This document shows, in pieces, positions 1 to 64,000 of a stretch of DNA of 64,000 nt. Position numbers and translations under genes: made by a program. This DNA is from a virus. The notes under the pieces were generated by a model. That model ran no database searches. It saw only the letters and a program-made list of their open reading frames with translations, and was not told the DNA's origin. Numbering within the stretch: position 1 is the first letter of the stretch; each line of letters opens with the position of its first letter. Where the stretch lies: the IMG/VR virus record IMGVR_UViG_3300028176_000002, positions 1-64,000 of that record; one strand, written 5' to 3'.

Positions 1-270
1 ACTACAGGTGCAGTTGGAACTACAGGTGCTGTAGGTGCTGACGGTACTACAGGTGCAGTTGGAACTACAGGTGCTGTAGGTGCTGACGGTACTACAGGTG
101 CAGTTGGAACTACAGGTGCTGTAGGCGCTGACGGTACTACAGGTGAAGTCGGAACTACGGGTGCTGTAGGCGCTGACGGAACTACGGGTGCAGTTGGAAC
201 TACGGGTGCAGAAGGTGCAATCGGTACTACAGGTGCTGTCGGTACTACAGGCGCACAGGGTACAACAGGT
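1..270 (+). repeat. 45-bp tandem repeats encoding Gly-X-Y triplets
   Basis: The unit is 15 codons (five triplets). Copies 1-45 and 46-90 are identical. Copy 91-135 differs at one base. Copies from 136 diverge progressively (GAE, GAI). The near-identity at the 5' side suggests recent copy-number change. Confidence 0.85.
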
Positions 271-333
271 GCGGATTTACTTGCTTCGACTTATGTTGCA
301 GAATACCGTTGTCTAGAAATTGAGTATATTTAA
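1..333 (+). CDS. collagen-like tail/fibre protein, C-terminal part
   Basis: The frame is open from base 1 to a TAA at 331-333, so the gene is cut by the left window edge. The visible 110 residues are mostly Gly-X-Y triplets (GTT, GAV, GAD). They end in a short non-repetitive tail ([12 protein letters not shown]...). Triplets of this kind form a trimeric collagen helix in phage tail fibres and other virion appendages. A second protein with the same triplets lies at 1582-2766, so this is probably a paralogous fibre or decoration subunit. Its N-terminal anchor is not visible. Confidence 0.8.
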
Positions 334-351
334 TATTTATTATTAATAGGC

Positions 352-372
352 GGGGGAAATTTTATTTCCCCC
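352..372 (+). terminator. perfect 9-bp hairpin after the first collagen gene
   Basis: GGGGGAAAT at 352-360 pairs with ATTTCCCCC at 364-372 around a TTT loop, directly between the collagen gene and the HNH gene. It is followed by an A-rich stretch, not a T-run. It may therefore be an RNA-stabilising or processing hairpin rather than a standard intrinsic terminator. Confidence 0.45.
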
Positions 373-384
373 ACCAAAAAACCT

Positions 385-912
385 ATGAAAAATTATTGTA
401 TAGATTGTAAAAAGGAATTAAGTAGACCAGACGCTAAAAGATGTCGTTCTTGTGTTATGAAAGGAAATAAAATAGCAAGAATAGATGGAAGAAGCACGAT
501 AAAACATTATTGTTCTGATTGCGAAAAAGAAATATTTTATACAAGTACTCGTTGTAAGAAATGTGCAAAGCAAGGTGAACTACATTCATTATTTGGTAAA
601 AAGTTTACCAAAGAATCAAAAAAGAAAATGAGTTTAGTTCGTGGTGGTACTGGAATACCATATGCAAAGAACGATTATCCTAATAAATTTTATGAATTGA
701 GAGATATTATACGTAACAGAGATAATCATAAATGTACAATTTGCAATAAAAAAGGAAATTTTGTTCATCATATAGATTATATTAAAAAGAACTGTAAAGA
801 AGAGAACTTAATAACTCTTTGCAACAACTGTCATTCTAAAACAAATTTTAATCGAAGCTATTGGAAAACATTTTTTAAAAATTTAATTAATAAAATTATA
901 AATAATAATTAA
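385..912 (+). CDS. freestanding HNH homing endonuclease
   Basis: This is a 175-residue nuclease. Two Cys4 zinc modules come first (C5/C8/C20/C23 and about 43-60). A NUMOD3-like stretch (LFGKKFTKES) follows. The C-terminal HNH domain has zinc pairs C117/C120 and C146/C149 flanking the HHID catalytic motif at 128-131. Proteins of this type cut an allele lacking the gene and spread by repair. No good Shine-Dalgarno precedes the ATG. Related nucleases lie at 21045, 22891 and 48375 (- strand). It sits between two virion genes and is not inside an intron. Confidence 0.88.
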   Translation: MKNYCIDCKKELSRPDAKRCRSCVMKGNKIARIDGRSTIKHYCSDCEKEIFYTSTRCKKCAKQGELHSLFGKKFTKESKKKMSLVRGGTGIPYAKNDYPNKFYELRDIIRNRDNHKCTICNKKGNFVHHIDYIKKNCKEENLITLCNNCHSKTNFNRSYWKTFFKNLINKIINNN

Positions 913-923
913 AAGGAAATATA

Positions 924-1559
924 ATGTCCAGAACAAGTGGTCCGTTTCCAATGTTTTTTAGAAATATAGTGACGTATATATCCAATGGTGATATATGTGA
1001 TGAGGATATGATAGATATTACTGATTGGACAGATGGTGATAACATTTATGGCGTAAGTACGCAGGTAACTTTCGATAGTAAATCATGTATGAAATTAGAT
1101 AGCGGCAATAATACTGCTGGTTCATCACTAAGAGTTAGAGATATAGGAACTTTTGGAAATAGAACGGTATTTTCAATGAATTTATATCATGAAGCATTAG
1201 GAACTAGACCATTTAATGACGGAGATTCATTTGCATTTTCTTCTAGTAACGGAACAACTCATTTATTAGTATGTTTTGCTACTGACGGTTTATTTGTTTT
1301 TAAGAATGGTTATAATGAAATAGGAACCGATTTAGTTAGTGTAGGAGTTTGGCAGCAATGGACTTTTGATGTTAATTGGATTACGCAAACAGTAGATATT
1401 TATCAGAATAATATATTAAAAGTTTCAGGAGCAGATTGTTCATATACTGGAGAAGCTCCCGCAAATGGCGTTACGAGTTTTACACAAATAGGGCAAACCA
1501 ATATAAATAGAATTTCTTATGTAGATTATTTTAAAGCAGGAAGCGATTTTTCAGTTTAA
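924..1559 (+). CDS. LamG/concanavalin-like virion protein
   Basis: This 211-residue protein has the beta-rich pattern of a concanavalin-like jelly roll: FDSKSCMKLDSG near the N-terminus, then GVWQQWTFDVNW and TVDIYQNN in the second half. These are typical of LamG-type carbohydrate-binding domains. There is no signal peptide or membrane segment. AAAAGGAAAT precedes the ATG. Its place between two collagen-like fibre genes suggests a receptor-binding or decoration role. The fold is inferred from pattern, not from a specific family match. Confidence 0.55.
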   Translation: MSRTSGPFPMFFRNIVTYISNGDICDEDMIDITDWTDGDNIYGVSTQVTFDSKSCMKLDSGNNTAGSSLRVRDIGTFGNRTVFSMNLYHEALGTRPFNDGDSFAFSSSNGTTHLLVCFATDGLFVFKNGYNEIGTDLVSVGVWQQWTFDVNWITQTVDIYQNNILKVSGADCSYTGEAPANGVTSFTQIGQTNINRISYVDYFKAGSDFSV

Positions 1560-1581
1560 TATTAATTAAAAGGAAAATATA

Positions 1582-2766
1582 ATGTCTACCAAAAAAGTAG
1601 TAGTAAAAGACGAAGCATCATGGCAAGAACCAGTAATTAATATTATTACTGATGCTACTCGTGCCGGATTATCTCCAGCAAAAGGAGATAGATATTTACT
1701 TTCTGATGGTGTTAACATAAATAAAGTTTGCTATTGTAGCAACGCAACTGGTCCAGTTTGGGAATATTTAACTGCCATCGAAGGTTGGATAGTTTGGAAT
1801 AATAATGATAATAATTATTATAAATTTGACGGAAGTAATTGGTCAGTAAATATTGGGGCGACAGGTACTACCGGCGCAATAGGTACAACAGGTGCTGTAG
1901 GAACCACAGGTGCTGAAGGTACTCAATATACCTGGAAAGGTGCTTGGGTTTCTCCAGGACCATATGCAATAAATGATTGTGTTCAATATTTAGGAAGTGG
2001 TTATATTTGTAAATTAGCAGCAACAACTGAATTACCTATAGATACAGACCATTTCGATTTATTAGTTGAAAAAGGTATTACAGGTACCACTGGTGCCACA
2101 GGAACTACAGGTATTACGGGTACTACGGGTGCTGTAGGTGCTGACGGTACTACCGGAGAAATTGGTACTACAGGTGCTGTAGGCACAACTGGAGCAGAAG
2201 GTGCTGATGGTACGACAGGTGCTGATGGTATAGATGGAACAACCGGTGCTGAAGGTGTAGACGGTACGACTGGCATCGACGGTACTACGGGTATAGATGG
2301 CACCACAGGTATTACTGGAACTACTGGTGAAGTTGGTACGACAGGTGTGCAAGGTACTACGGGTATAACAGGTACTACAGGTGCAGTTGGAACTACCGGA
2401 GCAATTGGTACTACTGGTGCAAGTGGAACAACATCTTATTCTAGGTCATTTATTATTACTAATCCTACAAGTGATGCAGATAGTGCACTTTGGAGAAGTC
2501 CAGTTGCAATTACTATTACAGCAATTCATGTTTTATGTATAGGCGGTACCTCTATTACCGGTGGTCTTGATGAAGCCGATGCGAATGGTGCAAATCCAGT
2601 CGCAGTAGATGCAGATATAGTAGGAACCGCTGGAACCAATGTTAATGATGATGGAAGTTTAACTAATCCGGGAATAGATGCTGGCGATTATTTATATTGG
2701 CATACTACAAGTGTTTCTGGAACGGTAACAAAGGTAATCGTTACGTTTGACTACACGATAGTTTAA
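1582..2766 (+). CDS. collagen-like tail fibre with chitin-binding-like insert
   Basis: This is a 394-residue modular protein. Residues 1-90 form a compact N-terminal domain (DEASWQEPV... GDRYLLSDG... YYKFDGSNW). A short run of Gly-X-Y triplets follows. Around 115-155 there is a segment with W-K-G-x-W and [17 protein letters not shown], the pattern of a CBM5/12-like chitin-binding fold. About 38 more triplets (mainly GTT alternating with GA-V/E/I/D) follow, then a 110-residue C-terminal head domain ([10 protein letters not shown]... VTFDYTIV). This is a trimeric fibre with a binding tip. AAAAGGAAAATATA precedes the ATG. Confidence 0.75.
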
Positions 2767-2833
2767 GATTTAAAAAGTAAATTATAATATATTTTTAAAA
2801 AACAAATAAAATTACTAATAAAGGAAAATTATA

Positions 2834-4051
2834 ATGGCATCTTTAGAAATGGATTGGATGGAATATGCAAACGACGCAGCAGCACAATTGGCGTATGTGT
2901 CTAGTGATTCAATAGGCTCTGCAACTGGTGGAACTATAACTAAAGATGGTGCTTATACTGTTCATACCTTTTTATTAGGACAGACAGGACAAGCGTTTAC
3001 TCCACTTAAAGCTGGAAATGTTAGTATTCTTGTGGTTGCAGGTGGTGGCGGCAGCGGAACAGGTTATGGAGGAGGCGGCGGCGGAGGAGGTATAATTTAT
3101 AATGCTTCTTTTGCTGTTACTGCACAGGCATATACTGTAACAGTTGGCGGTGGTGGAATAACTAACGGTTCAAATAACAATGGTTCTAATGGTGATAATT
3201 CTGTATTTAGTGACCAAACAGCATTGGGTGGAGGTGGTGGAGGAGCTGTTGGTAACTCAGGAAATGCTGGTGGGTGTGGTGGAGGTGGTGGAGGAGACGG
3301 GGGAGGAACACGATTAGGCGGAGCTGGTTCAGCCCAAGGTTATAAAGGAGGGGATGGAAATCCAACAGCTGCTGGTGGAGGTGGTGGCACAGGAGCCCTA
3401 GGCGGTAATGCTGGTGTTAATGAAAATAAAGGCGGTGCAGGTGGTGCAGGATTTGCTTCTACAATTTATGATGGTTCAACTAAATATTATGCTGGTGGTG
3501 GTTCTGGCAACGGAACTGGTGGTGCAGATGCACCAAATACAGGTGGAACTGCGGTTTCTACAGCAGGTGCAGACGATACTGGTGCAGGTGGAGGTGGTGA
3601 TTTTGGAGCAGGGGGTTCTGGTATTGTCATTATTCGCTATTTGTCATCTCTCCAATCCTCCTCCGAAGCCACAATCAAAACTCAAGGCACAAATTCATTA
3701 AAAGGAATAGCAGCGATAACGGATAGTTTAAATAAGACTTTGACTCGCACAGCCACACTAGGAGATTTATCAGGAGTAAAAAATATTAGTTTTGATATTC
3801 GGTCAAATAGAACTGGAAGTAATATTAAAATCGGTCTTGTAGACGCAGGAGCAACTACTGAAATTACTCCGAATATAATTACAGCAGATACTTTCCAAAA
3901 GGTAAATTGGGATATTTCCAATGTAGCAGATGCTAATAAAAATGCTATAACAGCTATTAGGATTACGATTGTTAATGCTGACCAAGCGAATACATTTTAT
4001 TTGGATAATTTTAAAATAGAACAAGCGATTGACGTTTTCGGAATAACATAA
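2834..4051 (+). CDS. glycine-rich tail fibre protein
   Basis: This 405-residue protein has an N-terminal stretch of about 60 residues, then a strongly glycine-rich domain at about 70-270 (LVVAGGGGSG, TVTVGGGG, GGAGFASTIYDG, GIVIIRYL). That is the signature of the glycine-rich domain found in many phage tail fibres and adhesins. The C-terminal 130 residues form a beta-sandwich-like module (LTRTATLGDLSG... NTFYLDNFKIEQA) resembling carbohydrate-binding jelly rolls. AAAGGAAAATT precedes the ATG. It closes the fibre cluster just upstream of the packaging genes. Confidence 0.7.
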   Translation: MASLEMDWMEYANDAAAQLAYVSSDSIGSATGGTITKDGAYTVHTFLLGQTGQAFTPLKAGNVSILVVAGGGGSGTGYGGGGGGGGIIYNASFAVTAQAYTVTVGGGGITNGSNNNGSNGDNSVFSDQTALGGGGGGAVGNSGNAGGCGGGGGGDGGGTRLGGAGSAQGYKGGDGNPTAAGGGGGTGALGGNAGVNENKGGAGGAGFASTIYDGSTKYYAGGGSGNGTGGADAPNTGGTAVSTAGADDTGAGGGGDFGAGGSGIVIIRYLSSLQSSSEATIKTQGTNSLKGIAAITDSLNKTLTRTATLGDLSGVKNISFDIRSNRTGSNIKIGLVDAGATTEITPNIITADTFQKVNWDISNVADANKNAITAIRITIVNADQANTFYLDNFKIEQAIDVFGIT

Positions 4052-4100
4052 ATTATAATTTAAAAAGAAAAACTTAAATATAATATAGAAAGGTAATAAT

Positions 4101-4820
4101 ATGAATAAGGCGCAAATAATAAAAAAATTAAAAAATTTACCTCAGTATTCGGGTAAATCAGATGAGGAAATGGATGTAATTGCAGAAGAGGAATTGCAGA
4201 AGAAAGAAATAGTTGAAAATACTTTTGCAGCTACTCCCGAAGAAGAAGCATTTGTAAAAGAATTATTAAAGAAATATATGTCTCAGGGAAGTATTGAGAC
4301 AGAATCAGATAAATTAACTTTGCAGCAATTGGTGTGCCAGGAATTAATTGCAGAAAGATTTAAACATTTATTAAAGATTCAATATTCTGCTGCGAACCCG
4401 GCTCAGGATTTAGAGATTGTAGAGCAACTTGATAAAGTAGTTAAAAGAATTACTGAACTAAAAATAGAATTAGGATTATCTCAGAAGGACAGGCAATCGG
4501 CAACATGGTTAGCTGAGTGGGATAAGTTAAAAAGAAAAGCATTAAATTATTACGAAACGCATAAGGGCTGCAATGTAGTAAAGTGTCCTTATTGCTCTAA
4601 AATATTCTATCTATTATTGAAAACTGAAAATTTAACTGCCGAAACATGTGAATGGTTTAGAGGTACTGATTTGTATAATAAAAAATTAATGGAAATGGTA
4701 GCAGAGAATAAGATTACTCGTCAAGAAGCTGCAGATGTGTTGGGCGTGAATATTTTATATGTTGATAAAATCTACGAAAAAATTTATTTGAAAGATAAAT
4801 CTAAAGAAAGCGAGAAATAA
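4101..4820 (+). CDS. putative small terminase subunit
   Basis: The gene ends one base before the large terminase start, the usual place for the DNA-recognition subunit of the packaging motor. The 239-residue product is highly charged and helical. It has one CPYC pair near residue 160 and a C-terminal helix-turn-helix-like stretch (ITRQEAADVLGVNILYVDKI). No specific small-terminase motif can be claimed, so the call rests on position and the HTH. AGAAAGGTAATA precedes the ATG. Confidence 0.6.
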   Translation: MNKAQIIKKLKNLPQYSGKSDEEMDVIAEEELQKKEIVENTFAATPEEEAFVKELLKKYMSQGSIETESDKLTLQQLVCQELIAERFKHLLKIQYSAANPAQDLEIVEQLDKVVKRITELKIELGLSQKDRQSATWLAEWDKLKRKALNYYETHKGCNVVKCPYCSKIFYLLLKTENLTAETCEWFRGTDLYNKKLMEMVAENKITRQEAADVLGVNILYVDKIYEKIYLKDKSKESEK

Positions 4821-4821
4821 G

Positions 4822-6420
4822 TTGATAGAGAAGATTTCGGAAGAAGATTTAATTATCTTCGAACTTTTGAGAAATCCGGTAGCATCTACTGAGATACTTT
4901 TCAGTAATTTAGGAAGTTTATCCGAATTTGATGAAGATAAATTTAGTCAAGTAAGAAAATATCAGTATAATTATTTATCTTATGACCAATTGCTCTTTGA
5001 CAATGGAACTTATACAGAAAAAGAATTCTTTAATTTAAAAAAAGGAATGTCAGAAACTTATATTCTCGGTGGAAGGCTCACAGGAAAATCCCTGATTGGC
5101 TTGATAGTCGATGTCGTATTAGCATTGTTTCATAATACGTTTCATAAAGGTTCAGTATCAAGTGCAGACGCTGAGAAGATTAAAAAAGTTTGTGAACAAG
5201 TATTTGTTCCTCTGGAATTTCATCCAATATTAAAATTACTTAATATTCGAGTAATAAGAAATCCGTATCAAGCGAAAACACCGTCGGGAACAATACTTGA
5301 GTCCGTCAATGAAAATGTAGCTGGAAAAAATCCTGGCGGAAATTATCACGGACGCCACGACGAGAAATCGTGGATTGAGGAGGCGTCGTATCAAACAAAC
5401 CAAATCGCCCATGAGCGTCTTATGGCACAATCGGAAATGGGAATTATAAATCATTATACGGGGATGACAACATTCGCAAAAGAATCCCCGATGGGAAAAA
5501 TATTTTACAATCTTAAGAATGAAAATAAATTAATAAATTTTCCATCGTATGTGAATCATACGTGGGATACCGAAAAAGAAGATGCAGCAATTAGAGAATT
5601 TGGCGGAAAATCGTCTTCGGGTTATCAAGTACAAATCGACGGACAGGTTATAGAAAATGGTGAGTCAGTATTTATAATTGAGAAAATAAGAGACACATAC
5701 ATTAGGGATGCTCAAGGCACACCATTACCTATCAAAACTTTTGAAATAAACACAAATAACTTTTTTAGATTTAAAGATATAGTTATTGTTGACCGACCCA
5801 ACAATGCAGAATCAATTCATATTCATGCCGATATTGGGGAGGGAGGATGTCCCTCGGAAATAATAGTTCTTTCTAAAATAAAAGATGTATATAAATACAT
5901 CTATAATATTACTACTTTTAAGATTGCTCCTGATGAGAATGAAGTAATATTTCGTTATTTAATTGAAACACTAAAAGCGAATGTAGTCGGACTCGATATT
6001 ACCAGTGGTGGCGGAAAAGCATTATTCTGCAATCTCGCAAGAGACTACAATAAGGTAGAAGAACATATTTTTGGAGTTTCTTTCAATGAGAAAATAAGTA
6101 TTGGTTATAAACTCGATGAAAAAGGTAATGCGACATCAGAACATTTAGAAACATATGTAGTAGATTGGTCGATTCAAAGATTGAAACATATTTTTTATAA
6201 TAATAAAATTCGTTGCTTATATGACCTCAAGTTAGATTCTCAAATTTCGGGAGTCGTAGTAATGCAATCTGGTCAGAGAACGGTATACGGAAACAAGACC
6301 CAGAATCACCTTTTCCAGGCGTTTCAAGTAGCTGCGGTTTGCGATTGGAATACTGAATTTAAATTAATTAATCCGATTCAACGGAGAAAGCTCGGTGGAG
6401 GTTCCTTCGGGTCCAAATAA
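4822..6420 (+). CDS. terL: terminase large subunit (packaging ATPase/nuclease)
   Basis: This is the 532-residue motor that translocates DNA into the prohead and cuts concatemers. Walker A is GGRLTGKS at 83-90. The Walker B region is RHDEKSWIEE around D180/E181. The C-terminal RNase H-like nuclease shows acidic sites at DIGE (337-340) and GLDIT (D392). The start is a TTG one base after the upstream TAA, giving tight coupling. The length is normal for the family. A homing endonuclease gene begins one base after its stop. Confidence 0.92.
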   Translation: MIEKISEEDLIIFELLRNPVASTEILFSNLGSLSEFDEDKFSQVRKYQYNYLSYDQLLFDNGTYTEKEFFNLKKGMSETYILGGRLTGKSLIGLIVDVVLALFHNTFHKGSVSSADAEKIKKVCEQVFVPLEFHPILKLLNIRVIRNPYQAKTPSGTILESVNENVAGKNPGGNYHGRHDEKSWIEEASYQTNQIAHERLMAQSEMGIINHYTGMTTFAKESPMGKIFYNLKNENKLINFPSYVNHTWDTEKEDAAIREFGGKSSSGYQVQIDGQVIENGESVFIIEKIRDTYIRDAQGTPLPIKTFEINTNNFFRFKDIVIVDRPNNAESIHIHADIGEGGCPSEIIVLSKIKDVYKYIYNITTFKIAPDENEVIFRYLIETLKANVVGLDITSGGGKALFCNLARDYNKVEEHIFGVSFNEKISIGYKLDEKGNATSEHLETYVVDWSIQRLKHIFYNNKIRCLYDLKLDSQISGVVVMQSGQRTVYGNKTQNHLFQAFQVAAVCDWNTEFKLINPIQRRKLGGGSFGSK

Positions 6421-6421
6421 T

Positions 6422-7108
6422 ATGAAAACTAAAATTTGTACTAGATGCAAAACATTAAAAAATCTAAATGAATTTCATAGAGACAGTCGCAACAAAAGCG
6501 GAATAACTTCTTGGTGTGATAGATGTCATAAAGAATATCAGAAACAGTATGATGAGAAATACACCAAACTACATCGAAAAGAAATACTAAAGAAGAAACA
6601 ATTATATTCTTCTTCACATAAAACTGAGAAGGCAATATACGACCGTGAATATTATCAAGAACATAAAGAAGAACGGATAGAGAACGTAAAACAATGGAAT
6701 AAACTTCACACAGAAGAAAGAAGGGAATATAAGAAAAAATATTCTGAGATTAATCGTGATAAAATAAACGTTTATCGTAAAAATAAAAGTAAAACAGATA
6801 TAAATTTTAGGATAACAGACAATTTAAGGAGTAGATTACGCCAGGCACTAAGGAATAATTCTAAATCTGATAACACATTCATTCTGTTAGGATGTAGTAT
6901 TGAATTTTTGAAAGATTATTTAGAGCGGAAATTTATTACTGGTATGACCTGGGAAAATTATGGAACGTGGCACATTGACCACATAATTCCGTGTGCTAGT
7001 TTCAATATGAGTAAAGTATTAGAACAGTATAAATGCTTTAATTATAAAAATTTACAGCCCTTATGGGCTATTGATAATTTAATAAAACACGATAAAATTT
7101 TACAATAA
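6422..7108 (+). CDS. HNH homing endonuclease
   Basis: The ATG lies one base after the terminase stop (TAATATG). An in-frame GTG at 6395 is the alternative start but would overlap terL by 26 bases. The N-terminus has a Cys4 zinc finger (CTRCKTLKNL...WCDRC). A long basic helical linker rich in K/E/Y follows. The C-terminal nuclease domain carries WHIDHIIPCASF and CFNYKNLQPLWA. Close relatives on the opposite strand lie at 39379-40065 and at the right window edge. The portal gene's ribosome binding site follows its stop. Confidence 0.87.
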   Translation: MKTKICTRCKTLKNLNEFHRDSRNKSGITSWCDRCHKEYQKQYDEKYTKLHRKEILKKKQLYSSSHKTEKAIYDREYYQEHKEERIENVKQWNKLHTEERREYKKKYSEINRDKINVYRKNKSKTDINFRITDNLRSRLRQALRNNSKSDNTFILLGCSIEFLKDYLERKFITGMTWENYGTWHIDHIIPCASFNMSKVLEQYKCFNYKNLQPLWAIDNLIKHDKILQ

Positions 7109-7125
7109 AGAATAGGAGACCAAAA

Positions 7126-8835
7126 ATGTCAGATGCTCTCGGTGGAGGTTTGTTTAATGCGTTCCTCGAATATCTTTTCGCTACAGGAGGAATTTCCATA
7201 CCAAAAACATATCATGAACAGTGCAATTCTGTTAAGAATATGCTCAGTAATGATGTTACAGGAACTATTACTACTGTAACTGATTATGCTATTAATTCCG
7301 CATCAGAAACGGTATACTCTATTGAGTCTTCCAATGAAACGATTGAGAAACTGTTAAATTTATGGTTATCGAAGATAAATTTAATGGTTAATGGTGTCCC
7401 GACGGGTATACATGAGTTAACTAAGGAGTACTACAAGGAGAGGTGGCAAGGTTCTTCTTTATGTCTTCTGAGAGTTAGTTCATGGAAAAACATCACCGTA
7501 GACGGTGCAACTATTTCCGTTCCTACAGTGCTGTGGTTTGTTAATGGCTCGTCAGTTTATGTTAAAAGAGACGAAAAGAATTTTAAATTAGGTTCTGATA
7601 AATTTTTCTTAGATTCAGAATATAAAAATGAAGTTCCTAAAAATAAAGATGAGGAAATTGTAGTTAATAAACCATATGGTCGATGGTTCGATAAATATCC
7701 GACACCGTATCTCGTTCGCAATGGTGTTCTCAAGAATTATTTAGGTATTCAAGCTATTCAGGATAAATCAGACGAAGTTATTACTAAGATTTTACCCTAC
7801 TTATTCATAATCAATAAAGGCACTGAAAAAATGTTTATTGATGGTAAAGTAGATTATAAAGATAGCGATTTAACTACCTTAGTAGATAATTTTAAAACAG
7901 CATTAGAGACATATAAAGCAGAAACAAATGCAACACCAGTAAACGCAATACCTTTTGACCAGAAATATGAACATTTAATTCCCGACCTCAAGAATATTTT
8001 GAGCGAGGAATTATACAGACAAGGATACCGTGCGTTATTGTGTGGTTTAGGATTTATAGATGTATTACAGGGTGTTTCTAGTACCAGAAAAGAATCAGTG
8101 CTTAATCCGAAACCTTTTATTGCCGAAGTAAATGCGGGCGTAGATGGTTTTAAGACTGTTCTTTTAGAAATAATCAACATTATAATCGCTAAAAATAAAG
8201 GAGAACACAAAAAATTATTTAGCGAAAATAATGAATTAAAAATAACTAATTCACCTCTTAAAATTAATGTCGAAACAATTATAGATTCTATTCGGTCTGG
8301 TTTTGTGTATGGAGTTGTGTCTATTAAGACTTATCAAGAAGTTCTAGGCGTTGACCCAGATAAAGAACTCCAGAGATTACAGAAAGAATGGAATGATGGA
8401 TTGCGTGATATTTGTTATCCTCATTTGATTCAAAATACTGAAAAGGACCCAGATGTTAATGTGAAATTACCACCAGTACAACAAAAACCAATAGTTACTC
8501 CGAAACAGGTACAGAAACAGAATGAGAAAACAAAATTTCCTCCAAATATGGTTAAGAAACCAATAAAAAAAGGGGAATTAGTTTTAGATGAGCCTATTGA
8601 CCCGAATTTAGAAACATTAGAAGAAGCACCTTACAATGATTTAGAATCATTGCCGAAGGCAGTAAAGAAGATGCCGAAACATGCACAGCATATATGGCAA
8701 TCAACATTTAATCAGGTTTTAAATGATAATCCAGGGGACGAAGCAACAGCATTTAGAATTGCTTGGTCAGCAGCAAATAAATGGTTAAAAGAAAACAACT
8801 ATAAAAAAGTCGAAGATAAATGGGTTAAGGAATAA
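7126..8835 (+). CDS. portal protein with C-terminal ChaB-like domain
   Basis: This 569-residue protein lies directly downstream of terL (one HNH gene intervenes), the canonical place of the dodecameric portal. The body matches portal-like organisation: an N-terminal region, a central GIQAIQDKSDEVITKILPYL stretch and an SSTRKESVLNP segment. Residues about 500-569 (LESLPKAVKKMPKHAQHIW ... AFRIAWSAANKWL) fit the ChaB domain. ChaB was first described in an E. coli cation-transport regulator and is also known as a fusion to phage head proteins. AGGAGACC precedes the ATG. Confidence 0.8.
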   Translation: MSDALGGGLFNAFLEYLFATGGISIPKTYHEQCNSVKNMLSNDVTGTITTVTDYAINSASETVYSIESSNETIEKLLNLWLSKINLMVNGVPTGIHELTKEYYKERWQGSSLCLLRVSSWKNITVDGATISVPTVLWFVNGSSVYVKRDEKNFKLGSDKFFLDSEYKNEVPKNKDEEIVVNKPYGRWFDKYPTPYLVRNGVLKNYLGIQAIQDKSDEVITKILPYLFIINKGTEKMFIDGKVDYKDSDLTTLVDNFKTALETYKAETNATPVNAIPFDQKYEHLIPDLKNILSEELYRQGYRALLCGLGFIDVLQGVSSTRKESVLNPKPFIAEVNAGVDGFKTVLLEIINIIIAKNKGEHKKLFSENNELKITNSPLKINVETIIDSIRSGFVYGVVSIKTYQEVLGVDPDKELQRLQKEWNDGLRDICYPHLIQNTEKDPDVNVKLPPVQQKPIVTPKQVQKQNEKTKFPPNMVKKPIKKGELVLDEPIDPNLETLEEAPYNDLESLPKAVKKMPKHAQHIWQSTFNQVLNDNPGDEATAFRIAWSAANKWLKENNYKKVEDKWVKE

Positions 8836-9461
8836 TGAGAAATTGCTCTTGCGGAAAACAAATACATGAAACATCCATAAGATGTAGGTCGTGCGAAGCA
8901 AAGAGAAAGCATGCTGAAGGCATATTGTTTCAAACTAATTTTAAGGGTGGTTTAGAATCAAGAGTTAAACATTGCGTAGACTGTGATAAACAGTTAAATG
9001 ATTCTGCATATTATCGTGGTGATGAACGGTGTCATAAATGTGCAAAACAAGGAAAATTAAACAATTTTTTCGGAAAGAAATTAACAACAAGTCATAAAGA
9101 AAAAATAAGTTTAAATCATGCTGATGTTAAAGGTAAAAACAATCCTATGTTCGGTAAAATATCACATGGAAAAGGTTCTTACTATAAAAATATTTGGATG
9201 CGTAGCACATGGGAAGTTAAGTTTGCTAAGTGGTTGGATAATCATAATATTAAATGGTTATACGAACCTAAAACTTTTGATTTAGGAAAGACAACATATA
9301 CACCCGATTTTTACGTTCCAATATACGCCACTTATATTGAAATCAAAGGATACTGGAGACCTGATGCAAAAAATAAATTTAATTTGTTTAAGAAATTATA
9401 TTCCAGAGAAGAAATTGTAATTTTACAAAAAGAGAAGTTAATAAAATTGGGGGTATTATAA
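8835..9461 (+). CDS. PD-(D/E)XK homing-type endonuclease with zinc modules
   Basis: The start overlaps the portal stop as TAATG. The 208-residue product begins with Cys-rich modules (CSCGKQI...RCRSC and CVDCDKQL...RCHKC) like those of the HNH nucleases here. NUMOD3-like repeats follow (FGKKLTTSHKEK, NNPMFGK). The C-terminal domain is not HNH. It has WMRSTWEVKFAKWL, then YTPDFYVP and YIEIKGYW, i.e. the PD...ExK catalytic pattern. It is thus a different nuclease fold on the same DNA-binding platform. Its stop overlaps the protease start as TAATG. Confidence 0.8.
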   Translation: MRNCSCGKQIHETSIRCRSCEAKRKHAEGILFQTNFKGGLESRVKHCVDCDKQLNDSAYYRGDERCHKCAKQGKLNNFFGKKLTTSHKEKISLNHADVKGKNNPMFGKISHGKGSYYKNIWMRSTWEVKFAKWLDNHNIKWLYEPKTFDLGKTTYTPDFYVPIYATYIEIKGYWRPDAKNKFNLFKKLYSREEIVILQKEKLIKLGVL

Positions 9462-11350
9462 TGAATAATAAAGAATTAATTTCAAGCGTATTGCTGGAAA
9501 TTGCTAAAAGGTCAGAAACTGTATTTTTAGCAGATGATGAAGTAAATCAGGATTTAATTGATGCAGCAGGAAAAATGGGAATTGTTATTCCTTCTCCTGA
9601 TTTATTGTTAATGAAAACAGTATATGCCGAAATAGACCGTGTAAATTTAAACGGTGTAGTTCTTCCGAGAAAAGCAGTTGAAGAAGGATTACCCACATTA
9701 ATAGCTAAACAATGTAATTGGGAACACGATGGCAGTGGAAGAATATGTGGATTTACTCTTGCGGTTAAAATAAATGGAAATGAGATAGAAACGATTAATG
9801 TAATTTTTAAATCTCTTTTCCCTGATGAAACTGCTGATTTAAAAGCCAAGATAAAATCTAAAGAAGCTGCAGTAAGTTTTGAAATTTGGAATAGAGACCC
9901 AGTTACAGGAAATTCAGTAGTTTCAGTATTGTCTGATGGAAATGTAGAAATCAATCCAATAATTTTTCATGGTACTGGTGTATTATTAGTAAATCCTCCT
10001 GCATGTCCAAAGGCATTAATTTTTAAAATGATTGGTAAATGTGAAGCAATAGATTCTAAAAAAATAGAAGATAAATCTTTTACAGAAGATTTAGTTTATG
10101 CACAATTGGCTGTCGAAGAGCCGAAATGCAATAACTGTAAGACTTGTACTTGCGATACTAAAAAGGAGGTATTAATCGTGGAAGAAATTAAAGCCGAAGT
10201 TAAGACTGAAGAAATCTTGGATGCCGATTATGACGGTGGCGAGATTGATGAAGCAAAGAAATTAACTACTGAACAACGTAATGCATTACCTGATAGTGAT
10301 TTTGCGTTAATACAGACAGATGCAAAAGGAAACAAGATTCGTAGATTTCCTATCAATGATGAGGCACATGTAAGAAATGCTCTTGCGAGATTGCCACAGG
10401 CAAAGGGATTATCACCCGAAGAGAAGGCATCTACATTAGCCAAAATATTGAAGAAAGCCAAGGAGTTAAATATGACAGAATTGCTCAAGAAATATGCTGC
10501 AGTTGAAGAAGTTGTAGAAGCAAGTCGTTTGTGTAAAACATGTTCTGCTCCTATTCATGCAGATAATCAGAGTGGTCTATGTGCTGATTGTGTAGCTGGA
10601 AAATCTCGAATTCCTACATCGCCTGATGTTAAACAAACTCCAGAATACAAAAAATTATCAGACGAAATGGAAAAATTGGATATTCTAATTAAACAAACTA
10701 CAGACCCAGTTGAATTAAAAAAATTACAAGAAGAACGTAAATTATTAGAACAAAAAGAATTAAAATTATTTAAAGCCGAAGAAATTATTCCCGAAATCAA
10801 AGTCGAAGAGACCAAAGTAGAAGCTGAAGTCAAACTAGAAGAGGTTGAGAAGACCACACCCGAAGAGACCAAAGTAGAAGCCGAAGTCAAACCCGAAGTT
10901 GTTGAGGAAGTAGTAAAGGAAGAAGCAAATGTTATTACAAAAACAGAAGAAGAAGTAAAAGTAATTGAAACTTCTCCAACGTTAGATGTAGTAACTACGG
11001 TAAAGAAAACCACTGAAGTTAATGTGGACGAAAGTGGTAAAGTATTAAACACGATAGTAGAAGAAATAAAAACAGTCGAGACATTCTCTTTTGAGCAGGT
11101 AACCGAACAGGTTGCTTCAGCCAAAGTAGAATTGCAAAAGATTGTTGAAGCACAGTTATTAGAAATCGAAAAATTGAAACAAGAACTTGAGGTTGCAAAG
11201 CAACCAAAAGAGATTGTCAAGGCGAGCGAAGAGGATACCACTCCAGCAGACCTTACAGTTGGTGAAGTAAATACCACTGGTGAAGATGCACTTAGCAAAC
11301 GTGCAAAAGAGATTGATTCAATAATTACAGAAAAAAATAAAAAAAGATAA
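9461..11350 (+). CDS. prohead protease fused to scaffold
   Basis: Residues 1-200 resemble an HK97/herpes-type capsid protease. The proposed catalytic His is in NWEHDGSGR (H89) and the Ser in AVSFEI (S139), followed by INPIIFHGTGVLLVNPPA, the usual end of the domain. A Cys cluster (CNNCKTCTC) then leads into a module with LPDSDFALI and INDEAHVRNALARL, resembling DUF6582-type segments of phage head genes. A CKTC...CADC finger and a long acidic, repetitive E/V/K tail with coiled-coil potential follow. It sits between portal and major capsid. Total length of 629 exceeds a lone protease. The catalytic assignment is by pattern only. Confidence 0.7.
   Translation: MNNKELISSVLLEIAKRSETVFLADDEVNQDLIDAAGKMGIVIPSPDLLLMKTVYAEIDRVNLNGVVLPRKAVEEGLPTLIAKQCNWEHDGSGRICGFTLAVKINGNEIETINVIFKSLFPDETADLKAKIKSKEAAVSFEIWNRDPVTGNSVVSVLSDGNVEINPIIFHGTGVLLVNPPACPKALIFKMIGKCEAIDSKKIEDKSFTEDLVYAQLAVEEPKCNNCKTCTCDTKKEVLIVEEIKAEVKTEEILDADYDGGEIDEAKKLTTEQRNALPDSDFALIQTDAKGNKIRRFPINDEAHVRNALARLPQAKGLSPEEKASTLAKILKKAKELNMTELLKKYAAVEEVVEASRLCKTCSAPIHADNQSGLCADCVAGKSRIPTSPDVKQTPEYKKLSDEMEKLDILIKQTTDPVELKKLQEERKLLEQKELKLFKAEEIIPEIKVEETKVEAEVKLEEVEKTTPEETKVEAEVKPEVVEEVVKEEANVITKTEEEVKVIETSPTLDVVTTVKKTTEVNVDESGKVLNTIVEEIKTVETFSFEQVTEQVASAKVELQKIVEAQLLEIEKLKQELEVAKQPKEIVKASEEDTTPADLTVGEVNTTGEDALSKRAKEIDSIITEKNKKR
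10178..11350 (+). CDS. nested scaffold protein from an internal start
   Basis: An AAAGGAGGT box at 10162-10170 lies seven bases before a GTG at 10178 that is in frame with codon 240 of the protease gene. This is stronger than the ribosome binding site of the full gene. Starting here would give a 390-residue protein lacking the protease domain: the INDEAHVRNALARL module, the zinc finger and the acidic coiled tail. Lambda C/Nu3 uses the same nested logic to make scaffold in excess. A second in-frame ATG at 10472 also follows an AAGGAG box. Confidence 0.55.
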   Translation: MEEIKAEVKTEEILDADYDGGEIDEAKKLTTEQRNALPDSDFALIQTDAKGNKIRRFPINDEAHVRNALARLPQAKGLSPEEKASTLAKILKKAKELNMTELLKKYAAVEEVVEASRLCKTCSAPIHADNQSGLCADCVAGKSRIPTSPDVKQTPEYKKLSDEMEKLDILIKQTTDPVELKKLQEERKLLEQKELKLFKAEEIIPEIKVEETKVEAEVKLEEVEKTTPEETKVEAEVKPEVVEEVVKEEANVITKTEEEVKVIETSPTLDVVTTVKKTTEVNVDESGKVLNTIVEEIKTVETFSFEQVTEQVASAKVELQKIVEAQLLEIEKLKQELEVAKQPKEIVKASEEDTTPADLTVGEVNTTGEDALSKRAKEIDSIITEKNKKR

Positions 11351-11355
11351 GCAAA

Positions 11356-11402
11356 AGGCATAAGCCTAGCTTAAAACGTAACACAACGGTGTGATACACA
11401 CC
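11356..11402 (+). promoter_or_regulatory. two small hairpins in the capsid mRNA leader
   Basis: AGGC/GCCT (11356-11359 with 11364-11367) and GGTGTG/CACACC (11388-11393 with 11397-11402) can fold just upstream of the AAGGAG site of the capsid gene. A 5' hairpin next to a strong ribosome binding site can stabilise an abundant mRNA. No promoter hexamers were recognised. Confidence 0.35.
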
Positions 11403-11416
11403 AAAGGAGAGTTAAA

Positions 11417-12352
11417 ATGGCTGAAAGACAAGACCCAATAGAGTTAGCCTATACGCTTTTAAATGAGCCTATAGACCCTAACCTAAGATGTCCGCTCGAG
11501 TTGCAAGAAATTGTAAATTATGTTGAAGCTCCAATGGGAGAGACAATTCATTATTTTGCCTCACCTGCTCAAGATAGAGGAGTAGATGTAATTTATGCTG
11601 CTAATGCTGATGGCGATTTAGCACCTGTAAAAGTTCCTTTAAGGGGTGTTTCTGCTCTTACCTTTGAAGATTTACAGTCTAAATTAGATTATGTTTTGAT
11701 TCATGAGTTGTTAAATTCCAAAGACAGTAGTGCCTTAGCTGCAAGAAAAAATGGCATTATCAGGTCAATGGATAATGAAGAAGTTCGTAGAGCTTTAAAT
11801 CTTTGTTTTGTGGCTTCTCAGGAAGTAAATAAAGTTACAGGTGAGGATTTACTGGATGTAATCATAAAGATGAAACAGAAAGTATCTGATTATGCTACGG
11901 ATTATATTCTCTTAGTCGCTTCTGATGTTATGGACGAGATTGAGAAGTATGACAAAGACAATGTTGCAACCTTCAATTATAAGATGAATATTCTTGAAGA
12001 AATTGCAAAATTAGGTATTAAGAAAATAGTTAAAATTATAGGTAATTCTGGTTTAGCTGGTGCTTCTACTCCTACTTTAGCTGCTGGTAAGGCTATCTTA
12101 GTGGGAAGAGATTCTTCTCTTACTGCTGGTAAACCTATATCAGTAGTTCGGGCAAAGTTTGAAAAAGAAGTAGCTGAGAATAGCGGTGCAGCAGAAGGTG
12201 CTGTTCGTTTAATTCAGGTAGTAAAAACACCTACAGTTATTAATGCTAATGGTAAAAATACTATTGGCTATGGCGTTTTTGGCTACGAAGGAATTATCGA
12301 AGTAAATCTTAACTTCAGAGCAATTAGCTGGAGCGACGACTTGATTGCTTAA
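11417..12352 (+). CDS. major capsid protein (HK97-like, inferred)
   Basis: The gene directly follows the protease/scaffold and precedes the head-tail joining genes, the conserved slot of the capsid subunit. The 311-residue product has an N-arm, central helical region (LQSKLDYVLIHELL, VTGEDLLDVIIKMKQK) and a C-terminal GYGVFGYEGIIEVNLNFRA stretch, compatible with the HK97 fold. The leader has a strong AAAGGAGAGTT site, and a long hairpin follows the stop, both fitting very high expression. Sequence alone gives no unique motif. Confidence 0.72.
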   Translation: MAERQDPIELAYTLLNEPIDPNLRCPLELQEIVNYVEAPMGETIHYFASPAQDRGVDVIYAANADGDLAPVKVPLRGVSALTFEDLQSKLDYVLIHELLNSKDSSALAARKNGIIRSMDNEEVRRALNLCFVASQEVNKVTGEDLLDVIIKMKQKVSDYATDYILLVASDVMDEIEKYDKDNVATFNYKMNILEEIAKLGIKKIVKIIGNSGLAGASTPTLAAGKAILVGRDSSLTAGKPISVVRAKFEKEVAENSGAAEGAVRLIQVVKTPTVINANGKNTIGYGVFGYEGIIEVNLNFRAISWSDDLIA

Positions 12353-12366
12353 TACTAATTAAGTAA

Positions 12367-12412
12367 TTGATAAAAGAGGGGACGCAACGTCCCCTCCCAT
12401 AAATTTTATCAA
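12367..12412 (+). terminator. nested hairpin after the capsid gene
   Basis: GAGGGGACG (12376-12384) pairs perfectly with CGTCCCCTC (12388-12396). It is enclosed by TTGATAAAA (12367-12375) pairing with TTTTATCAA (12404-12412). No T-run follows. The same layout recurs after the tail-tube gene at 17035-17092. Confidence 0.6.
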
Positions 12413-12428
12413 TAGAAAGGACTAAAAA

Positions 12429-12911
12429 GTGATTGAAAGATTAACTAAAAGAAACACAATGGACGTGTTCGAATTTGTTTCGAAAACGAAAGACCGTTTC
12501 GAAGATTTTTATATTACGAAAAATAATCAAAGATATTTTTTAACTGATTTTAAATTAATTAATAAATTATTAGACCATCAAGAAATTTATTCAGTTTATG
12601 ATAAAGGCATTAAAGGATTATTTATAATTTTTCGTGAGCACGGATTCCGCACATATATAAAAATTTTATCTGAAAATAGACATGCGGAATCATCGATTAT
12701 AAAATATATTATGATGAATTTTTCCGAACAAGACCTTTATGTGAAATTAAAAAAGGAAAATTCATTAGCAAAATACATTCGCTATTTCGGTTTTGTGGAA
12801 ACGGGAGACCGTGGGCAAGAAGTTTTATTGTTTAGAAAAGGAATTAAAATTTTACATAAAATGCTTCCGAAGGATTTATTGATGGAAGACGAATCAACCA
12901 GACTTTATTAA
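12429..12911 (+). CDS. GNAT-like fold protein in the head module
   Basis: This 160-residue protein starts at GTG after an AGAAAGGAC site. The C-terminal half has the layout of an acetyltransferase motif B (DLYVKLKKENSLAKYIRYFGF then a beta-strand with EVLLFRK), like the 'N..A..lY.k.GF' signature of GNATs. The acetyl-CoA loop (QxxGxG/A) is not evident, so it may be a structural or inactive relative. It lies between capsid and connector genes and could be a head accessory protein. Confidence 0.45.
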   Translation: MIERLTKRNTMDVFEFVSKTKDRFEDFYITKNNQRYFLTDFKLINKLLDHQEIYSVYDKGIKGLFIIFREHGFRTYIKILSENRHAESSIIKYIMMNFSEQDLYVKLKKENSLAKYIRYFGFVETGDRGQEVLLFRKGIKILHKMLPKDLLMEDESTRLY

Positions 12912-12923
12912 AGGAGACGCACG

Positions 12924-13520
12924 ATGACAAATATTATTATCAAATTAAGGGATGCAATAGAAGACAATTATAAATATACCACGGATTCGTATGAGTATAT
13001 TACTTCTAAAGTATTTACGCTCTCAGAATCTAATATTGATTCTACATCTTTAGTATGCTATAAAAATGGAACACTATGGGCTGCAGCTAATTACACATAT
13101 GCATCTACTACTGGAAAAGTAACCGTAACTGGTACTTTAACCGCAGGAGATGTGCTTGAATTTGTGTATAACGCATATGCTAAATATAGTGATGCAGAAC
13201 TACGTGGGTACATACGTGCAGCATTAGGTGATTTAGCTATAGAAAAATATAAAACTTTTGTTTCAAAAAGCGATAATACGATTTATCCTACACCAACAGA
13301 AGATGAGGAATATTTAATAGCATTTATTGCTTCAGTAAGAATTAAAGGTTCTATTTCATCTTATAAAACACCTGAAATAACAATTAATTTTAATGATAAG
13401 CAGAGTAATTCAGAAAAAATTCGTCAGGCAGTTAGACAGTTTGCAAAAACATATGGTATATTGGACTACGCTGAGATGGATGAAGAAATTACACCAGAAG
13501 ACATAGACGAGGATTATTAA
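12924..13520 (+). CDS. head-tail connector (adaptor-like) protein
   Basis: Its position right after the head genes suggests the adaptor ring that binds the portal. The 198-residue product has a beta-rich middle (VTVTGTLTAGDVLEFVYNAY) and a helical YSDAELRGYIRAALGDLAIEKY segment typical of adaptor proteins. It ends in an acidic tail. AAAGGAGACGC precedes the ATG, and the next gene follows after one base. Confidence 0.5.
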   Translation: MTNIIIKLRDAIEDNYKYTTDSYEYITSKVFTLSESNIDSTSLVCYKNGTLWAAANYTYASTTGKVTVTGTLTAGDVLEFVYNAYAKYSDAELRGYIRAALGDLAIEKYKTFVSKSDNTIYPTPTEDEEYLIAFIASVRIKGSISSYKTPEITINFNDKQSNSEKIRQAVRQFAKTYGILDYAEMDEEITPEDIDEDY

Positions 13521-13521
13521 A

Positions 13522-13902
13522 ATGGATAAAAGAGTTAATGTATTAAAAATTTTAGAAGATGAGGGAAAATTAACTAAAATACTTATTTATCCAGCTACTG
13601 AAGTAGTTAATGACCCCTATGAAAAAACTACGACTAAAGGATTTTTAAATCCGCTAACCATAAAAGCGTATGTAACAGAAATTTCTTTTAGTTCTCTTAG
13701 ATGGAAATATACTGGACAGGTTCCAGGTGGTAGTGTTCAAATTCTGTGCGATACAAAATATGCCGGATTATTAAAAGTAGCAGATAAAATTAAGATTGGC
13801 GATAATCTTTATTCTTGCTGGAAAGATGATTCTAAAAATTTTATGATTTTAAATAGAGATGACCATTTAGTAGCAATACTCGGATTAAAAAATGGGGTTT
13901 AA
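13522..13902 (+). CDS. head-closure (stopper-like) protein
   Basis: A 126-residue mostly beta protein sits in the second slot of the connector operon, where phages encode the stopper that seals the portal after packaging. Features include YPATEVVNDPYEKTTTKGF and KIKIGDNLYSCWKDDSKNF, consistent with a small beta-barrel. It overlaps the next gene by 11 bases. Assignment is mainly by position. Confidence 0.45.
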   Translation: MDKRVNVLKILEDEGKLTKILIYPATEVVNDPYEKTTTKGFLNPLTIKAYVTEISFSSLRWKYTGQVPGGSVQILCDTKYAGLLKVADKIKIGDNLYSCWKDDSKNFMILNRDDHLVAILGLKNGV

Positions 13903-14416
13903 AATTGAAATTGACTTTAGAAAAGGACACCAACAGTTACGTAATCTGATTCGGTACATTGATGATGATAAATTATTTTTTGAAGCACAAGCAGCGGTAT
14001 ACGATTTAGCTTACAAAACCGCTGATGACATGAAAAATATTATAAATAATGAAAGACATAATCCTAAAAGACCGGATGATGCATTAGTAAACAATATAGC
14101 GGTAGAACCAATAAATACGACTGCAGGTGTCGAGATGGGCATTGGAAATATTACTAGGTTAAATTTACTGGCACCTCATTGGGAATTAATTAATGATGGA
14201 GGAACATACAAAACCGTAGAAACACACGTTGTACCTACTGATTATTTTGGAGACCCAGGAGTCGGATTCGTAACATTTAAAGCTGGAAGTTTACACACTA
14301 TTACCGGAATAGATTATGTAGGAAGGTCAATAAGAAATCTTGATAAAGAACTTCGAGTTGAAATGGAAAAATTAGGGGCAAAATTTGTAAGTGGAGCATC
14401 AAACGCAAGTAAATAG
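13892..14416 (+). CDS. HK97 gp10-like neck/tail-completion protein
   Basis: This 174-residue protein starts with a predicted long helix (HQQLRNLIRYIDDDKLFFEAQAAVYDLAYKTADD). A ligand-like WELINDGGTYKTVETHVVPT strand region and a final helix (SIRNLDKELRVEMEKLG) follow. This alternation is usual for gp10-family neck proteins. It is encoded third in the connector cluster and overlaps the upstream gene by 11 bases, implying translational coupling. Confidence 0.5.
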   Translation: MGFKIEIDFRKGHQQLRNLIRYIDDDKLFFEAQAAVYDLAYKTADDMKNIINNERHNPKRPDDALVNNIAVEPINTTAGVEMGIGNITRLNLLAPHWELINDGGTYKTVETHVVPTDYFGDPGVGFVTFKAGSLHTITGIDYVGRSIRNLDKELRVEMEKLGAKFVSGASNASK

Positions 14417-14424
14417 GAGATAAC

Positions 14425-14892
14425 ATGGCTTACCGTATATCTAGAAATATTGAGGCATCATTAATCGACATGATTACAGCAAACCTAGCAACAGATGGTT
14501 GGACCGGTATATATGTATTAAAAGGTTTTCCTCAAGACTACAAAGGTAAAGCCCCATTTATAGGTGTAGAGGCATTAGAAATTCGTCCCCAGAAATTAGA
14601 GATTGGTTCAAAAACAAATTTAAAATATTTTACAGTTAAAATTCGCATAGTTGCGAAGAATGATGGACAAAGACTTGATTTATCCGATTGGCTTTTTGAT
14701 GAATTAGAAGATGATGTAAATTATTACGATTATACAATTGCAAGTGGTGTTGTTTCTGTTAAGACATTGTCTGGAAGAATAGTAATAACTAGGTGGAATG
14801 AAAATAGAAAAGAACTACAGAATACCGAAAATTTGGAAGCAGAAGATAAGTATAGACAAGTATTTGTATTTGAATGTATCGTAGCCAATTAA
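14425..14892 (+). CDS. tail terminator protein (inferred)
   Basis: The 155-residue alpha/beta product has an N-terminal helix (ISRNIEASLIDMITANL) and strands KYFTVKIRIVAK and YRQVFVFECIV. The pattern resembles tail-terminator/minor tail U-like proteins that cap the tube. It is last of the connector cluster before a small membrane protein and the tail-tube gene. The assignment is positional and by secondary-structure feel. Confidence 0.45.
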   Translation: MAYRISRNIEASLIDMITANLATDGWTGIYVLKGFPQDYKGKAPFIGVEALEIRPQKLEIGSKTNLKYFTVKIRIVAKNDGQRLDLSDWLFDELEDDVNYYDYTIASGVVSVKTLSGRIVITRWNENRKELQNTENLEAEDKYRQVFVFECIVAN

Positions 14893-14904
14893 GGAGAATT
14901 TAAA

Positions 14905-15126
14905 ATGAATGAACTCTTTACGATGTTAGCTAGTTTTGGTGGTCTATTTTTAGCCGGTGCGAACGTTGCAGTATTTTGCATAGTTAAATTTAATGACCTC
15001 AAACACCAAGAAGAAGCATTAAAAAGAATTGAAGGAAGTTTGGGTGAAATTGATAAAAAACTTGACGTTAATGCTGAAAGAATTTCAAAAATAGAAGGAA
15101 AATGTGCAGCTAATCACGGAGCGTAA
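14905..15126 (+). CDS. small membrane-anchored coiled-coil protein
   Basis: This 73-residue protein has one hydrophobic segment at about 6-27 (LASFGGLFLAGANVAVFCIV) followed by a heptad-rich cytoplasmic or periplasmic coil (EEALKRIEGSLGEIDKKLDV). The layout recalls XhlA-type phage proteins but in reverse order (TM first). AAGGAGAATTT precedes the ATG. It may act at the host membrane. No function can be assigned. Confidence 0.6.
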   Translation: MNELFTMLASFGGLFLAGANVAVFCIVKFNDLKHQEEALKRIEGSLGEIDKKLDVNAERISKIEGKCAANHGA

Positions 15127-15145
15127 ATTTTAAAAGAAAGGTAAT

Positions 15146-15787
15146 ATGAATTATTTATATAAAGGTGGAATAACATTAAAACAATATTATTGCAAAGTAT
15201 GCAAAAATCCTATAGGTATAGTTTCTGCATTATATAAGCGAGGATTGTGTAGGAAATGCTGTTTTAATAAAGAAACCAAAGAAAAGATGTCGTTTGCGAA
15301 ACTAGGCAAAACCACATGGAATAAAGGATTAACTGGGTTTAAAGGATATTGGTCTGGTAAGAGTAACAAAGATATCATAATTAAGCATCATATTGATGGA
15401 AACAAAAAGAATAATGAGGAAACAAATTTTTTAAAGTTAACGCAGGGAAGACATAGAAGTTTACATTGGAAATGTTATAATTATTTAGTTCTTATAGGTG
15501 AAGTTAATAATTATTTAAAAGAATTTTTCAAGAAATACAAAATAGTCGATGTAAAAGATAATATCGACAGTAAGGTGGTGCATCATTCTGATTGCAATCG
15601 AGAAAATGATATCTTTAGCAATCTGATGTATTTAAAAGATAGAAAGATACACAATAAATTGCACCAAGAATCTTATAAATATTTAGTAAGGATTAACAGG
15701 GTTCATGACTATATCAGTTGGTTTCTTCTTAACGAAGAAGAGAAATTACCAAAGACTGAAACTATTGAAGAGTTAAAAAAGTCATAA
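15146..15787 (+). CDS. HNH endonuclease with duplicated HNH motif
   Basis: Cys pairs (CKVCKN...CRKC) open the 213-residue protein, then a NUMOD3-like KEKMSFAKLGKTTW. Two similar nuclease-like segments follow: IIKHHIDGNKKNNEETNFLK...HRSLH and VVHHSDCNRENDIFSNLMYL...HNKLH. Each is followed by a similar YNYLVLIGEVNNYLK / YKYLVRINRVHDYIS helix. The internal repeat suggests a fused-dimer nuclease. Unlike most nucleases here it has its own AAAGAAAGG site. It lies between a membrane gene and the tail-tube gene. Confidence 0.78.
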   Translation: MNYLYKGGITLKQYYCKVCKNPIGIVSALYKRGLCRKCCFNKETKEKMSFAKLGKTTWNKGLTGFKGYWSGKSNKDIIIKHHIDGNKKNNEETNFLKLTQGRHRSLHWKCYNYLVLIGEVNNYLKEFFKKYKIVDVKDNIDSKVVHHSDCNRENDIFSNLMYLKDRKIHNKLHQESYKYLVRINRVHDYISWFLLNEEEKLPKTETIEELKKS

Positions 15788-15814
15788 CCTATTTAAAACA
15801 AGGAGGATACAAAG

Positions 15815-17017
15815 ATGCTGCACGCTAAAATGTGTAAACCACGGGCGTTTGCGTGGAATAATGATAGAACGCCAGAACAAATCGACAGATTACAAAATAT
15901 TTCTGGTGATTTAACTCTGAACAGAGAAAAGGTATACGAAATTGGTAGAGTTGGTCGTTTAGGATATAAAAAATCTACGCCATCATTCAAATATTCTGCT
16001 AAACAATTTGAATATGGCTCGATGGATTTCTTTTATGCGTTAGCAAATAAAGAAAATCCAGCATCAGGTGGATTAGACAATTCAGTTGATTTAGATGATT
16101 TAGTTGAGACACAGACAGACATCGCTGCCTTTTTAACTGATGACAATGCTACTTTCAGAGGTTCTATTTGGTTTCCTGGATTAAGAGTTAATGGTTTTTC
16201 CATTAATATAGGGGACCCTGCTGCAACAATTGAAAGAAGTTTTGATTTAGTTGGCGAAGATTACAAGATGATTGACGGAAAATATTTTGCCTATCAGAAA
16301 GCGACTGCTGTTGGAGCATCTACTGCAATAGTGTTAAGTCCTGCTGCTGTAGAAATTGCATCTGGAGATTATATCTTCAGAGTGTTAAGAGTTCGTTCTG
16401 GAGTCGTAAGCGAATTGGCTGAGACTACTGATTGGACTTTTGTTAGCGGTACAAACACATTAACAGTTACAGGTGGAGTAAATGGAGACGTAATTAAAGT
16501 TTATTATGTTTCTGCAACTGCTTATACAACTACTTGGACTGATAATGAAGATGACCCTGATTTGTTATTAGCAGAATATGCTGAAATCAGATTGAAAGTT
16601 GGTACTTCTACAAGAATCTATCGTTTGCAATCTGTTGGTATTGATGTTGCATTTGATAGAGCAGATTATAGAGAAATTGGTAATAATGCTATCGTACAAC
16701 GTGGAGTTAATAAAAAAACGGTTACTGTAGCATTGGATAGATTTTCGGAAACTTTTACACTTGAAGATATTTTGGCTAGTGATAACACTTATCCAGTAAT
16801 TAATCCTGCTGATTTTGCGGAAAATATTCAGATGCAGGTGTTAATTTATGGTGAAAAAGCTCACACTAACTTCAAGATTGGTTATCTAATTACTGGACTT
16901 TCCCCGACTGCAATAGGTACGAAACAGGACGTGGAATCTTATGGTAACAGAACATGTTCATTGGAATCAGATAACTTAAAGATTTCTGACGACGTTACTG
17001 AGTTAGTTTTTGCATAA
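15815..17017 (+). CDS. major tail tube protein
   Basis: This 400-residue protein follows an excellent AAGGAGGATAC site. N-terminal EIGRVGRLGYKKSTPSFKYS and YGSMDFFYALA stretches resemble tube proteins. The middle (about 190-250) looks like an inserted Ig-like beta domain (TFVSGTNTLTVTGGVNGDVIKVYY). The C-terminal part returns to the tube-like beta structure. Its position upstream of chaperones and tape measure, and the hairpin after it, support an abundant tail subunit. No sheath gene was found beside it. Confidence 0.65.
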   Translation: MLHAKMCKPRAFAWNNDRTPEQIDRLQNISGDLTLNREKVYEIGRVGRLGYKKSTPSFKYSAKQFEYGSMDFFYALANKENPASGGLDNSVDLDDLVETQTDIAAFLTDDNATFRGSIWFPGLRVNGFSINIGDPAATIERSFDLVGEDYKMIDGKYFAYQKATAVGASTAIVLSPAAVEIASGDYIFRVLRVRSGVVSELAETTDWTFVSGTNTLTVTGGVNGDVIKVYYVSATAYTTTWTDNEDDPDLLLAEYAEIRLKVGTSTRIYRLQSVGIDVAFDRADYREIGNNAIVQRGVNKKTVTVALDRFSETFTLEDILASDNTYPVINPADFAENIQMQVLIYGEKAHTNFKIGYLITGLSPTAIGTKQDVESYGNRTCSLESDNLKISDDVTELVFA

Positions 17018-17034
17018 TTGATAAAGCCGAAAGG

Positions 17035-17092
17035 TTGATAAAAGAGGAGTCTCAGGTTTTATTCCTGAGCTCCTCCCACAAAATAGTATCAA
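17035..17092 (+). terminator. nested hairpin after the tail-tube gene
   Basis: GAGGAG-CTCAGG (17044-17056 with one bulged T) pairs with CCTGAG-CTCCTC (17064-17075). It is enclosed by TTGATA (17035-17040) and TATCAA (17087-17092). The flanks and CTCCTCCCA boundary mirror the element after the capsid gene. Confidence 0.6.
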
Positions 17093-17120
17093 AAGTAAGG
17101 AGCAATCATTAATGTACGGT

Positions 17121-17140
17121 AATTTAGTTATAACTAAATT
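17121..17140. promoter_or_regulatory. perfect 20-bp palindrome
   Basis: AATTTAGTTA at 17121-17130 is followed immediately by its exact reverse complement at 17131-17140. It lies in the noncoding gap between the tail-tube hairpin and the next terminator. It could be an operator-like dimer site or a cruciform. AT-richness makes chance less improbable. Confidence 0.35.
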
Positions 17141-17160
17141 TAATAACATTATACACGCAG

Positions 17161-17188
17161 GGCAGAGGAGCCATTTCTCTGCCTTTTT
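17161..17188 (+). terminator. intrinsic terminator
   Basis: GGCAGAG (17161-17167) pairs with CTCTGCC (17177-17183), followed directly by TTTTT and then GCTTTT. This is the most canonical rho-independent terminator in the window. It separates the tube gene from the chaperone genes. Confidence 0.75.
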
Positions 17189-17206
17189 GCTTTTAGGAGT
17201 ATAAAA

Positions 17207-17479
17207 ATGGATAATCGTTTAAAATTAACAGAAGAGACACTTAATCAAATTATTGACCAAGAGGCTCGTAAATTAGTAGGCACATGCCTCAAAAGAATAG
17301 AAATTCCAATAGATATTAAAATTAAAGAAGGTAAAGAAATTATTTTAAACAAAGAAGAATTAGAAAATGTTAAAGCACAATTAAAGAATCTAATATACGA
17401 ATCATTAAGAACAATTCGTGATACAGTAAGGACGGTTGGAAAAGAAGCGATACAACTAACTAACGTAAGGAAGGAGTAA
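17207..17479 (+). CDS. unknown helical protein in the tail module
   Basis: I do not recognise this 90-residue protein. It is charged and mainly helical (LTEETLNQIIDQEARKLV; KEELENVKAQLKNLIYESL), without Cys pairs or membrane segments. TTTTAGGAGTAT precedes the ATG, immediately after the terminator at 17161. It lies just before the probable tail chaperones and may belong to tail assembly. Confidence 0.6.
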   Translation: MDNRLKLTEETLNQIIDQEARKLVGTCLKRIEIPIDIKIKEGKEIILNKEELENVKAQLKNLIYESLRTIRDTVRTVGKEAIQLTNVRKE

Positions 17480-17484
17480 TTAAT

Positions 17485-18117
17485 ATGGAAAAATCAAGTA
17501 TGGACGCTGCTAGAGAGATGTTAGACAAATTTAATGAAGACAAGGAATTATCTAAAGTCGAATCTATGATAGTCGATAATAAAATTGAATTTGATTACAA
17601 AGAAAAGGTATATAGAGTAAGACTGCTAAAATTAAAAGAAAAAGAGGAATTATATCTTCTAAAATTATCAAAATTCGGACAATTAATTAAGAATACTGAT
17701 ATTTTAATGGAAAAGGATTTGATAAAAATTTATGCTGACAGAGGAATAAATATTTCAGAATTAACAGATAAAATTAGACAAATAGATGCAGAAATTTTAA
17801 GTTTAAAACTTTCGCTAGGAGAAGCAATTGAAAAAAGTGAAGCAGTATCGATACTGAAAAATTATGAAGAAAAAATTCAATTATTGCTCCAAACTAAACA
17901 ATTAGTAATGATACAAAAAATAAATTATTTAAGCACATCATTAGAGTGCCAAATGGAAAATTATGAGGCACAATTTATCACATATTTAACATTAGAAACC
18001 TTAAATGAAGAGAAATGGGAAAGAGTATTCAAAAGTTTCGAAGATTTTCAAAACACAGAAGACGAACAACTAATTAATCTAGCGGGAACCCGCACAATGT
18101 TATTACAATATATTTAA
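17485..18117 (+). CDS. tail assembly chaperone (first, inferred)
   Basis: The gene is in the conserved slot between tail tube and tape measure. The 210-residue product is acidic and helical, with long coiled stretches (LTDKIRQIDAEILSLKLSL; VSILKNYEEKIQLLLQTKQL). N-terminal IEFDYKEKVYRVRLLKLKEKEELYLLKL resembles chaperones that bind tape measure. The next gene begins one base after its stop (TAATATG). No convincing frameshift site was found. Confidence 0.5.
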   Translation: MEKSSMDAAREMLDKFNEDKELSKVESMIVDNKIEFDYKEKVYRVRLLKLKEKEELYLLKLSKFGQLIKNTDILMEKDLIKIYADRGINISELTDKIRQIDAEILSLKLSLGEAIEKSEAVSILKNYEEKIQLLLQTKQLVMIQKINYLSTSLECQMENYEAQFITYLTLETLNEEKWERVFKSFEDFQNTEDEQLINLAGTRTMLLQYI

Positions 18118-18118
18118 T

Positions 18119-18466
18119 ATGAACACATATTCTTCACTACGGATTTTAGCTAAACAAAATAAATATCAAAATCTCTTCTTTGCATGCAAGGAATTGAATG
18201 GGGTTACGTTGTTTGAGAACAGTAGAGACCTCAGTCAATTGCAGCAGATATTTATTAATTATTTATACATGTATTCATCTATAAATCAAGCAATTAGCGT
18301 TGATAAAATTTCTCCCCATGTGAATGATAATGAATTATTCGAAGATTCTTATCTATTATGGAGAAATAAAGGAATTAAAAAAGATAATAAATTAGAACAA
18401 AATGATGTACATTTAGTTACATCTAATAAAATAATATTTCCAAAAAAGAATTTAGGAGACAAATAA
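18119..18466 (+). CDS. tail assembly chaperone (second, inferred)
   Basis: This 115-residue helical protein is encoded between the first chaperone and the tape measure, coupled to both (one-base gaps). In many siphophages the second chaperone is made as a frameshift fusion. Here it has its own ATG directly after the upstream TAA. The sequence (SSLRILAKQNKYQNLFFACKEL) has no family motif. The call is positional. Confidence 0.45.
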   Translation: MNTYSSLRILAKQNKYQNLFFACKELNGVTLFENSRDLSQLQQIFINYLYMYSSINQAISVDKISPHVNDNELFEDSYLLWRNKGIKKDNKLEQNDVHLVTSNKIIFPKKNLGDK

Positions 18467-18467
18467 A

Positions 18468-20615
18468 ATGGCTCAATCTGCGGAATTTTTAGCAAAAATA
18501 AAATTAGTAATGGAAGGAACTGCTGCTGCAAAACAGCAAATAGAGTCAATTAAAAAAGATATATCTAATATACCTGATTTAAAAAATGCTACCAGTGCAG
18601 TTATTAGAAAGGCAATGGCGGGTACTGGTGAAGAAACAGTAAAAGCATCAAAAGGAATGGCAGACTTTGGAAAAGCGATGTCCAGAGCCTTAATTGTTGC
18701 CCCAGTATGGATGGCAATGAGAGCAGCAATTCAACAGGTAACTTATTTTGTTCAGGAAGGTATACAGTATTATCTAGAAACTGAACATTCTATGCACAAT
18801 GTTAATGCAGCGATGCAAGAATTAGGTAGTTCTAGTTCAACAACTATGCCGAGATTAATAGAACAATTTCATATTTTATCATCAGAAACTGGTAAATCAG
18901 AAGGTGCAATAGCCAATGTTTTTGCAGAAATGGTGCGAGTATTAGGCGATAGTAATACTGCTTGGACTGCATCAGAAGCAGCTCAAAGATTATCTATTGC
19001 TACCGGTGGAGATGCTGCAAAAATAGCAGAAACATTAGGAATGTTATATAAGTCAAATGGTGAAACATTAAATCAAGCAGCTACTGAAACTCAAAGATTT
19101 AAAGATTTACAGGTAATGCTCTATGAAGCTCAATCTAAAACTCCTGGCGGAATTGAAAAATTAAATGCAAATCTTTTGGCTGGTATTCCAATAATGGCTA
19201 CTGCAAATATATCTATAGAAGATTTTATTAAATTAAACTCAGCTATGGCTGCTGCGGGTATTACTTCAGGAATGGCATTAAAAACTGGTTTAACAAAAAT
19301 CATAACAAACCTATCAGAAGTATCGAATCAGATGGGATTAAGTTTTTCTAAAAATACCCCCACGATGACAGTTTTTATGTCTGTCATGGAAAAATTGGGT
19401 GCTGCAATGAAAACAGGAGAACAAGGAAGTGTAGGTAAAGTTATTAAAGATGTGTTTGGTGGAGTTAGAGGTGGTCAAATAGCAGCAATGGCTAAAGACA
19501 TAGAAACATTACAAAAAAATATGAATACTCCATTAGTAAATGATAGGTCAATTGCATTATATGCTGAACAGATAAAACAGGTAACTGAAGGTGTAGATTT
19601 TCAAGGACAGTTATTTTTAAATTTAAAGAAACAAGCTGGAGATGCATTTATTACAGGAATTATGGGTGGAAATAATTTTGCAGAAGCATTGAAAAATGCA
19701 AATAAAATTATGGAAGATAGTGCTCTTTATGCTCAGAGTTTAGGAGGTGTTTTAAACGCTACATGGAGAACGTTAGGTGCAATATCAACCGCAGGAGTAA
19801 CCGAAGGAATAAAAGGTGAAGAAGGAAGAGCAACAGCAGCAGAAAAAACATATGAATATGAATCCAAAATTCTGGAAGCATTAAAAGGTCAGATGACAGC
19901 ACAAGAAATGATAATGCTGACTGGAGAAATTGAAATAACAAAAGACGGAAGAACTTTAGAACAAAAAAAGGAATTAATAGAATTATTAAAACTACAGGTC
20001 GGAAAAGAACAAGCAGTAACTAAAGCTAAAGAAGACCAAGTTAAAGTAGATAATGATGCGGTAATGTTAGGAAAAGAACAATCAAAAGAATTAGAATCTT
20101 TATTAATGAAATATGCATCTGCTAAACCGGGAGATAGAAAAGACCTTCGCAGAGAAATAGAATTAACGCAAATGTCATCTGAATCTCAGATAACTGCATT
20201 TAACAATAATTCAGGAAATGATAGAAAATTAATGTTAAGTATGCAATCTAAATTAGAAGAAACTACACGAAATGCAATGGCAGGAACGATTGCAAGAGAA
20301 AATGGAATAAGCGTAGGTACTAGATTTGGTCAAGGTCAGCCAATGAGCATTCAAGACCAGTATCCTGGATGGAATATGGGTGGTTCTCCATGGGCTGCAG
20401 TTGGTAAAATGGGTGCTGGTAGTCAAGTTCCTGGAATGACTACAATTAATTCTAAAGGAGCAGATACGATTAATATTAATTTAGCAGTTGAAGCTGGTAA
20501 GGCTTATGAAGAAACTATAAAAAAATTAAATGAAGAAATAATGAATAAAATATTAACAAATCCTAATTTTCAAAAAGCATTTGGAATAGAAGCAAGAAAA
20601 AATAAAGCCCTTTAA
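18468..20615 (+). CDS. tail tape measure protein
   Basis: The 715-residue protein is long, helical and Ala/Gly rich, encoded right after the chaperones. It has the TP901-type core pattern (SETGKSEGAIANVFAEMVRVLG, then AAQRLSIATGGDAAKIAETLG). A hydrophobic segment lies near residues 75-100 (ALIVAPVWMAMRAAIQQVTYF). A K/E-rich region and a low-complexity C-terminus follow. With about 0.15 nm per residue the tail would be near 107 nm. AGGAGACAAAT precedes the ATG. Confidence 0.85.
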   Translation: MAQSAEFLAKIKLVMEGTAAAKQQIESIKKDISNIPDLKNATSAVIRKAMAGTGEETVKASKGMADFGKAMSRALIVAPVWMAMRAAIQQVTYFVQEGIQYYLETEHSMHNVNAAMQELGSSSSTTMPRLIEQFHILSSETGKSEGAIANVFAEMVRVLGDSNTAWTASEAAQRLSIATGGDAAKIAETLGMLYKSNGETLNQAATETQRFKDLQVMLYEAQSKTPGGIEKLNANLLAGIPIMATANISIEDFIKLNSAMAAAGITSGMALKTGLTKIITNLSEVSNQMGLSFSKNTPTMTVFMSVMEKLGAAMKTGEQGSVGKVIKDVFGGVRGGQIAAMAKDIETLQKNMNTPLVNDRSIALYAEQIKQVTEGVDFQGQLFLNLKKQAGDAFITGIMGGNNFAEALKNANKIMEDSALYAQSLGGVLNATWRTLGAISTAGVTEGIKGEEGRATAAEKTYEYESKILEALKGQMTAQEMIMLTGEIEITKDGRTLEQKKELIELLKLQVGKEQAVTKAKEDQVKVDNDAVMLGKEQSKELESLLMKYASAKPGDRKDLRREIELTQMSSESQITAFNNNSGNDRKLMLSMQSKLEETTRNAMAGTIARENGISVGTRFGQGQPMSIQDQYPGWNMGGSPWAAVGKMGAGSQVPGMTTINSKGADTININLAVEAGKAYEETIKKLNEEIMNKILTNPNFQKAFGIEARKNKAL

Positions 20616-20626
20616 GGAGATAAGAT

Positions 20627-21043
20627 ATGCCTAACTATACAGTACAATTAGTTTTAAACAATGGAATTACAGGGTCAGAATATATATTTCCTCATGTATT
20701 TTCTGTTAGCGACCCGATAGAAGGTATGAAAGCTACCGTAATTGAAGGAACCCGGGGAAATGGTTCAATAGTAATTCCAGGGGGTAAAAAGAGTCAGCAA
20801 TTAATAATTAGAGGTAGATTAATCGATAATGATGGTTATGCGGATTTAACAAGTTTAATGGCAACGATGAGAAGTATGGTTACTACAAGCCAGGCTACAT
20901 TGACGATGGAACATTTAGTTGGAGCATCTTATGTTCCAGATTGGAGTTATACAGTAAGAAGAATAGATGAAATTGAGTTTGAAGAATCGTTGAGAACGTG
21001 GGAACAACCCTATTCAGTCCGGTTCCTTGTGGTAGCATATTAA
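20627..21043 (+). CDS. Dit-like distal tail protein
   Basis: A 138-residue beta-rich protein directly follows the tape measure, the slot of the distal tail hub ring. GTRGNGSIVIPGGKKSQQLIIRGRL and the final YSVRFLVVAY strand fit the N-terminal barrel of Dit/DUF6046-like tail proteins. It is shorter than full Dit, so a C-terminal galectin-like domain is absent. A homing endonuclease gene starts one base after its stop. Confidence 0.5.
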   Translation: MPNYTVQLVLNNGITGSEYIFPHVFSVSDPIEGMKATVIEGTRGNGSIVIPGGKKSQQLIIRGRLIDNDGYADLTSLMATMRSMVTTSQATLTMEHLVGASYVPDWSYTVRRIDEIEFEESLRTWEQPYSVRFLVVAY

Positions 21044-21044
21044 T

Positions 21045-21722
21045 ATGAAAGATTATAATTATTCAAAAAATAATCATTGTATTTGTGAGAAACCGATTTC
21101 AGATAATGCTACTTTTTGTAATTCATGTGAAAGAAGAAATCGTTATGTTGATAAAAAGAACACTCCTAACTGGAAAGACGGAAAATATTCAACTGTTAAT
21201 TATTGTATCACCTGCCATAAAAAGATAAGTGCAGAAGCAGTGTGTTGTCGTTCTTGTGCTATGAAAGAACTGTTCAATAATCCGAAGAACCATCCAGGTT
21301 ATAAAAATGGAAAAAGTTTAGAAAAATCTTCGTGTATCGTATGTGGTAAAGAATTAAGTCGTGGCGATGCACAAAGATGCTTAAAATGCCATAATAAATA
21401 CGTCTCAGAATTAATTATAGATACTGGAATTATGAAAGGAAAAAATCATTGGAATTGGCACGGTGGTATAACCAGAGAGGGGTATCCATACAGATTTAAC
21501 GGTATACTGAAAGAATTTATTCGTATTCGAGACAATTACATCTGTCAATTATGTTTTAAACCTGGAAAGTATGTTCACCACATTGACTATAATAAGAAAC
21601 ATTGTTCTAAAGATAATTTAATAAATTTATGTTGTTCATGTAATGTTAAGGTAAATTATAACAGAGATAAATGGATGAAATATTTTAAGAAAATAATTAA
21701 AATCTTAATAAGGAGGAATTAA
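21045..21722 (+). CDS. HNH homing endonuclease with three zinc modules
   Basis: The ATG follows the Dit-like gene by one base (TAATATG). Three Cys4 modules (CICEKPI...CNSC, CITCHKKI...CRSC, CIVCGKEL...CLKC) precede a C-terminal HNH with CQLC, YVHHIDYNKK and CCSC. This is the same class as 385-912 with one extra module. Its last codons carry AAGGAGGAAT, the ribosome binding site of the next tail gene. Confidence 0.87.
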   Translation: MKDYNYSKNNHCICEKPISDNATFCNSCERRNRYVDKKNTPNWKDGKYSTVNYCITCHKKISAEAVCCRSCAMKELFNNPKNHPGYKNGKSLEKSSCIVCGKELSRGDAQRCLKCHNKYVSELIIDTGIMKGKNHWNWHGGITREGYPYRFNGILKEFIRIRDNYICQLCFKPGKYVHHIDYNKKHCSKDNLINLCCSCNVKVNYNRDKWMKYFKKIIKILIRRN

Positions 21723-22358
21723 ATGGCTACAGTTATGAAATTTTTAGTAAACTATGTTAATCCTGCGGTACTTTACGTAACAACACCCGCAAATTACAGG
21801 GAATTAGATTTAGCAAACGATTCTCTTGTTTGGACAAAAGGAGATTTGGTTGTAAAAGATTTAATGAATCATCAACCTATTGCAGCAGAACTAAATGCTG
21901 CTGCTGAAATAATTGACCCTGCACTGGCAGTAACTGTTTCTAAATGTTTATTAAGTACTTTAGTACAGTTTGGTGGTGCATACAATACGCATTTAGTAAA
22001 AGGAATGGGAACTCTTACAGACCGATATGTTTTTTGTTTTAGTTTTGACGGTGCAACAGCTACAGAGCCTCAACTCGAGGCATGGGATGATTCAACACAT
22101 CTTACTTACGCAAAGAACGTTTTAGGTGTAAGTAATGCATTAAATTCTTTTATTAAAGCTGCATGCACTACAGTAATAGTTCCAGGAACATATTCAGAAG
22201 TAGCTGGGGGAAGTAATGTTATTTTATTAAATGCTTCTCTTGGAGCATTAACAGTTGCAAAAGACCTATATGCAAATATTAAAATAGTAATACCTGCTAA
22301 TTATGCAATACCTGCTGCTGAAAGTTTTGTACTTACGACACGTTATACATATTTCTAA
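21723..22358 (+). CDS. unknown tail-tip protein
   Basis: This 211-residue protein is not recognised. It is largely beta with hydrophobic Ala/Leu/Val stretches (ALAVTVSKCLLSTLVQFGG) and no Cys clusters. GGAGGAATTAA precedes the ATG, supplied by the upstream nuclease gene. Its position between the Dit-like and hub genes makes it a likely virion protein. Confidence 0.6.
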   Translation: MATVMKFLVNYVNPAVLYVTTPANYRELDLANDSLVWTKGDLVVKDLMNHQPIAAELNAAAEIIDPALAVTVSKCLLSTLVQFGGAYNTHLVKGMGTLTDRYVFCFSFDGATATEPQLEAWDDSTHLTYAKNVLGVSNALNSFIKAACTTVIVPGTYSEVAGGSNVILLNASLGALTVAKDLYANIKIVIPANYAIPAAESFVLTTRYTYF

Positions 22359-22372
22359 GAAAGGAGTAATAG

Positions 22373-22750
22373 ATGGATAAGCACTTATTTCATGTTGTAT
22401 TTGAAGATAATTCAGGATTCACTGGTGGAGATTATCAAAATACAAAATGGTTGGAAATTGATAAATCAAAAAAAATAAGGACAATATTCTATTTACTTCC
22501 GACAGGAGATTATTTAGGTTTAGGTGGTTTTAAAAAAGTTTATCAGTACATTGAAGTTTTAACGGATTTAAATGGTGCAGAAAGCGGTAAGAAGAAAATT
22601 GATTTCATTTGTTTAATAGTGGAAAAAGAAGATAATTATATTCAATATAAAATAAATCATCAGGACACTGGGGTAGAAATTAATATTTTAAAAAAAGATT
22701 CAGATTATGTCAAAAAATTAAATACTATTGGTTGGAAAAATGGAGCATAA
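22373..22750 (+). CDS. unknown tail-module protein
   Basis: A 125-residue alpha/beta protein (GGDYQNTKWLEIDKSKKIRTIFYLL; GLGGFKKVYQYIEVLTD) of unknown role. AGAAAGGAGTAATAG precedes the ATG. It is followed after one base by a 45-residue gene in the same operon. Confidence 0.6.
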   Translation: MDKHLFHVVFEDNSGFTGGDYQNTKWLEIDKSKKIRTIFYLLPTGDYLGLGGFKKVYQYIEVLTDLNGAESGKKKIDFICLIVEKEDNYIQYKINHQDTGVEINILKKDSDYVKKLNTIGWKNGA

Positions 22751-22751
22751 T

Positions 22752-22889
22752 ATGATTAAGAGATACGATTTTACAGACAAAACAATTCATTTAATTAGAA
22801 AACTTCTCGAGGAACATTTACCGAAGGAAGGGACTTTAGATGAAATGGTACAAAAAAGAAATCAATTGTTAGAAAAATTTATCAAATAA
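22752..22889 (+). CDS. 45-residue helical protein
   Basis: The ATG comes one base after the upstream TAA. The product (MIKRYDFTDKTIHLIRKLLE...) is charged and helical, and ends in a short coil. Its stop is followed one base later by the start of an HNH gene. It is probably a real coupled gene, since the frame links both neighbours exactly. Function unknown. Confidence 0.55.
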   Translation: MIKRYDFTDKTIHLIRKLLEEHLPKEGTLDEMVQKRNQLLEKFIK

Positions 22890-22890
22890 T

Positions 22891-23508
22891 ATGAAAAATC
22901 ACCTTCCAGAATGTCCATGCACAATGTGTAAGATATTAAACGGTGAAGCATTTGGCAAAAATGCTATTAATTATAAACACGGGAAAACTCACAATAACAA
23001 GTGTATTGACTGTGGAACACATATATCTTTTTCTTCGAAAAGATGTAGACCATGCGGTCAGAAGCATCGGTATGAAGACGTTGAAAAACTAATTACTTAT
23101 TGTGTTGATTGCGGAAAAAAGATAGATAATTATAGTAAGAGATGTCAAGTATGCTATTGGAAAAATCTACTACCAACACTAATAAGCGGTCAAAACAATC
23201 ATAACTGGATAAAAGACAGAAGTTTAATTGCGTATTCAGCAGAATTTAATTATGAATTAAAAGAATCAATTCGTAAACGTGATAATTATACTTGTCAAAA
23301 TCCAGAATGTAATATGACAGAAGAAGAACATAAAGAGATTTTCGGACAAGCACTTCATGTTCATCATATCGATTATAACAAGAAGAATTGCAAAGAGGAA
23401 AATTTATTAACACTATGTCTAAGATGTAACGTGAGAGCCAATTATAAACGGAGTTATTGGCAAAGATATTACGAATTAAAAATAAGTAAAATGGAGGTAA
23501 CACTATGA
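22891..23508 (+). CDS. HNH homing endonuclease
   Basis: It starts with TAATATG coupling and no ribosome binding site. Cys-rich modules (CPCTMC, CIDCGTHI...CRPC, CVDCGKKI...CQVC) precede the nuclease domain with LHVHHIDYNKKNC and CLRC. Its stop overlaps the next start as ATGA, and the GGAGGT near its end serves that gene. It is closest to the nucleases at 385 and 21045. Confidence 0.86.
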   Translation: MKNHLPECPCTMCKILNGEAFGKNAINYKHGKTHNNKCIDCGTHISFSSKRCRPCGQKHRYEDVEKLITYCVDCGKKIDNYSKRCQVCYWKNLLPTLISGQNNHNWIKDRSLIAYSAEFNYELKESIRKRDNYTCQNPECNMTEEEHKEIFGQALHVHHIDYNKKNCKEENLLTLCLRCNVRANYKRSYWQRYYELKISKMEVTL

Positions 23509-23993
23509 GTGCAACATTTCAGTTTTCAGAGAGTAATGGAGTTGGAGAAACAGAAACAGTTCCGATAACAAATCTTAATTTCGGAAGTGAAGATTCCGTA
23601 AATATAAACACTACGAGTCATCCTGTTATAAGAGGAACAAATTCATTTGAAAAGTATATACGAGCAAAATTTACAAGTACATATACTGAGATTAGTAACA
23701 TGAAATTTTGGAAATCCGCAGGAACTTTACTTACGGACGAAGTAATAAAAGCAGCAACTAATCAAGCGTTTGTAACTCCGTCTGCAACAGCTAATGCTGA
23801 TTCAGCAGTACCTACTACGGAAGGAACAGCCTTAACTGTTCAATCTGCAGAAGGTGATGCAACTATAGTTTATGGTGCTTCTGGTGTTAGTGGATACACC
23901 AAATACATTAGATTGCAGACAAGTAGTACGGTATCTACACCTACAGGTGCAGCTAATCAGAAAACATTCACGTTTCAGTACGACGAAGTTTAA
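23505..23993 (+). CDS. unknown beta-rich virion protein
   Basis: This 162-residue protein is Thr/Ser/Ala rich and beta-prone (ESNGVGETETVPITNLNFGSE; KTFTFQYDEV), typical of small tail-tip or fibre-attached proteins. It shares ATGA with the upstream nuclease stop. No family is recognised. Confidence 0.6.
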   Translation: MSATFQFSESNGVGETETVPITNLNFGSEDSVNINTTSHPVIRGTNSFEKYIRAKFTSTYTEISNMKFWKSAGTLLTDEVIKAATNQAFVTPSATANADSAVPTTEGTALTVQSAEGDATIVYGASGVSGYTKYIRLQTSSTVSTPTGAANQKTFTFQYDEV

Positions 23994-24006
23994 GAAAGGA
24001 AATTAA

Positions 24007-24459
24007 ATGGATAATTCAATATCTATAAATTTAAATAGCGGAAACAATCCAATGGATTCGCTAACATTTTACTGGATGGCAGAATTTAAGGATGGTGTTA
24101 TATTTCAATTCGAAGACGGTAAAGAACATAAATTTCAAGAAGTAAAAGACCGTATGAATGAATTAGAATTTTTTCATCTGTATCATAAAAATAGTATGAG
24201 TAATATAAATTTTATAGTAGATTTAAAAAGAGGATTAATTAAAACTTTAGATTCACAAGAACCAGAAATCATAGAGCCAAAAGAAAATATTAGATTAATT
24301 TATTTTAGAAGACACCAGGTAGAATTAAACCAGTCAGGTAGAGAAATAAATCACATAATAAATTACCATTTAGGATTTCAATACAACGATAAATTAGGAA
24401 ACAATAGACAAATCGTCTTAAAAATAGATAATAGTGGCAACTGGATAATAGGAGAATAA
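24007..24459 (+). CDS. unknown tail-module protein
   Basis: The 150-residue product has a repeated beta pattern (TFYWMAEFKDGVIFQFEDGKEH; KFQEVKDRMNELEFFHLYH). AGAAAGGAAATTAA precedes the ATG, and the hub gene starts one base after its stop. A similar 'substrate input' fold is seen in small phage proteins, but I cannot assign a role. Confidence 0.6.
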   Translation: MDNSISINLNSGNNPMDSLTFYWMAEFKDGVIFQFEDGKEHKFQEVKDRMNELEFFHLYHKNSMSNINFIVDLKRGLIKTLDSQEPEIIEPKENIRLIYFRRHQVELNQSGREINHIINYHLGFQYNDKLGNNRQIVLKIDNSGNWIIGE

Positions 24460-24460
24460 T

Positions 24461-27400
24461 ATGTCTGTAAGTTTAGGAAATGCTACATCAAATGCTAGTT
24501 ATATAGCTCGTCCTGTTACTCGGAAGATACTTAAATCTTCTAATGGGACACTATTATATTTTTATATCGATAAGCAATATATACGATATAAAACTTCTTC
24601 AGATGACGGTGTAACTTGGGATGTAGCATGGACAGCAGCATATACTCAACCAGAAGGCAGAGAAATTGGAGATTTAGATGTTGCAATAGATGGAAGCGAT
24701 AATATTTACTGTTCATGGAACTACTCAGGATGGGACCTGTATCCATATTTTTTAAAATTATCATATTCTGCAGGAGTTTGGACACCGGGTTCAGCAGTAG
24801 TTGTTTATTCAGAATCACACCATGAAACTAATATAGTTGTCCGTGCTAATGGCGATTTATGGATAGTTGGTTTTGACGGTGGTCAATATGTAAGAAGTTA
24901 TTATTCTACTGATGGAGGAGCAAACTGGAATAAAGTTACTAATTTTAATTTAGGTACAAACTGTACCGACTGTAGTGCTATAGCAGTTGGAGACGATGTA
25001 TGGTGCTTTATAAGAAAAGCATACAACAATACTCTTGTTGTTACTAAATATACTACTTCCTGGAGTGCAACAGAAACTGTAACTTCTGACTGCGTTGCAC
25101 CAACCACAGTAGCTTCAGGTAGTGCTGCAGGAACTGCTGCGATTTCTAGTTCAGAAGTATATGTTGCAGCAAATACATCTACCGGCATAAAGGCGTATAA
25201 ATATACAGGAACATGGGATGCCGGAACTGAAATATCTGCTACTGCAGAAGATGAAAATCCCGCAGTTTCAATCGTAGCAGGTAAACCAGTAGTAGTGTGG
25301 ACCCACTGGGATGGAACAAGATTTCAAATAGCATATAGAACATGGAATGGTGCATCATGGGATACCAAAGTAGATGTAACATCAAACGCAGTAGTTCATA
25401 ATACACCACATGCAATAGAAACTGCGGTTGATACATTATATTATGGGTGGTGGGAAGGTGCATCAGCCGGCGAAATTTTATTTGATAAAGTAGATTTAAG
25501 TCTTTCAATTAAACAGGAAATATATTCCGATGTTTCTTTTAAATCTCCATCAACTGAAATATTATCAGATATTTATTTTGTTTCACATACAGAAGATTTA
25601 TTATCTGATGTAAAATTTCAGGGAACTGAGTTATCAACTATTTTATCTGATGCCAAATTCTCCGCAGAAGTTTTATATAATGTCAACAATAAGGTTGGTT
25701 TTGTTTCCGGGATTTTATATGATATTTCTAATAAATTCAGTTTTGTAAATAGTTTATTGTCTGATATAAATAATTTTATCAATACTGCAATAAGAGTTAT
25801 TTCTGATACAAATAATGATTTTAGAATGCGTGGTTTAGGAATTTTTAGTATCAACAATGATATTAGATTTTTAAAATCATATCAAATTCCCGGAGCAGTA
25901 GGATTTCAATCATTAGGAAAAACGTATATACATGTTTATTTTAATAATGTAGAACAAACAGACGTAAATGTTGATAGTATAGAGATTCATAAAATATTAA
26001 ATGGTGCTCATACTGCTTCTTTAGATTTAGCCCGTGCGTATGATGTGAATGTTCCAGTATTAGAAACTGTTGTAACTATTTATTATGATTCTAATTTACT
26101 ATACAAAGGGTATATTACTGAAATTAATCCGACAGAAGCTCCAGAAAATATAAATATAATATGTAACGATAAATACTGGTATCAGAATAGAACTACTAAA
26201 TATTTTTTCGTAGGTCATGAACCAATAGAAAATGTCGCACCTAACATAGTAGAAACTTATTATCCCACACCTAAAACCGCACTTGCAACAGAAGTTGGAT
26301 TAAATGTAGATTTTGGTAATTTTGTTCCACAGACTATCGGATGTTTTGGTACGCCCGAATCTGATGCAATAAGTTCTTTAATTGATGCATCTGGTAATTT
26401 TGGATGGTATTATGATGTAGATGATACTAAGAAGATTTGGAGAGCGGGTCAAGGCACGGTAATCGATATAAATAGACAGGTATTAGGTAGTAATATAAAA
26501 TTATATGACTTATTAAATCATCAATTCAAAAAAGATGCATCTAATGTTATTAATAAATTTAGGGTTCAGATGGGAAATAGGACCTATGTAGGCAGTAGAG
26601 AATATTCTTCTTATACCTTTAGAAATTATGCTAAATTCGTTAATCCCGCATGGGATACTTCAATTCCATTAATTTCATCAAATGATGATGTTTCGACATG
26701 GGTAAATCACTCTGCAGAAGACGCAAGTTTATATACTGACGTTTTAAAAAAATATACTTTACCTTATTTAGACCCTAAATTAGAACAATACGCAGATAAC
26801 CGTCCTTCATATGTAGAAATATATAGTCGTGGCGGAACATTTGGATTTGTCGGTCCACTCAATTTACAATATGAAAAAACTCTTTATGAAGGATTTACTA
26901 TTGATTTTGAAAATAGGACTATTACATTTAATGACCCAATGTTTTTGTATCAACCTGATGCTAACGGAGAACCGATTAATATTAGTCAACCAATAATTAA
27001 AGTATTTCTTTGGAAAAAAGTATTAAGTTCTCATACAGATGACCCGGTAAATAATCCTTTAGTATTTTATACACCGAAGATGGGTTCATATCCGGTTACA
27101 ATCACAAAAGAATTAAATTTATCTGATTTAAGTATCTCAGATGGTGCAACATGGAAATATTATGATGGTGTAACTCATCAGATACCACAGTATGATGATA
27201 CTGCGTTTGCTACAGATATTGCTAAATGGAATCTTAGTAAAACACAGGAAGAAAGAATAAATGGTAATATTGAAGTAACATTAGATACATTATGTTATTA
27301 TGGAATTGATTTAACTAAGAGAATAAATATAAATGGCATCACTACTGCACCTATGAATATTTTATCAATAGATATTAAACTAAATGATTTTAAAGTATCT

Positions 27401-27463
27401 GTAAACTTAGATAACAGTCAACCATATCAGCGGACGATATCAATGTCCTATAGAGGGGAATAA
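24461..27463 (+). CDS. tail hub protein with N-terminal sialidase-like propeller
   Basis: A 1000-residue tail-tip protein. Residues 1-345 show propeller repeats with Asp-boxes (SSDDGVTW 46-53; STDGGANW 149-156), as in BNR/sialidase folds. At about 350-480 there is a Ser/Leu/Asn-rich linker with recurring ILSD and F-x-S motifs. From about 488 the sequence (HVYFNNVEQTDVNVDSIEI... VVTIYYDSNLLYKGYITEI) resembles the hub (gp27/Tal-like) domain that closes the tube. The propeller might bind or cleave host glycans. Sialidase catalytic residues cannot be verified by eye. Confidence 0.65.
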   Translation: MSVSLGNATSNASYIARPVTRKILKSSNGTLLYFYIDKQYIRYKTSSDDGVTWDVAWTAAYTQPEGREIGDLDVAIDGSDNIYCSWNYSGWDLYPYFLKLSYSAGVWTPGSAVVVYSESHHETNIVVRANGDLWIVGFDGGQYVRSYYSTDGGANWNKVTNFNLGTNCTDCSAIAVGDDVWCFIRKAYNNTLVVTKYTTSWSATETVTSDCVAPTTVASGSAAGTAAISSSEVYVAANTSTGIKAYKYTGTWDAGTEISATAEDENPAVSIVAGKPVVVWTHWDGTRFQIAYRTWNGASWDTKVDVTSNAVVHNTPHAIETAVDTLYYGWWEGASAGEILFDKVDLSLSIKQEIYSDVSFKSPSTEILSDIYFVSHTEDLLSDVKFQGTELSTILSDAKFSAEVLYNVNNKVGFVSGILYDISNKFSFVNSLLSDINNFINTAIRVISDTNNDFRMRGLGIFSINNDIRFLKSYQIPGAVGFQSLGKTYIHVYFNNVEQTDVNVDSIEIHKILNGAHTASLDLARAYDVNVPVLETVVTIYYDSNLLYKGYITEINPTEAPENINIICNDKYWYQNRTTKYFFVGHEPIENVAPNIVETYYPTPKTALATEVGLNVDFGNFVPQTIGCFGTPESDAISSLIDASGNFGWYYDVDDTKKIWRAGQGTVIDINRQVLGSNIKLYDLLNHQFKKDASNVINKFRVQMGNRTYVGSREYSSYTFRNYAKFVNPAWDTSIPLISSNDDVSTWVNHSAEDASLYTDVLKKYTLPYLDPKLEQYADNRPSYVEIYSRGGTFGFVGPLNLQYEKTLYEGFTIDFENRTITFNDPMFLYQPDANGEPINISQPIIKVFLWKKVLSSHTDDPVNNPLVFYTPKMGSYPVTITKELNLSDLSISDGATWKYYDGVTHQIPQYDDTAFATDIAKWNLSKTQEERINGNIEVTLDTLCYYGIDLTKRININGITTAPMNILSIDIKLNDFKVSVNLDNSQPYQRTISMSYRGE

Positions 27464-27464
27464 A

Positions 27465-28193
27465 ATGACACTAAATGAACGCATCGAACAATTAGAAAAT
27501 ATGGTTCTTCAATTATCAGTAAAAGTTAAAGATTTAACTCAGAATACCGAAGATAAAACTACATTACCTCAATCAGTTGTAGGTGGTATTCGAGATAGAA
27601 GCACTATTAGACCTATAGACCAAACATCTGGTCTTAATCAGAACTTAGGTGGCGCAGTTATTTGGAATAGTCCCGAGATTAATGTTACTCCCGGCACTCC
27701 TCCGGTTGACCCGGAAACAATCCACGGGTCAAAAGGATATAATAAACATTCTCATTCACGGTATTCCGGTGGAGCATTAATAAAAGGAATATTAGAAATC
27801 GTGGAGTATGACGATGATTGGTCTTCAATAAATCCGCATTCTCAGGGATACTGGAATCCTGTTCCAAAGATAAAAATGATGGCACCTACAGTTGGTTTAG
27901 CAGTTCCGATGATAGGTGCTTTAGATTTAGTATTCAACGCTGATAAAAAAACGTGGGGCTGTCCAGCATACGAGATTGATGTAAAGAAATGTTTTTTTGT
28001 AGAAAGAGTAAGCGTAATTGACGACAGCAATCCTACGTTAGGTGAAATAAAGAAAGATTCTAAAGGTAAGGAAATGAAATCTCCTCTTTATAGCACTGAT
28101 GTAACAAAAACATCTGTTGCATGGGATGAAAATGGTCAATGTTGGAGATTTTATGCAGTATATGCACCTGTACCAGTGGTTCCTACACCGTAA
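27465..28193 (+). CDS. tail-tip protein with N-terminal coiled coil
   Basis: The 242-residue product begins with a heptad coil (LNERIEQLENMVLQLSVKVKDL) suited to trimerisation. A Gly/Pro-rich segment and a KHSHSRYSGGAL motif follow, then a beta domain ending in a Pro-Val-rich tail. It is encoded one base after the hub gene. The coil and place suggest a trimeric fibre or spike-attachment protein. Confidence 0.55.
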   Translation: MTLNERIEQLENMVLQLSVKVKDLTQNTEDKTTLPQSVVGGIRDRSTIRPIDQTSGLNQNLGGAVIWNSPEINVTPGTPPVDPETIHGSKGYNKHSHSRYSGGALIKGILEIVEYDDDWSSINPHSQGYWNPVPKIKMMAPTVGLAVPMIGALDLVFNADKKTWGCPAYEIDVKKCFFVERVSVIDDSNPTLGEIKKDSKGKEMKSPLYSTDVTKTSVAWDENGQCWRFYAVYAPVPVVPTP

Positions 28194-28204
28194 GGAGTAA
28201 TTAA

Positions 28205-29683
28205 ATGGCTGGTATAAATAAATGTCCATATTGTTATAGAAAATTGAATCCGAATACATGGAAGAACGACCCCATATTAAATCCTAACGGTTCGGATTAT
28301 GATTGGACGGATTCTACTCATTTATTTAAAGTTATCGAAGAAAAAGATAAATTATATAAAGGTTATCAGCAGATTCGAGCAGAAGATATAATTGAATTAC
28401 AGACCGCATTAATTGCATTAGAAACTGCAATTTTATCCCCTGCAAATTACACCATTTTCTCTCCAGTCGTAGTTAATGGAAAATTCCAAATTACAGGTAA
28501 ACAATTAAAAGAAATGAGAGATTCAGTAGAGGGATTATTATTTTCTCAAGGTTTAACAAAAATAGAATATTTTAATTATGACGAAGAAGGAGAACATATA
28601 ATTCATCCTTTAGGGGATAAACAGGAATGGACAGACCCTATAACATTAGTAACTGATTTAGAAAAATTTCAGGTAAGATACATACATATTGAAGAGTTAA
28701 GGCATTTTATTACTTCAATATGGGAAGATTTTACTAAGGTAGGTATTGATTCTGCTAGTGCTGTTGCAGCATCAAGCACAGATATTCATACTTTTACGTT
28801 ACAGAAAAAACAATTATGGGTTGGAACTGCTTCTTCAGGTCATGAATTATATGACCATTATCAATCTAATGGCAGTGCTAACATAGCTATAGGAAATACT
28901 ACTATTGGTAATGCTGCTGGTGCTGCTATTCAAAATCCAGAGCATGTAGGAGTAAGTGTTTATTCCTCTGCGGTTGCCTCTAGCGGTGGAGTAGCTGCAC
29001 AAATACCACAGATAATGATAGGTGGAGTAGGTACTTTAGATATGAGTTATCCTATAACTAAAACAATATACAATCCTACTACTAAAACTAATGATTTGTA
29101 TCATTTATTTGTTAAAGCAGATTGTAGCGTATCTATGAGTGCTAGTGGAGATTATTCTAAAGGAACTGCTGGAGATGTATTTTTGGCTTATGGCAGTAAA
29201 TCTAATCCTCCAATCGAAGTAACTCAATGGAACGCTGCTCCTAAAAATGAACCAAATACATCAGCAGTAGCTCAGGCTTACGTATTATTAAATATACCTG
29301 TAAGATTTGATATGGGGAGTGGAGTATATATATCTTTATCACAAGATGTTTATCATAATTGCAGTACACCTGCAGGATATCCAGTATTATTAAATAATTT
29401 TGACATAGATTTAGCAGTTGCTATGAATAACATTTTTGGAATTATGACTGGTTATGTTAGCGGATTTGGAGTTGGTGCATATGTGAGTGGTAGTGCAAAT
29501 AATTGGGACCAAAAGACTGCGGATGCTCATTGGGTAGATGACCCTTTGATTCCTGACCCTGATGCAGTGATTTGGTATGGACCTTTTAACCCTACAGGGG
29601 GATATACCTCGGCAAGTGCTTCTTTTACTATAGACAATATTAATTTTTATTTTAAATTTATATCGGCAACACCAGTTCCTTAA
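28205..29683 (+). CDS. tail-tip/fibre protein with N-terminal zinc knuckle
   Basis: This 492-residue protein opens with CPYCYRKLNPNTW, a single Cys pair. A helical region about 50-95 (EDIIELQTALIALETAIL) and a long beta-rich, Ser/Ala/Gly-rich C-terminal part follow. It is the last + strand gene, overlapping the opposing gene by 26 bases. The composition suggests a structural fibre. No family is recognised. Confidence 0.55.
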   Translation: MAGINKCPYCYRKLNPNTWKNDPILNPNGSDYDWTDSTHLFKVIEEKDKLYKGYQQIRAEDIIELQTALIALETAILSPANYTIFSPVVVNGKFQITGKQLKEMRDSVEGLLFSQGLTKIEYFNYDEEGEHIIHPLGDKQEWTDPITLVTDLEKFQVRYIHIEELRHFITSIWEDFTKVGIDSASAVAASSTDIHTFTLQKKQLWVGTASSGHELYDHYQSNGSANIAIGNTTIGNAAGAAIQNPEHVGVSVYSSAVASSGGVAAQIPQIMIGGVGTLDMSYPITKTIYNPTTKTNDLYHLFVKADCSVSMSASGDYSKGTAGDVFLAYGSKSNPPIEVTQWNAAPKNEPNTSAVAQAYVLLNIPVRFDMGSGVYISLSQDVYHNCSTPAGYPVLLNNFDIDLAVAMNNIFGIMTGYVSGFGVGAYVSGSANNWDQKTADAHWVDDPLIPDPDAVIWYGPFNPTGGYTSASASFTIDNINFYFKFISATPVP

Positions 29684-30368
29684 TTTTTAAACGAAGATTA
29701 TCTTGGTCGGCAATTTCGGGGGACAATAACTCGTAGAATCTCTGGTAAGATATTTTTTCAAAACAATCTATATTGCTTTCAGGGGACACATTATAAATCT
29801 TTAATGTGTCCTTTTTTATTAATTTATTAAAATCGTTGTTCGGATTATGATTTTCATAATAACCTACATAACCTATTCCCCTATGATTAATATTATTATA
29901 ATAATGGGTCGGCACCTCTGTCTTTGGATTATAATTTGGGTCCCTCTCAGGCAGTCCCTTTCTTCGAGTCCAGTCGAAGCCTAATAGGTAGACCGTTCCG
30001 GTCTCCATTAGCTTCTCCGCTAACTTCAAAGCGAAAACTCCTGTTAAGTTTTCCTTTTCAGATTTATTTAACAAAATCGTATTATTTAATTTAAATTCCT
30101 CCACTCCATTATGATTTATGCCAATTATTAGAGGCAACTGCCGAAGTTTATCATAACAATCCGGGTTAGGTAGTTTACCGGTATCGTCTGGCTTAGGATG
30201 GTAGAAATCCCGGTCATTGAAGCACAAAAACGTGCCTGGAAACGTCTTAAAGGCGTAGTTGGTCAATATAGTGAACTTAGTGGCACACAGTGGCTGTAGT
30301 AGCGAAATTTGTGGCTTAATTGATGCTCCGCCACCTATAATGATGCATTCATTAGGCATATTACTCAT
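29658..30368 (-). CDS. DUF115/MptE-like Rossmann-fold protein
   Basis: The 236-residue protein begins with IIIGGGASIK, a Gly-rich nucleotide loop. It has LTNYAFKTFPGTFLCFNDRDFY, VYLLGFDWTR and a final YNVSPESNIDCF. This order matches the DUF115/MptE-like group, which includes flagellin-glycosylation proteins and archaeal pterin pyrophosphokinase relatives. Context with glycosyltransferases favours nucleotide-sugar use. It overlaps the upstream stop by eight bases (ATGAGTAA) and is the last gene of the minus array. Confidence 0.6.
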   Translation of the reverse strand: MSNMPNECIIIGGGASIKPQISLLQPLCATKFTILTNYAFKTFPGTFLCFNDRDFYHPKPDDTGKLPNPDCYDKLRQLPLIIGINHNGVEEFKLNNTILLNKSEKENLTGVFALKLAEKLMETGTVYLLGFDWTRRKGLPERDPNYNPKTEVPTHYYNNINHRGIGYVGYYENHNPNNDFNKLIKKDTLKIYNVSPESNIDCFEKISYQRFYELLSPEIADQDNLRLKIKELVLPI

Positions 30369-30612
30369 TCTTTACTCCCGGTTGTTGACACCACTTGCAT
30401 CCGTTCTTAAATAAGAATTCTTTATTAGGTATTTCACGTTCACAAAAAGGACATAATAATTTAGGTTCATGATAATAGCAGTCTGCACATGCAGACCAGA
30501 TAGTGCAGCAATCAGTATCTTCATTTTTACAGAGATTATGATTCCTGCATCTATTTAATCTCATTTTTTTATTAATTTCTTCCATCATGTTATCGTAATT
30601 GGATTTAGGCAT
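30361..30612 (-). CDS. multi-cysteine zinc-binding protein
   Basis: The 83-residue protein has many Cys/His: CRNHNLCKNEDTDCC, CADCYYHEPKLLCPFC, CKWC. At least two zinc sites are plausible. It starts at TAATG overlapping the glycosyltransferase stop. Its role could be metal storage or nucleic-acid binding. It is the largest of the Cys-rich small proteins here. Confidence 0.6.
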   Translation of the reverse strand: MPKSNYDNMMEEINKKMRLNRCRNHNLCKNEDTDCCTIWSACADCYYHEPKLLCPFCEREIPNKEFLFKNGCKWCQQPGVKNE

Positions 30613-31472
30613 TATACTCCTAACTTTTTTAAAATAGCATTAAATACTTCATCTACTGTAATAGCAGACATGCATGGATGTGGTTCTGTAGGACACGGAT
30701 TTTGTGTTGTTTTAGATAAATTATTATAAATTTTATTGCAGGGTGAACATTTTAAAGGTTTCCAGATATTAATATTATGCCCGTAACCGAATACGCCCGG
30801 ATGAGTAGAACCCCATAATATAACTGAAGGCGTATAGGGCAATAATGCAGTTGCATGATTAGAAAAACTATCTATACCTAAATGTAATGTTGCTTTTTTA
30901 ATTAATTGAATACATTCCGTAACACTTAATTTATTCCGCATATCAATAGTTCCGTTTAATTTCATATCACTTTTTCCTATTTGAACTATGGCGTAATCTG
31001 TCCGCCCGAGTGAACAAAATCGGTCTATTACTCCCTGCCAATTTTGAATATCCCAATCTTTATAAGGAGACCATCCAGAATTACAATGTATAGTTATTAC
31101 TTTCCTTTCAGAATTCATTAATACATTAAATTCTTTATTTTCCGTCGGAAGAAATTCAGGATAAAATCCATAATTATAAAAGTGGTCATCTAATCCTAAT
31201 TCTTTACCAAAATACCACGTTAAATGTTTAACTAAAGGTTTAGATGTATAACCGTATAGATTTTGTGCTCCAGGGGTCTTAATATCGAAATCAGCACTAC
31301 TTTTTACTTCATCTACCGCAGGACAAATAATAGGTAAATCTTTCCAACTTGGGTCGCAATAATAGATAATCTTATCATTAGGATTAAGTTTTTTATACTT
31401 ATCAATTGCCATAAGGGTCATGATTATATCACCCAGGGCTCCAGGACGATTTAAATGCAATGTTTTACTCAC
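30612..31472 (-). CDS. GT9-type (heptosyltransferase-like) glycosyltransferase
   Basis: From a GTG overlapping the upstream stop (GTGAGTAA), behind an AGGAGG box, the product has 286 residues. An upstream ATG at 31565 would overlap the amidoligase by 101 bases and lacks such a site. RPGALGDIIMT near the N-terminus is the GT9 acceptor loop. GIDSFSNHATALLPYTPSVILWGSTHP and the C-terminal CSPCNK match the ADP-heptose-binding half of LPS heptosyltransferases. It probably transfers a sugar from an activated donor. Donor and acceptor are unknown. Confidence 0.8.
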   Translation of the reverse strand: MSKTLHLNRPGALGDIIMTLMAIDKYKKLNPNDKIIYYCDPSWKDLPIICPAVDEVKSSADFDIKTPGAQNLYGYTSKPLVKHLTWYFGKELGLDDHFYNYGFYPEFLPTENKEFNVLMNSERKVITIHCNSGWSPYKDWDIQNWQGVIDRFCSLGRTDYAIVQIGKSDMKLNGTIDMRNKLSVTECIQLIKKATLHLGIDSFSNHATALLPYTPSVILWGSTHPGVFGYGHNINIWKPLKCSPCNKIYNNLSKTTQNPCPTEPHPCMSAITVDEVFNAILKKLGV

Positions 31473-32151
31473 GTTCAATTGCCTCCTGACAAAAGGTAAG
31501 TACGAAATATATTGTTGATTTAATTTCCTTAAAGTTCGTAGTCGAAGAAAAAAGTCTGAATTCAAGCGTCTCGTAATCAGTTTTAGGTAAATGCGAAATG
31601 TTCAATGACCTGTATTTTTCGTCAAGTGAAGAATAACCACTAAAAGAATAACCATTATGATTACGATATTGATGTATTACTTTTTCGGTCAATTTATAAT
31701 CTTTTTTAGGTAAAAATTTACATGTTTCTGAAAGTCTCTCTTTAGATACATTAAATCTTTTGGCAATATACTTTTGACGATGAACCCATTCACGAATAAT
31801 GTTTAATACCGCTTTATCTGATAAATTTTTAACATTAATATGTAGGTGTAACCCGCACGATGGTAATGCTTTAGCCTTATATACTCGGCATAATGCTAAT
31901 ATTTCTTTTATTTGCATCAAAGAGTCTTCATTATAGAATAGATGGTTTGATTTCTCAGGCGAAAGTTCAATACCATTTTTTAATGAACCATCTGACTTAA
32001 TTTCCCATCCTTTAAGAGTTTTCCCCCGGTCAATTAACTTATCCGCATCAGTCTTAGCCGGAAGTTCGAACTCAAATTCTGGGGAATAACGGATTCTAGT
32101 AATATCCGTAAGTTTTATTTCTTCTTTTTTAACTCGTTTTATTTTCTTCAT
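31465..32151 (-). CDS. putative amidoligase
   Basis: The 228-residue protein has the order of motifs of the glutamine-synthetase-like amidoligase_2 family: SPEFEFEL near residue 23, GWEIKSDGSL, then CGLHLHIN and YETLEFRLFSST. These form the ATP/metal centre that joins amino groups to carboxylates in peptide or cell-wall modification. AGGAGGATAA precedes the ATG. It is next to the GT9 gene, so a peptide- or amino-acid-decorated glycan is a possible product. Confidence 0.72.
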   Translation of the reverse strand: MKKIKRVKKEEIKLTDITRIRYSPEFEFELPAKTDADKLIDRGKTLKGWEIKSDGSLKNGIELSPEKSNHLFYNEDSLMQIKEILALCRVYKAKALPSCGLHLHINVKNLSDKAVLNIIREWVHRQKYIAKRFNVSKERLSETCKFLPKKDYKLTEKVIHQYRNHNGYSFSGYSSLDEKYRSLNISHLPKTDYETLEFRLFSSTTNFKEIKSTIYFVLTFCQEAIERE

Positions 32152-32284
32152 TTATCCTCCACCAAGCAAAACGTCGTTTATCTTTATCAGATTTATTAAT
32201 AAATGGTATAAATCTAATGCAGATAATATAACCTTCTGATTTAAAATACCAATATAATTTCTTCTCATACCAAACAGTAAACAT
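32129..32284 (-). CDS. 51-residue basic protein
   Basis: A start at 32284 follows AAGGAGTAAA. A longer upstream in-frame start lacks a site and would overlap the next gene. The product is aromatic and basic (VWYEKKLYWYFKSEG; KDKRRFAWWR). It overlaps the amidoligase start by 23 bases. Function unknown. Confidence 0.5.
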   Translation of the reverse strand: MFTVWYEKKLYWYFKSEGYIICIRFIPFINKSDKDKRRFAWWRINEENKTS

Positions 32285-32285
32285 T

Positions 32286-32444
32286 TTACTCCTTATCAGG
32301 AACTTTTTTAATCTCCCAATGGTGTTTCTGATATGAAACATCTTCGCATATTATTAATACATCGTCTGTTCCTAATTCTTTTGATACAAATCCCTGTTTA
32401 ATTATTCCGGCATCTTTAAAATAAACCATCTGACCCATTCTCAT
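32286..32444 (-). CDS. 52-residue small protein
   Basis: An ATG at 32444 preceded by GAAAGGTACTC opens a 52-residue frame (MRMGQMVYFKDAGI...), ending just before the next ATG with AAGGAGTAA serving both as C-terminal codons and as the next ribosome binding site. The strand-rich GQMVYFKDAGIIKQGFV may be a small SH3-like barrel. Not recognised. Confidence 0.5.
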   Translation of the reverse strand: MRMGQMVYFKDAGIIKQGFVSKELGTDDVLIICEDVSYQKHHWEIKKVPDKE

Positions 32445-32456
32445 GAGTACCTTTCT

Positions 32457-33206
32457 CTATTTATCATAGATTATCCATCCGTTAATATTTAATTTTTTTC
32501 TAAGTAATTTTAAATAATCACCTAATCTTTTTCTATATTCTTTATATTCATCCCCACCAGCAGCATTATTCTTTTTAAATTTAATAGAATTAGTCCAAAA
32601 TACTTTAACATTACGTTTCTGTAATTCTAAAAACGCTAATTCATGTTCTCCTAGTTTAAATTCCACATCCCATAAGTCTGTGATGCTATTAGTTTTAGCT
32701 AAAAATATGTTCATACATATATCTACTTTTTGGAAAGATAAGTTATTAGAAATCATATAATCCTCAGATTTCTTAAAATGAATTCCTTTATTATCAACAT
32801 ACATATAAAAATTCCATGGAGCTTTGGCATTCTCTAATTCAAATCCAACTACACCATAATTAGATTCAGAATTTAAGAAATCTATAATAGGTTCAAAATT
32901 ATATTTTTCAGTAAACTGAATTGAATCAGAAGAAACTAAACAATAATCATATCCCAATTCTTTAGCCTTATTAACCAAGAAATTTCTAGCATAACTAAGT
33001 CCGCAATCAAAAGGAAGATAATATACTTCACAGGGAATCTGGGATTTAAAATAATCATATGTTATAATCTTTTCATCCGTTTGATATCCCTGGTCTGCAA
33101 TTAAAACTATACACTCTTCTGTATAATTATCTACAATAGATTGTACCGTTTTGTACAATGCGTAATCTCTTAAAAATGTGGTTATAAGTATTGCTACTTT
33201 ATTCAC
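32457..33206 (-). CDS. GT-A type glycosyltransferase
   Basis: The 249-residue single-domain protein starts with AILITTFLRDYALYKTVQSI, the nucleotide-binding start of GT2-like enzymes, then DCGLSYARNFLV and YDYCLVSSDS. The usual DxD is replaced by SSDS, so metal binding may be weak. The DCGLSYARN motif recurs in the larger enzymes at 33372 and 35305, marking a common family. It starts at GTG overlapping the upstream TAG. Confidence 0.7.
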   Translation of the reverse strand: MNKVAILITTFLRDYALYKTVQSIVDNYTEECIVLIADQGYQTDEKIITYDYFKSQIPCEVYYLPFDCGLSYARNFLVNKAKELGYDYCLVSSDSIQFTEKYNFEPIIDFLNSESNYGVVGFELENAKAPWNFYMYVDNKGIHFKKSEDYMISNNLSFQKVDICMNIFLAKTNSITDLWDVEFKLGEHELAFLELQKRNVKVFWTNSIKFKKNNAAGGDEYKEYRKRLGDYLKLLRKKLNINGWIIYDK

Positions 33207-33379
33207 TAATCCTCCAAGTTTACTTCAATAATCGAGGCATTCCAGTAACTGTTTCCCATTAATGGGGTATTTGTTCTTTTGCAACATGTTTCTGCCTTCT
33301 TTTTTGAGAGAAATGCTTTTGCAATATGGTGAAAATTTTCTCCTGAATTATATACCACTAAATACACTATTTTACCCAT
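33206..33379 (-). CDS. 57-residue small protein
   Basis: The ATG overlaps the upstream stop by eight bases (ATGGGTAA), and the stop overlaps the next GTG (TAGTG). The sequence (MGKIVYLVVYNSGENFHHI...) has AKAFLSKKKAETCCKR, resembling short uncharacterised phage proteins. A GGAGG lies in its final codons for the next gene. Coupling at both ends supports reality. Confidence 0.55.
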   Translation of the reverse strand: MGKIVYLVVYNSGENFHHIAKAFLSKKKAETCCKRTNTPLMGNSYWNASIIEVNLED

Positions 33380-35312
33380 TTTTTAATTCCTCCCAGGTCT
33401 GTTTAAATGTTTTTTCTAAATAAGCAACTACAGGTATAGGAACATTAATATTTAAATCATAAAGTTTAGCGGGTTTAATGATACGTTTTGGCTCTACTTT
33501 AATATTAAGCAATTCTTTGCAGTATTCAAATGTTTTTAGAATCAATTCTTTTTCATTTAGAGTAGAAACACCTATATACAGTTTATCGGAAACTATGTCT
33601 TTTTTGGTAACTGCTTCTAAGCAAGAGTAATTCAATAACCAGAAAACAATAGAATTTTTATTTAGATAATTAATAATCTTAATAATAATTTCCTTCTGCT
33701 CTATATTTATTTTATTAACTTTATTGTATTCTACTGTTTCGAGTTTTTGAATTTTAATTTCAGGGGGTTTTGGTGTATTAGAATCTAAAGGTAAATAAGT
33801 AACTGGAGTTATAGTGTTTGCTGTTTTTTCTAATTGATATAATGAACTCTTATTAAACGTATAAAAATCAGCGACATTCCAATATACTTTTAGATAATCT
33901 AACTCTTTTTTTCTTGTCCTTAATGCATTATAAGTAGGATTTTTATTATCATGAACGTGTTTAATTTCTGTTTCAGGACAGAACCCAACAGTATAATTAG
34001 TTTTTGTTTTAACTAACAAATATACATGCGTATGTTCTATTGTTTTAACATTGTCATCAAAAATATTTGGTACTTCTCTTTTCCACATGGTAAAATCAGA
34101 TACTATATTTGCTCTAAGAAATTTAGTTCCTTTGCTAGTAAATTCCCATTTAGCTAGATTTTTTTCGATTAAATAGTCTAGGGGGAAGTAACAAATTTTA
34201 TTATCTGCTCTATTTAAAAAATATGAATAAGAACCTGTAGTAGCGTATCCTTCTAAGTTTCCACCCACTATACCCAAAGCTGGGTTTTCTTCCAGTATTT
34301 CTCTAAGTTTATATAAGTTAGTCTTATAAGTAGCCTGGAAATCATCTTCCATATATACTAGATACTTTTCTTTACATAATTCTTTTAAAATTCTTCTAGT
34401 TTTACTAATTCCGCTATCATACGGTATATATTTAATTGTATGACCGAGTTTAGTTAATTTAGCATATAATTTATCCTTTTTTTCGGAATGTTCCCCCTGG
34501 TCAACAATATACATTTTAAATTCCTGTAGATGCAATAGTATGGAGTCTATTAATCTAAAAAGAGATTCATCTCTTAAAAATGTAGAGATTCCGAGTCCAA
34601 TATCTTTATTTCTACTACTTTTAATTAAATTTATACCTAGATATTTAATTTTCCAATCAATATCTGACATTTCTTTTCCAGTTACCTTTTCCAGACCGTC
34701 ATCTACGTTTTCTCTAACATAGAAAATATCAGGATAAAATACAAAATTAAATTTTGCTTGTTTAACTCGAATCCAAAATTCCCAGTCTTCATATGGTATA
34801 TTTTTATATCCCTTAACTTTTGACCATACGGATTTTTTTAATAGACTGGAACCTGTTAAACGGTTATAATTAACCAAATCTTCTAATGTAAAAGTTTCAT
34901 GACCCCAATCAAATGTTTTATTATGAAGGTTAGATTTTAAATTTTTTAGTGTAATTTTATAATTAATTACGTCTGCTTCTGGATGTTTCGCTATATGTTT
35001 TTTTAAACTTTCCAGTGGATTTTTTGTATAGTAATCATCGTCATCTAGGAACGTAATCCATTCAGATGTACAGTTCTTTATTCCTGTATTCCGTGCTTCT
35101 CCAAGACCTCTATTCGAGCCATGCTCAATATATTTTATTTTTGGATAACAAGAAAGTATATTTTTAATATAATCAGTATGTTCTTTATCAGAACCATCAT
35201 TGACGAGTATTACTTCATCAAATTCTACGAAATATACAGAATCTAAGGCTCGTTTTAACCATGCAGTTCTATTATAGGTAGGTATAATTAAACTAATCGT
35301 AGGGTTATACAT
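33372..35312 (-). CDS. multidomain glycosyltransferase with degenerate LicD-like tail
   Basis: Started at 35312 (GGAGGGAAA site, eight-base overlap ATGTATAA) it has 646 residues. A classical GT2 domain at about 1-230 has SLIIPTYNR, VNDGSD and FLDDDD. A second GT-A domain at about 240-480 starts at GLGISTFLRD and has DSGISKTRRIL and YMEDDF. The last 110 residues (IVFWLLNYSCLEAVTKKD) align with a LicD domain but lack its acidic residues. It likely builds two different sugar linkages. The third domain may only bind substrate. Confidence 0.75.
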   Translation of the reverse strand: MYNPTISLIIPTYNRTAWLKRALDSVYFVEFDEVILVNDGSDKEHTDYIKNILSCYPKIKYIEHGSNRGLGEARNTGIKNCTSEWITFLDDDDYYTKNPLESLKKHIAKHPEADVINYKITLKNLKSNLHNKTFDWGHETFTLEDLVNYNRLTGSSLLKKSVWSKVKGYKNIPYEDWEFWIRVKQAKFNFVFYPDIFYVRENVDDGLEKVTGKEMSDIDWKIKYLGINLIKSSRNKDIGLGISTFLRDESLFRLIDSILLHLQEFKMYIVDQGEHSEKKDKLYAKLTKLGHTIKYIPYDSGISKTRRILKELCKEKYLVYMEDDFQATYKTNLYKLREILEENPALGIVGGNLEGYATTGSYSYFLNRADNKICYFPLDYLIEKNLAKWEFTSKGTKFLRANIVSDFTMWKREVPNIFDDNVKTIEHTHVYLLVKTKTNYTVGFCPETEIKHVHDNKNPTYNALRTRKKELDYLKVYWNVADFYTFNKSSLYQLEKTANTITPVTYLPLDSNTPKPPEIKIQKLETVEYNKVNKINIEQKEIIIKIINYLNKNSIVFWLLNYSCLEAVTKKDIVSDKLYIGVSTLNEKELILKTFEYCKELLNIKVEPKRIIKPAKLYDLNINVPIPVVAYLEKTFKQTWEELKNG

Positions 35313-37212
35313 TTTCCCTCCGATTTTCTTTATAATTAATAATAGCACTCTCTCCGAGTGTATACCCTTTTTCAATACCGTATTTTTCGTATATAAAATT
35401 ATAATACATTCTTTTTCTCATTTCACGGTATTTTTCATCATCTACTGGATGCTGGTGTTCAATTAAAACATCTGGAATAAACGCTATTTTAACATTGCTA
35501 TTTAATTTTATATTTAAGAAAAAATCCATGTGTTCAGAATGTATTTTATGTTTGATATCCCAGGGATTATTTTTTAAGACTTCAGTTTTAGCTAAAAAGA
35601 AGTTATAAATGATGTCGCATATACCATATTTTATTTGATTTATCTGGTGAGGTTCTATAGTTTTATTATCTACTAATTTATTCCACTCTATCGAAAGTAA
35701 AATTTTATCTAGTATGAACAAAAATTTCTCATAAGATTTTACTTGACCTTCTTGCCACAATCTTCCGCCCACTATTCCAATATCTTTATTAGCTGAAAAA
35801 ACCTCCATCATATTATATATATTCGTGTTACGTGTTAGAATAAAATCATCTTCTAATAATAAAGTATACTGCGTTTTTACCTGCTTAACTAACTCATTTC
35901 GGGCATAACTTAGTCCACAGTCTTCTGGTAGTTGTAAAACAGTAACGTTTTCATGTGTTATATTTATAGGTTCTTTATTTTGACTTCCTATAATTAGAGG
36001 AATATCTGGGTATAAATTACAGAAGGATTTAACTAACCTATCTAATGACTTTTCTCTATTTAAAGTAGTAACTACTGCAGTAATTGCAGAATAAGTGTTA
36101 TCTGTATTAGAAAACTGTGTAAATTCCCAACCTGGATTAGGTATTCTCCAACTTTCGCCATATAAATAGGCTAAATATTTTTCTGACTCATTTGGCACTC
36201 TAAATTTAGTTCCTAAGAAATCGATATATTTTAGAGGAACTATTAAATCTAGCGGAACTTTCATTCTCCATTCTTCATTCCAGTGTTTATGTATTCTATT
36301 GGGTTTATAAGAATAACAGTATGAATATTTTTCATCTGAAGTATGAAAAAATAAATCTACGTGTGGATGATTAGTATTTCCTTTATATACCGCCAATTCC
36401 TTATCCCACTGATATTTATATTTAAAATCTGACTTATCCAAAATTTCCTTTACCTTCCATCTATCGTTTATATCCAAACTTATATCAATATCGTTTGGGT
36501 CGTGTGCTATAAAATCTTTATCTCTCACTGCACCTAATAGAGTACCTGTTTGTAACCAGAATTGAATACCATTAAAATCTAGAAGAGATTTTAAATCTAA
36601 TAGCAATTCTTTTTGTGTGAATATTTTGTTGGTAGGGACACTTCTAACTCCATTAAAATATTGGTATAACTGTTTGTTTGGTACTGCGGGTTTATACGAT
36701 AATGGAGTTATCCATTTTTTCCCATATAGCACTTCTAGCATTTTCTCTGGATTCTTAGGTATATTAAATATTTCTCCCTTTAATTCTATTTGTTTAAAGG
36801 GCAGTATATCTTCTTTATTTAATTCCCCATTAATATGATAAAAAGTATAGAATTTATCATCTTCTCCAATCCAACCGTGCCATCCGTCAAACCAATTCTT
36901 TTCAACAAAATAATGGTTTTGTCCTAAAAAATGTAAATCTCCGCATAACCGTTTTTCGTTATGAAATTTATTATCAATATCAATTATCTGTTTTTTTACT
37001 TCTTCTTTAATATTTACAGTATGAAAAATAATAATATCAAAATCATTGTCAGATAAGATTAAATCTCTTTCTCGCATAGCACCAAGAAGAGTACCGCCAT
37101 ATAAGAGAATATCATACCCCATTTTCTTAAAATCGGTTTCTAATGTTTTAAGTTTTTTAATTGCTGAATCTTTATCTTCTTCGGTCCAATCTCTAAAAAA
37201 TGGGTAACTCAT
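35305..37212 (-). CDS. double LicD nucleotidyltransferase fused to a glycosyltransferase
   Basis: A 635-residue protein. LicD domain 1 has YGGTLLGAMRERD (38-50) and DNDFD (55-59). LicD domain 2 has GTLLGAVR (223-230) and DPNDIDIS (238-245). A GT-A domain from about 375 has AVVTTLNR, EDCGLSYARN and LLLEDDFIL. LicD-family enzymes transfer phosphocholine or phosphorylated polyols from CDP-activated donors. Such a fusion suggests phosphodiester-linked decoration of a glycan. A GAGGAGTAATT site precedes the ATG. Confidence 0.78.
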   Translation of the reverse strand: MSYPFFRDWTEEDKDSAIKKLKTLETDFKKMGYDILLYGGTLLGAMRERDLILSDNDFDIIIFHTVNIKEEVKKQIIDIDNKFHNEKRLCGDLHFLGQNHYFVEKNWFDGWHGWIGEDDKFYTFYHINGELNKEDILPFKQIELKGEIFNIPKNPEKMLEVLYGKKWITPLSYKPAVPNKQLYQYFNGVRSVPTNKIFTQKELLLDLKSLLDFNGIQFWLQTGTLLGAVRDKDFIAHDPNDIDISLDINDRWKVKEILDKSDFKYKYQWDKELAVYKGNTNHPHVDLFFHTSDEKYSYCYSYKPNRIHKHWNEEWRMKVPLDLIVPLKYIDFLGTKFRVPNESEKYLAYLYGESWRIPNPGWEFTQFSNTDNTYSAITAVVTTLNREKSLDRLVKSFCNLYPDIPLIIGSQNKEPINITHENVTVLQLPEDCGLSYARNELVKQVKTQYTLLLEDDFILTRNTNIYNMMEVFSANKDIGIVGGRLWQEGQVKSYEKFLFILDKILLSIEWNKLVDNKTIEPHQINQIKYGICDIIYNFFLAKTEVLKNNPWDIKHKIHSEHMDFFLNIKLNSNVKIAFIPDVLIEHQHPVDDEKYREMRKRMYYNFIYEKYGIEKGYTLGESAIINYKENRRENV

Positions 37213-37676
37213 TAATTACTCCTCTTTGCTTGCGATTTAATAATACGCACCGCACTGTTAATAATCTTTTCTTTAATTTTAGAAGATGATAATCGCTTAG
37301 TATAAGGGATAAAAGCAATCTTATTATTATCTCTAAGCCAATTTATGCCGGGATTATCTTTTCGATTCTTCCAATCATCTCCTACAACGAATAAATCCGC
37401 TTTCAATTGGATAAATTGTTCAATATCTACTAATTTAGTTTGCTTAACAACCTTATCCACTATCTTTAATTCTTTAATAATAGCAGTCCTATCTTTATAG
37501 CAGATTATAGGACGCATGCCTTTATGCTGTAAAATGAGGGAATCTGTAGAAACCCCTACAATCAGATAGGTTCCCATTGCCTTAGCTTGTTTAAGGACAT
37601 TGATATGCCCAAAATGAAGTAAATCGAATGAGCCGGCAGTGAATATTACTTTAATTTTTGATGACATTTTACGCAT
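37212..37676 (-). CDS. TagD/RfaE-like cytidylyltransferase
   Basis: The 154-residue enzyme carries TAGSFDLLHFGH (HxGH nucleotide-binding motif), GDDWKNR and RLSSSKI, the set typical of glycerol-phosphate, ethanolamine-phosphate or heptose-phosphate nucleotidyltransferases. It would make the CDP- or ADP-activated donor for the LicD or GT9 enzymes beside it. The start lies inside the upstream HNH gene. ATG 37676 (MRKMSSK) is preferred over ATG 37667, and a GGGGAA site precedes it. Confidence 0.8.
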   Translation of the reverse strand: MRKMSSKIKVIFTAGSFDLLHFGHINVLKQAKAMGTYLIVGVSTDSLILQHKGMRPIICYKDRTAIIKELKIVDKVVKQTKLVDIEQFIQLKADLFVVGDDWKNRKDNPGINWLRDNNKIAFIPYTKRLSSSKIKEKIINSAVRIIKSQAKRSN

Positions 37677-38284
37677 AGTGTAATTCCCCAGATAATGTTC
37701 CACATTAATTTGCAACTTCTAATGTCAATAATGGATTTTAATTGATACATTTCTATTATACAAACAACTGGTATTTTATGATGAGCATTTATATTGCCTT
37801 TTGCACCACATACTTGGCAAGTATAATCATCTCGTTTAAACACCCTATTTCTCCAATTCTTATATTTTAACGAAGCGTAAACCAACAAATTTAAAGTTGT
37901 TCTTCCACCTTTCCAATTCGGATTTTTATTTCCACTTATGTCATTATTTTTATAATATAATTTTTTATTACAGCTTTTACAACGTAAACTAATCCCTTTA
38001 CCTAATTTCTTTTCACAATCAAGACAAAATTCTACTTTGCAATATTTTCCATGTTTAAAACTTGGAGCAGATGTACCATTTTTACCAAACATAGGATTAT
38101 TTACTCCAGCCATTTCTTTGCTCCGTTTTTCTTTTTGCTTTTTACTAAACCTGAATCCAAACATAGGATTTCCTGTTCCCGCCAACGTCTTATAATAACA
38201 TTCACGACATAATTTATTACTGTTATAATGAGCAGTTTTAGATAGTTTTTTATCGCATCGAAGACAGTAGACTGATTTAATCAT
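37646..38284 (-). CDS. HNH homing endonuclease
   Basis: The ATG overlaps the DUF2284 stop by eight bases (ATGATTAA). N-terminal CLRCDKKLS...CREC and NUMOD3-like GNPMFGFRF / NNPMFGKN precede a CLDCEKKL...CKSC module. The C-terminal nuclease has RDDYTCQVCGAKG and NAHHKIP, and ends in CVKC. The last 30 bases also encode the start of the cytidylyltransferase in another frame. Confidence 0.82.
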   Translation of the reverse strand: MIKSVYCLRCDKKLSKTAHYNSNKLCRECYYKTLAGTGNPMFGFRFSKKQKEKRSKEMAGVNNPMFGKNGTSAPSFKHGKYCKVEFCLDCEKKLGKGISLRCKSCNKKLYYKNNDISGNKNPNWKGGRTTLNLLVYASLKYKNWRNRVFKRDDYTCQVCGAKGNINAHHKIPVVCIIEMYQLKSIIDIRSCKLMWNIIWGITLCVKCHQKLK

Positions 38285-38771
38285 CAAAAAGCACCAAACC
38301 TATTCTGTAGAAGTAGTCTTTTACTGGAAACTTTAAATTTAATTTGGTTATTTTTTTAACCGCAGCGACTACATCTAGTCCTGTTCCCTCCAATGGAATG
38401 ATTGCCTTATCAGGAAATCGACATGGAAACGAACATACATCGCAATTCTTGCAGGAGCCAGCACCAAAACATACTCCAAAATGCCCATCTGATAATAGTT
38501 TTGCTCTAATTGCGAATAATTTGTCCTGTATTTCTTTACTAGATGAAACTCCCAATTCTTTCCAATTTTCAGGATTTTCTATCAAAAATTTCTTAAATAC
38601 CAGTGCCCCATGCTCAAATTTAGGTAGAATCTTTTTATAATAGCTTACTGATTCAATAAAAGGGGGACACTGTGCCTTGAACCCGTACCTTTTACAGCTT
38701 TTACAGTATTCTCTTACTTTATCACTAAAAAATTCTTCCAATATCTTCGGGTCAAACATTATCTGTTTCAT
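38277..38771 (-). CDS. DUF2284-like metal-binding protein
   Basis: The start at 38771 sits behind GGAGGGAAGTT and overlaps the upstream stop as ATGA. The 164-residue protein has CKSCKRYGFKAQCPP and GVCFGAGSCKNCDVCSFPC, the eight-cysteine order of DUF2284 proteins, followed by EGTGLDVV. These are thought to bind a metal or iron-sulfur centre. A phage copy is unusual. It follows a dehydrogenase gene. Confidence 0.75.
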   Translation of the reverse strand: MKQIMFDPKILEEFFSDKVREYCKSCKRYGFKAQCPPFIESVSYYKKILPKFEHGALVFKKFLIENPENWKELGVSSSKEIQDKLFAIRAKLLSDGHFGVCFGAGSCKNCDVCSFPCRFPDKAIIPLEGTGLDVVAAVKKITKLNLKFPVKDYFYRIGLVLFDD

Positions 38772-39379
38772 AACTTCCCTCCTATAATAATTTCGGGTAC
38801 TGAACATTCTTTCGGTAACTTAATTAACATTTTAATTATCTTTGCAATTTCTTTCGTTGAAACTGTTTTAAAATTACCCGGGCAAACAATTGTACTGTAA
38901 ATTCTCGGGTTATATTCAGCATTGATACATTGCGTAAGTCCTCTAAGAGCAAATTTAGACATAGTATAAATAGATTTATTTGGTGCTCCTGTAATAGACC
39001 TAGTAGAACCAATGTTAAGTATTAATCCTTCTTTCATTAATTTAATTGCTTCTTGGGTCATATAAAATGTTCCTTTAATATTTAAATCAATTAATCTCTC
39101 AATTTCAAATGGCGGATACGCTGTTAATGGACGAAATTCTCCTAGCATACCTGCATTGTTTATTAGAACATCAATCCTTCCCCATTTTTCAAAAGTTTTG
39201 TACATCAATATCCCAGCATCACCTTGATTGGTTATGTCTCCTTTAACAACCAGACGGTTTTTAGATTCGATATTATAAGAACTCCGGCTTATAGTTGCAA
39301 TGTTATACTCGGATAAAGATTGCATAATATCTTTTCCTAATCCCCTACTCGTTCCTGAAATAACGATTACTTTTTTCAT
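38768..39379 (-). CDS. short-chain dehydrogenase/reductase
   Basis: A 203-residue SDR with the cofactor loop SGTSRGLG (8-15), GDITN, LINNAG, and catalytic NIGSTRS...YTMSK. The basic residue after the Gly motif favours NADP(H). It is shorter than usual (about 250), with the substrate-binding C-terminus reduced. The substrate could be a nucleotide sugar or pterin. The sequence does not decide. It starts as TAATG on the HNH stop. Confidence 0.85.
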   Translation of the reverse strand: MKKVIVISGTSRGLGKDIMQSLSEYNIATISRSSYNIESKNRLVVKGDITNQGDAGILMYKTFEKWGRIDVLINNAGMLGEFRPLTAYPPFEIERLIDLNIKGTFYMTQEAIKLMKEGLILNIGSTRSITGAPNKSIYTMSKFALRGLTQCINAEYNPRIYSTIVCPGNFKTVSTKEIAKIIKMLIKLPKECSVPEIIIGGKL

Positions 39380-40065
39380 TAAAATTCCTTCTGTTTATTA
39401 TTTAGATATTTATCTTTTTTTATTAAGTTATCTTTCGCCCACAAGGGCTGTAAATTCGTGTAATTAAAACATTTACGCTGTTCGTCGGGTTTACTTAAAT
39501 CGAACGATGCACATGGTTTTATGTGGTCGCAATGTATTTCCCCATTTAATACTTTATCCCATTTCATTCCTTGTGTAAATTTAGATTGATAATATTTAAT
39601 GAAAAACGATATGGAACACCCTAGCAAATCTATAGTAGACATTGATTTGTTTTTTCCTCTTAAAACATTGCCAACCCGATTTCTTAAACAACAAGCAATT
39701 TTAAAGTTAATATCTGTTTTTAATCTATTTTTTACATATTCTCTTGCAACCTCTGCTATTCTTTTTTTGTTATTTTTCCTATATTTAGTCATATAAACTT
39801 GATTTTCTTTTGCATTATTCTTTTTCCATTCTTTTGAAAGTTCATTTAATTTTTCTTTATGAGTTTCATAGTATTCTTTTGTTATTTTTGTAATGTGTGT
39901 GTGATTCAGTTTTAAGTATTTTTTCCTATCTTTTTTATGCAGTTTTTGATATAATTTACTTCTACTTAAATTTGCCTGTTTAGCACATATATAAGAACAG
40001 TATTTTTGATTGTTGGATTTTCTTTTGTAAATGCATTTACAAACTATACAAGTTTTATTGTTCAT
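39379..40065 (-). CDS. HNH homing endonuclease
   Basis: Paralogue of the nuclease at 6422: N-terminal Cys cluster (CIVCKCIYKRKS...YCSYIC), long K/E/Y-rich linker, and C-terminal HCDHIKPCASFDLSKPDEQ with CFNYTNLQPLWAKDN. It starts as TAATG on the small membrane gene's stop and ends as TAATG into the dehydrogenase. AAGGAATT near its end serves the next gene. Confidence 0.86.
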   Translation of the reverse strand: MNNKTCIVCKCIYKRKSNNQKYCSYICAKQANLSRSKLYQKLHKKDRKKYLKLNHTHITKITKEYYETHKEKLNELSKEWKKNNAKENQVYMTKYRKNNKKRIAEVAREYVKNRLKTDINFKIACCLRNRVGNVLRGKNKSMSTIDLLGCSISFFIKYYQSKFTQGMKWDKVLNGEIHCDHIKPCASFDLSKPDEQRKCFNYTNLQPLWAKDNLIKKDKYLNNKQKEF

Positions 40066-40259
40066 TATAAATTTTTTGCTCTCGGTTTTGGCACTAATAT
40101 AAAATTACTATCTTCGTTTGCATACACAGAACCTTTTCTAGTTAATTTATTAAGTTCTTTTATTAAATTAGGAAGATATTTAATCTTCTTCCAATCATAT
40201 GTAAGCATGATTAGAAATGCTGCCCACAATAATATCGTCCAACTAATTCTTTTTCTCAT
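40065..40259 (-). CDS. small one-TM membrane protein
   Basis: Start at 40259 (MRKRISW...) after GGGAAGGC, overlapping the phosphoesterase stop. The 64-residue product has positive N-terminal residues and one hydrophobic helix (WTILLWAAFLIMLTY), then a basic tail. Type and function unknown. Confidence 0.55.
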   Translation of the reverse strand: MRKRISWTILLWAAFLIMLTYDWKKIKYLPNLIKELNKLTRKGSVYANEDSNFILVPKPRAKNL

Positions 40260-40794
40260 ATGCCTTCCCACTTTTTTGCCATACGCTATAGGCTTGGTTA
40301 ATGTCATTAATATCCACTGGTTGAAATTCCCAGCAATCCACTGATAAATCTACAATTACTGATTTCTTACCTAATCTTTTAAATACCCCCTCATTTCCAT
40401 GAGTATGTCCGCAGAAATTAAATTTAAAATCATCTCTTGCATGTCTCGGATTGTGAGTCATATGAATCTTATGACCCCCAAAATTCACATTAATAGATTC
40501 AATAATTGTTTTAGTGCCATTATTTGAATCATGATTTCCATCAATAAAAATAATATTTCTACATTTTATCTGATTTCTATAATAATCAAAGGCATTCTGA
40601 GGTGCATCTTTTGCCTCAGTGGATTTCTTCATGCAAAAATCTCCCAGAAAAAATAATACATCATTCTCATCAATCAATTCATTACAGTTTCTAATAATAG
40701 TTTCATCCATCTCTAAAGTGGTTTTAAATGGGCGTTTGCAGTATTCAATTATTTTTCCATGCCCGAGATGAAAATCCGATGCGAACCAGTTCAC
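40243..40794 (-). CDS. calcineurin-like metallophosphoesterase
   Basis: A 183-residue phosphoesterase with all family motifs: DFHLGH (7-12), LGDFC, GNHD, MTHNP and GHTH. Small relatives act on nucleotides, cyclic nucleotides or phosphodiesters. It starts at a GTG overlapping the HNH stop (GTGA), after AAAAGGAG. In the island it could process phosphorylated sugar intermediates. Confidence 0.85.
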   Translation of the reverse strand: MNWFASDFHLGHGKIIEYCKRPFKTTLEMDETIIRNCNELIDENDVLFFLGDFCMKKSTEAKDAPQNAFDYYRNQIKCRNIIFIDGNHDSNNGTKTIIESINVNFGGHKIHMTHNPRHARDDFKFNFCGHTHGNEGVFKRLGKKSVIVDLSVDCWEFQPVDINDINQAYSVWQKSGKAYEKKN

Positions 40795-41273
40795 CTTTTT
40801 CTCCTTTTTATTATTTGTCCTACTTTAATCATTTCGCTATATGTTAAATATTTGCTCTTTATTGAATTACATATAGAACAACATAGTGCTATATTATCAA
40901 TGCAATAACCTCTAAGACTATCTTTTCTGTCTATTGTTAAACGATGGAAAACACCTTTTATATCTTTTATTGCTTCCGCTTCTGATTTACCGCAGTAAAC
41001 ACATAACTTTTCTTGTTTCTCATACCACATTATAAAATCTTCTTTATTCAAATTAAATTCAACTGCTCTCTGTTTTGCATGTGCTTTTAATGCTTTATAT
41101 ATTCCCGCAGAGGAATACCAATATTTTTTTGCGGAAAGTTTTTGTTTAGGGTGTTGCCAATTTTTCCTGCAGCACGAATTACACCAATAATGCAAACCAA
41201 ATTTATCGTTCCCCCGATTAAACTGGTTAAATTTTTTATTTGATTTACATTTACTGCATATTTTACTTCGCAT
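40791..41273 (-). CDS. HNH endonuclease
   Basis: This 160-residue protein starts with CSKCKSNKKFNQFNR...WCNSC, like the finger in the nuclease at 6422. Its nuclease half is different: CVYCGKS, LTIDRKDSLRGYCIDN and CCSICN, the LxxDR-type HNH of group II intron and phage enzymes. So the same finger is joined to another HNH subclass. AAGGAGAAAT precedes the ATG. Confidence 0.84.
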   Translation of the reverse strand: MRSKICSKCKSNKKFNQFNRGNDKFGLHYWCNSCCRKNWQHPKQKLSAKKYWYSSAGIYKALKAHAKQRAVEFNLNKEDFIMWYEKQEKLCVYCGKSEAEAIKDIKGVFHRLTIDRKDSLRGYCIDNIALCCSICNSIKSKYLTYSEMIKVGQIIKRRKR

Positions 41274-41282
41274 TATTTCTCC

Positions 41283-41855
41283 TTATATTATTTTATCAAC
41301 AATACCGTATTGTAAAGCTTCATCCGCAAACAACCACAGTTCTCCATTCCGAATCTGATTCATTTGTTTAGCAATTAAGTGTGTTTTATTCTTTAATATT
41401 GCATCCATTCGCTTTTCCAGCTTAATTAAGAATGTAGTTCTATCTTTAATATGGGTTAAATAATCACCAACCATATCGCTAGAACAATGTTGCATCCAAA
41501 CCGCATTTCTAGTGATATAGCGTTTGTTTCCTACAACGCTAATCATCGCTGCCATTGAGCATGCTTCTCCTGTTATAATCGTATTCACAGGAGCTTTTAT
41601 AGCATGAATTGTGTCGATAATTGCTAAACCATAGCAAACCATCCCTCCGGGACTATTTATTTCTAGGGTGATTGGCTTTCTTTCATCCAAATAGTTCATT
41701 GCTCTTAATTTTGAGCAAACCATATCAGAAGAAAGATTATTAATTTCATCATACAAAAGGATGTACCTATTTTTGTTTAGAATCTTATAATAAAATTCTT
41801 CAGAATATTTATCATCCTTTTTGTCGCATTCTTCGTGCTCATCTTTTTTATACAT
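41283..41855 (-). CDS. clpP: ClpP-like serine protease
   Basis: Start at 41855 after AAGGAGGCAGTG, eight-base overlap ATGTATAA. The 190-residue protein has ITLEINSPGG, GEACSMAAM (S100) and WMQHCS (H123). The Asp of ClpP is replaced by Glu (GELWLFADEA, E172), so activity needs testing. ClpP relatives process phage capsids or act with Clp ATPases. No ATPase partner is in the window. It is distant from the head genes. Confidence 0.78.
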   Translation of the reverse strand: MYKKDEHEECDKKDDKYSEEFYYKILNKNRYILLYDEINNLSSDMVCSKLRAMNYLDERKPITLEINSPGGMVCYGLAIIDTIHAIKAPVNTIITGEACSMAAMISVVGNKRYITRNAVWMQHCSSDMVGDYLTHIKDRTTFLIKLEKRMDAILKNKTHLIAKQMNQIRNGELWLFADEALQYGIVDKII

Positions 41856-43539
41856 CACTGCCTCCTTCGTAGTCAAGCCTTTTCCATTCATTTAATTTAG
41901 ACCATTTCTGGGGTTTGGGTATTATATTTTTCCAATCTATATACATTGCATCAAGTATTTTTTCACTGTTATTAGGAACCATGAAAGCACTATTATAAAA
42001 ATTCTTTTTAATTAAAGGGGATATATCTTCTTTATTTCCTATTTTTCTATAAGGAATAATATGATATTCCTCATTTTCAATCCATGAGGTCCAAACATCA
42101 ACAACAGTTTTATTACTGGGAGAAGATACACGCAGTTGTCCGCCATTATTATGGCATTTAACAAGTAATCCCACATGTCTTAAATCCCATGCAATTCTTT
42201 CCACTTCTTTTTTTACGTCTTCTACATTGGTGTATTTACTTAAATATGCAAAATCTATATCACTATCTCCTGGGATAAAACTATTATCTCTTATCGTACC
42301 TAATAATGTTCCATAAATCATATACAATTGTAAATTTAGTTTATTTTTAAAATAATCTTCAATATCTTTCATATCTTTTAAGTTCTGAGATTTTAACTTA
42401 TTATTTCTATCTGCAAAAGTGGTTACACTGTGGTCTTTTTCTCCAGGAAATTTAGTAGTTAAATATTCTTTATTAAATAATTTTTGTTCGTCATGTTGAA
42501 CATTTTTTCTATTAATAGTTCTAACATCTTCTGGAATATCCTTTAGACTATCTAGTAGTATACACGCATTTCTAGATTCTTCATATTTTCCAATCCAATA
42601 AGAAGATATACTCAATTCAAATAATAAACAATAATCATATGTTGGTAAATTAACAAAAAGCATATCATGTGGTTTAGGTATTTCTAATCCTTTTTTAGTA
42701 AATAAATAAGCTTGCTGATATTCCCCATTATTCCTGCATATATATGCTAACTTATATAAAGGTTCTGCTCTGGAAGGTCTATATTCCCATGATTTTAAAT
42801 AAGCTAATTTAGCATTATCATTATCTTTTAATAATTCATAACAATATCCAATTTGATATAGAGAATAAAATACCTCTTGGTCCCAACCTTTCATTTCAAC
42901 TCTTTTATTAAATGTTTCAATTGCTTTTTCGTATTGTCCTACATCACGATATGTATTTGCCAAATAGAAATAATACCGAGCATTATTAGGTTCATCTTTT
43001 ACACCCTGCAGTAATAAGGTTAAATCATTCATTCCTTTGGGTCTAGCCGGTCCGTGGCGGTCATGATTGATGCTCAATGAAGTAATTCTCTCTCTCGTTT
43101 TAATATCCTCAGCATACCAATACTCATGCACACAGCCAACACTTTTCCACGCCAAACGATTATTAAATAACAGGTGATTAGAAAATTCACTTCCTGCCCA
43201 ATGGATAATTGTTTCGTATTGGTCTGCTACCAATTTATTTTTATCAAATCCATTTAATTCTACTAGGAAATCTGCATCTAACATCAATGAGTAATCTGCT
43301 TTATCTTTAGTTAATACAGCCACCTCACTACGATTATATCCAAAATTAACCCACGGACGATGTACGTATTCTCCCGGAATACTTTTTAATACTTCTTTGG
43401 CAATAATTTCAGTATCATCAGTAGAGCCGGTATCGCAGATAACCCAATAATCTATAATGGGCTTGACAGCTTCTAATGTTGCTCGAATATTTAGAGCCTC
43501 ATTTTTCACCATCATTCCTAAACATAATGTTTTACTCAT
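41848..43539 (-). CDS. glycosyltransferase-TPR-LicD fusion
   Basis: A 563-residue three-part protein. A GT2 domain (CLGMMVKNEALNIRATLEA, CDTGSTDDT, MLDADF) covers 1-190. Tetratricopeptide-like helices (ARYYFYLANTYRDVGQYEKA, VFYSLYQIGYCYELL) cover about 190-340. A LicD domain has IYGTLLGTIRDNSFIPGDSDIDF near 410-435. TPRs often hold glycosyltransferases with their acceptor. The fusion gives sugar and phosphodiester transfer in one chain. Confidence 0.78.
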   Translation of the reverse strand: MSKTLCLGMMVKNEALNIRATLEAVKPIIDYWVICDTGSTDDTEIIAKEVLKSIPGEYVHRPWVNFGYNRSEVAVLTKDKADYSLMLDADFLVELNGFDKNKLVADQYETIIHWAGSEFSNHLLFNNRLAWKSVGCVHEYWYAEDIKTRERITSLSINHDRHGPARPKGMNDLTLLLQGVKDEPNNARYYFYLANTYRDVGQYEKAIETFNKRVEMKGWDQEVFYSLYQIGYCYELLKDNDNAKLAYLKSWEYRPSRAEPLYKLAYICRNNGEYQQAYLFTKKGLEIPKPHDMLFVNLPTYDYCLLFELSISSYWIGKYEESRNACILLDSLKDIPEDVRTINRKNVQHDEQKLFNKEYLTTKFPGEKDHSVTTFADRNNKLKSQNLKDMKDIEDYFKNKLNLQLYMIYGTLLGTIRDNSFIPGDSDIDFAYLSKYTNVEDVKKEVERIAWDLRHVGLLVKCHNNGGQLRVSSPSNKTVVDVWTSWIENEEYHIIPYRKIGNKEDISPLIKKNFYNSAFMVPNNSEKILDAMYIDWKNIIPKPQKWSKLNEWKRLDYEGGSDV

Positions 43540-43688
43540 TCTTCTACCTCACATTCATAAATTTCAGTACCATCATCTTTTAATTCTTTTAATTTCCACG
43601 GTAAAGAATTAAGCATTGAATCTAAATCTTTTCCATTCATTCCCATTTTATTAAATTTATTATAAAGTGCCAAAAAGAAATTATCCAC
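43536..43688 (-). CDS. 50-residue small protein
   Basis: A GTG at 43688 overlaps the acyltransferase stop by eight bases (GTGGATAA) with AGAGGTCAATC before it. The charged product (ALYNKFNKMGMNGKDLDSML) ends in EVEE and shares ATGA-like coupling with the fusion gene. Unknown. Confidence 0.45.
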   Translation of the reverse strand: MDNFFLALYNKFNKMGMNGKDLDSMLNSLPWKLKELKDDGTEIYECEVEE

Positions 43689-44118
43689 GATTGACCTCTG
43701 TTTTTGTAGACTTACTATAAATGATTGTATTATCGGGAACATTTTTTGTGATTACCGTTCCTGCTCCAACAAGAACATTCTTCCCAATCTTCACGGGTAA
43801 GATAGTAGAATTAGAACCTATTGATGAATTATTTCCTACATAGGTCTTTTCCATAACCCAATCTTTATTATTGACCCGAGGATTTTTATCATTTGTAAAA
43901 ACGACAGAGTGTCCAATAAATACATCATTACCTAATATTACTCCTCCACAAATAAAAGAATGAGATTGTATTCTGCAATTTTTACCTATAATAACTCCTC
44001 TGGTAATTTCTACAAAAGGACCTATAAAACTTCCCGAACCGATTTCGCATTCATAGAGATTAACTAATTCTGGGTGAGGTATTTTTACGTTTTTTCCTAA
44101 TTTAACATTCTTTATCAT
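43681..44118 (-). CDS. hexapeptide-repeat acyltransferase
   Basis: A 145-residue left-handed beta-helix protein with repeats such as IGSGSFIGPFVEI, VIIGKNCRIQSHSF, VILGNDVFIGHSV and IGKNVLVGAGTVI. The HSVVFTND loop resembles WbbJ/WlbB-like O- or N-acetyltransferases that modify nucleotide sugars. It sits among the glycosyltransferases. A trimer is expected. Confidence 0.82.
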   Translation of the reverse strand: MIKNVKLGKNVKIPHPELVNLYECEIGSGSFIGPFVEITRGVIIGKNCRIQSHSFICGGVILGNDVFIGHSVVFTNDKNPRVNNKDWVMEKTYVGNNSSIGSNSTILPVKIGKNVLVGAGTVITKNVPDNTIIYSKSTKTEVNRG

Positions 44119-44315
44119 AATAAATCTCTCTTTCGCAGACCTAAATTTTTTAACATTTCTTCATCAGCATCCCATCTTAAATGTTCATCTCGGTCTTGCG
44201 GATTAAGTTTATAAAATAGAGTATTGCATCTTAAACATTTATATCCTTTTTTTAATTTCGAAGTTTTAATACCATAGCAGTAAGGGCATGATGTTTTATA
44301 CATTATTTTTCTCAT
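44115..44315 (-). CDS. zinc-ribbon protein
   Basis: Start at 44315 after AGGAGGTTAAA. The 66-residue product has CPYCYG...CLRC and an acidic C-terminal helix (DRDEHLRWDADEEML). A zinc ribbon of this type often contacts nucleic acid or a partner protein. It overlaps the acyltransferase start by four bases. Confidence 0.55.
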   Translation of the reverse strand: MRKIMYKTSCPYCYGIKTSKLKKGYKCLRCNTLFYKLNPQDRDEHLRWDADEEMLKNLGLRKRDLL

Positions 44316-44316
44316 T

Positions 44317-44481
44317 TTAACCTCCTGATGGTCCATCGTATGTTATTGGTCTATTTCCATTTTCCTCTGGATTTACTTTATATTTATCATCTCGACACTC
44401 ATAACATCTTTTACCGTATATGATTTTAATTCCACAATGAATGCATACTCGCTTATTTTTTATCTTTATTATTTTAATCAT
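44317..44481 (-). CDS. 54-residue zinc-ribbon protein
   Basis: The frame opens at an ATG coupled to the transporter stop (ATGATTAAA overlap) with GGAGATTAA before it. CIHCGIKIIYGKRCYECR forms a Cys4 ribbon. The final codons contain AGGAGG for the next gene. Function unknown. Confidence 0.55.
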   Translation of the reverse strand: MIKIIKIKNKRVCIHCGIKIIYGKRCYECRDDKYKVNPEENGNRPITYDGPSGG

Positions 44482-45656
44482 TTAATCTCCAATCTTTTAA
44501 TAAGTGGAAGGCATAAAAAACTTGTCAAAGCCGATGCAATAATAAGCCAATGTAATCCTATCTTGGGGAAAAGAAAGGCTCCTGTCAATGAACTGGCAGT
44601 TCCCGCAGCAAGGTTGTTTATACCACATAATAGAGCAAATGTAGTGGCTTCTAGACCCTTTATGGATGATTTAGCCATCCAATCCATTATAATAAGGTGA
44701 ATTATCATACCTATTAAACTATAAAGGATTAAATATATTACAGCAGTATATGGTTTATAATATAAATAAGACAACGTAGTACACGCACCCAAAAACACAG
44801 AATAATATAACCATTTTTTAGTATTAATCTTCTGGCATATTTTCCAATAAATCATGGCACCAATTATTGAAACAACAGAAGAAATACTTCCTAAAATTCC
44901 TATCCATGCAAAACTCCATTTAAAAATATCTCGCTCCACGTAAGATAATGGTGTGCCAAAAGAGGGAGAAAATTTATATAAGAATAAGAACAGACAAGCC
45001 CAGAGAAACGATTTATGTCTAAAAATTTCTTTATACGGTTTTATAGTGTCTATTAACTTGATTCTAATCCTTTTTACTTTTTCTTCTTTGTAAAAATAAA
45101 GAGGAATAAACATTATTAAATAGAACGGTATAATCCACAAAAATCCTGTTTTATAGTTGTAGTGTTCAGCTAAATAACCACCTAAAAATCCGGTTATAAT
45201 TGTTGAGGCGGTAATAAACATCCACTGGATGCTCTGAATCTTTCCGGTAATATCATATTTTTTTCCTTCTACGCACATTGTTCCATCCACCCCAGTATCT
45301 CTTATAGCTGAATCTGCAGAATTAATAAACATTAATGTAATCAAGAAAACTGCAGGAGCAGACCATAGTCCCAAAAATAAAACAGTTATAAGGTCTAAAA
45401 CAAGCGAAAGAGTAATCCAAGTTTTTCGGGATAAGAATTGGTCTATACAGTATCCCCATATAATCTTCGGTATCCACGCCAGTCCTATGATAGAATTAAT
45501 ATACATCAATTTCTCAGGAGAATACATTAATACTTCTTTGAAATATTTAAAAATGGATAACGATGGCAGCCCTGAGAAGCCCTGTAAAAAATAACAGGAA
45601 GCCGACATGGTAAATATCCAAAATAACTGTTTAGAATCTGTTTTTAATGTTTTCAT
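44478..45656 (-). CDS. BT1-type (folate/biopterin) major facilitator transporter
   Basis: The 392-residue protein has about twelve hydrophobic helices. The N-terminal part shows the BT1 signature (YFLQGFSGLPSLSIFKYF, MYSPEKLMYINSIIGLAWIP, KIIWGYCIDQF), then DTGVDGTMC between helices 4 and 5. BT1 proteins import folates, biopterin or related compounds. A general sugar or drug MFS is the alternative. It is coupled to an HNH fragment upstream. A full transporter is very rare in phages. Confidence 0.72.
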   Translation of the reverse strand: MKTLKTDSKQLFWIFTMSASCYFLQGFSGLPSLSIFKYFKEVLMYSPEKLMYINSIIGLAWIPKIIWGYCIDQFLSRKTWITLSLVLDLITVLFLGLWSAPAVFLITLMFINSADSAIRDTGVDGTMCVEGKKYDITGKIQSIQWMFITASTIITGFLGGYLAEHYNYKTGFLWIIPFYLIMFIPLYFYKEEKVKRIRIKLIDTIKPYKEIFRHKSFLWACLFLFLYKFSPSFGTPLSYVERDIFKWSFAWIGILGSISSVVSIIGAMIYWKICQKINTKKWLYYSVFLGACTTLSYLYYKPYTAVIYLILYSLIGMIIHLIIMDWMAKSSIKGLEATTFALLCGINNLAAGTASSLTGAFLFPKIGLHWLIIASALTSFLCLPLIKRLEIK

Positions 45657-45873
45657 AGATTGATTTAATGAGATTATAAAACTTTTCAGTTGACATGTTC
45701 CGTTTAGCGTAGTTACAATGTTTACAACACGGTACTACATTATCTAATATATAACCTTTAGCATTGTCTATTCGGTCTAAACCGTTATAGGTGTAATCAA
45801 AGTAATCAGATTTTTTAACGTCTTCTAGTGTTGTCGCTTTTGAATATAAATCTTCTATAATCGGATTGCTCAT
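45631..45873 (-). CDS. truncated HNH endonuclease
   Basis: The 80-residue product has NGLDRIDNAKGYILDN and CCKHCNYAKRNMS, the C-terminal half of an LDR-type HNH. The expected N-terminal CxYCG half is missing, and no such segment is found upstream. It has an AAGGAATTT site and overlaps the transporter start by 26 bases. It may be a remnant or a minimal nuclease. Confidence 0.7.
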   Translation of the reverse strand: MSNPIIEDLYSKATTLEDVKKSDYFDYTYNGLDRIDNAKGYILDNVVPCCKHCNYAKRNMSTEKFYNLIKSIYENIKNRF

Positions 45874-45880
45874 AAATTCC

Positions 45881-45973
45881 TTAATAATAAATTACACCAA
45901 TCATAATTAAAATAAACAATATATACACTACAGCAGCACTTAATATACCTATTCCTAAAATTAAAGCAATCAT
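45881..45973 (-). CDS. 30-residue one-TM peptide
   Basis: An ATG after GGAGGAAGGG opens a fully hydrophobic peptide (MIALILGIGILSAAVVYILF...). The strong site argues it is translated. A small membrane effector is a possibility. Similar peptides lie at 53961 and 59583. Confidence 0.55.
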   Translation of the reverse strand: MIALILGIGILSAAVVYILFILIMIGVIYY

Positions 45974-45999
45974 CCCTTCCTCCTATCCTTTGTTTGGTT

Positions 46000-46132
46000 G
46001 TGGGGCTTGGCAGGATTTGAACCTGCAAAACTTGTTTTATTTCCTTTACGGTTAATACGGCTCTACGCTTTTAAGGACTTTATCAAGTTAACACCGTAAT
46101 CGTTCGGCGTATTCGATACGCTCCTGCCCCAC
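46000..46132 (-). ncRNA. tRNA-like RNA with pseudoknot potential
   Basis: On the minus strand GTGGGGC (46132-46126) pairs with GCCCCAC (46006-46000), a seven-base acceptor-like stem. Before the 3' arm lies a canonical T-arm, GCAGG-TTCAAAT-CCTGC. The interior does not fit a normal D-arm and anticodon arm. It has a GCGTAT/ATACGC hairpin and a TTACGG-TTAA/TTAA-CCGTAA stem whose loop TCCTT can pair with AAGGA just outside, giving a pseudoknot. Total length of 133 is too long for a standard tRNA and short for tmRNA. No anticodon is assigned. Confidence 0.5.
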
Positions 46133-46134
46133 AT

Positions 46135-46293
46135 CTATTTATCCTTAATTTCTACTAAAAAATAGTGCCATACATAGTAATAATCTTTATAATTAGATAT
46201 TTCCGCATTCATCAACCCATTCTTTATAGTTGATAAATAAATTGCTCCTTCGGGTATTTGTTCTCCTGTTGCATACTTAAATATCTTCTTCAT
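46135..46293 (-). CDS. 52-residue small protein
   Basis: The ATG follows GGGGGAGAAAGA. The product (MKKIFKYATGEQIPEGAIYL...) resembles a short beta barrel-like phage protein with aromatic residues (YYYVWHYF). It overlaps the upstream gene by 17 bases. Unknown. Confidence 0.5.
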   Translation of the reverse strand: MKKIFKYATGEQIPEGAIYLSTIKNGLMNAEISNYKDYYYVWHYFLVEIKDK

Positions 46294-46450
46294 TCTTTCT
46301 CCCCCTCTTCTTGGTGGTGAGTTGGTTCTTATCTTTTTTACATTTTCCGCATTTTAATTTAATCGTATAAGTCATACAATAACAATGAGGACACAATGAA
46401 ACATTCCCTAATTCCATTAACCCCACTAAACTATTACGCTTCTTGGTCAT
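46277..46450 (-). CDS. 57-residue zinc-ribbon protein
   Basis: The ATG is after GGAAATCAA and coupled to the upstream stop (ATGA). CPHCYCMTYTIKLKCGKCKK gives a Cys4 ribbon, followed by a basic tail. The N-terminus MTKKR repeats that of the upstream gene, reflecting a 15-bp duplication. Confidence 0.55.
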   Translation of the reverse strand: MTKKRNSLVGLMELGNVSLCPHCYCMTYTIKLKCGKCKKDKNQLTTKKRGRKNEEDI

Positions 46451-46581
46451 TTGATTTCCTTCCAGATTAACCCCTTACCACAATAAGGACAGTAACGATA
46501 ATTTGTATCAGTAATATGCAAAGACTCTTTTTCTCGTTTATCGCAATTATGAATAGATATCTTACGCTTCTTGGTCGTCAT
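46447..46581 (-). CDS. 44-residue zinc-knuckle protein
   Basis: The ATG is after GGAGGCTCAA, overlapping the aminopeptidase stop by four bases. The product contains YCPYCGKGL and a basic start (MTTKKRK). It ends by coupling into the next gene. Unknown role. Confidence 0.55.
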   Translation of the reverse strand: MTTKKRKISIHNCDKREKESLHITDTNYRYCPYCGKGLIWKEIK

Positions 46582-47480
46582 TTGAGCCTCCTTATAAAAT
46601 TAATTAACGATTTGATAGGAACGCCATTCGCACGACCATCGGCACCGAAGGCACTACTGGCGATATCTAAATGGATGAAATTTTGAGGATACTTAACAAA
46701 CTGACGGATAAAAAGCCCTCCCTGGCTTGTTCCCCCTTTAAATTCCTTAATATAATTTTTTATTGGTTCTTTTTTATAATAATCTTGCATATAATCGAAC
46801 CACGGTAATGCCCAAGCCAGCTCACCAGCCTCGTGAGATGCTTCTGCGTACTTCTTTAATAAATCTTCACTATCTGACATAACTGCTGTAGCTCGGTCTC
46901 CAATAGCATATTCACATGAACCCGTTAATGTCGCAATAGTGATAATTATATCACTCTCAGTGATAGGGAGGGTCGATATTGCCTCGGCGAGCACAAGTCT
47001 GCCCTCAGCATCAGTATCTGTAACACGAACACTATGATTACCTATCGGAATAATGTCTCCAGGAGTTATACGACTATTTTGGACGAAATTGGTCGTAACG
47101 GGGCAATACGCTATGACATTACCTTTAAGATAATTGGCAACATTCATTGCAATTATCATTCCGGCTTTATCATTAGTCATATCGGTCATATGACCTGCTG
47201 GTTTAACATCTAGTCCACCACTGTCAAATAGAATTCCCTTGCCAATAATATAAATATTCTTAGTTTTTGGAGTTGGGAGTTTATAGTTCGACGTAATTAT
47301 CCGGGCATAAAAATTATCCCCAGACATTAGTTTAATAGGCAGATTTTTAGCGGTGTCAATTGTAACAGGATTTAACTCATGACTGTGAAGTACAGCAAAG
47401 CAGTTTTCTAGGTTGAATCTATTGTAGGGTAGGTCGATTAGCTTGCGAGTGGTGCTAATCACCTTGTTTAAATTATCCAT
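46578..47480 (-). CDS. M17 leucyl aminopeptidase catalytic domain
   Basis: The 300-residue enzyme lacks the N-terminal domain of cellular leucyl aminopeptidases (about 480). All dimetal ligands seem present: K81 and D86 in GKGILFDSGGLDVKP, D104 in DMTNDKAG, D157 and E159 in DTDAEGRL, with R161. It would remove N-terminal residues from peptides, as a hexamer in cells. AAGGAGGAGAG precedes the ATG, with a promoter-like box 40 bases upstream. A phage copy is unusual. Confidence 0.85.
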   Translation of the reverse strand: MDNLNKVISTTRKLIDLPYNRFNLENCFAVLHSHELNPVTIDTAKNLPIKLMSGDNFYARIITSNYKLPTPKTKNIYIIGKGILFDSGGLDVKPAGHMTDMTNDKAGMIIAMNVANYLKGNVIAYCPVTTNFVQNSRITPGDIIPIGNHSVRVTDTDAEGRLVLAEAISTLPITESDIIITIATLTGSCEYAIGDRATAVMSDSEDLLKKYAEASHEAGELAWALPWFDYMQDYYKKEPIKNYIKEFKGGTSQGGLFIRQFVKYPQNFIHLDIASSAFGADGRANGVPIKSLINFIRRLK

Positions 47481-47521
47481 CTCTCCTCCTTATCTTTAAC
47501 CGAAATTTAACCTTCATACTA

Positions 47522-47550
47522 AAGTATACCATATTTTCTCCGCAATTTTC
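47522..47550 (-). promoter_or_regulatory. promoter-like box A
   Basis: On the minus strand TTGCGGAG, five variable bases, then TATGGTATACTT forms an extended -10 (TGGTATACT). The same box with identical spacing lies at 53673-53697. It is in one of the few intergenic gaps, about 40 bases before the aminopeptidase start. Confidence 0.6.
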
Positions 47551-47569
47551 ATTAAAATCATAATTATTT

Positions 47570-47806
47570 TTAATCTTCATCATATACAAAATCGCATGCC
47601 CGGCATGCAGTTTCCCAAGATACGTCATCTTCGTGAAGTTGCCATGAAGCTGTAGTAACTACCCCACCGCAAATACACCTCTCCGGGTGTCTCTTTTCTC
47701 CATAATTACGGTAATACCATACCTTTAGGACATCTGCTAGATTAAGTCCGAATCTAGTTCTGTAGGGCAATCTCTCTAAAAAATGAAGTAAGATTATCAT
47801 TATCAT
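47570..47806 (-). CDS. zinc-ribbon protein
   Basis: From ATG 47806 (CTGGAGAAAACT before, ATGA overlap with the M50 stop) the 78-residue product has a hydrophobic start (MIMIILLHFLERLP) and a C-terminal CICGG...CRAC ribbon with acidic end. Function unknown. Last gene before promoter-like box A. Confidence 0.55.
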   Translation of the reverse strand: MIMIILLHFLERLPYRTRFGLNLADVLKVWYYRNYGEKRHPERCICGGVVTTASWQLHEDDVSWETACRACDFVYDED

Positions 47807-48378
47807 AGTTTTCTCCAGTTCATAATAAGCCACGGAATACATAGATAATTTAACCACATAACTATTTTAAAACTTATTTTAACCATCTTTGCAAATATTA
47901 ATGTTCCTTTTTCTTTCCCCCAGATTTTCATACATAAAGGGAAGAATGCGATATACCCACCATCCAAACAAGGTATAATTGGTATTAGATTCATTATACC
48001 TAATGATACACTTATTGTTCCAAAGTAAAATAAATTTTGATTTAACGTTTTTAATCCAATCAACCCGACAATTAACCCTGAAATTATATTCACAGCACAT
48101 CCTGCTGCTGAAATAAATAATTTTTTAATGTATCTTAAATTAGTAAAAGCTGTAGAATTGTTACTTTCAGTTAATTCATCTTCCAATTCACAAAATCCTC
48201 CTAATGGAAGTAACCGAAATTGATAATTAGTTTTTCCTATTTTTTTCTGAAACAGTATTTTACCAAAACCTACTGCATACGTAGGAACTCCACATCTACA
48301 TAACTTTGCAGCGATTAAGTGTCCAAATTCATGTACAATCACACAAATATATAAAGATGTTAGAAATTGAATAATCAT
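47803..48378 (-). CDS. M50 intramembrane metalloprotease
   Basis: A 191-residue polytopic protein with zinc motif HEFGH (16-20) in the first helix and NLIPIIPCLDGG (130-141) in a later helix, the two signature motifs of site-2 proteases/RseP-SpoIVFB. No PDZ domain is present. Such enzymes cut membrane-anchored anti-sigma factors or signal peptides. It starts as ATGA on the HNH stop. A phage copy might alter host envelope signalling. Confidence 0.82.
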   Translation of the reverse strand: MIIQFLTSLYICVIVHEFGHLIAAKLCRCGVPTYAVGFGKILFQKKIGKTNYQFRLLPLGGFCELEDELTESNNSTAFTNLRYIKKLFISAAGCAVNIISGLIVGLIGLKTLNQNLFYFGTISVSLGIMNLIPIIPCLDGGYIAFFPLCMKIWGKEKGTLIFAKMVKISFKIVMWLNYLCIPWLIMNWRKL

Positions 48379-48920
48379 TCTTCGTTCTCCATAATATAAG
48401 TAAAAAATGCATACCAGTAATCACGATTATGTAACGTTTCCCTATGACAATTTCTACATAAGGATATTAAATTCTTAGGTTCATTATTAGATTTATCATA
48501 ATCAATATGATGGACTGATAATTTTTCTTTGTATTGACGTTTATGGCATACTTGGCATTTATGATTATCTCTGCTTCTTATCGTTTCTCTGACGTAATAA
48601 AATTCTTTTGGATGCAAGCAATCGGAATAAGGAATTCCTGTTCCTCCCTGCACTAAACTCATATGTTTTCTAAAAATTTCAGAACGTAATTTTCCCTTAT
48701 TAAATTTACCCACTATCTGTCTATAATGATTCCAACATAATTTAGATTTATAATTCGTAAGTTGTTTACTGCATACGGTACATCTGGGTTTTCCCTTTTT
48801 AAAAGTAGCACTGTTTTCGGGGATTGCAATCCATTTACGGTAACATTTTCTACTACAAAATTTTACTTTTGAAGCCGGTGTCTTAAATTTTTTGTTGCAT
48901 TGTTTACAATATTTAATCAC
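48375..48920 (-). CDS. HNH homing endonuclease
   Basis: The start is a GTG overlapping the deformylase stop (TAGTG). N-terminal CKQCNKKFKTPASKVKFCSRKC finger, CTVCSKQL module, NUMOD-like EIFRKHMSLVQGG, and C-terminal CQVCHKRQ, VHHIDYDKSNN, CRNC. Its C-terminal half is close to the nuclease at 385 on the opposite strand, including the SLVxGGTGIPY stretch. Confidence 0.85.
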   Translation of the reverse strand: MIKYCKQCNKKFKTPASKVKFCSRKCYRKWIAIPENSATFKKGKPRCTVCSKQLTNYKSKLCWNHYRQIVGKFNKGKLRSEIFRKHMSLVQGGTGIPYSDCLHPKEFYYVRETIRSRDNHKCQVCHKRQYKEKLSVHHIDYDKSNNEPKNLISLCRNCHRETLHNRDYWYAFFTYIMENEE

Positions 48921-49543
48921 TATTTACTTCTCCATTTTCTATCGAAAATAGTTATTCCGTTGAGGTGGTCTATTTCGTGTGCTACACAAAAGGCTTCCAA
49001 ATCTTGTATAGATGCTACTTGGGGTTTTAAATCTTCATTTAAATACTCAATTGTTATGTAAATGTTTCTTTTTGTATCTACGGTTATTCCTGGGAAGGAG
49101 CAACATCCTTCTCTGTTTACTCGAATAGGATTGGATACTTCTATGATTTGAGGATTAATTAAAACCTTTTCGTGATACTCAATTAAATTCTTCTCTTTAT
49201 TTATTGATGGAATGCTAATAAAACACACACATTTCTTAATACCGATTTGAGGAGCAGATAAACCAATCGCATTCGGTTGCCATTTTAGTGTATCTTTTAA
49301 TGCTTGAATGATTCCTTTTACATCATCTTCAATTGTTATTTTCTCACATGGCAGTTTTAAGATACTTCTTTCTGTAACTAAGGGAAGATTCTTTTTTACA
49401 ATAACCGGTGCATCTTCCTTGATATAATCTTTAGGATTGTCTATCATCTTTTTTAGTGCTTCTCGTTCACTACGAGTAAGATAACCTTTTTCCATTTTTA
49501 TTTTATTATCAGAAATATATTTTTCGTATTCTAATTTATTCAT
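48920..49543 (-). CDS. def: peptide deformylase
   Basis: Start at 49543 as TAATG on the upstream stop with GAGGGC before. Catalytic motifs are GLSAPQIG (94-101), EGCCSFPG (145-152) and HEIDH (189-193). The 207-residue protein has a 50-residue N-terminal extension. It removes the formyl group from nascent proteins. Known phage copies (e.g. cyanophages) lack extra parts, so the extension is notable. Confidence 0.9.
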   Translation of the reverse strand: MNKLEYEKYISDNKIKMEKGYLTRSEREALKKMIDNPKDYIKEDAPVIVKKNLPLVTERSILKLPCEKITIEDDVKGIIQALKDTLKWQPNAIGLSAPQIGIKKCVCFISIPSINKEKNLIEYHEKVLINPQIIEVSNPIRVNREGCCSFPGITVDTKRNIYITIEYLNEDLKPQVASIQDLEAFCVAHEIDHLNGITIFDRKWRSK

Positions 49544-49983
49544 TATAATGCCCTCCCGATAATCAGTAATATTGTTCCTATAATTATTCCCCAAACATAC
49601 GAAACTGGTAAAAACCAAATCCAGCGTTTATGCCAAAATATCCTTCCAGGTTTAAAATTTTTAAATCCGTATAAATTATTTTCTAGAAACCAAAACCAAT
49701 CTTCCGCAATCCAATACCAACTAAAAAATCCCATTATTAATAATTCGTGTTTTAGCGTTATAGGAATAAATAAATAAGGACTATGAAATATGACTATATA
49801 CATAATCAACATCCAAAAATGGTATCCCGTAATTTCTTTACCTAAAATTAACTGTGTAAATTTATTGTCTACTCTCCAGCATGGTAATTTTAATGCCCAC
49901 CCTGCCTTCTTTCCCTCAATCATGAGTTCAAGTTTTGCATGCAAGGCTGCTAGAAATAATAGGTATATTACTATTTTAATCAT
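49543..49983 (-). CDS. polytopic membrane protein
   Basis: A 146-residue protein with about four hydrophobic segments (IVIYLLFLAALHA, FWMLIMYIVIFHSPYLF, IPITLKHELLIMGFF, YVWGIIIGTILLIIG), rich in Trp. The EDWFWFLEN region is reminiscent of small sterol-desaturase-like membrane proteins but no His boxes are seen. Unknown. Confidence 0.6.
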   Translation of the reverse strand: MIKIVIYLLFLAALHAKLELMIEGKKAGWALKLPCWRVDNKFTQLILGKEITGYHFWMLIMYIVIFHSPYLFIPITLKHELLIMGFFSWYWIAEDWFWFLENNLYGFKNFKPGRIFWHKRWIWFLPVSYVWGIIIGTILLIIGRAL

Positions 49984-51440
49984 TTAATTTTACTTTCCCC
50001 GTTTTGTCTTATAATGTCAATCTTATTTACATCTTCAATCTCAGGTAGATTCTGGTAGATTATAAAATATTGAAATGGTAATGTCTTACAAATCTCTATA
50101 AATTTAAGAAAATTAACCGCATCCATGTTACCTAAACCTTCATCTGCGATTATAATACCTTCATTTTCGCCTTTGTGGAGTAATATAGCCAGTTTAAAGA
50201 CACTACTTAAAAAACATTTCTGACCGGAAGAAAGTTGTTCGTATTTTAATTCATTCTCACCGTTCTTAATTTTAATAAAATCTTTCTCTGCGTTAAATTC
50301 TACTTGCATGTTTACTTCTTTTAATAAGTTATTGATAATTACCGCCAATTGTTTAAGCCATTGATTAATAAAATATCCTGCAAATGAGTCTAATAACTTT
50401 ACTGATTCACTATACATTAATACGTCTTTAGCAGTATACTTGTAATCCTTAAATTTAAACGCTTCTTTTAATTTTAGTAAACATTCTCTTGCCTTCTGTT
50501 CTTCGCCCTGCAGTTTACTTAGTGTTTCACTATAATACTCCAGTGCATTTAGTTCATTGTCTAACTGCAATTTTAATTCGGCAATCTCTTTATTCCAAAT
50601 AGCAATTTCATTATTTATTGCTAATTCTTGACTAGGCGTAATTTGTTTAGTTATCTGAGTACATTTTGTCTTCAAAATAGGGCAAATCCCACTCTTCTGG
50701 GCTTCTTGCATCTCGTATCTTCGATTATTAATTAAACGTTCTCGGGTCTGTATTTCTGATTTTAATTTATTGGCGATACCATTTTGAAGTTCCCCGTCTT
50801 TCTCAAACTCGCTATAGTTTTTCTTTATATCATCTAATCCCGCATTAAGAATCTGTACTCTACGTTCTGACAAATAAAATTTATAATATCTTTTATCTAC
50901 ATTATACGTTTCTCTTTCTGATTTTTTAAGTAATAGATTCTTTCTTATTCCGGTAAATAAGTCATCTACAAAGTTCATTAACTCTTTTCTAAGAGAAGTA
51001 ATTCCTAAATCTAATAAGTTAATCCCTTTTGAATCAATCATTCTAAATTTTTTAAAGAAATCGTAATTTCCGAATTGTTCATCTATAAACTGTTGTTTGA
51101 TGGTAACCGTATTTCCTTCTACAATACTTCCATTAAGAAAAATAGTTAAATCGCTAGGTATACTCCTAGTGATTACAAACGTGTCGTAACCTTTTTTGAT
51201 TACAATTGTAACCTCGGTCTCTTTAGTGCCAATTCTAACTAAATCTTTTAAATTAATCCCTGAAACATCACCATAAAGGCAGAAAGTAATAGCGTTCTTT
51301 ACTAATGTAGTCTTTCCAGAACCATTAGAAGATGACTGAGTATCATCTAAATTAACACCAGAAATAACATTAATCTTATTCAATGTTACTTCCGTAAATT
51401 TAAATAACTCGAAATTTTTAAGACTTAGTTTTTCTAACAT
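49980..51440 (-). CDS. sbcC: SbcC/Rad50-like ATPase
   Basis: A 486-residue recombination-nuclease subunit. Walker A SNGSGKTT near residue 38-45, coiled-coil arms with a Cys pair CPILKTKC near 253-260, signature LSSGQK and Walker B IIIADEGLGN. It partners SbcD at 51880 as in T4 gp46/47. The hook spacing is longer than the usual CxxC, and the protein is half the length of bacterial SbcC. Confidence 0.85.
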   Translation of the reverse strand: MLEKLSLKNFELFKFTEVTLNKINVISGVNLDDTQSSSNGSGKTTLVKNAITFCLYGDVSGINLKDLVRIGTKETEVTIVIKKGYDTFVITRSIPSDLTIFLNGSIVEGNTVTIKQQFIDEQFGNYDFFKKFRMIDSKGINLLDLGITSLRKELMNFVDDLFTGIRKNLLLKKSERETYNVDKRYYKFYLSERRVQILNAGLDDIKKNYSEFEKDGELQNGIANKLKSEIQTRERLINNRRYEMQEAQKSGICPILKTKCTQITKQITPSQELAINNEIAIWNKEIAELKLQLDNELNALEYYSETLSKLQGEEQKARECLLKLKEAFKFKDYKYTAKDVLMYSESVKLLDSFAGYFINQWLKQLAVIINNLLKEVNMQVEFNAEKDFIKIKNGENELKYEQLSSGQKCFLSSVFKLAILLHKGENEGIIIADEGLGNMDAVNFLKFIEICKTLPFQYFIIYQNLPEIEDVNKIDIIRQNGESKIK

Positions 51441-51612
51441 AATTTACTCGCTCTTTTACTCCTAAATAAATCTGTTCCCATTCATCTACAGTCATCCACC
51501 CATCATGGATGCACCCGGCTATTGCAGTAACTACATCAAAAACTTTGCAGTGTTCTATTTTAACCTCTTTTGGGTCGTCTTTCTTATATTTACTTTTTCC
51601 CTTTCGTGGCAA
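51418..51612 (-). CDS. 64-residue small protein between SbcC and SbcD
   Basis: A basic N-terminus (MPRKGKSKYKK) and a helical DEWEQIYLGVKERV part. It overlaps the SbcC start by 23 bases. ATTGCCACG precedes it without a strong site. Unknown. Confidence 0.5.
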   Translation of the reverse strand: MPRKGKSKYKKDDPKEVKIEHCKVFDVVTAIAGCIHDGWMTVDEWEQIYLGVKERVNYVRKTKS

Positions 51613-51613
51613 T

Positions 51614-51883
51614 TTAAAAATCCTCCTCTTGATGAATTTTCTTTAGTTCTTTTGCAGAAAATTTAGAATCTTTCTTTTTATTAGGAACGACTCTAGTCTT
51701 AGGATTTATTGCCCAGACTTTTCGTTCATCTGCATGAACATCACACGGTTGTTTACACTCAGTGCATGAATAATAATACGTTCCTTCAAAGTCTTTTCCT
51801 TTTCCAAAATCAGTTCCTTCTTCAATCTTTACAATTGCATTACAGCAATTTGATTTTAATGTAGATTTATTTTTCTTACTCAT
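51614..51883 (-). CDS. zinc-ribbon protein
   Basis: The 89-residue product has CC near residue 13, then CTECKQPC. GTYYYSCTEC is typical of zinc ribbons. Basic tail. ATGA overlap with SbcD suggests coupled expression with the nuclease complex. Confidence 0.55.
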   Translation of the reverse strand: MSKKNKSTLKSNCCNAIVKIEEGTDFGKGKDFEGTYYYSCTECKQPCDVHADERKVWAINPKTRVVPNKKKDSKFSAKELKKIHQEEDF

Positions 51884-52815
51884 CGTATTTCCTCCAATAA
51901 TATTTTCTTAATATCTTCAGGTACTTTATTTTCTTCTAAATATTTAATTAAAGATTCCCTTATGCTCATTTCATTTTTAGCAGTAATAAGCGTAGTATCT
52001 GAAATGATAAAATCCTTCTTCTCCACAAACAAACTAAACTTCTCTTTATATGTTGATAAACTGTTAATAACCTTCGAATATGAGTCAAAATCCTTAAAAA
52101 TGACACGAACCTTGGTTTTTGGGACAATTTTGTCCAGTATTGACTTAAATTCCTCTTCAGATTTAGCCAAAGAAGCGTATAGTGGCACTTTCTCCCCTTT
52201 GGGGTCTAAATATACATCTTTCATTGGATAGACTGATTTTAAGCCTAAAAGATGGTTAGTTTCATCCGTTCCTTTGTAATTTTCAATAAGAAGCACGACC
52301 TTTGCTTTGTCTTGACTTTCAGCAAAATCAATGTATCTACAAGCCCCTAAATGCATAATATTTTTACCAATTGCCTGTAAAGAATGTTGATGACCTAAAA
52401 GAACATATTTATATTTTTTATAATCTTCTGCGGTCTTTGTGGCTCCATAACTTATGCTGCTTTCTGTTAATGTAAAATGCCCGCAATACATATATTCTTC
52501 ATCAATATGTTCCTTTACTACTTTTACACTGGAGTGTAAGATTCCAAAATGGTTCATTATGGATTCTTCTGGTGTTGTAGACTCATGACTGTTTGCAGCT
52601 AAACAAATTAAAGGTCCATTTAATTTAGTTATAAATTTAGAAAATAAATCTAAGCATTCAGATTCAGGTTTCAATACGTCAAACGTATCTCCTAAATTAT
52701 AAACAGCATCTATTTTATACTTATTCGAAAGCATAATAATTTCATCAAGAACCAACGCACATTCCATTAGTTCAGATTTTTTAATATGCAAATCGGTAAA
52801 TATTAATAAATTCAT
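51880..52815 (-). CDS. sbcD: SbcD/Mre11-like nuclease
   Basis: The 311-residue phosphoesterase has TDLHI (8-12), NLGDTFD, AANSHES and LGHQHS, the order of Mre11 metal motifs (GNHE replaced by ANSHE). With SbcC it trims DNA ends and hairpins during replication-linked recombination. Start as ATGA on a 46-residue gene. Confidence 0.83.
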   Translation of the reverse strand: MNLLIFTDLHIKKSELMECALVLDEIIMLSNKYKIDAVYNLGDTFDVLKPESECLDLFSKFITKLNGPLICLAANSHESTTPEESIMNHFGILHSSVKVVKEHIDEEYMYCGHFTLTESSISYGATKTAEDYKKYKYVLLGHQHSLQAIGKNIMHLGACRYIDFAESQDKAKVVLLIENYKGTDETNHLLGLKSVYPMKDVYLDPKGEKVPLYASLAKSEEEFKSILDKIVPKTKVRVIFKDFDSYSKVINSLSTYKEKFSLFVEKKDFIISDTTLITAKNEMSIRESLIKYLEENKVPEDIKKILLEEIR

Positions 52816-52952
52816 TTCTTTCCTTTTGCTAAATATTTTTTAATTGCTTTCTTTATAATTTTATAACCTAGTTTATGTAATTCTATTAAGTCTTGCCAGC
52901 TTGTTCTGGAAATAAACCAATAACCTTTCTTATTTTTCTTTATCTCGTACAT
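52812..52952 (-). CDS. 46-residue basic protein
   Basis: The ATG is after GGGAGGAATTA, 1-base coupled with the upstream gene. Lys-rich (MYEIKKNKKGYWFISRTSW...; KAIKKYLAKGKK). It may bind DNA. Unknown. Confidence 0.5.
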   Translation of the reverse strand: MYEIKKNKKGYWFISRTSWQDLIELHKLGYKIIKKAIKKYLAKGKK

Positions 52953-53269
52953 TAATTCCTCCCTTTTTTCTTTTTATCTTCCGGTTTAGGTAATGCCTTC
53001 TTTTCATAAGGCGGAAGATTAAATAATTCATAACATTCCTCCGTAAGACCAGCCATGCCTTCTAAACGATGAAAAAATATTCTATCAAATAAATGTTTAC
53101 AAGTCGGACATATTTCTTTTTGTTCTGATTGAACCTTCCCAACATAATTCATTACGTCTTCTTTGGAATCCAAAGACTCTTTCATTGCTTCTGGACTAGC
53201 AGTATAAAGTATCCATGATTGACCATCTTTCATAGGATTGGCACATAAATCACAGTAATGTATTTCCAT
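52952..53269 (-). CDS. zinc-binding protein
   Basis: A 105-residue protein with CDLCANPM at the start and CPTCKHLFDRIFF in the middle, ending in a Lys-rich tail. Two CxxC pairs may make one zinc finger. GAGGAATATTT precedes the ATG. Function unknown. Confidence 0.55.
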   Translation of the reverse strand: MEIHYCDLCANPMKDGQSWILYTASPEAMKESLDSKEDVMNYVGKVQSEQKEICPTCKHLFDRIFFHRLEGMAGLTEECYELFNLPPYEKKALPKPEDKKKKGRN

Positions 53270-53284
53270 AAATATTCCTCCTAG

Positions 53285-53653
53285 TTAAAGACGTTTACGT
53301 AATTTATTAGGTAGTATCGAATTTACTAAATAAATAAAAACTGATGGTCTTTTAAAATTTAAACAACCACGCATCTTATACGGATAAAATCTGTAAGTAG
53401 TAATCCATAAATCTAACATACAGATAATCGCTAATATTGCAGAAACAATAATAAACCAATCTAAAATAATCACACCATAATAAAATTTTACAATATCATT
53501 AACAATCGCAAAATTAATAAATTTTCGAGATTGAGATTTAGCGTTTTTAGTGTGTCTAATTTTATTAGCCTGTAAAGTATACTTAATAGCATCAAAAATG
53601 CTAGTAACTACGAGTACACTTCCAACTATGTCTTTTAATAACCAATTACTCAT
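53285..53653 (-). CDS. membrane protein
   Basis: The 122-residue product has N-terminal hydrophobic WLLKDIVGSVLVVTSIFDAI and a second segment (YYGVIILDWFIIVSAILAIICML). It is the first gene after promoter-like box B, which lies about 20 bases upstream, with GAAAGGAATAAT as ribosome site. Unknown role. Confidence 0.6.
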   Translation of the reverse strand: MSNWLLKDIVGSVLVVTSIFDAIKYTLQANKIRHTKNAKSQSRKFINFAIVNDIVKFYYGVIILDWFIIVSAILAIICMLDLWITTYRFYPYKMRGCLNFKRPSVFIYLVNSILPNKLRKRL

Positions 53654-53672
53654 TATTATTCCTTTCTAATAC

Positions 53673-53697
53673 AAGTATACCATAAATACTCCGCAAT
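53673..53697 (-). promoter_or_regulatory. promoter-like box B
   Basis: It matches box A at 47522 over TTGCGGAG-N5-TATGGTATACTT with the same spacing. The predicted start point is a few bases before the ribosome binding site of 53285-53653. It sits between a hairpin and that gene. Confidence 0.6.
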
Positions 53698-53704
53698 TCT
53701 TTGG

Positions 53705-53729
53705 GAGAAGGCGGTTTCCCAACCTTCTC
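53705..53729. terminator. hairpin upstream of promoter-like box B
   Basis: GAGAAGG (53705-53711) pairs with CCTTCTC (53723-53729). On the + strand it is followed by TTTTTCTTATTT, a T-run. On the minus strand, where the genes are, no T-run follows. An alternative TTGGGA/TCCCAA hairpin overlaps it. It may insulate the upstream gene from the promoter. Confidence 0.45.
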
Positions 53730-53735
53730 TTTTTC

Positions 53736-53930
53736 TTATTTCTTCTTCAACTCGTTCTTCTTAGACTTTAATTCTTTCTTATCTTCTTCAGTCAACAATT
53801 GATTACTTCTCATTGTGCTGAGGAATTTCATTGCGACTTTAATTACTTGTATCAATTTTCGGGCATCTGTCAATGCACCATCTGCCTCGATTTTATCAAT
53901 GTCGCTCAGAACTGCTTCAATTGTTATCAT
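53736..53930 (-). CDS. 64-residue helical protein
   Basis: A helical, charged product (VLSDIDKIEADGALTDARKL; LTEEDKKELKSKKNELKKK) after AAAGGAGTAAAG. The Lys-rich end is unusual. Not recognised. Confidence 0.55.
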   Translation of the reverse strand: MITIEAVLSDIDKIEADGALTDARKLIQVIKVAMKFLSTMRSNQLLTEEDKKELKSKKNELKKK

Positions 53931-53960
53931 CTTTACTCCTTTCCTTTAGCATTATTTTTA

Positions 53961-54053
53961 TTACTTTTTGATTAAAGGATAAACGAAAACTCCTACTAAT
54001 CCGCCTAACGCAATACCAACTATCGCTCCCACAATTAATCCGGTTACAAACAT
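53961..54053 (-). CDS. 30-residue glycine-zipper membrane peptide
   Basis: The ATG is after AAAGGAGGTCATA, an almost perfect site. MFVTGLIVGAIVGIALGGLV is a glycine-zipper helix, followed by YPLIKK. Small peptides of this type can insert in membranes. Unknown. Confidence 0.6.
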   Translation of the reverse strand: MFVTGLIVGAIVGIALGGLVGVFVYPLIKK

Positions 54054-54069
54054 TATGACCTCCTTTCAA

Positions 54070-54264
54070 TTAAAATAGCCAACTCTTGTCAATAAGATTA
54101 TAAAATGTGTTTAATAAATTATGCATATCTTTTAATTCTGTCTGTAAATTAATTAAAATAGTTAATACTTTATAAAATACTCCTACCATTAAGAATGTTA
54201 ATATAACCATTGCAACTCTTTGAACTATTCCTACTATGTTATACGCTTTTTCTAATCCGCTCAC
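54070..54264 (-). CDS. one-TM membrane protein
   Basis: 64 residues, with a hydrophobic segment (RVAMVILTFLMVGVFYKVLTILI) followed by a polar helix (LQTELKDMHNLLNTFYNLI). It overlaps the ligase stop's neighbour by four bases. Unknown. Confidence 0.55.
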   Translation of the reverse strand: MSGLEKAYNIVGIVQRVAMVILTFLMVGVFYKVLTILINLQTELKDMHNLLNTFYNLIDKSWLF

Positions 54265-55160
54265 TTATCATCCCTCATTCTTATATATACCGGGTGCCGG
54301 GGCAAATCTTTTGCCCCTACGAGCATTCCTTTATATTCAATCATTCTACCTAAATATTTCTTTTGATTTTTCCATACTTCTTCTTTTTCTTCATCAGTCA
54401 TCGCAATAGTAACTTTCAGTTCTTTTCCTTCATACATAACTATAAATGCTGCAGCTTTTTCAATTAAGATTCTATCATCTTTCTTTTTGCTAGTTACTGA
54501 CCTGCCAAGTTCATTAATCTTCTTTTCTGCACCTTCTCTGACCTCTGTGGCTTGAATAATTCCTATAATCTTTGCGTCGAATGTCATAAATGGTTTCATC
54601 TTATAAATTAAACCTTCTTTAATAGTTCCTCTCCCGCATTTATATTTTCCGTTAGGGTCTCTTAAAATTAATCCATCGCATCCCCAACCAATTGCGTTAT
54701 CATATATTAAATTTATTTCTTCTGGTTTAAATATGCTCCACTGTTTCACCAATTCCATGTAATAGAAAGAAAACGGTAATGTTTCCAAAATATTAATTCT
54801 AGTTTTAAATGACAAATCGTATTGTTCAAGAGGAATCGCATCAAAACAATAAAATTTTAAATCCTCCGGCAAATCTTTATCTAACTGTCTGGTAATTCCA
54901 GATAGTTCGTTAAATGTTAAAGATTTAGCTATTAATTCTCCATCTAAAATTACACACTCTTTTTGGGCAGACTTTGCTATTTCTTCAAATCTATCCCATA
55001 ATTTTATATTAGGGAATTGTTTTAATGCCCGGGAATACATTTTCCCATCTTTAAAAATACATCTTATTCCGTCAAATTTATATGAAACTAATAACGGATA
55101 TTTTAATGTATTTATATCTATTTTTTCATTAGGTGCTAACATCGGTTTAAATGTTTTCAT
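54261..55160 (-). CDS. ATP-dependent DNA ligase
   Basis: A 299-residue T7-type ligase. The lysine motif is SYKFDGIR (K28), with LDGEL, DGLILRDPNGKYKCGR and IYKMKPF forming motifs IIIa-V. An OB domain follows (FDAKIIGIIQ...). It seals nicks in replication and recombination. Length is shorter than T7 ligase. Confidence 0.9.
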   Translation of the reverse strand: MKTFKPMLAPNEKIDINTLKYPLLVSYKFDGIRCIFKDGKMYSRALKQFPNIKLWDRFEEIAKSAQKECVILDGELIAKSLTFNELSGITRQLDKDLPEDLKFYCFDAIPLEQYDLSFKTRINILETLPFSFYYMELVKQWSIFKPEEINLIYDNAIGWGCDGLILRDPNGKYKCGRGTIKEGLIYKMKPFMTFDAKIIGIIQATEVREGAEKKINELGRSVTSKKKDDRILIEKAAAFIVMYEGKELKVTIAMTDEEKEEVWKNQKKYLGRMIEYKGMLVGAKDLPRHPVYIRMRDDK

Positions 55161-55363
55161 GTTTTCCTTATACTTACCAGTTCATTCATTTCTATTATGA
55201 TATGATTAACTACAATATATCCGTTACCTATTTCATCAATAATCGCATCATGATTGCACTGTTCTCCATCTGGTTTACGGTATTCTACCCAAACGTCATC
55301 TCCAACCTTTAGGTTTCTTATTCTATTAGCAATTCTTCTATTTCTTTTCTTACGTTTCTTCAT
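55157..55363 (-). CDS. 68-residue basic protein
   Basis: The ATG at 55363 overlaps the nuclease stop as ATGA. MKKRKKRNRRIANRIR is strongly basic, then VGDDVWVEYRKPDGEQ and YIVVNHIIIEMNELV look like a small beta barrel. It may bind nucleic acid. An earlier in-frame start adds 7 residues. Confidence 0.5.
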   Translation of the reverse strand: MKKRKKRNRRIANRIRNLKVGDDVWVEYRKPDGEQCNHDAIIDEIGNGYIVVNHIIIEMNELVSIRKT

Positions 55364-55935
55364 AGTTTTAATCCCGCAAAGCAAAGTAAAAGTGCATCCG
55401 CAATGTTATCATCCTTAATCGGTTCTTCTACTACATTTCCAATCCATTTCATAATTTCCTGTTTCTTTTCCTTACCTTTACTCTTTTTTGGTAAATGAGA
55501 TTCAAATCCTACTAAATTTCTAGCGGTTATAGGGAAGATAATTTTTATTTCTCCAAACTTATCACATAATTTAGCATAAATAATTCCCTGTAATGCTCTT
55601 AAAAATCCAAATGTTACTACATTAATTTTTAAAAATGAATTCTCTAATATAAGTAGAGATTTATTTTTATCAAACTTTGGTAAACTAGGAATTAATTCTT
55701 TATCAATCAACTTAACAAATTCAGCCAAGTGCTCCTGATACTTTTCTGCTTTTGATTCTGAATCTTTAGATAATTTAGGCAGTTCTAAAAGATAAGTTTT
55801 AACTAATAATTTACCATTAGTAATGTCTATCATCGCAATGCCTGACTTAGTAGCAGTATCAACTGCTAGACAGAAGACATTACTCTTTAATTTAAAACCT
55901 AAATTGCGTTCAAGTTTCTTCAGTGATTTAATCAT
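55360..55935 (-). CDS. RuvC-like Holliday-junction resolvase (RNase H fold)
   Basis: Start at 55935, eight-base overlap (ATGATTAA) with polymerase stop. The 191-residue protein has FCLAVDTATKSG (D at strand 1), LLILENSF (E), and DDNIADALLL (D-D), the catalytic pattern of RuvC/poxvirus A22-like nucleases. It is placed between polymerase and ligase, consistent with branch resolution before packaging. Confidence 0.72.
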   Translation of the reverse strand: MIKSLKKLERNLGFKLKSNVFCLAVDTATKSGIAMIDITNGKLLVKTYLLELPKLSKDSESKAEKYQEHLAEFVKLIDKELIPSLPKFDKNKSLLILENSFLKINVVTFGFLRALQGIIYAKLCDKFGEIKIIFPITARNLVGFESHLPKKSKGKEKKQEIMKWIGNVVEEPIKDDNIADALLLCFAGLKL

Positions 55936-58147
55936 GTGGTAATTTCCATCCCATTGCTTCGTAAATTGCTGTTGCTTTTTTCCAAATATTCCTATCCGCA
56001 ATAAGATTCCAATCCGGTTTATTATCTCCAATTCCAATAAAATCATCAAATGCCATAATTTCTTTATACTTCTTTACTTCTGTAGTTTTCATCTTAGTTA
56101 ATTCTTGTGAAGACTCTGCTAATTCTTTTTTAGTCTTCTTAACTGATTTAGTTACAGTTCTAGTTTCAAATTTTTCAGGAATAATGTAAGTATAATAATA
56201 ATCCTGACCTATGCTTACTTGCCATTCGGGATGCTCTATCAGTGCATATCGCAAGGCTCTAATATGAATGGTTTCTACTTTATATGCTTCCGGTGATTTA
56301 CTTAATTTACATGGAAACGCTACATCTATCAAAGGTAATTTCTTCATTCTGATTTCTTCTGATAACATCCATGCATCAATTTCTTCCTTCGGTTTCTCAT
56401 TTAATACATTAGTTAATAATTCCTCTTGGAATTTTTCCATAAATTTGCTACTATCACTCCTCAAAACTTCAACTCCCTTGATAGTTAATTTATCCTTTCC
56501 TATCATATGACCTATGTAATGCTTCTTAGTGAGAATAAATAACTTATCGAACGTTCCTTCGTATTTAAATTTTAACGTTCCAGAATCCTTTCCAAAATGA
56601 TTTAAAAATTCAGGAATAATTTGTTCATTAATCATTGACTGGATTACTTCATAATCTTCATCTGTCTTTACGAAAATTGAATCAGTATCACTTGCTACAG
56701 TTTCATAACCGAATGTTTTTAGTCTTAATTTTGTATAACGAATTAAAAATCTTGCTAAATAAGTTATGGTAGATGCAATATCTTTATTATACATCCGACT
56801 GCTCTTAAATAATAAAGTTCCGTAAACGGTATTATTTACTCCTTTAATCGCAGCATCCTTTTGCTTCATCAAATCTTTAGCATCTCCGGTTAAAGTTTCT
56901 ACTAATTTCTGAATCTCTTCACGGGAATTAACCATCTTTCTGCAAACCGTTGGCACAATTGCGTTTGTATTCTGCCAAATATTAACCTTATTTATTGTTA
57001 CTGTTTGCGTGTTTGGTTCTTTTTTAACATTTACTGGGTCTAAATTAAAAGTGATAATAAGATTAGGATAAGTACCTCCAACGTCAAATAAATGAACCCC
57101 TTTGTGCAATCCTGACTTAGCATAAACATAACCACCTATAATTTCGTCTTCTTCCGTACGTCTAAATTTTTCATCTTCATCTGGTTTTGACGGAAGTATA
57201 ACACCTTTTTCTTTTGCTGTTTGTAAAATAACTCCATCTACTATTACTGAGTTCATGCATAAATCATCCCACATAACTTTACCTATACGTCTAAGTTCGT
57301 CAAAGTAATTAATAAGGTGAAACTTATTCTCTAATTCAACTAACATCTTAACGTCGTTAAGATTTTTCTCTTTAATCTTTTCGTCTACAATATGAAATGC
57401 AAATTTTTCCGGTTTATATTCTTTTTTAAATTCAGTACAATACACATACTCTAATTTATACTTCTTAAATTTATAAACTTTCTTTACCATTTCATAATAG
57501 TCTAGGATACTTATTCCTGCAGGAAAGCCATTACGTTTAACCATTTTTCCAATAGGACTAAGTTTCTCTTCTAATTTATTCGTAATATCACACACTAAAT
57601 TAGCATACCTAACCGTCATATAAGGATAATCAAATCCCTTACTATTGTACCCAATTAATAAATCAGGAGAAATACTTTTAATATAATTGATGAATGCATC
57701 AATTAAAAGAAACTCGGATTTATAATCAAGTGTCCAGAATTGTTTATAGGTTTGTGTATAATTATCGTAGGTTGTTATGCAGGTAATTGGGTCCGGAGCA
57801 TAAAGCGGGTCGGGCATGTTCTTAGATTGAGTTTCAATATCCCAAAATACAAATCTAAGTTCTGGTTTATCCATTGAAACTTTATCCAACAGATATCTCT
57901 TGCAAAAATTAATATCTGCTTCTTGACTTAGATTAGTTTTCTTCTTGGATATTTGATAAGGGTCTCTTACGGTTATTTTTTCAAGTTTTTCACCAAAGTA
58001 ACCTCTGAAAAGACCTGTTTTGGAAGGTTCGTAATAATAGGGGAATAGTGATTCGTCTTTCATAGTCTGCAGTTCTCTAGCAGGTCTATGAAAAATATAA
58101 ATAGTTTTATTATCGTTATAAATATTTGTAATCTTTAATTTAAGCAT
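55928..58147 (-). CDS. polB: family B DNA polymerase
   Basis: The 739-residue protein has an exonuclease domain (FVFWDIET near 106; IGYNSKGFDYPY near 165) and polymerase motifs DVGGTYPNLI (motif A), KGVNNTVYGTLLF (motif B) and VASDTDSIFVK (motif C). It is the replicative polymerase. Motif A differs from the usual SLYPS by GTYPN. A C-terminal tail with TRTVTKSVKKTKKELAE follows. Confidence 0.92.
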   Translation of the reverse strand: MLKLKITNIYNDNKTIYIFHRPARELQTMKDESLFPYYYEPSKTGLFRGYFGEKLEKITVRDPYQISKKKTNLSQEADINFCKRYLLDKVSMDKPELRFVFWDIETQSKNMPDPLYAPDPITCITTYDNYTQTYKQFWTLDYKSEFLLIDAFINYIKSISPDLLIGYNSKGFDYPYMTVRYANLVCDITNKLEEKLSPIGKMVKRNGFPAGISILDYYEMVKKVYKFKKYKLEYVYCTEFKKEYKPEKFAFHIVDEKIKEKNLNDVKMLVELENKFHLINYFDELRRIGKVMWDDLCMNSVIVDGVILQTAKEKGVILPSKPDEDEKFRRTEEDEIIGGYVYAKSGLHKGVHLFDVGGTYPNLIITFNLDPVNVKKEPNTQTVTINKVNIWQNTNAIVPTVCRKMVNSREEIQKLVETLTGDAKDLMKQKDAAIKGVNNTVYGTLLFKSSRMYNKDIASTITYLARFLIRYTKLRLKTFGYETVASDTDSIFVKTDEDYEVIQSMINEQIIPEFLNHFGKDSGTLKFKYEGTFDKLFILTKKHYIGHMIGKDKLTIKGVEVLRSDSSKFMEKFQEELLTNVLNEKPKEEIDAWMLSEEIRMKKLPLIDVAFPCKLSKSPEAYKVETIHIRALRYALIEHPEWQVSIGQDYYYTYIIPEKFETRTVTKSVKKTKKELAESSQELTKMKTTEVKKYKEIMAFDDFIGIGDNKPDWNLIADRNIWKKATAIYEAMGWKLPHD

Positions 58148-58169
58148 TATACCTCGTTTCTAAAAATCG

Positions 58170-58535
58170 TTATCTATCCTCAATCTTTAATAAATGAAAC
58201 GGAATCCATTGTGCTTCATATCCATTATCCCTCAACAAAGTAGTCATTGCTTGACCACCTACGGGATTCATACTATGAACATAAATTACCGCATGCTTCT
58301 GTAATTCATTTAAAACTAAATACTTCACGAATTCATAACCGGTTCTTTCTTCTTTTACTGCCTGTAAATTATTATACTCTAAATCATGGTCTAAAAACAT
58401 TATATCTATTTCATTATAAGTAACTGTTTGCTGTGCATCATCCAAATCTTTTGTAATATATAAATCATGATTCTTATATATACGCTTAAAAAATTCTATT
58501 CTGTTTGGATTATCTTCTAAAATAAGAATATGCAT
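58170..58535 (-). CDS. cyclic-phosphate-type receiver-like protein
   Basis: 121 residues with ILILEDNPNRIEFFKRIY, IMFLDHDLEYN and VIYVHSMNPVGGQAMTTLL. This order matches the cREC receiver domain described with nucleic-acid cyclic-phosphate processing systems, where HDH-like residues replace the phospho-Asp. It precedes polymerase. In phages such small proteins may act in RNA repair. Confidence 0.7.
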   Translation of the reverse strand: MHILILEDNPNRIEFFKRIYKNHDLYITKDLDDAQQTVTYNEIDIMFLDHDLEYNNLQAVKEERTGYEFVKYLVLNELQKHAVIYVHSMNPVGGQAMTTLLRDNGYEAQWIPFHLLKIEDR

Positions 58536-58536
58536 T

Positions 58537-59580
58537 TTATTCCTTTATTCCACTCGCAAAATAAAATGGTACGTGAACTTCGTCTCCTTCGGTACATCCG
58601 TGTATCTGGGATTTATTAACGTGAATTACCGCATCAAATCCAATTTTAACGTCTATCATTTTTTCTTTACCGTTTTTATCTTTTTCTCCGGTAGGTCTCT
58701 TTTCGGTTACAGCATCCGCTCCTTGACCACGCCTAATACGTAAAATTAATCGTGAATTGTGCATAAGTGCATGCCCACCGCTTAATGTTTCTACTTTGAT
58801 AAACGAACCAAGGTCTAGCCGAGCTTGCCCAATTAACAATAATGCACATTTTGCATCCGCAATATGTGGTGTTGCCATACGGAAGAACTGTGAAAGTTTA
58901 CGAGCAAGTAAAGCCATAGTATCGTCTTGCACTGAACGTTCCTTATCTGCTTTACCCTCATACTGTTCACCATGCGGGCTTAAGCCTTGCACAGAATCTA
59001 ATACAATCACATCTACGACTTTTTCCTTACATAGTTTAATAACTGCGTCTAGCACAGCCTCAGCAGTCGGACAAATTAAATAAACTAGACTTTCAGTATC
59101 TACACCAAAGGACTTCGCCCAAATTACGTCGTATGACCTTTCAACGTCAAGGTATGCTGCGATTTTTCCTTCCGCCTGTGCGGTTGCGATTAATTTCAAA
59201 GCAAGTGTTGTTTTTCCACAACCTTTTGACCCCCAGATGCATGTCGTATTCCCTCTTTCTATTCCACCTCCGGTCAATTTATCTAAACATTTATATCCGA
59301 AAGACTGACGTTCCCTAACGGAAATTGTATTAGCATAATCAACTTTAGCACCTTCAATATTTTTATTAATTTCTCGCATGACTCCTTTTAATTTTTCTCT
59401 ACGCTCAATTTGTTCTTTAGATAATTTGATTACATGCTCTTCACCAAGAGCATCTTCTAAATCAATTCTCTCTATCTTTCCTTCCTTCGCTTCTTGTAAT
59501 CCTTTTTCCACTTTCTTTTTAGATTCTTCTGAAAGAGGAACTAATTTATTTTTAGATTTACTGCCCTTTGGTCTTCCCAT
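58537..59580 (-). CDS. recA: RecA-like recombinase
   Basis: 347 residues. The Lys/Glu-rich N-terminus is followed by SFGYKCLDKLTGGGIERG, Walker A WGSKGCGKTT, CIWGSK core, VIVLDSVQGL (Walker B) and LLLIGQARLD, then LSGGHALMHNSRLILRI (loop 2). UvsX/RecA function: strand exchange. A C-terminal SQIHGCTEGDEVHVPFYF region follows. GGAGAATAATC precedes the ATG. Confidence 0.9.
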   Translation of the reverse strand: MGRPKGSKSKNKLVPLSEESKKKVEKGLQEAKEGKIERIDLEDALGEEHVIKLSKEQIERREKLKGVMREINKNIEGAKVDYANTISVRERQSFGYKCLDKLTGGGIERGNTTCIWGSKGCGKTTLALKLIATAQAEGKIAAYLDVERSYDVIWAKSFGVDTESLVYLICPTAEAVLDAVIKLCKEKVVDVIVLDSVQGLSPHGEQYEGKADKERSVQDDTMALLARKLSQFFRMATPHIADAKCALLLIGQARLDLGSFIKVETLSGGHALMHNSRLILRIRRGQGADAVTEKRPTGEKDKNGKEKMIDVKIGFDAVIHVNKSQIHGCTEGDEVHVPFYFASGIKE

Positions 59581-59582
59581 GA

Positions 59583-59681
59583 TTATTCTCCTTTTATTTT
59601 ATAATAAATCAGTTTTCCAACAGATATTAAAACAAGCACTATAGAAATTAAAATCAATATCCCGCTTATAATTAAATTCAT
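59583..59681 (-). CDS. 32-residue one-TM peptide
   Basis: ATG after GGAAAGGAAGAA, start overlapping the upstream stop (ATGA). MNLIISGILILISIVLVLIS is fully hydrophobic, with basic end KIKGE, whose codons carry the next site. Unknown. Confidence 0.55.
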   Translation of the reverse strand: MNLIISGILILISIVLVLISVGKLIYYKIKGE

Positions 59682-59800
59682 TTCTTCTTTCCTTTCCATG
59701 TATAATAACTGCAAGTATAAACTGTTCCTATGTTTTTACATTTCTTTTTACAGTCAACGCATAATCCCAGGAATATTTTTATTTTCTTATTCGAGGTCAT
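59678..59800 (-). CDS. 40-residue Cys-rich protein
   Basis: MTSNKKIKIFLG then CVDCKKKC and a further Cys, likely a small zinc knuckle. Overlaps the next gene by four bases and its upstream gene by fourteen. Unknown. Confidence 0.5.
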   Translation of the reverse strand: MTSNKKIKIFLGLCVDCKKKCKNIGTVYTCSYYTWKGKKK

Positions 59801-59906
59801 TTAATCTTTTAACTTCTTTTTCTAATTCTTCAATTGTATGCAAAGCATCACATAAGGGACAAATTCTTCCCTCATACGCAATATCGCAATCAGAACAATA
59901 ATCCAT
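59787..59906 (-). CDS. 39-residue zinc-knuckle protein
   Basis: Start at 59906 follows AAAGGAGGCAACTAAA. MDYCSDCDIAYEGRICPLC then a helix with acidic/basic pattern (EELEKEVKRLN). A zinc knuckle attached to a short coil. Unknown. Confidence 0.55.
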   Translation of the reverse strand: MDYCSDCDIAYEGRICPLCDALHTIEELEKEVKRLNDLE

Positions 59907-59907
59907 T

Positions 59908-60156
59908 TTAGTTGCCTCCTTTAACATCGGTTTCCCATAAATAATCAAATAATTTATATGATTTACCATCTGAACTAGAATGATAAATTTGATTAGATAA
60001 CTGAACGTGTTTACCTAAACTTTCTAAAGGAATAGTCATTTTCTTTTTATTATAAGTAATAATTAATCCTTCTTTATTAAGAATACATTCATCTATAATT
60101 GTACTCTTAACAGCGACATAACCTTTATACATCTTTTTAATTGTAATTTTTTTCAT
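59908..60156 (-). CDS. 82-residue basic protein
   Basis: The start at 60156 lies three bases after the upstream TAA. Strand-rich (MKKITIKKMYKGYVAV; LIITYNKKKMTIPLESL). Contains AAAGGAGG at its end for the next gene. An earlier in-frame start (60189) would overlap. Unknown. Confidence 0.5.
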   Translation of the reverse strand: MKKITIKKMYKGYVAVKSTIIDECILNKEGLIITYNKKKMTIPLESLGKHVQLSNQIYHSSSDGKSYKLFDYLWETDVKGGN

Positions 60157-60157
60157 C

Positions 60158-60550
60158 TTAATCCCATAGATAATTAAAATATTTTTCAAATAACACTATA
60201 CCCTTATGAAACTTATCTTTTAAAATCAAATATTCTTTACTCTTCGGATTTAAATTATCCATCATTTTTAGATTTGCTTCAAATCCTTTTATGATGATAG
60301 TCAATTCTTTATTTGTAGGTTCGAGACCTTGATGATATGTCTTAATTTGTTTTAATCCACCAACAATTACAGTAGCCAAATAATTATCAAAATCCCATGT
60401 GTCGTTGTCGGCATATCCTCTATAACCTCTCTGAAAAAACCAATAAATTCTTCTTGGTAACATATCTAAATATCTTACAGGTCTATAGTATAGCTGATAT
60501 TTAAGTTCGTCTAATATGGTTCTCTTAGTTAATTTATCAAACTTATTCAT
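60158..60550 (-). CDS. unknown protein with conserved-looking WFFQRGYRGYADNDTW core
   Basis: 130 residues, helical, with RRIYWFFQRGYRGYADNDTW and DNYLATVIVGGLKQIKTY. Such cores are seen in uncharacterised phage proteins of the replication region. No enzyme motif. Unknown function. Confidence 0.55.
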   Translation of the reverse strand: MNKFDKLTKRTILDELKYQLYYRPVRYLDMLPRRIYWFFQRGYRGYADNDTWDFDNYLATVIVGGLKQIKTYHQGLEPTNKELTIIIKGFEANLKMMDNLNPKSKEYLILKDKFHKGIVLFEKYFNYLWD

Positions 60551-60551
60551 C

Positions 60552-60785
60552 TTATCCTCTCTTTTTAGTACCTTTAATAATCTTTAAAAATTGCTCATTA
60601 ATTTCATCAGTTTCAATCTTATTATAAATGCTTCTATAAATATCATTCGTCATTTGTTCTGCTAAAACAATTTTCTGATGAATTGTAGAATTCTTTTTAA
60701 ATAACTTCTCTAACGTATCAAAAGATTTCTTCATGGATTGATAGACTTCATTTAAAATCTTAATCTGTAAAGTAAGGTCATCCAT
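60552..60785 (-). CDS. 77-residue coiled-coil protein
   Basis: Helical throughout (LQIKILNEVYQSMKKSFDTL), no Cys. Start as TAATG on the upstream stop. Unknown. Confidence 0.55.
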   Translation of the reverse strand: MDDLTLQIKILNEVYQSMKKSFDTLEKLFKKNSTIHQKIVLAEQMTNDIYRSIYNKIETDEINEQFLKIIKGTKKRG

Positions 60786-60934
60786 TATAAACCTATCTCC
60801 AATCTTGCATCTATTTCTGCAGTTAAATTATAAGGGCATGCATCACATGCATAAGGTTCAAAACAAACTGTTTCACCTTCATTAGTACATACACCGTTCA
60901 TAATGTATGGAATATTATTATCCCAAACTATCAT
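60785..60934 (-). CDS. 49-residue Cys-rich protein
   Basis: The ATG follows GGAAGGAGATATAAG. Cys at CTNEGETVCFEPYACDACP, a possible four-Cys zinc or iron-sulfur site. Coupled to the next gene by TAATG. Unknown. Confidence 0.55.
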   Translation of the reverse strand: MIVWDNNIPYIMNGVCTNEGETVCFEPYACDACPYNLTAEIDARLEIGL

Positions 60935-60935
60935 C

Positions 60936-61235
60936 TTATATCTCCTTCCTAAGTAAAGGTAAAAATCTCTGTCTTCCGTGTCCGTAATTCTGAATTGATA
61001 ATTTAAGCCAATCCTCTAATAACGAAATATATTCTGTATCGCCTCGAATAATTAAAATATTAATACATCCCATTATCTTTAATTCTTGTAAAACTTCTTC
61101 CTGAATACCATATCCGTGTTCTTTTACCATATAGTGTTCAGGTCTGACCTTTTTAATGAAAGTATAATCAACAGGATTATATTCTCCTGCGAGTATAGTT
61201 GTATTTTTTCTTGGGTCATGACAATGAATAAACAT
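60936..61235 (-). CDS. unknown 99-residue protein
   Basis: The product has MFIHCHDPRKNT, a possible HxH metal pair, and INILIIRGDTEYISLLEDWL. The alpha/beta layout suggests a small enzyme or nucleotide-binding fold. Start as TAATG after AAGGAGAAA. Unknown. Confidence 0.55.
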   Translation of the reverse strand: MFIHCHDPRKNTTILAGEYNPVDYTFIKKVRPEHYMVKEHGYGIQEEVLQELKIMGCINILIIRGDTEYISLLEDWLKLSIQNYGHGRQRFLPLLRKEI

Positions 61236-61549
61236 TATTTCTCCTTAATTAACCGAAAAAATTCATCGCAATCTAAAGTTACTAATCTCCTACCATTTAC
61301 GTTTTCATGCACCATGAAGCAATATTTTGTTGTGTTAATCGGTAAATTATTATTGAGATGCAACCATACAGATTCTTTGATTGTGAAATCTTTCGTATTT
61401 CTTTTTTTGCACTCAACATAACTAAATGAACTCATAATATCTTTCTGTTTACAATTCGTATAGAGCCTAGCATTAGGGTCTATTTCTTTAACCTTTAGTA
61501 ATACGTATTCCTCAAGTTTATCGCCTATTTCCCGAGTCGTTTTACTCAT
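61235..61549 (-). CDS. Hjc/PD-(D/E)XK-like nuclease
   Basis: 104 residues with an N-terminal helix with Glu (REIGDKLEEYVLLKVKEI), a strand region KQKDIMSSFSYVECKKRN where D...ECK fit PD-(D/E)XK of archaeal-type Holliday-junction resolvases. It starts by an eight-base overlap (ATGAGTAA). A second resolvase-like gene is at 55360. Confidence 0.6.
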   Translation of the reverse strand: MSKTTREIGDKLEEYVLLKVKEIDPNARLYTNCKQKDIMSSFSYVECKKRNTKDFTIKESVWLHLNNNLPINTTKYCFMVHENVNGRRLVTLDCDEFFRLIKEK

Positions 61550-61706
61550 ATTTTATAATATACCTTTGATTAATAATATCGTCAATAATCTCAATTTTAT
61601 TTTTTACGTGCATTCCCAATAAAGAATAAAAACCCCACTTTAAACACTCCATCGTGGTTTTATGCATTTCAACGATATCGGAATATGTAAAAATTTTAGT
61701 TTTCAT
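61542..61706 (-). CDS. 54-residue small protein
   Basis: ATG two bases after the upstream stop. MKTKIFTYSDIVEMHKTTME is helical. Eight-base overlap with the next gene. Unknown. Confidence 0.5.
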   Translation of the reverse strand: MKTKIFTYSDIVEMHKTTMECLKWGFYSLLGMHVKNKIEIIDDIINQRYIIKYE

Positions 61707-61707
61707 C

Positions 61708-61893
61708 TTAGATTAAAAATGGTTCCGAATCTGGAACTTCATTTAATGGATTCTTTTTCAATTGTGCATCTAACATAAGTGAAGCAATTACTTCCAAACA
61801 GTCATCACACATGCAGCCTTCCCATTTTAAACTTTTAGCTTTTACTAATACTTGTTCTTTTTCTTCCTTTGTCAATCTTTTCATTTCAGACAT
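61708..61893 (-). CDS. 61-residue Cys-motif protein
   Basis: KWEGCMCDDCLEVIASLML has three Cys in CxCxxC spacing after a Lys/Glu-rich helix. Start after AGGAGTCTAAA. Possibly binds zinc. Unknown. Confidence 0.5.
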   Translation of the reverse strand: MSEMKRLTKEEKEQVLVKAKSLKWEGCMCDDCLEVIASLMLDAQLKKNPLNEVPDSEPFLI

Positions 61894-61894
61894 T

Positions 61895-62062
61895 TTAGAC
61901 TCCTAATAATAACTTTAGTAATGAAAATTTATAATTATCACAATCTGAAACTTTATCTAATTCTATAATCTTAATTAAAACTTTTTTCCTGCAATCTAAA
62001 CCAGAAACATCTGATTCATCACCGCAGTAGCAATATGTGCAGTATCTGCATGTTTTAAACAT
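61895..62062 (-). CDS. 55-residue Cys-rich protein
   Basis: MFKTCRYCTYCYCGDE has four Cys within ten residues, and two more follow. Start TAATG on the primase stop after AAAGCGG. A zinc or iron-sulfur site is likely. Unknown. Confidence 0.55.
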   Translation of the reverse strand: MFKTCRYCTYCYCGDESDVSGLDCRKKVLIKIIELDKVSDCDNYKFSLLKLLLGV

Positions 62063-63921
62063 TATACACCGCTTTCAGTTGTTAGTTCTTTAGTTTCGAA
62101 ATTATATTTACATGGTATTGTTGAATTCCTATAGTTGCCCTTGGGGTCCCTCAATTTGTCGACCTGCCAATGACCACTACTACCATCTTCAGCGTCCATA
62201 AAATATCTAGCAGCTAAGGCTGGCATCTGAACTACCATTGATGGAGCGTACCAGTCAAAAGAAGCAGGTTTTAACTGCATAAAGATAACCAGAATTCCTC
62301 CTTTACGTGCCATTTCTTCCGTAAAGAATTTAAATATAGTATCTGTATTCTCTTTTTCTGACACTAATAACCAGTCTAGGATAGTAAATGCATTAGGTTC
62401 AATTTCAATCGACAATGGATTTCCGTGATATGCCTGATAGAAATCATTTTCTTTTAATCCTAATTTACTTGCGGTTTTTTGATACCTACTTCCAGATTCG
62501 GAATAAATGTAGTAAGGCTTTATTCCTTGTTTAACTAATTGATGAATAAAATTCATACTGGTAGTAGTCTTTCCGGTTCCTGGAGTAGCACCTAATAATA
62601 TAATATCTCCCTCTTCAAAATCTTGCAAATATTCAAAGTAAGGCATCTTATATTTTAATGCTGTTCCGATTTTACCCCAGCTATCCGTCCATTCTACTCT
62701 TTCTCTAACTTTATATCTACCTCTTGATAATCGAATCGCTTTTCCATCTTTAACAAATTTTGATAAATATTTATCTACTATTGCTCTAGATAATTTTAAA
62801 TTATCCATGATATCTTTCGCATTGACATCATTTTGTAACATTTTTAAGTATTCATATATCGCTTGTTCTTGAGTTGTATCTTCGGCAGTTTTATATTTAT
62901 CTAATGAACCAATCATAGCCTGAATTGCTTGCTGAGGCATAGGGTTTTGTAATAAATTACGGTTCATTAAACTTAAAATAAACTCAGTCTGGTCTGCATT
63001 GAATTTATTTATTAAAATACCGCCTAATTTAGTAAATGTATCATTGCAACATCCATCTAAACCATTATTCACTAATTCAATTACACCGTCGGAAGAAGAT
63101 GATATTTTAGTAGGTTCTTCTACCTTTCTACCTACTTCTACCTTCAATAATTCCAATAACTTAGCTTTTAATTCTGCAGGAATAATTTTGATTTCTGCGT
63201 CGATAGTTTTCCAATTATAATTTAAATTTTCTATCTTAGACGGTTGAATCAGTACCTGCCCACCGTCATTTCGGGTATCAATTTTTAAACCTGCAATATT
63301 TACTGTCTGAGGAATATCTTTATCATACTTAAATACATAATGTGTTCCATGTGGAGAATTCTGCATTAATGTTTCTGCAGCAACTAATTCTGCTAGTAAT
63401 ATGTTTCTAGCTTCATTCTGGTCTTGATTAAAATCAACATCAATTACAGTTATTCCACTAACTTCACCGGTTCTAAGACCTAAGTTATAACCATTATTCA
63501 ACCATTTTATCCAATCCATTTTATCTAAATGAGTAACATTTGTCCAATCTTTCTCAATTGGATGCTTTCCGTTTTTAGCTATCGGGACTAAAGACCAAGC
63601 ATTTTTCTTATATACATCTAATTCAGAATAAATATCTACTGCAAAAGAATTAATTAAATACTCTGTAATCTGAGCATCTGTATAATTCTTTTTATCCTCC
63701 TCTAGTATTCGGACTGCATCAAAAAAAGTTCCTCTCCAACCACATTGCATGCAGGTAATTTTTTGAGTACCTGAAATAGTTGTAGCTGTAGGACTTTTTC
63801 CAATGTATTTGTGTCCTGCTAGATTTGGACATGTAAATAGATTTTGTCCATTCTTACTTGTCTTCTCAAAAGTTTTTAATTTACTTTTAAGATAGTCGAA
63901 TAACTTATCGTTAACATTCAT
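62062..63921 (-). CDS. PrimPol-helicase fusion (replicative primase)
   Basis: 619 residues. N-terminal zinc finger (CPNLAGHKY...CMQCGW). A bifunctional primase-polymerase domain at about 105-260 has WSLVPIAKNGKHPIEKDW, GITVIDVDFN (DxD), SPHGTHYVFKY and DTRNDGGQVLIQPS. A winged-helix-like linker follows, then a RecA-type ATPase with ATPGTGKTTT and GGILVIFMQL. Such enzymes prime and unwind at the fork. The site GGAGACAGAT comes from the flanking nuclease gene. Confidence 0.82.
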   Translation of the reverse strand: MNVNDKLFDYLKSKLKTFEKTSKNGQNLFTCPNLAGHKYIGKSPTATTISGTQKITCMQCGWRGTFFDAVRILEEDKKNYTDAQITEYLINSFAVDIYSELDVYKKNAWSLVPIAKNGKHPIEKDWTNVTHLDKMDWIKWLNNGYNLGLRTGEVSGITVIDVDFNQDQNEARNILLAELVAAETLMQNSPHGTHYVFKYDKDIPQTVNIAGLKIDTRNDGGQVLIQPSKIENLNYNWKTIDAEIKIIPAELKAKLLELLKVEVGRKVEEPTKISSSSDGVIELVNNGLDGCCNDTFTKLGGILINKFNADQTEFILSLMNRNLLQNPMPQQAIQAMIGSLDKYKTAEDTTQEQAIYEYLKMLQNDVNAKDIMDNLKLSRAIVDKYLSKFVKDGKAIRLSRGRYKVRERVEWTDSWGKIGTALKYKMPYFEYLQDFEEGDIILLGATPGTGKTTTSMNFIHQLVKQGIKPYYIYSESGSRYQKTASKLGLKENDFYQAYHGNPLSIEIEPNAFTILDWLLVSEKENTDTIFKFFTEEMARKGGILVIFMQLKPASFDWYAPSMVVQMPALAARYFMDAEDGSSGHWQVDKLRDPKGNYRNSTIPCKYNFETKELTTESGV

Positions 63922-64000
63922 ATCTGTCTCCTTTTGAAATATTATCTAGAGCCCACATGGGTTGTAAATTCAGGTAATGAAAACATTTAGATTGCTCTTC
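63911..64000 (-). CDS. HNH homing endonuclease, C-terminal part
   Basis: The minus frame is open from the right window edge to a TAA at 63911-63913, overlapping the primase start by 11 bases. The visible EEQSKCFHYLNLQPMWALDN matches the C-terminus of the nucleases at 6422 (CFNYKNLQPLWAIDN) and 39379 (CFNYTNLQPLWAKDN). Only 29 residues are seen, but the match is clear. Confidence 0.75.
   Translation of the reverse strand, partial: EEQSKCFHYLNLQPMWALDNISKGDRYEC

Follow-up and report, generated by a model that had tools for sequence, protein, structure and literature searches.

In phage lambda (the C/Nu3 pair), in phage Mu and in herpesviruses, a scaffold without the protease is made from a nested start, the same strategy as the one we propose below for a gene of a tailed phage. 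These systems differ in their parts: lambda has a ClpP-like protease of the S49 type, the nested scaffold of herpesviruses comes from a separate transcript, and in T4 the protease and the core scaffold are separate genes. In Mu, the scaffold start lies in frame within the protease gene, and gene 27 of Pseudomonas phage PaMx73 has a putative scaffold start at Val177 with ACGAGGA (both PMC4378225). The herpesvirus UL26.5 gene starts within UL26, such that an assemblin-fold protease is fused to the scaffold and a nested gene encodes the scaffold alone (PMC12474303).

The window, that is, the whole stretch of DNA analysed here, comprises positions 1 to 64,000 of IMG/VR record IMGVR_UViG_3300028176_000002. 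We think it likely, with a probability of roughly 0.9, that one mRNA from this locus yields both a protease-scaffold fusion and a nested, protease-free scaffold, in a lambda C/Nu3-like manner. We infer from the sequence that both starts are used, and the second in-frame start very probably yields scaffold without the protease. The features of the locus are as follows.

7126-8835, + strand: portal-like protein with a C-terminal ChaB domain (Pfam ChaB, E 6.5e-10), a conserved neighbour in the family
8835-9461, + strand: endonuclease-like ORF (weak Pfam matches to DUF790, Phage_endo_I and NUMOD3), the stop of which overlaps the ATG of the next ORF
9461-11350, + strand: fused protease-scaffold ORF (parent), 629 aa, with an ATG overlapping the preceding stop
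9479-10075 (residues 7-205), + strand: predicted assemblin-like capsid-maturation protease domain (HMM span, alignment, AlphaFold2, Foldseek and VIA-align)
10118-10153, + strand: Cys-containing linker CNNCKTCTC, seen in the sequence between the protease domain and the nested start
10162-10170, + strand: Shine-Dalgarno (SD) box AAAGGAGGT of the candidate nested scaffold gene, seen in the sequence and kept in the family
10178-11350, + strand: candidate nested scaffold gene, GTG start (V240), 390 aa; a separate homologous scaffold ORF exists in relative L006
10334-10465, + strand: DUF6582-like segment in the scaffold part (Pfam below cut-off; PHROG 16160)
10460-10474, + strand: claimed second start, AAGGAG plus ATG (M338), probably a chance match
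11417-12352, + strand: predicted major capsid protein (MCP), HK97 fold (AlphaFold2 model, PDB matches)

The gene order is thus portal-like protein, endonuclease-like ORF, protease-scaffold and MCP. A portal role for the product of 7126-8835 is suggested by its size and position; ChaB was all that was found in this ORF, both in the Pfam/PHROG search and in PDB sequence profiles. The product of 11417-12352 is, by its predicted structure, an HK97-fold MCP: its AlphaFold2 model (pLDDT 78.6) had 181 PDB matches at E 0.001 or better, and among the matches listed were encapsulins, phage capsids and capsid-like proteins. Pfam and PHROG searches at E 0.001 or better returned no family for the MCP or the terminase-like ORF of the window, and other family members gave a few weak, unnamed PHROG matches. 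Upstream of the packaging genes, we also noted an ORF with long collagen-like G-T-T-G repeats (1582-2766).

The upstream part of the parent ORF is, by predicted fold, a capsid-maturation protease of the assemblin/T4 gp21 type. No Pfam or PHROG family was found for it at E 0.001 or better, so that membership of the lambda C (S49) family was not seen, and PDB sequence profiles had no match for either the protease or the MCP. Residues H89 and S139, candidates for the catalytic His and Ser, are invariant in 36/36 aligned protease sequences, and an AlphaFold2 model built from these 36 aligned protease parts reached a pLDDT above 88 over most of residues 31-190. All 42 PDB matches of this model counted by Foldseek at E 0.001 or better were herpesvirus proteases, followed by T4 gp21. 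Structural alignment with VIA-align gave a Z of 11.9 against the varicella-zoster protease (1vzv; rmsd 2.5 over 114 residues) and of 11.6 against T4 gp21 (5jbl_A; rmsd 2.4 over 124 residues), the first unrelated row having a Z of 6.5. Together, the predicted protease fold and the predicted MCP fold fix the context of the locus as head genes.

A preliminary description of this DNA had pointed to an SD box and an in-frame GTG after the protease domain, and had called this start stronger than that of the parent gene; both points were borne out. A 7-base spacer (ATTAATC, 10171-10177) separates the box AAAGGAGGT from GTG at 10178-10180, which is in frame with the parent ((10178-9461)/3 = 239) and is codon V240. 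SD strength was expressed as the predicted duplex energy with a nine-base anti-SD, a simple scale on which V240 scored -12.3 kcal/mol, the parent ATG -9.8 kcal/mol and M338 -7.5 kcal/mol; on this scale, V240 is stronger than the parent start. The overlap of the parent ATG with the preceding stop codon suggests possible translational coupling to the endonuclease-like ORF. RNA folding at the SD box revealed no special openness.

The part downstream of V240 is a putative scaffold, an assignment made by position, low complexity and analogy, not by homology. It stands before the HK97-fold MCP gene, and its C-terminus is conserved in the family. The DUF6582-like segment within it scored E 0.0018 in Pfam (19 bits vs a cut-off of 27.3) and E 8e-10 against PHROG 16160, an unnamed family; the translation of relative L002 is without this segment.

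Ribosomes that initiate at ATG 9461 would make the 629-aa protease-scaffold fusion, and those that initiate at GTG 10178, with its strong internal SD, would make a 390-aa scaffold without protease. Given their common C-terminus, both products would be expected to co-assemble: most of the scaffold in the procapsid would be the free form, and the fusion would bring in a limited amount of protease. The nested start would set the protease-to-scaffold ratio. The nested product might instead come from its own transcript, as with herpesvirus UL26.5, made from a promoter inside the gene (9461 to 10178), and the SD box would then serve that transcript. One promoter-like match does lie at 10079-10106, and herpesviruses have a separate gene start (PMC12474303); however, promoter-like matches occur at chance number (11 vs a shuffle mean of 8.9), and an SD alone suffices on a polycistronic phage mRNA. 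We therefore consider a separate transcript very unlikely and, if it were true, the protein outcome would be unchanged.

Whether the internal start signal is kept was analyzed in relatives of the window gene. Portal and MCP alignments, used as queries, picked out 52 viral contigs. The protease is present in 42 of them, throughout between the portal-like and MCP genes; the other ten had no protease match, five of them ending less than 500 bases past the portal gene and five continuing for 2.4-6.3 kb. In all complete cases but one, the protease-scaffold is a single long ORF of 459-1058 aa. Three of the 42 rows were shorter than 300 aa (split L031, partial L045 and L066) and were left out of the counts together with four near-copies, leaving 35 distinct genes; this set includes the window's own gene (L024, an identical contig) and two genes with 3' ends cut off (L027 and L057). 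A profile search of genome contigs with the protease alignment had no match, and the same search with the portal alignment found two loci, L104 and L105. The fused gene of the former agrees with that of L083 in length, start position and start context, and L104 was not taken as a new locus.

The MAGs that hold L104 and L105 are titled Lokiarchaeota and Cyanobacteria, respectively, and such titles say little about the host. A bacterial host is hinted at elsewhere in the window, where a peptide deformylase (PF01327, E 1e-35; 48920-49618) lies near an M17 aminopeptidase (PF00883, E 1e-55; 46578-47480, - strand), a pair of enzymes that process protein N-termini, encoded by a single phage. The window also holds clustered glycosyltransferase and LicD-like ORFs, one of them containing TPR repeats (30600-43540, - strand; two of the ORFs were checked with Pfam), and an MFS/BT1-type membrane transporter that is unusual for a phage (E 1e-16; 44478-45656, - strand).

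After the protease domain, 27/35 distinct fused genes have an in-frame start whose predicted SD pairing is -10 kcal/mol or stronger, vs 4/133 control ORFs; the controls are ORFs of at least 250 aa at the same loci (35 genes vs 133 controls: Mann-Whitney p 2e-17, Fisher p 5e-20, both ignoring relatedness and so overstating independence). In 25 of those 27 genes, the internal start equals or exceeds the parent start in strength. The stricter arrangement, in which GGAGG is followed after seven or eight bases by a start in frame, was counted 24 times in the 13,478 codons after the protease domain of the 35 fused genes, whereas 276 control ORFs at these loci held one case in their 62,311 codons. 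By gene, 22/35 carry it, rising to 27/35 at a spacing of 4-12. Locus L105, found after the pattern had been set, also fits (GGAGG, eight bases and GTG at codon 434).

A signal of this kind could be a by-product of a Lys/Glu-rich linker, in which AAG GAG happens to stand close to a codon for Val or Met that does not serve as a start. The linker is indeed K/E-rich and, in genes with EGG-type peptides, the peptide itself makes a GGAGG box likely (0.3-0.7 per gene under the null in several). We compared the counts with a null in which synonymous codons were permuted within each gene (500 runs). The 22 genes observed out of 35 exceeded the null mean of 5.57 and its maximum of 10, such that the preliminary description's expectation of SD conservation at synonymous sites in relatives was upheld; in the window's clade, 8/10 genes carried GGAGG, seven or eight bases and a start vs a null mean of 0.21 and a maximum of 2. 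Furthermore, equally K/E-rich downstream parts of the same genes hold few other sites, and the split relative L006 has its scaffold in an ORF of its own. We thus regard a by-product as extremely unlikely. The codon at which the nested start falls ranges from 230 to 814, and the surrounding peptides vary (KKEV, EKEG, EGGKTM), while the box and its spacing stay.

Eight of the 35 genes do not have a start of -10 kcal/mol or better (L029, L042, L049, L050, L051, L078, L087 and L089). L029 has GGAGG 14 bases before an ATG; in L049, L050, L051 and L087, the boxes that precede an ATG are AGGAG only; and no convincing internal start site was found in L042, L078 and L089. On the protease tree, taken without a root, the seven genes without GGAGG at a start need at least five changes, which implies that the strong form was weakened, lost or gained several times. 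In a distant clade (L047, L064, L077, L088 and others), we noted a Cys-rich, zinc-ribbon-like stretch of ~190-610 aa between the protease domain and the nested start. Lying before the nested start, this stretch would be present in the fusion only.

The preliminary description had placed another nested start at M338, which would give a third scaffold form of 292 aa. AAGGAG (10460-10465) lies six bases ahead of an ATG at 10472 that is in frame as codon M338, and in the distant relative L049 the best internal start (AAGGAG, M429) is at the same peptide motif. This part of the description did not hold among closer relatives: the box is kept in 0/4 window-clade relatives with the motif (L026, L034, L063 and L006), and a search with KAKxLNM, a narrow pattern by which other members may be missed, found five window-clade genes, with AAG GAG in the window's only. 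The predicted pairing of -7.5 kcal/mol is also ordinary, as internal starts of -7 kcal/mol or better turn up in 24/133 controls. The M338 signal is probably due to chance, and a third scaffold form is unlikely.

The exception to the single-ORF arrangement, a close relative, supports the internal start, as its gene is naturally split at the same boundary. In L006 (contig 3300032156_000097), the K-E codons of the junction are soon followed by the end of the protease ORF (6857-7579). An endonuclease ORF comes next (7572-8336; Pfam DUF559, E 9e-10), and then the scaffold as an ORF of its own (8326-9363), which has AAGGAGG, a 7-base spacer and ATG and is immediately preceded by in-frame stop codons. 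At the old junction, the codons are AAA GAA, and the box is absent there. The protease tree groups L006, the window gene and L029 at 99/97. Since other members of the clade are fused, the split is most simply read as a derived insertion at the nested boundary. An intron was considered as its cause and set aside, as no Rfam family reached the gathering threshold on L006 and L016, a search that covers known families only. Endonuclease-like ORFs also stand between other head genes of the lineage, for example at 8835-9461 in the window.

We tentatively suggest, as a possibility that goes beyond the proposal of two products from one mRNA, that selection keeps the nested start and not the peptide around it, and that, taken together with herpesvirus UL26/UL26.5 on the same protease fold, the nested arrangement is either ancient in the assemblin-type head genes of tailed viruses and herpesviruses or has arisen there more than once. 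As part of the same tentative suggestion, the nested start would have survived a mobile endonuclease that invaded exactly the protease/scaffold boundary and turned one fused gene into two.

The nested protease/scaffold strategy is already known; the phage lineage is undescribed. By tblastn with the portal, the MCP and the protease parts of two relatives, the lineage was not found among 50,697 annotated phage records, and the full window protein matched these records in the DUF6582 region only, in one phage (two records). Among open-licence PMC papers, we found none on the lineage or its nested start. The lineage gains an assigned head module (a predicted assemblin-like protease, a putative nested scaffold and a predicted HK97-fold capsid) that is unnamed in sequence libraries. 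The 390-aa product would be missed by ordinary gene calling. The way in which lambda, Mu and herpesviruses control protease dosage would here recur in a family with enough members to study how the start moves, weakens and is lost, and the endonuclease-split relative offers a natural experiment on the need for fusion.

Compared with Mu and PaMx73, the window gene belongs to another lineage with no sequence match found, and the PaMx73 box is weaker than AAAGGAGGT. Herpesvirus proteases are the best structural matches of the window protease model, at a sequence identity of 10-21% in structural alignments. The herpesvirus UL26/UL26.5 pair relies on a separate transcript, whereas the window gene has an internal SD box. 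T4 gp21 shares the predicted fold of the window protease, but T4 keeps its protease and core scaffold in separate genes, in contrast to the fused gene of the window. The likeness to lambda C/Nu3 in an unrelated sequence, put forward in the preliminary description, is apt as a matter of strategy: no sequence match to lambda was found, and the S49-type protease of lambda is replaced in the window by one with a predicted assemblin-like fold.
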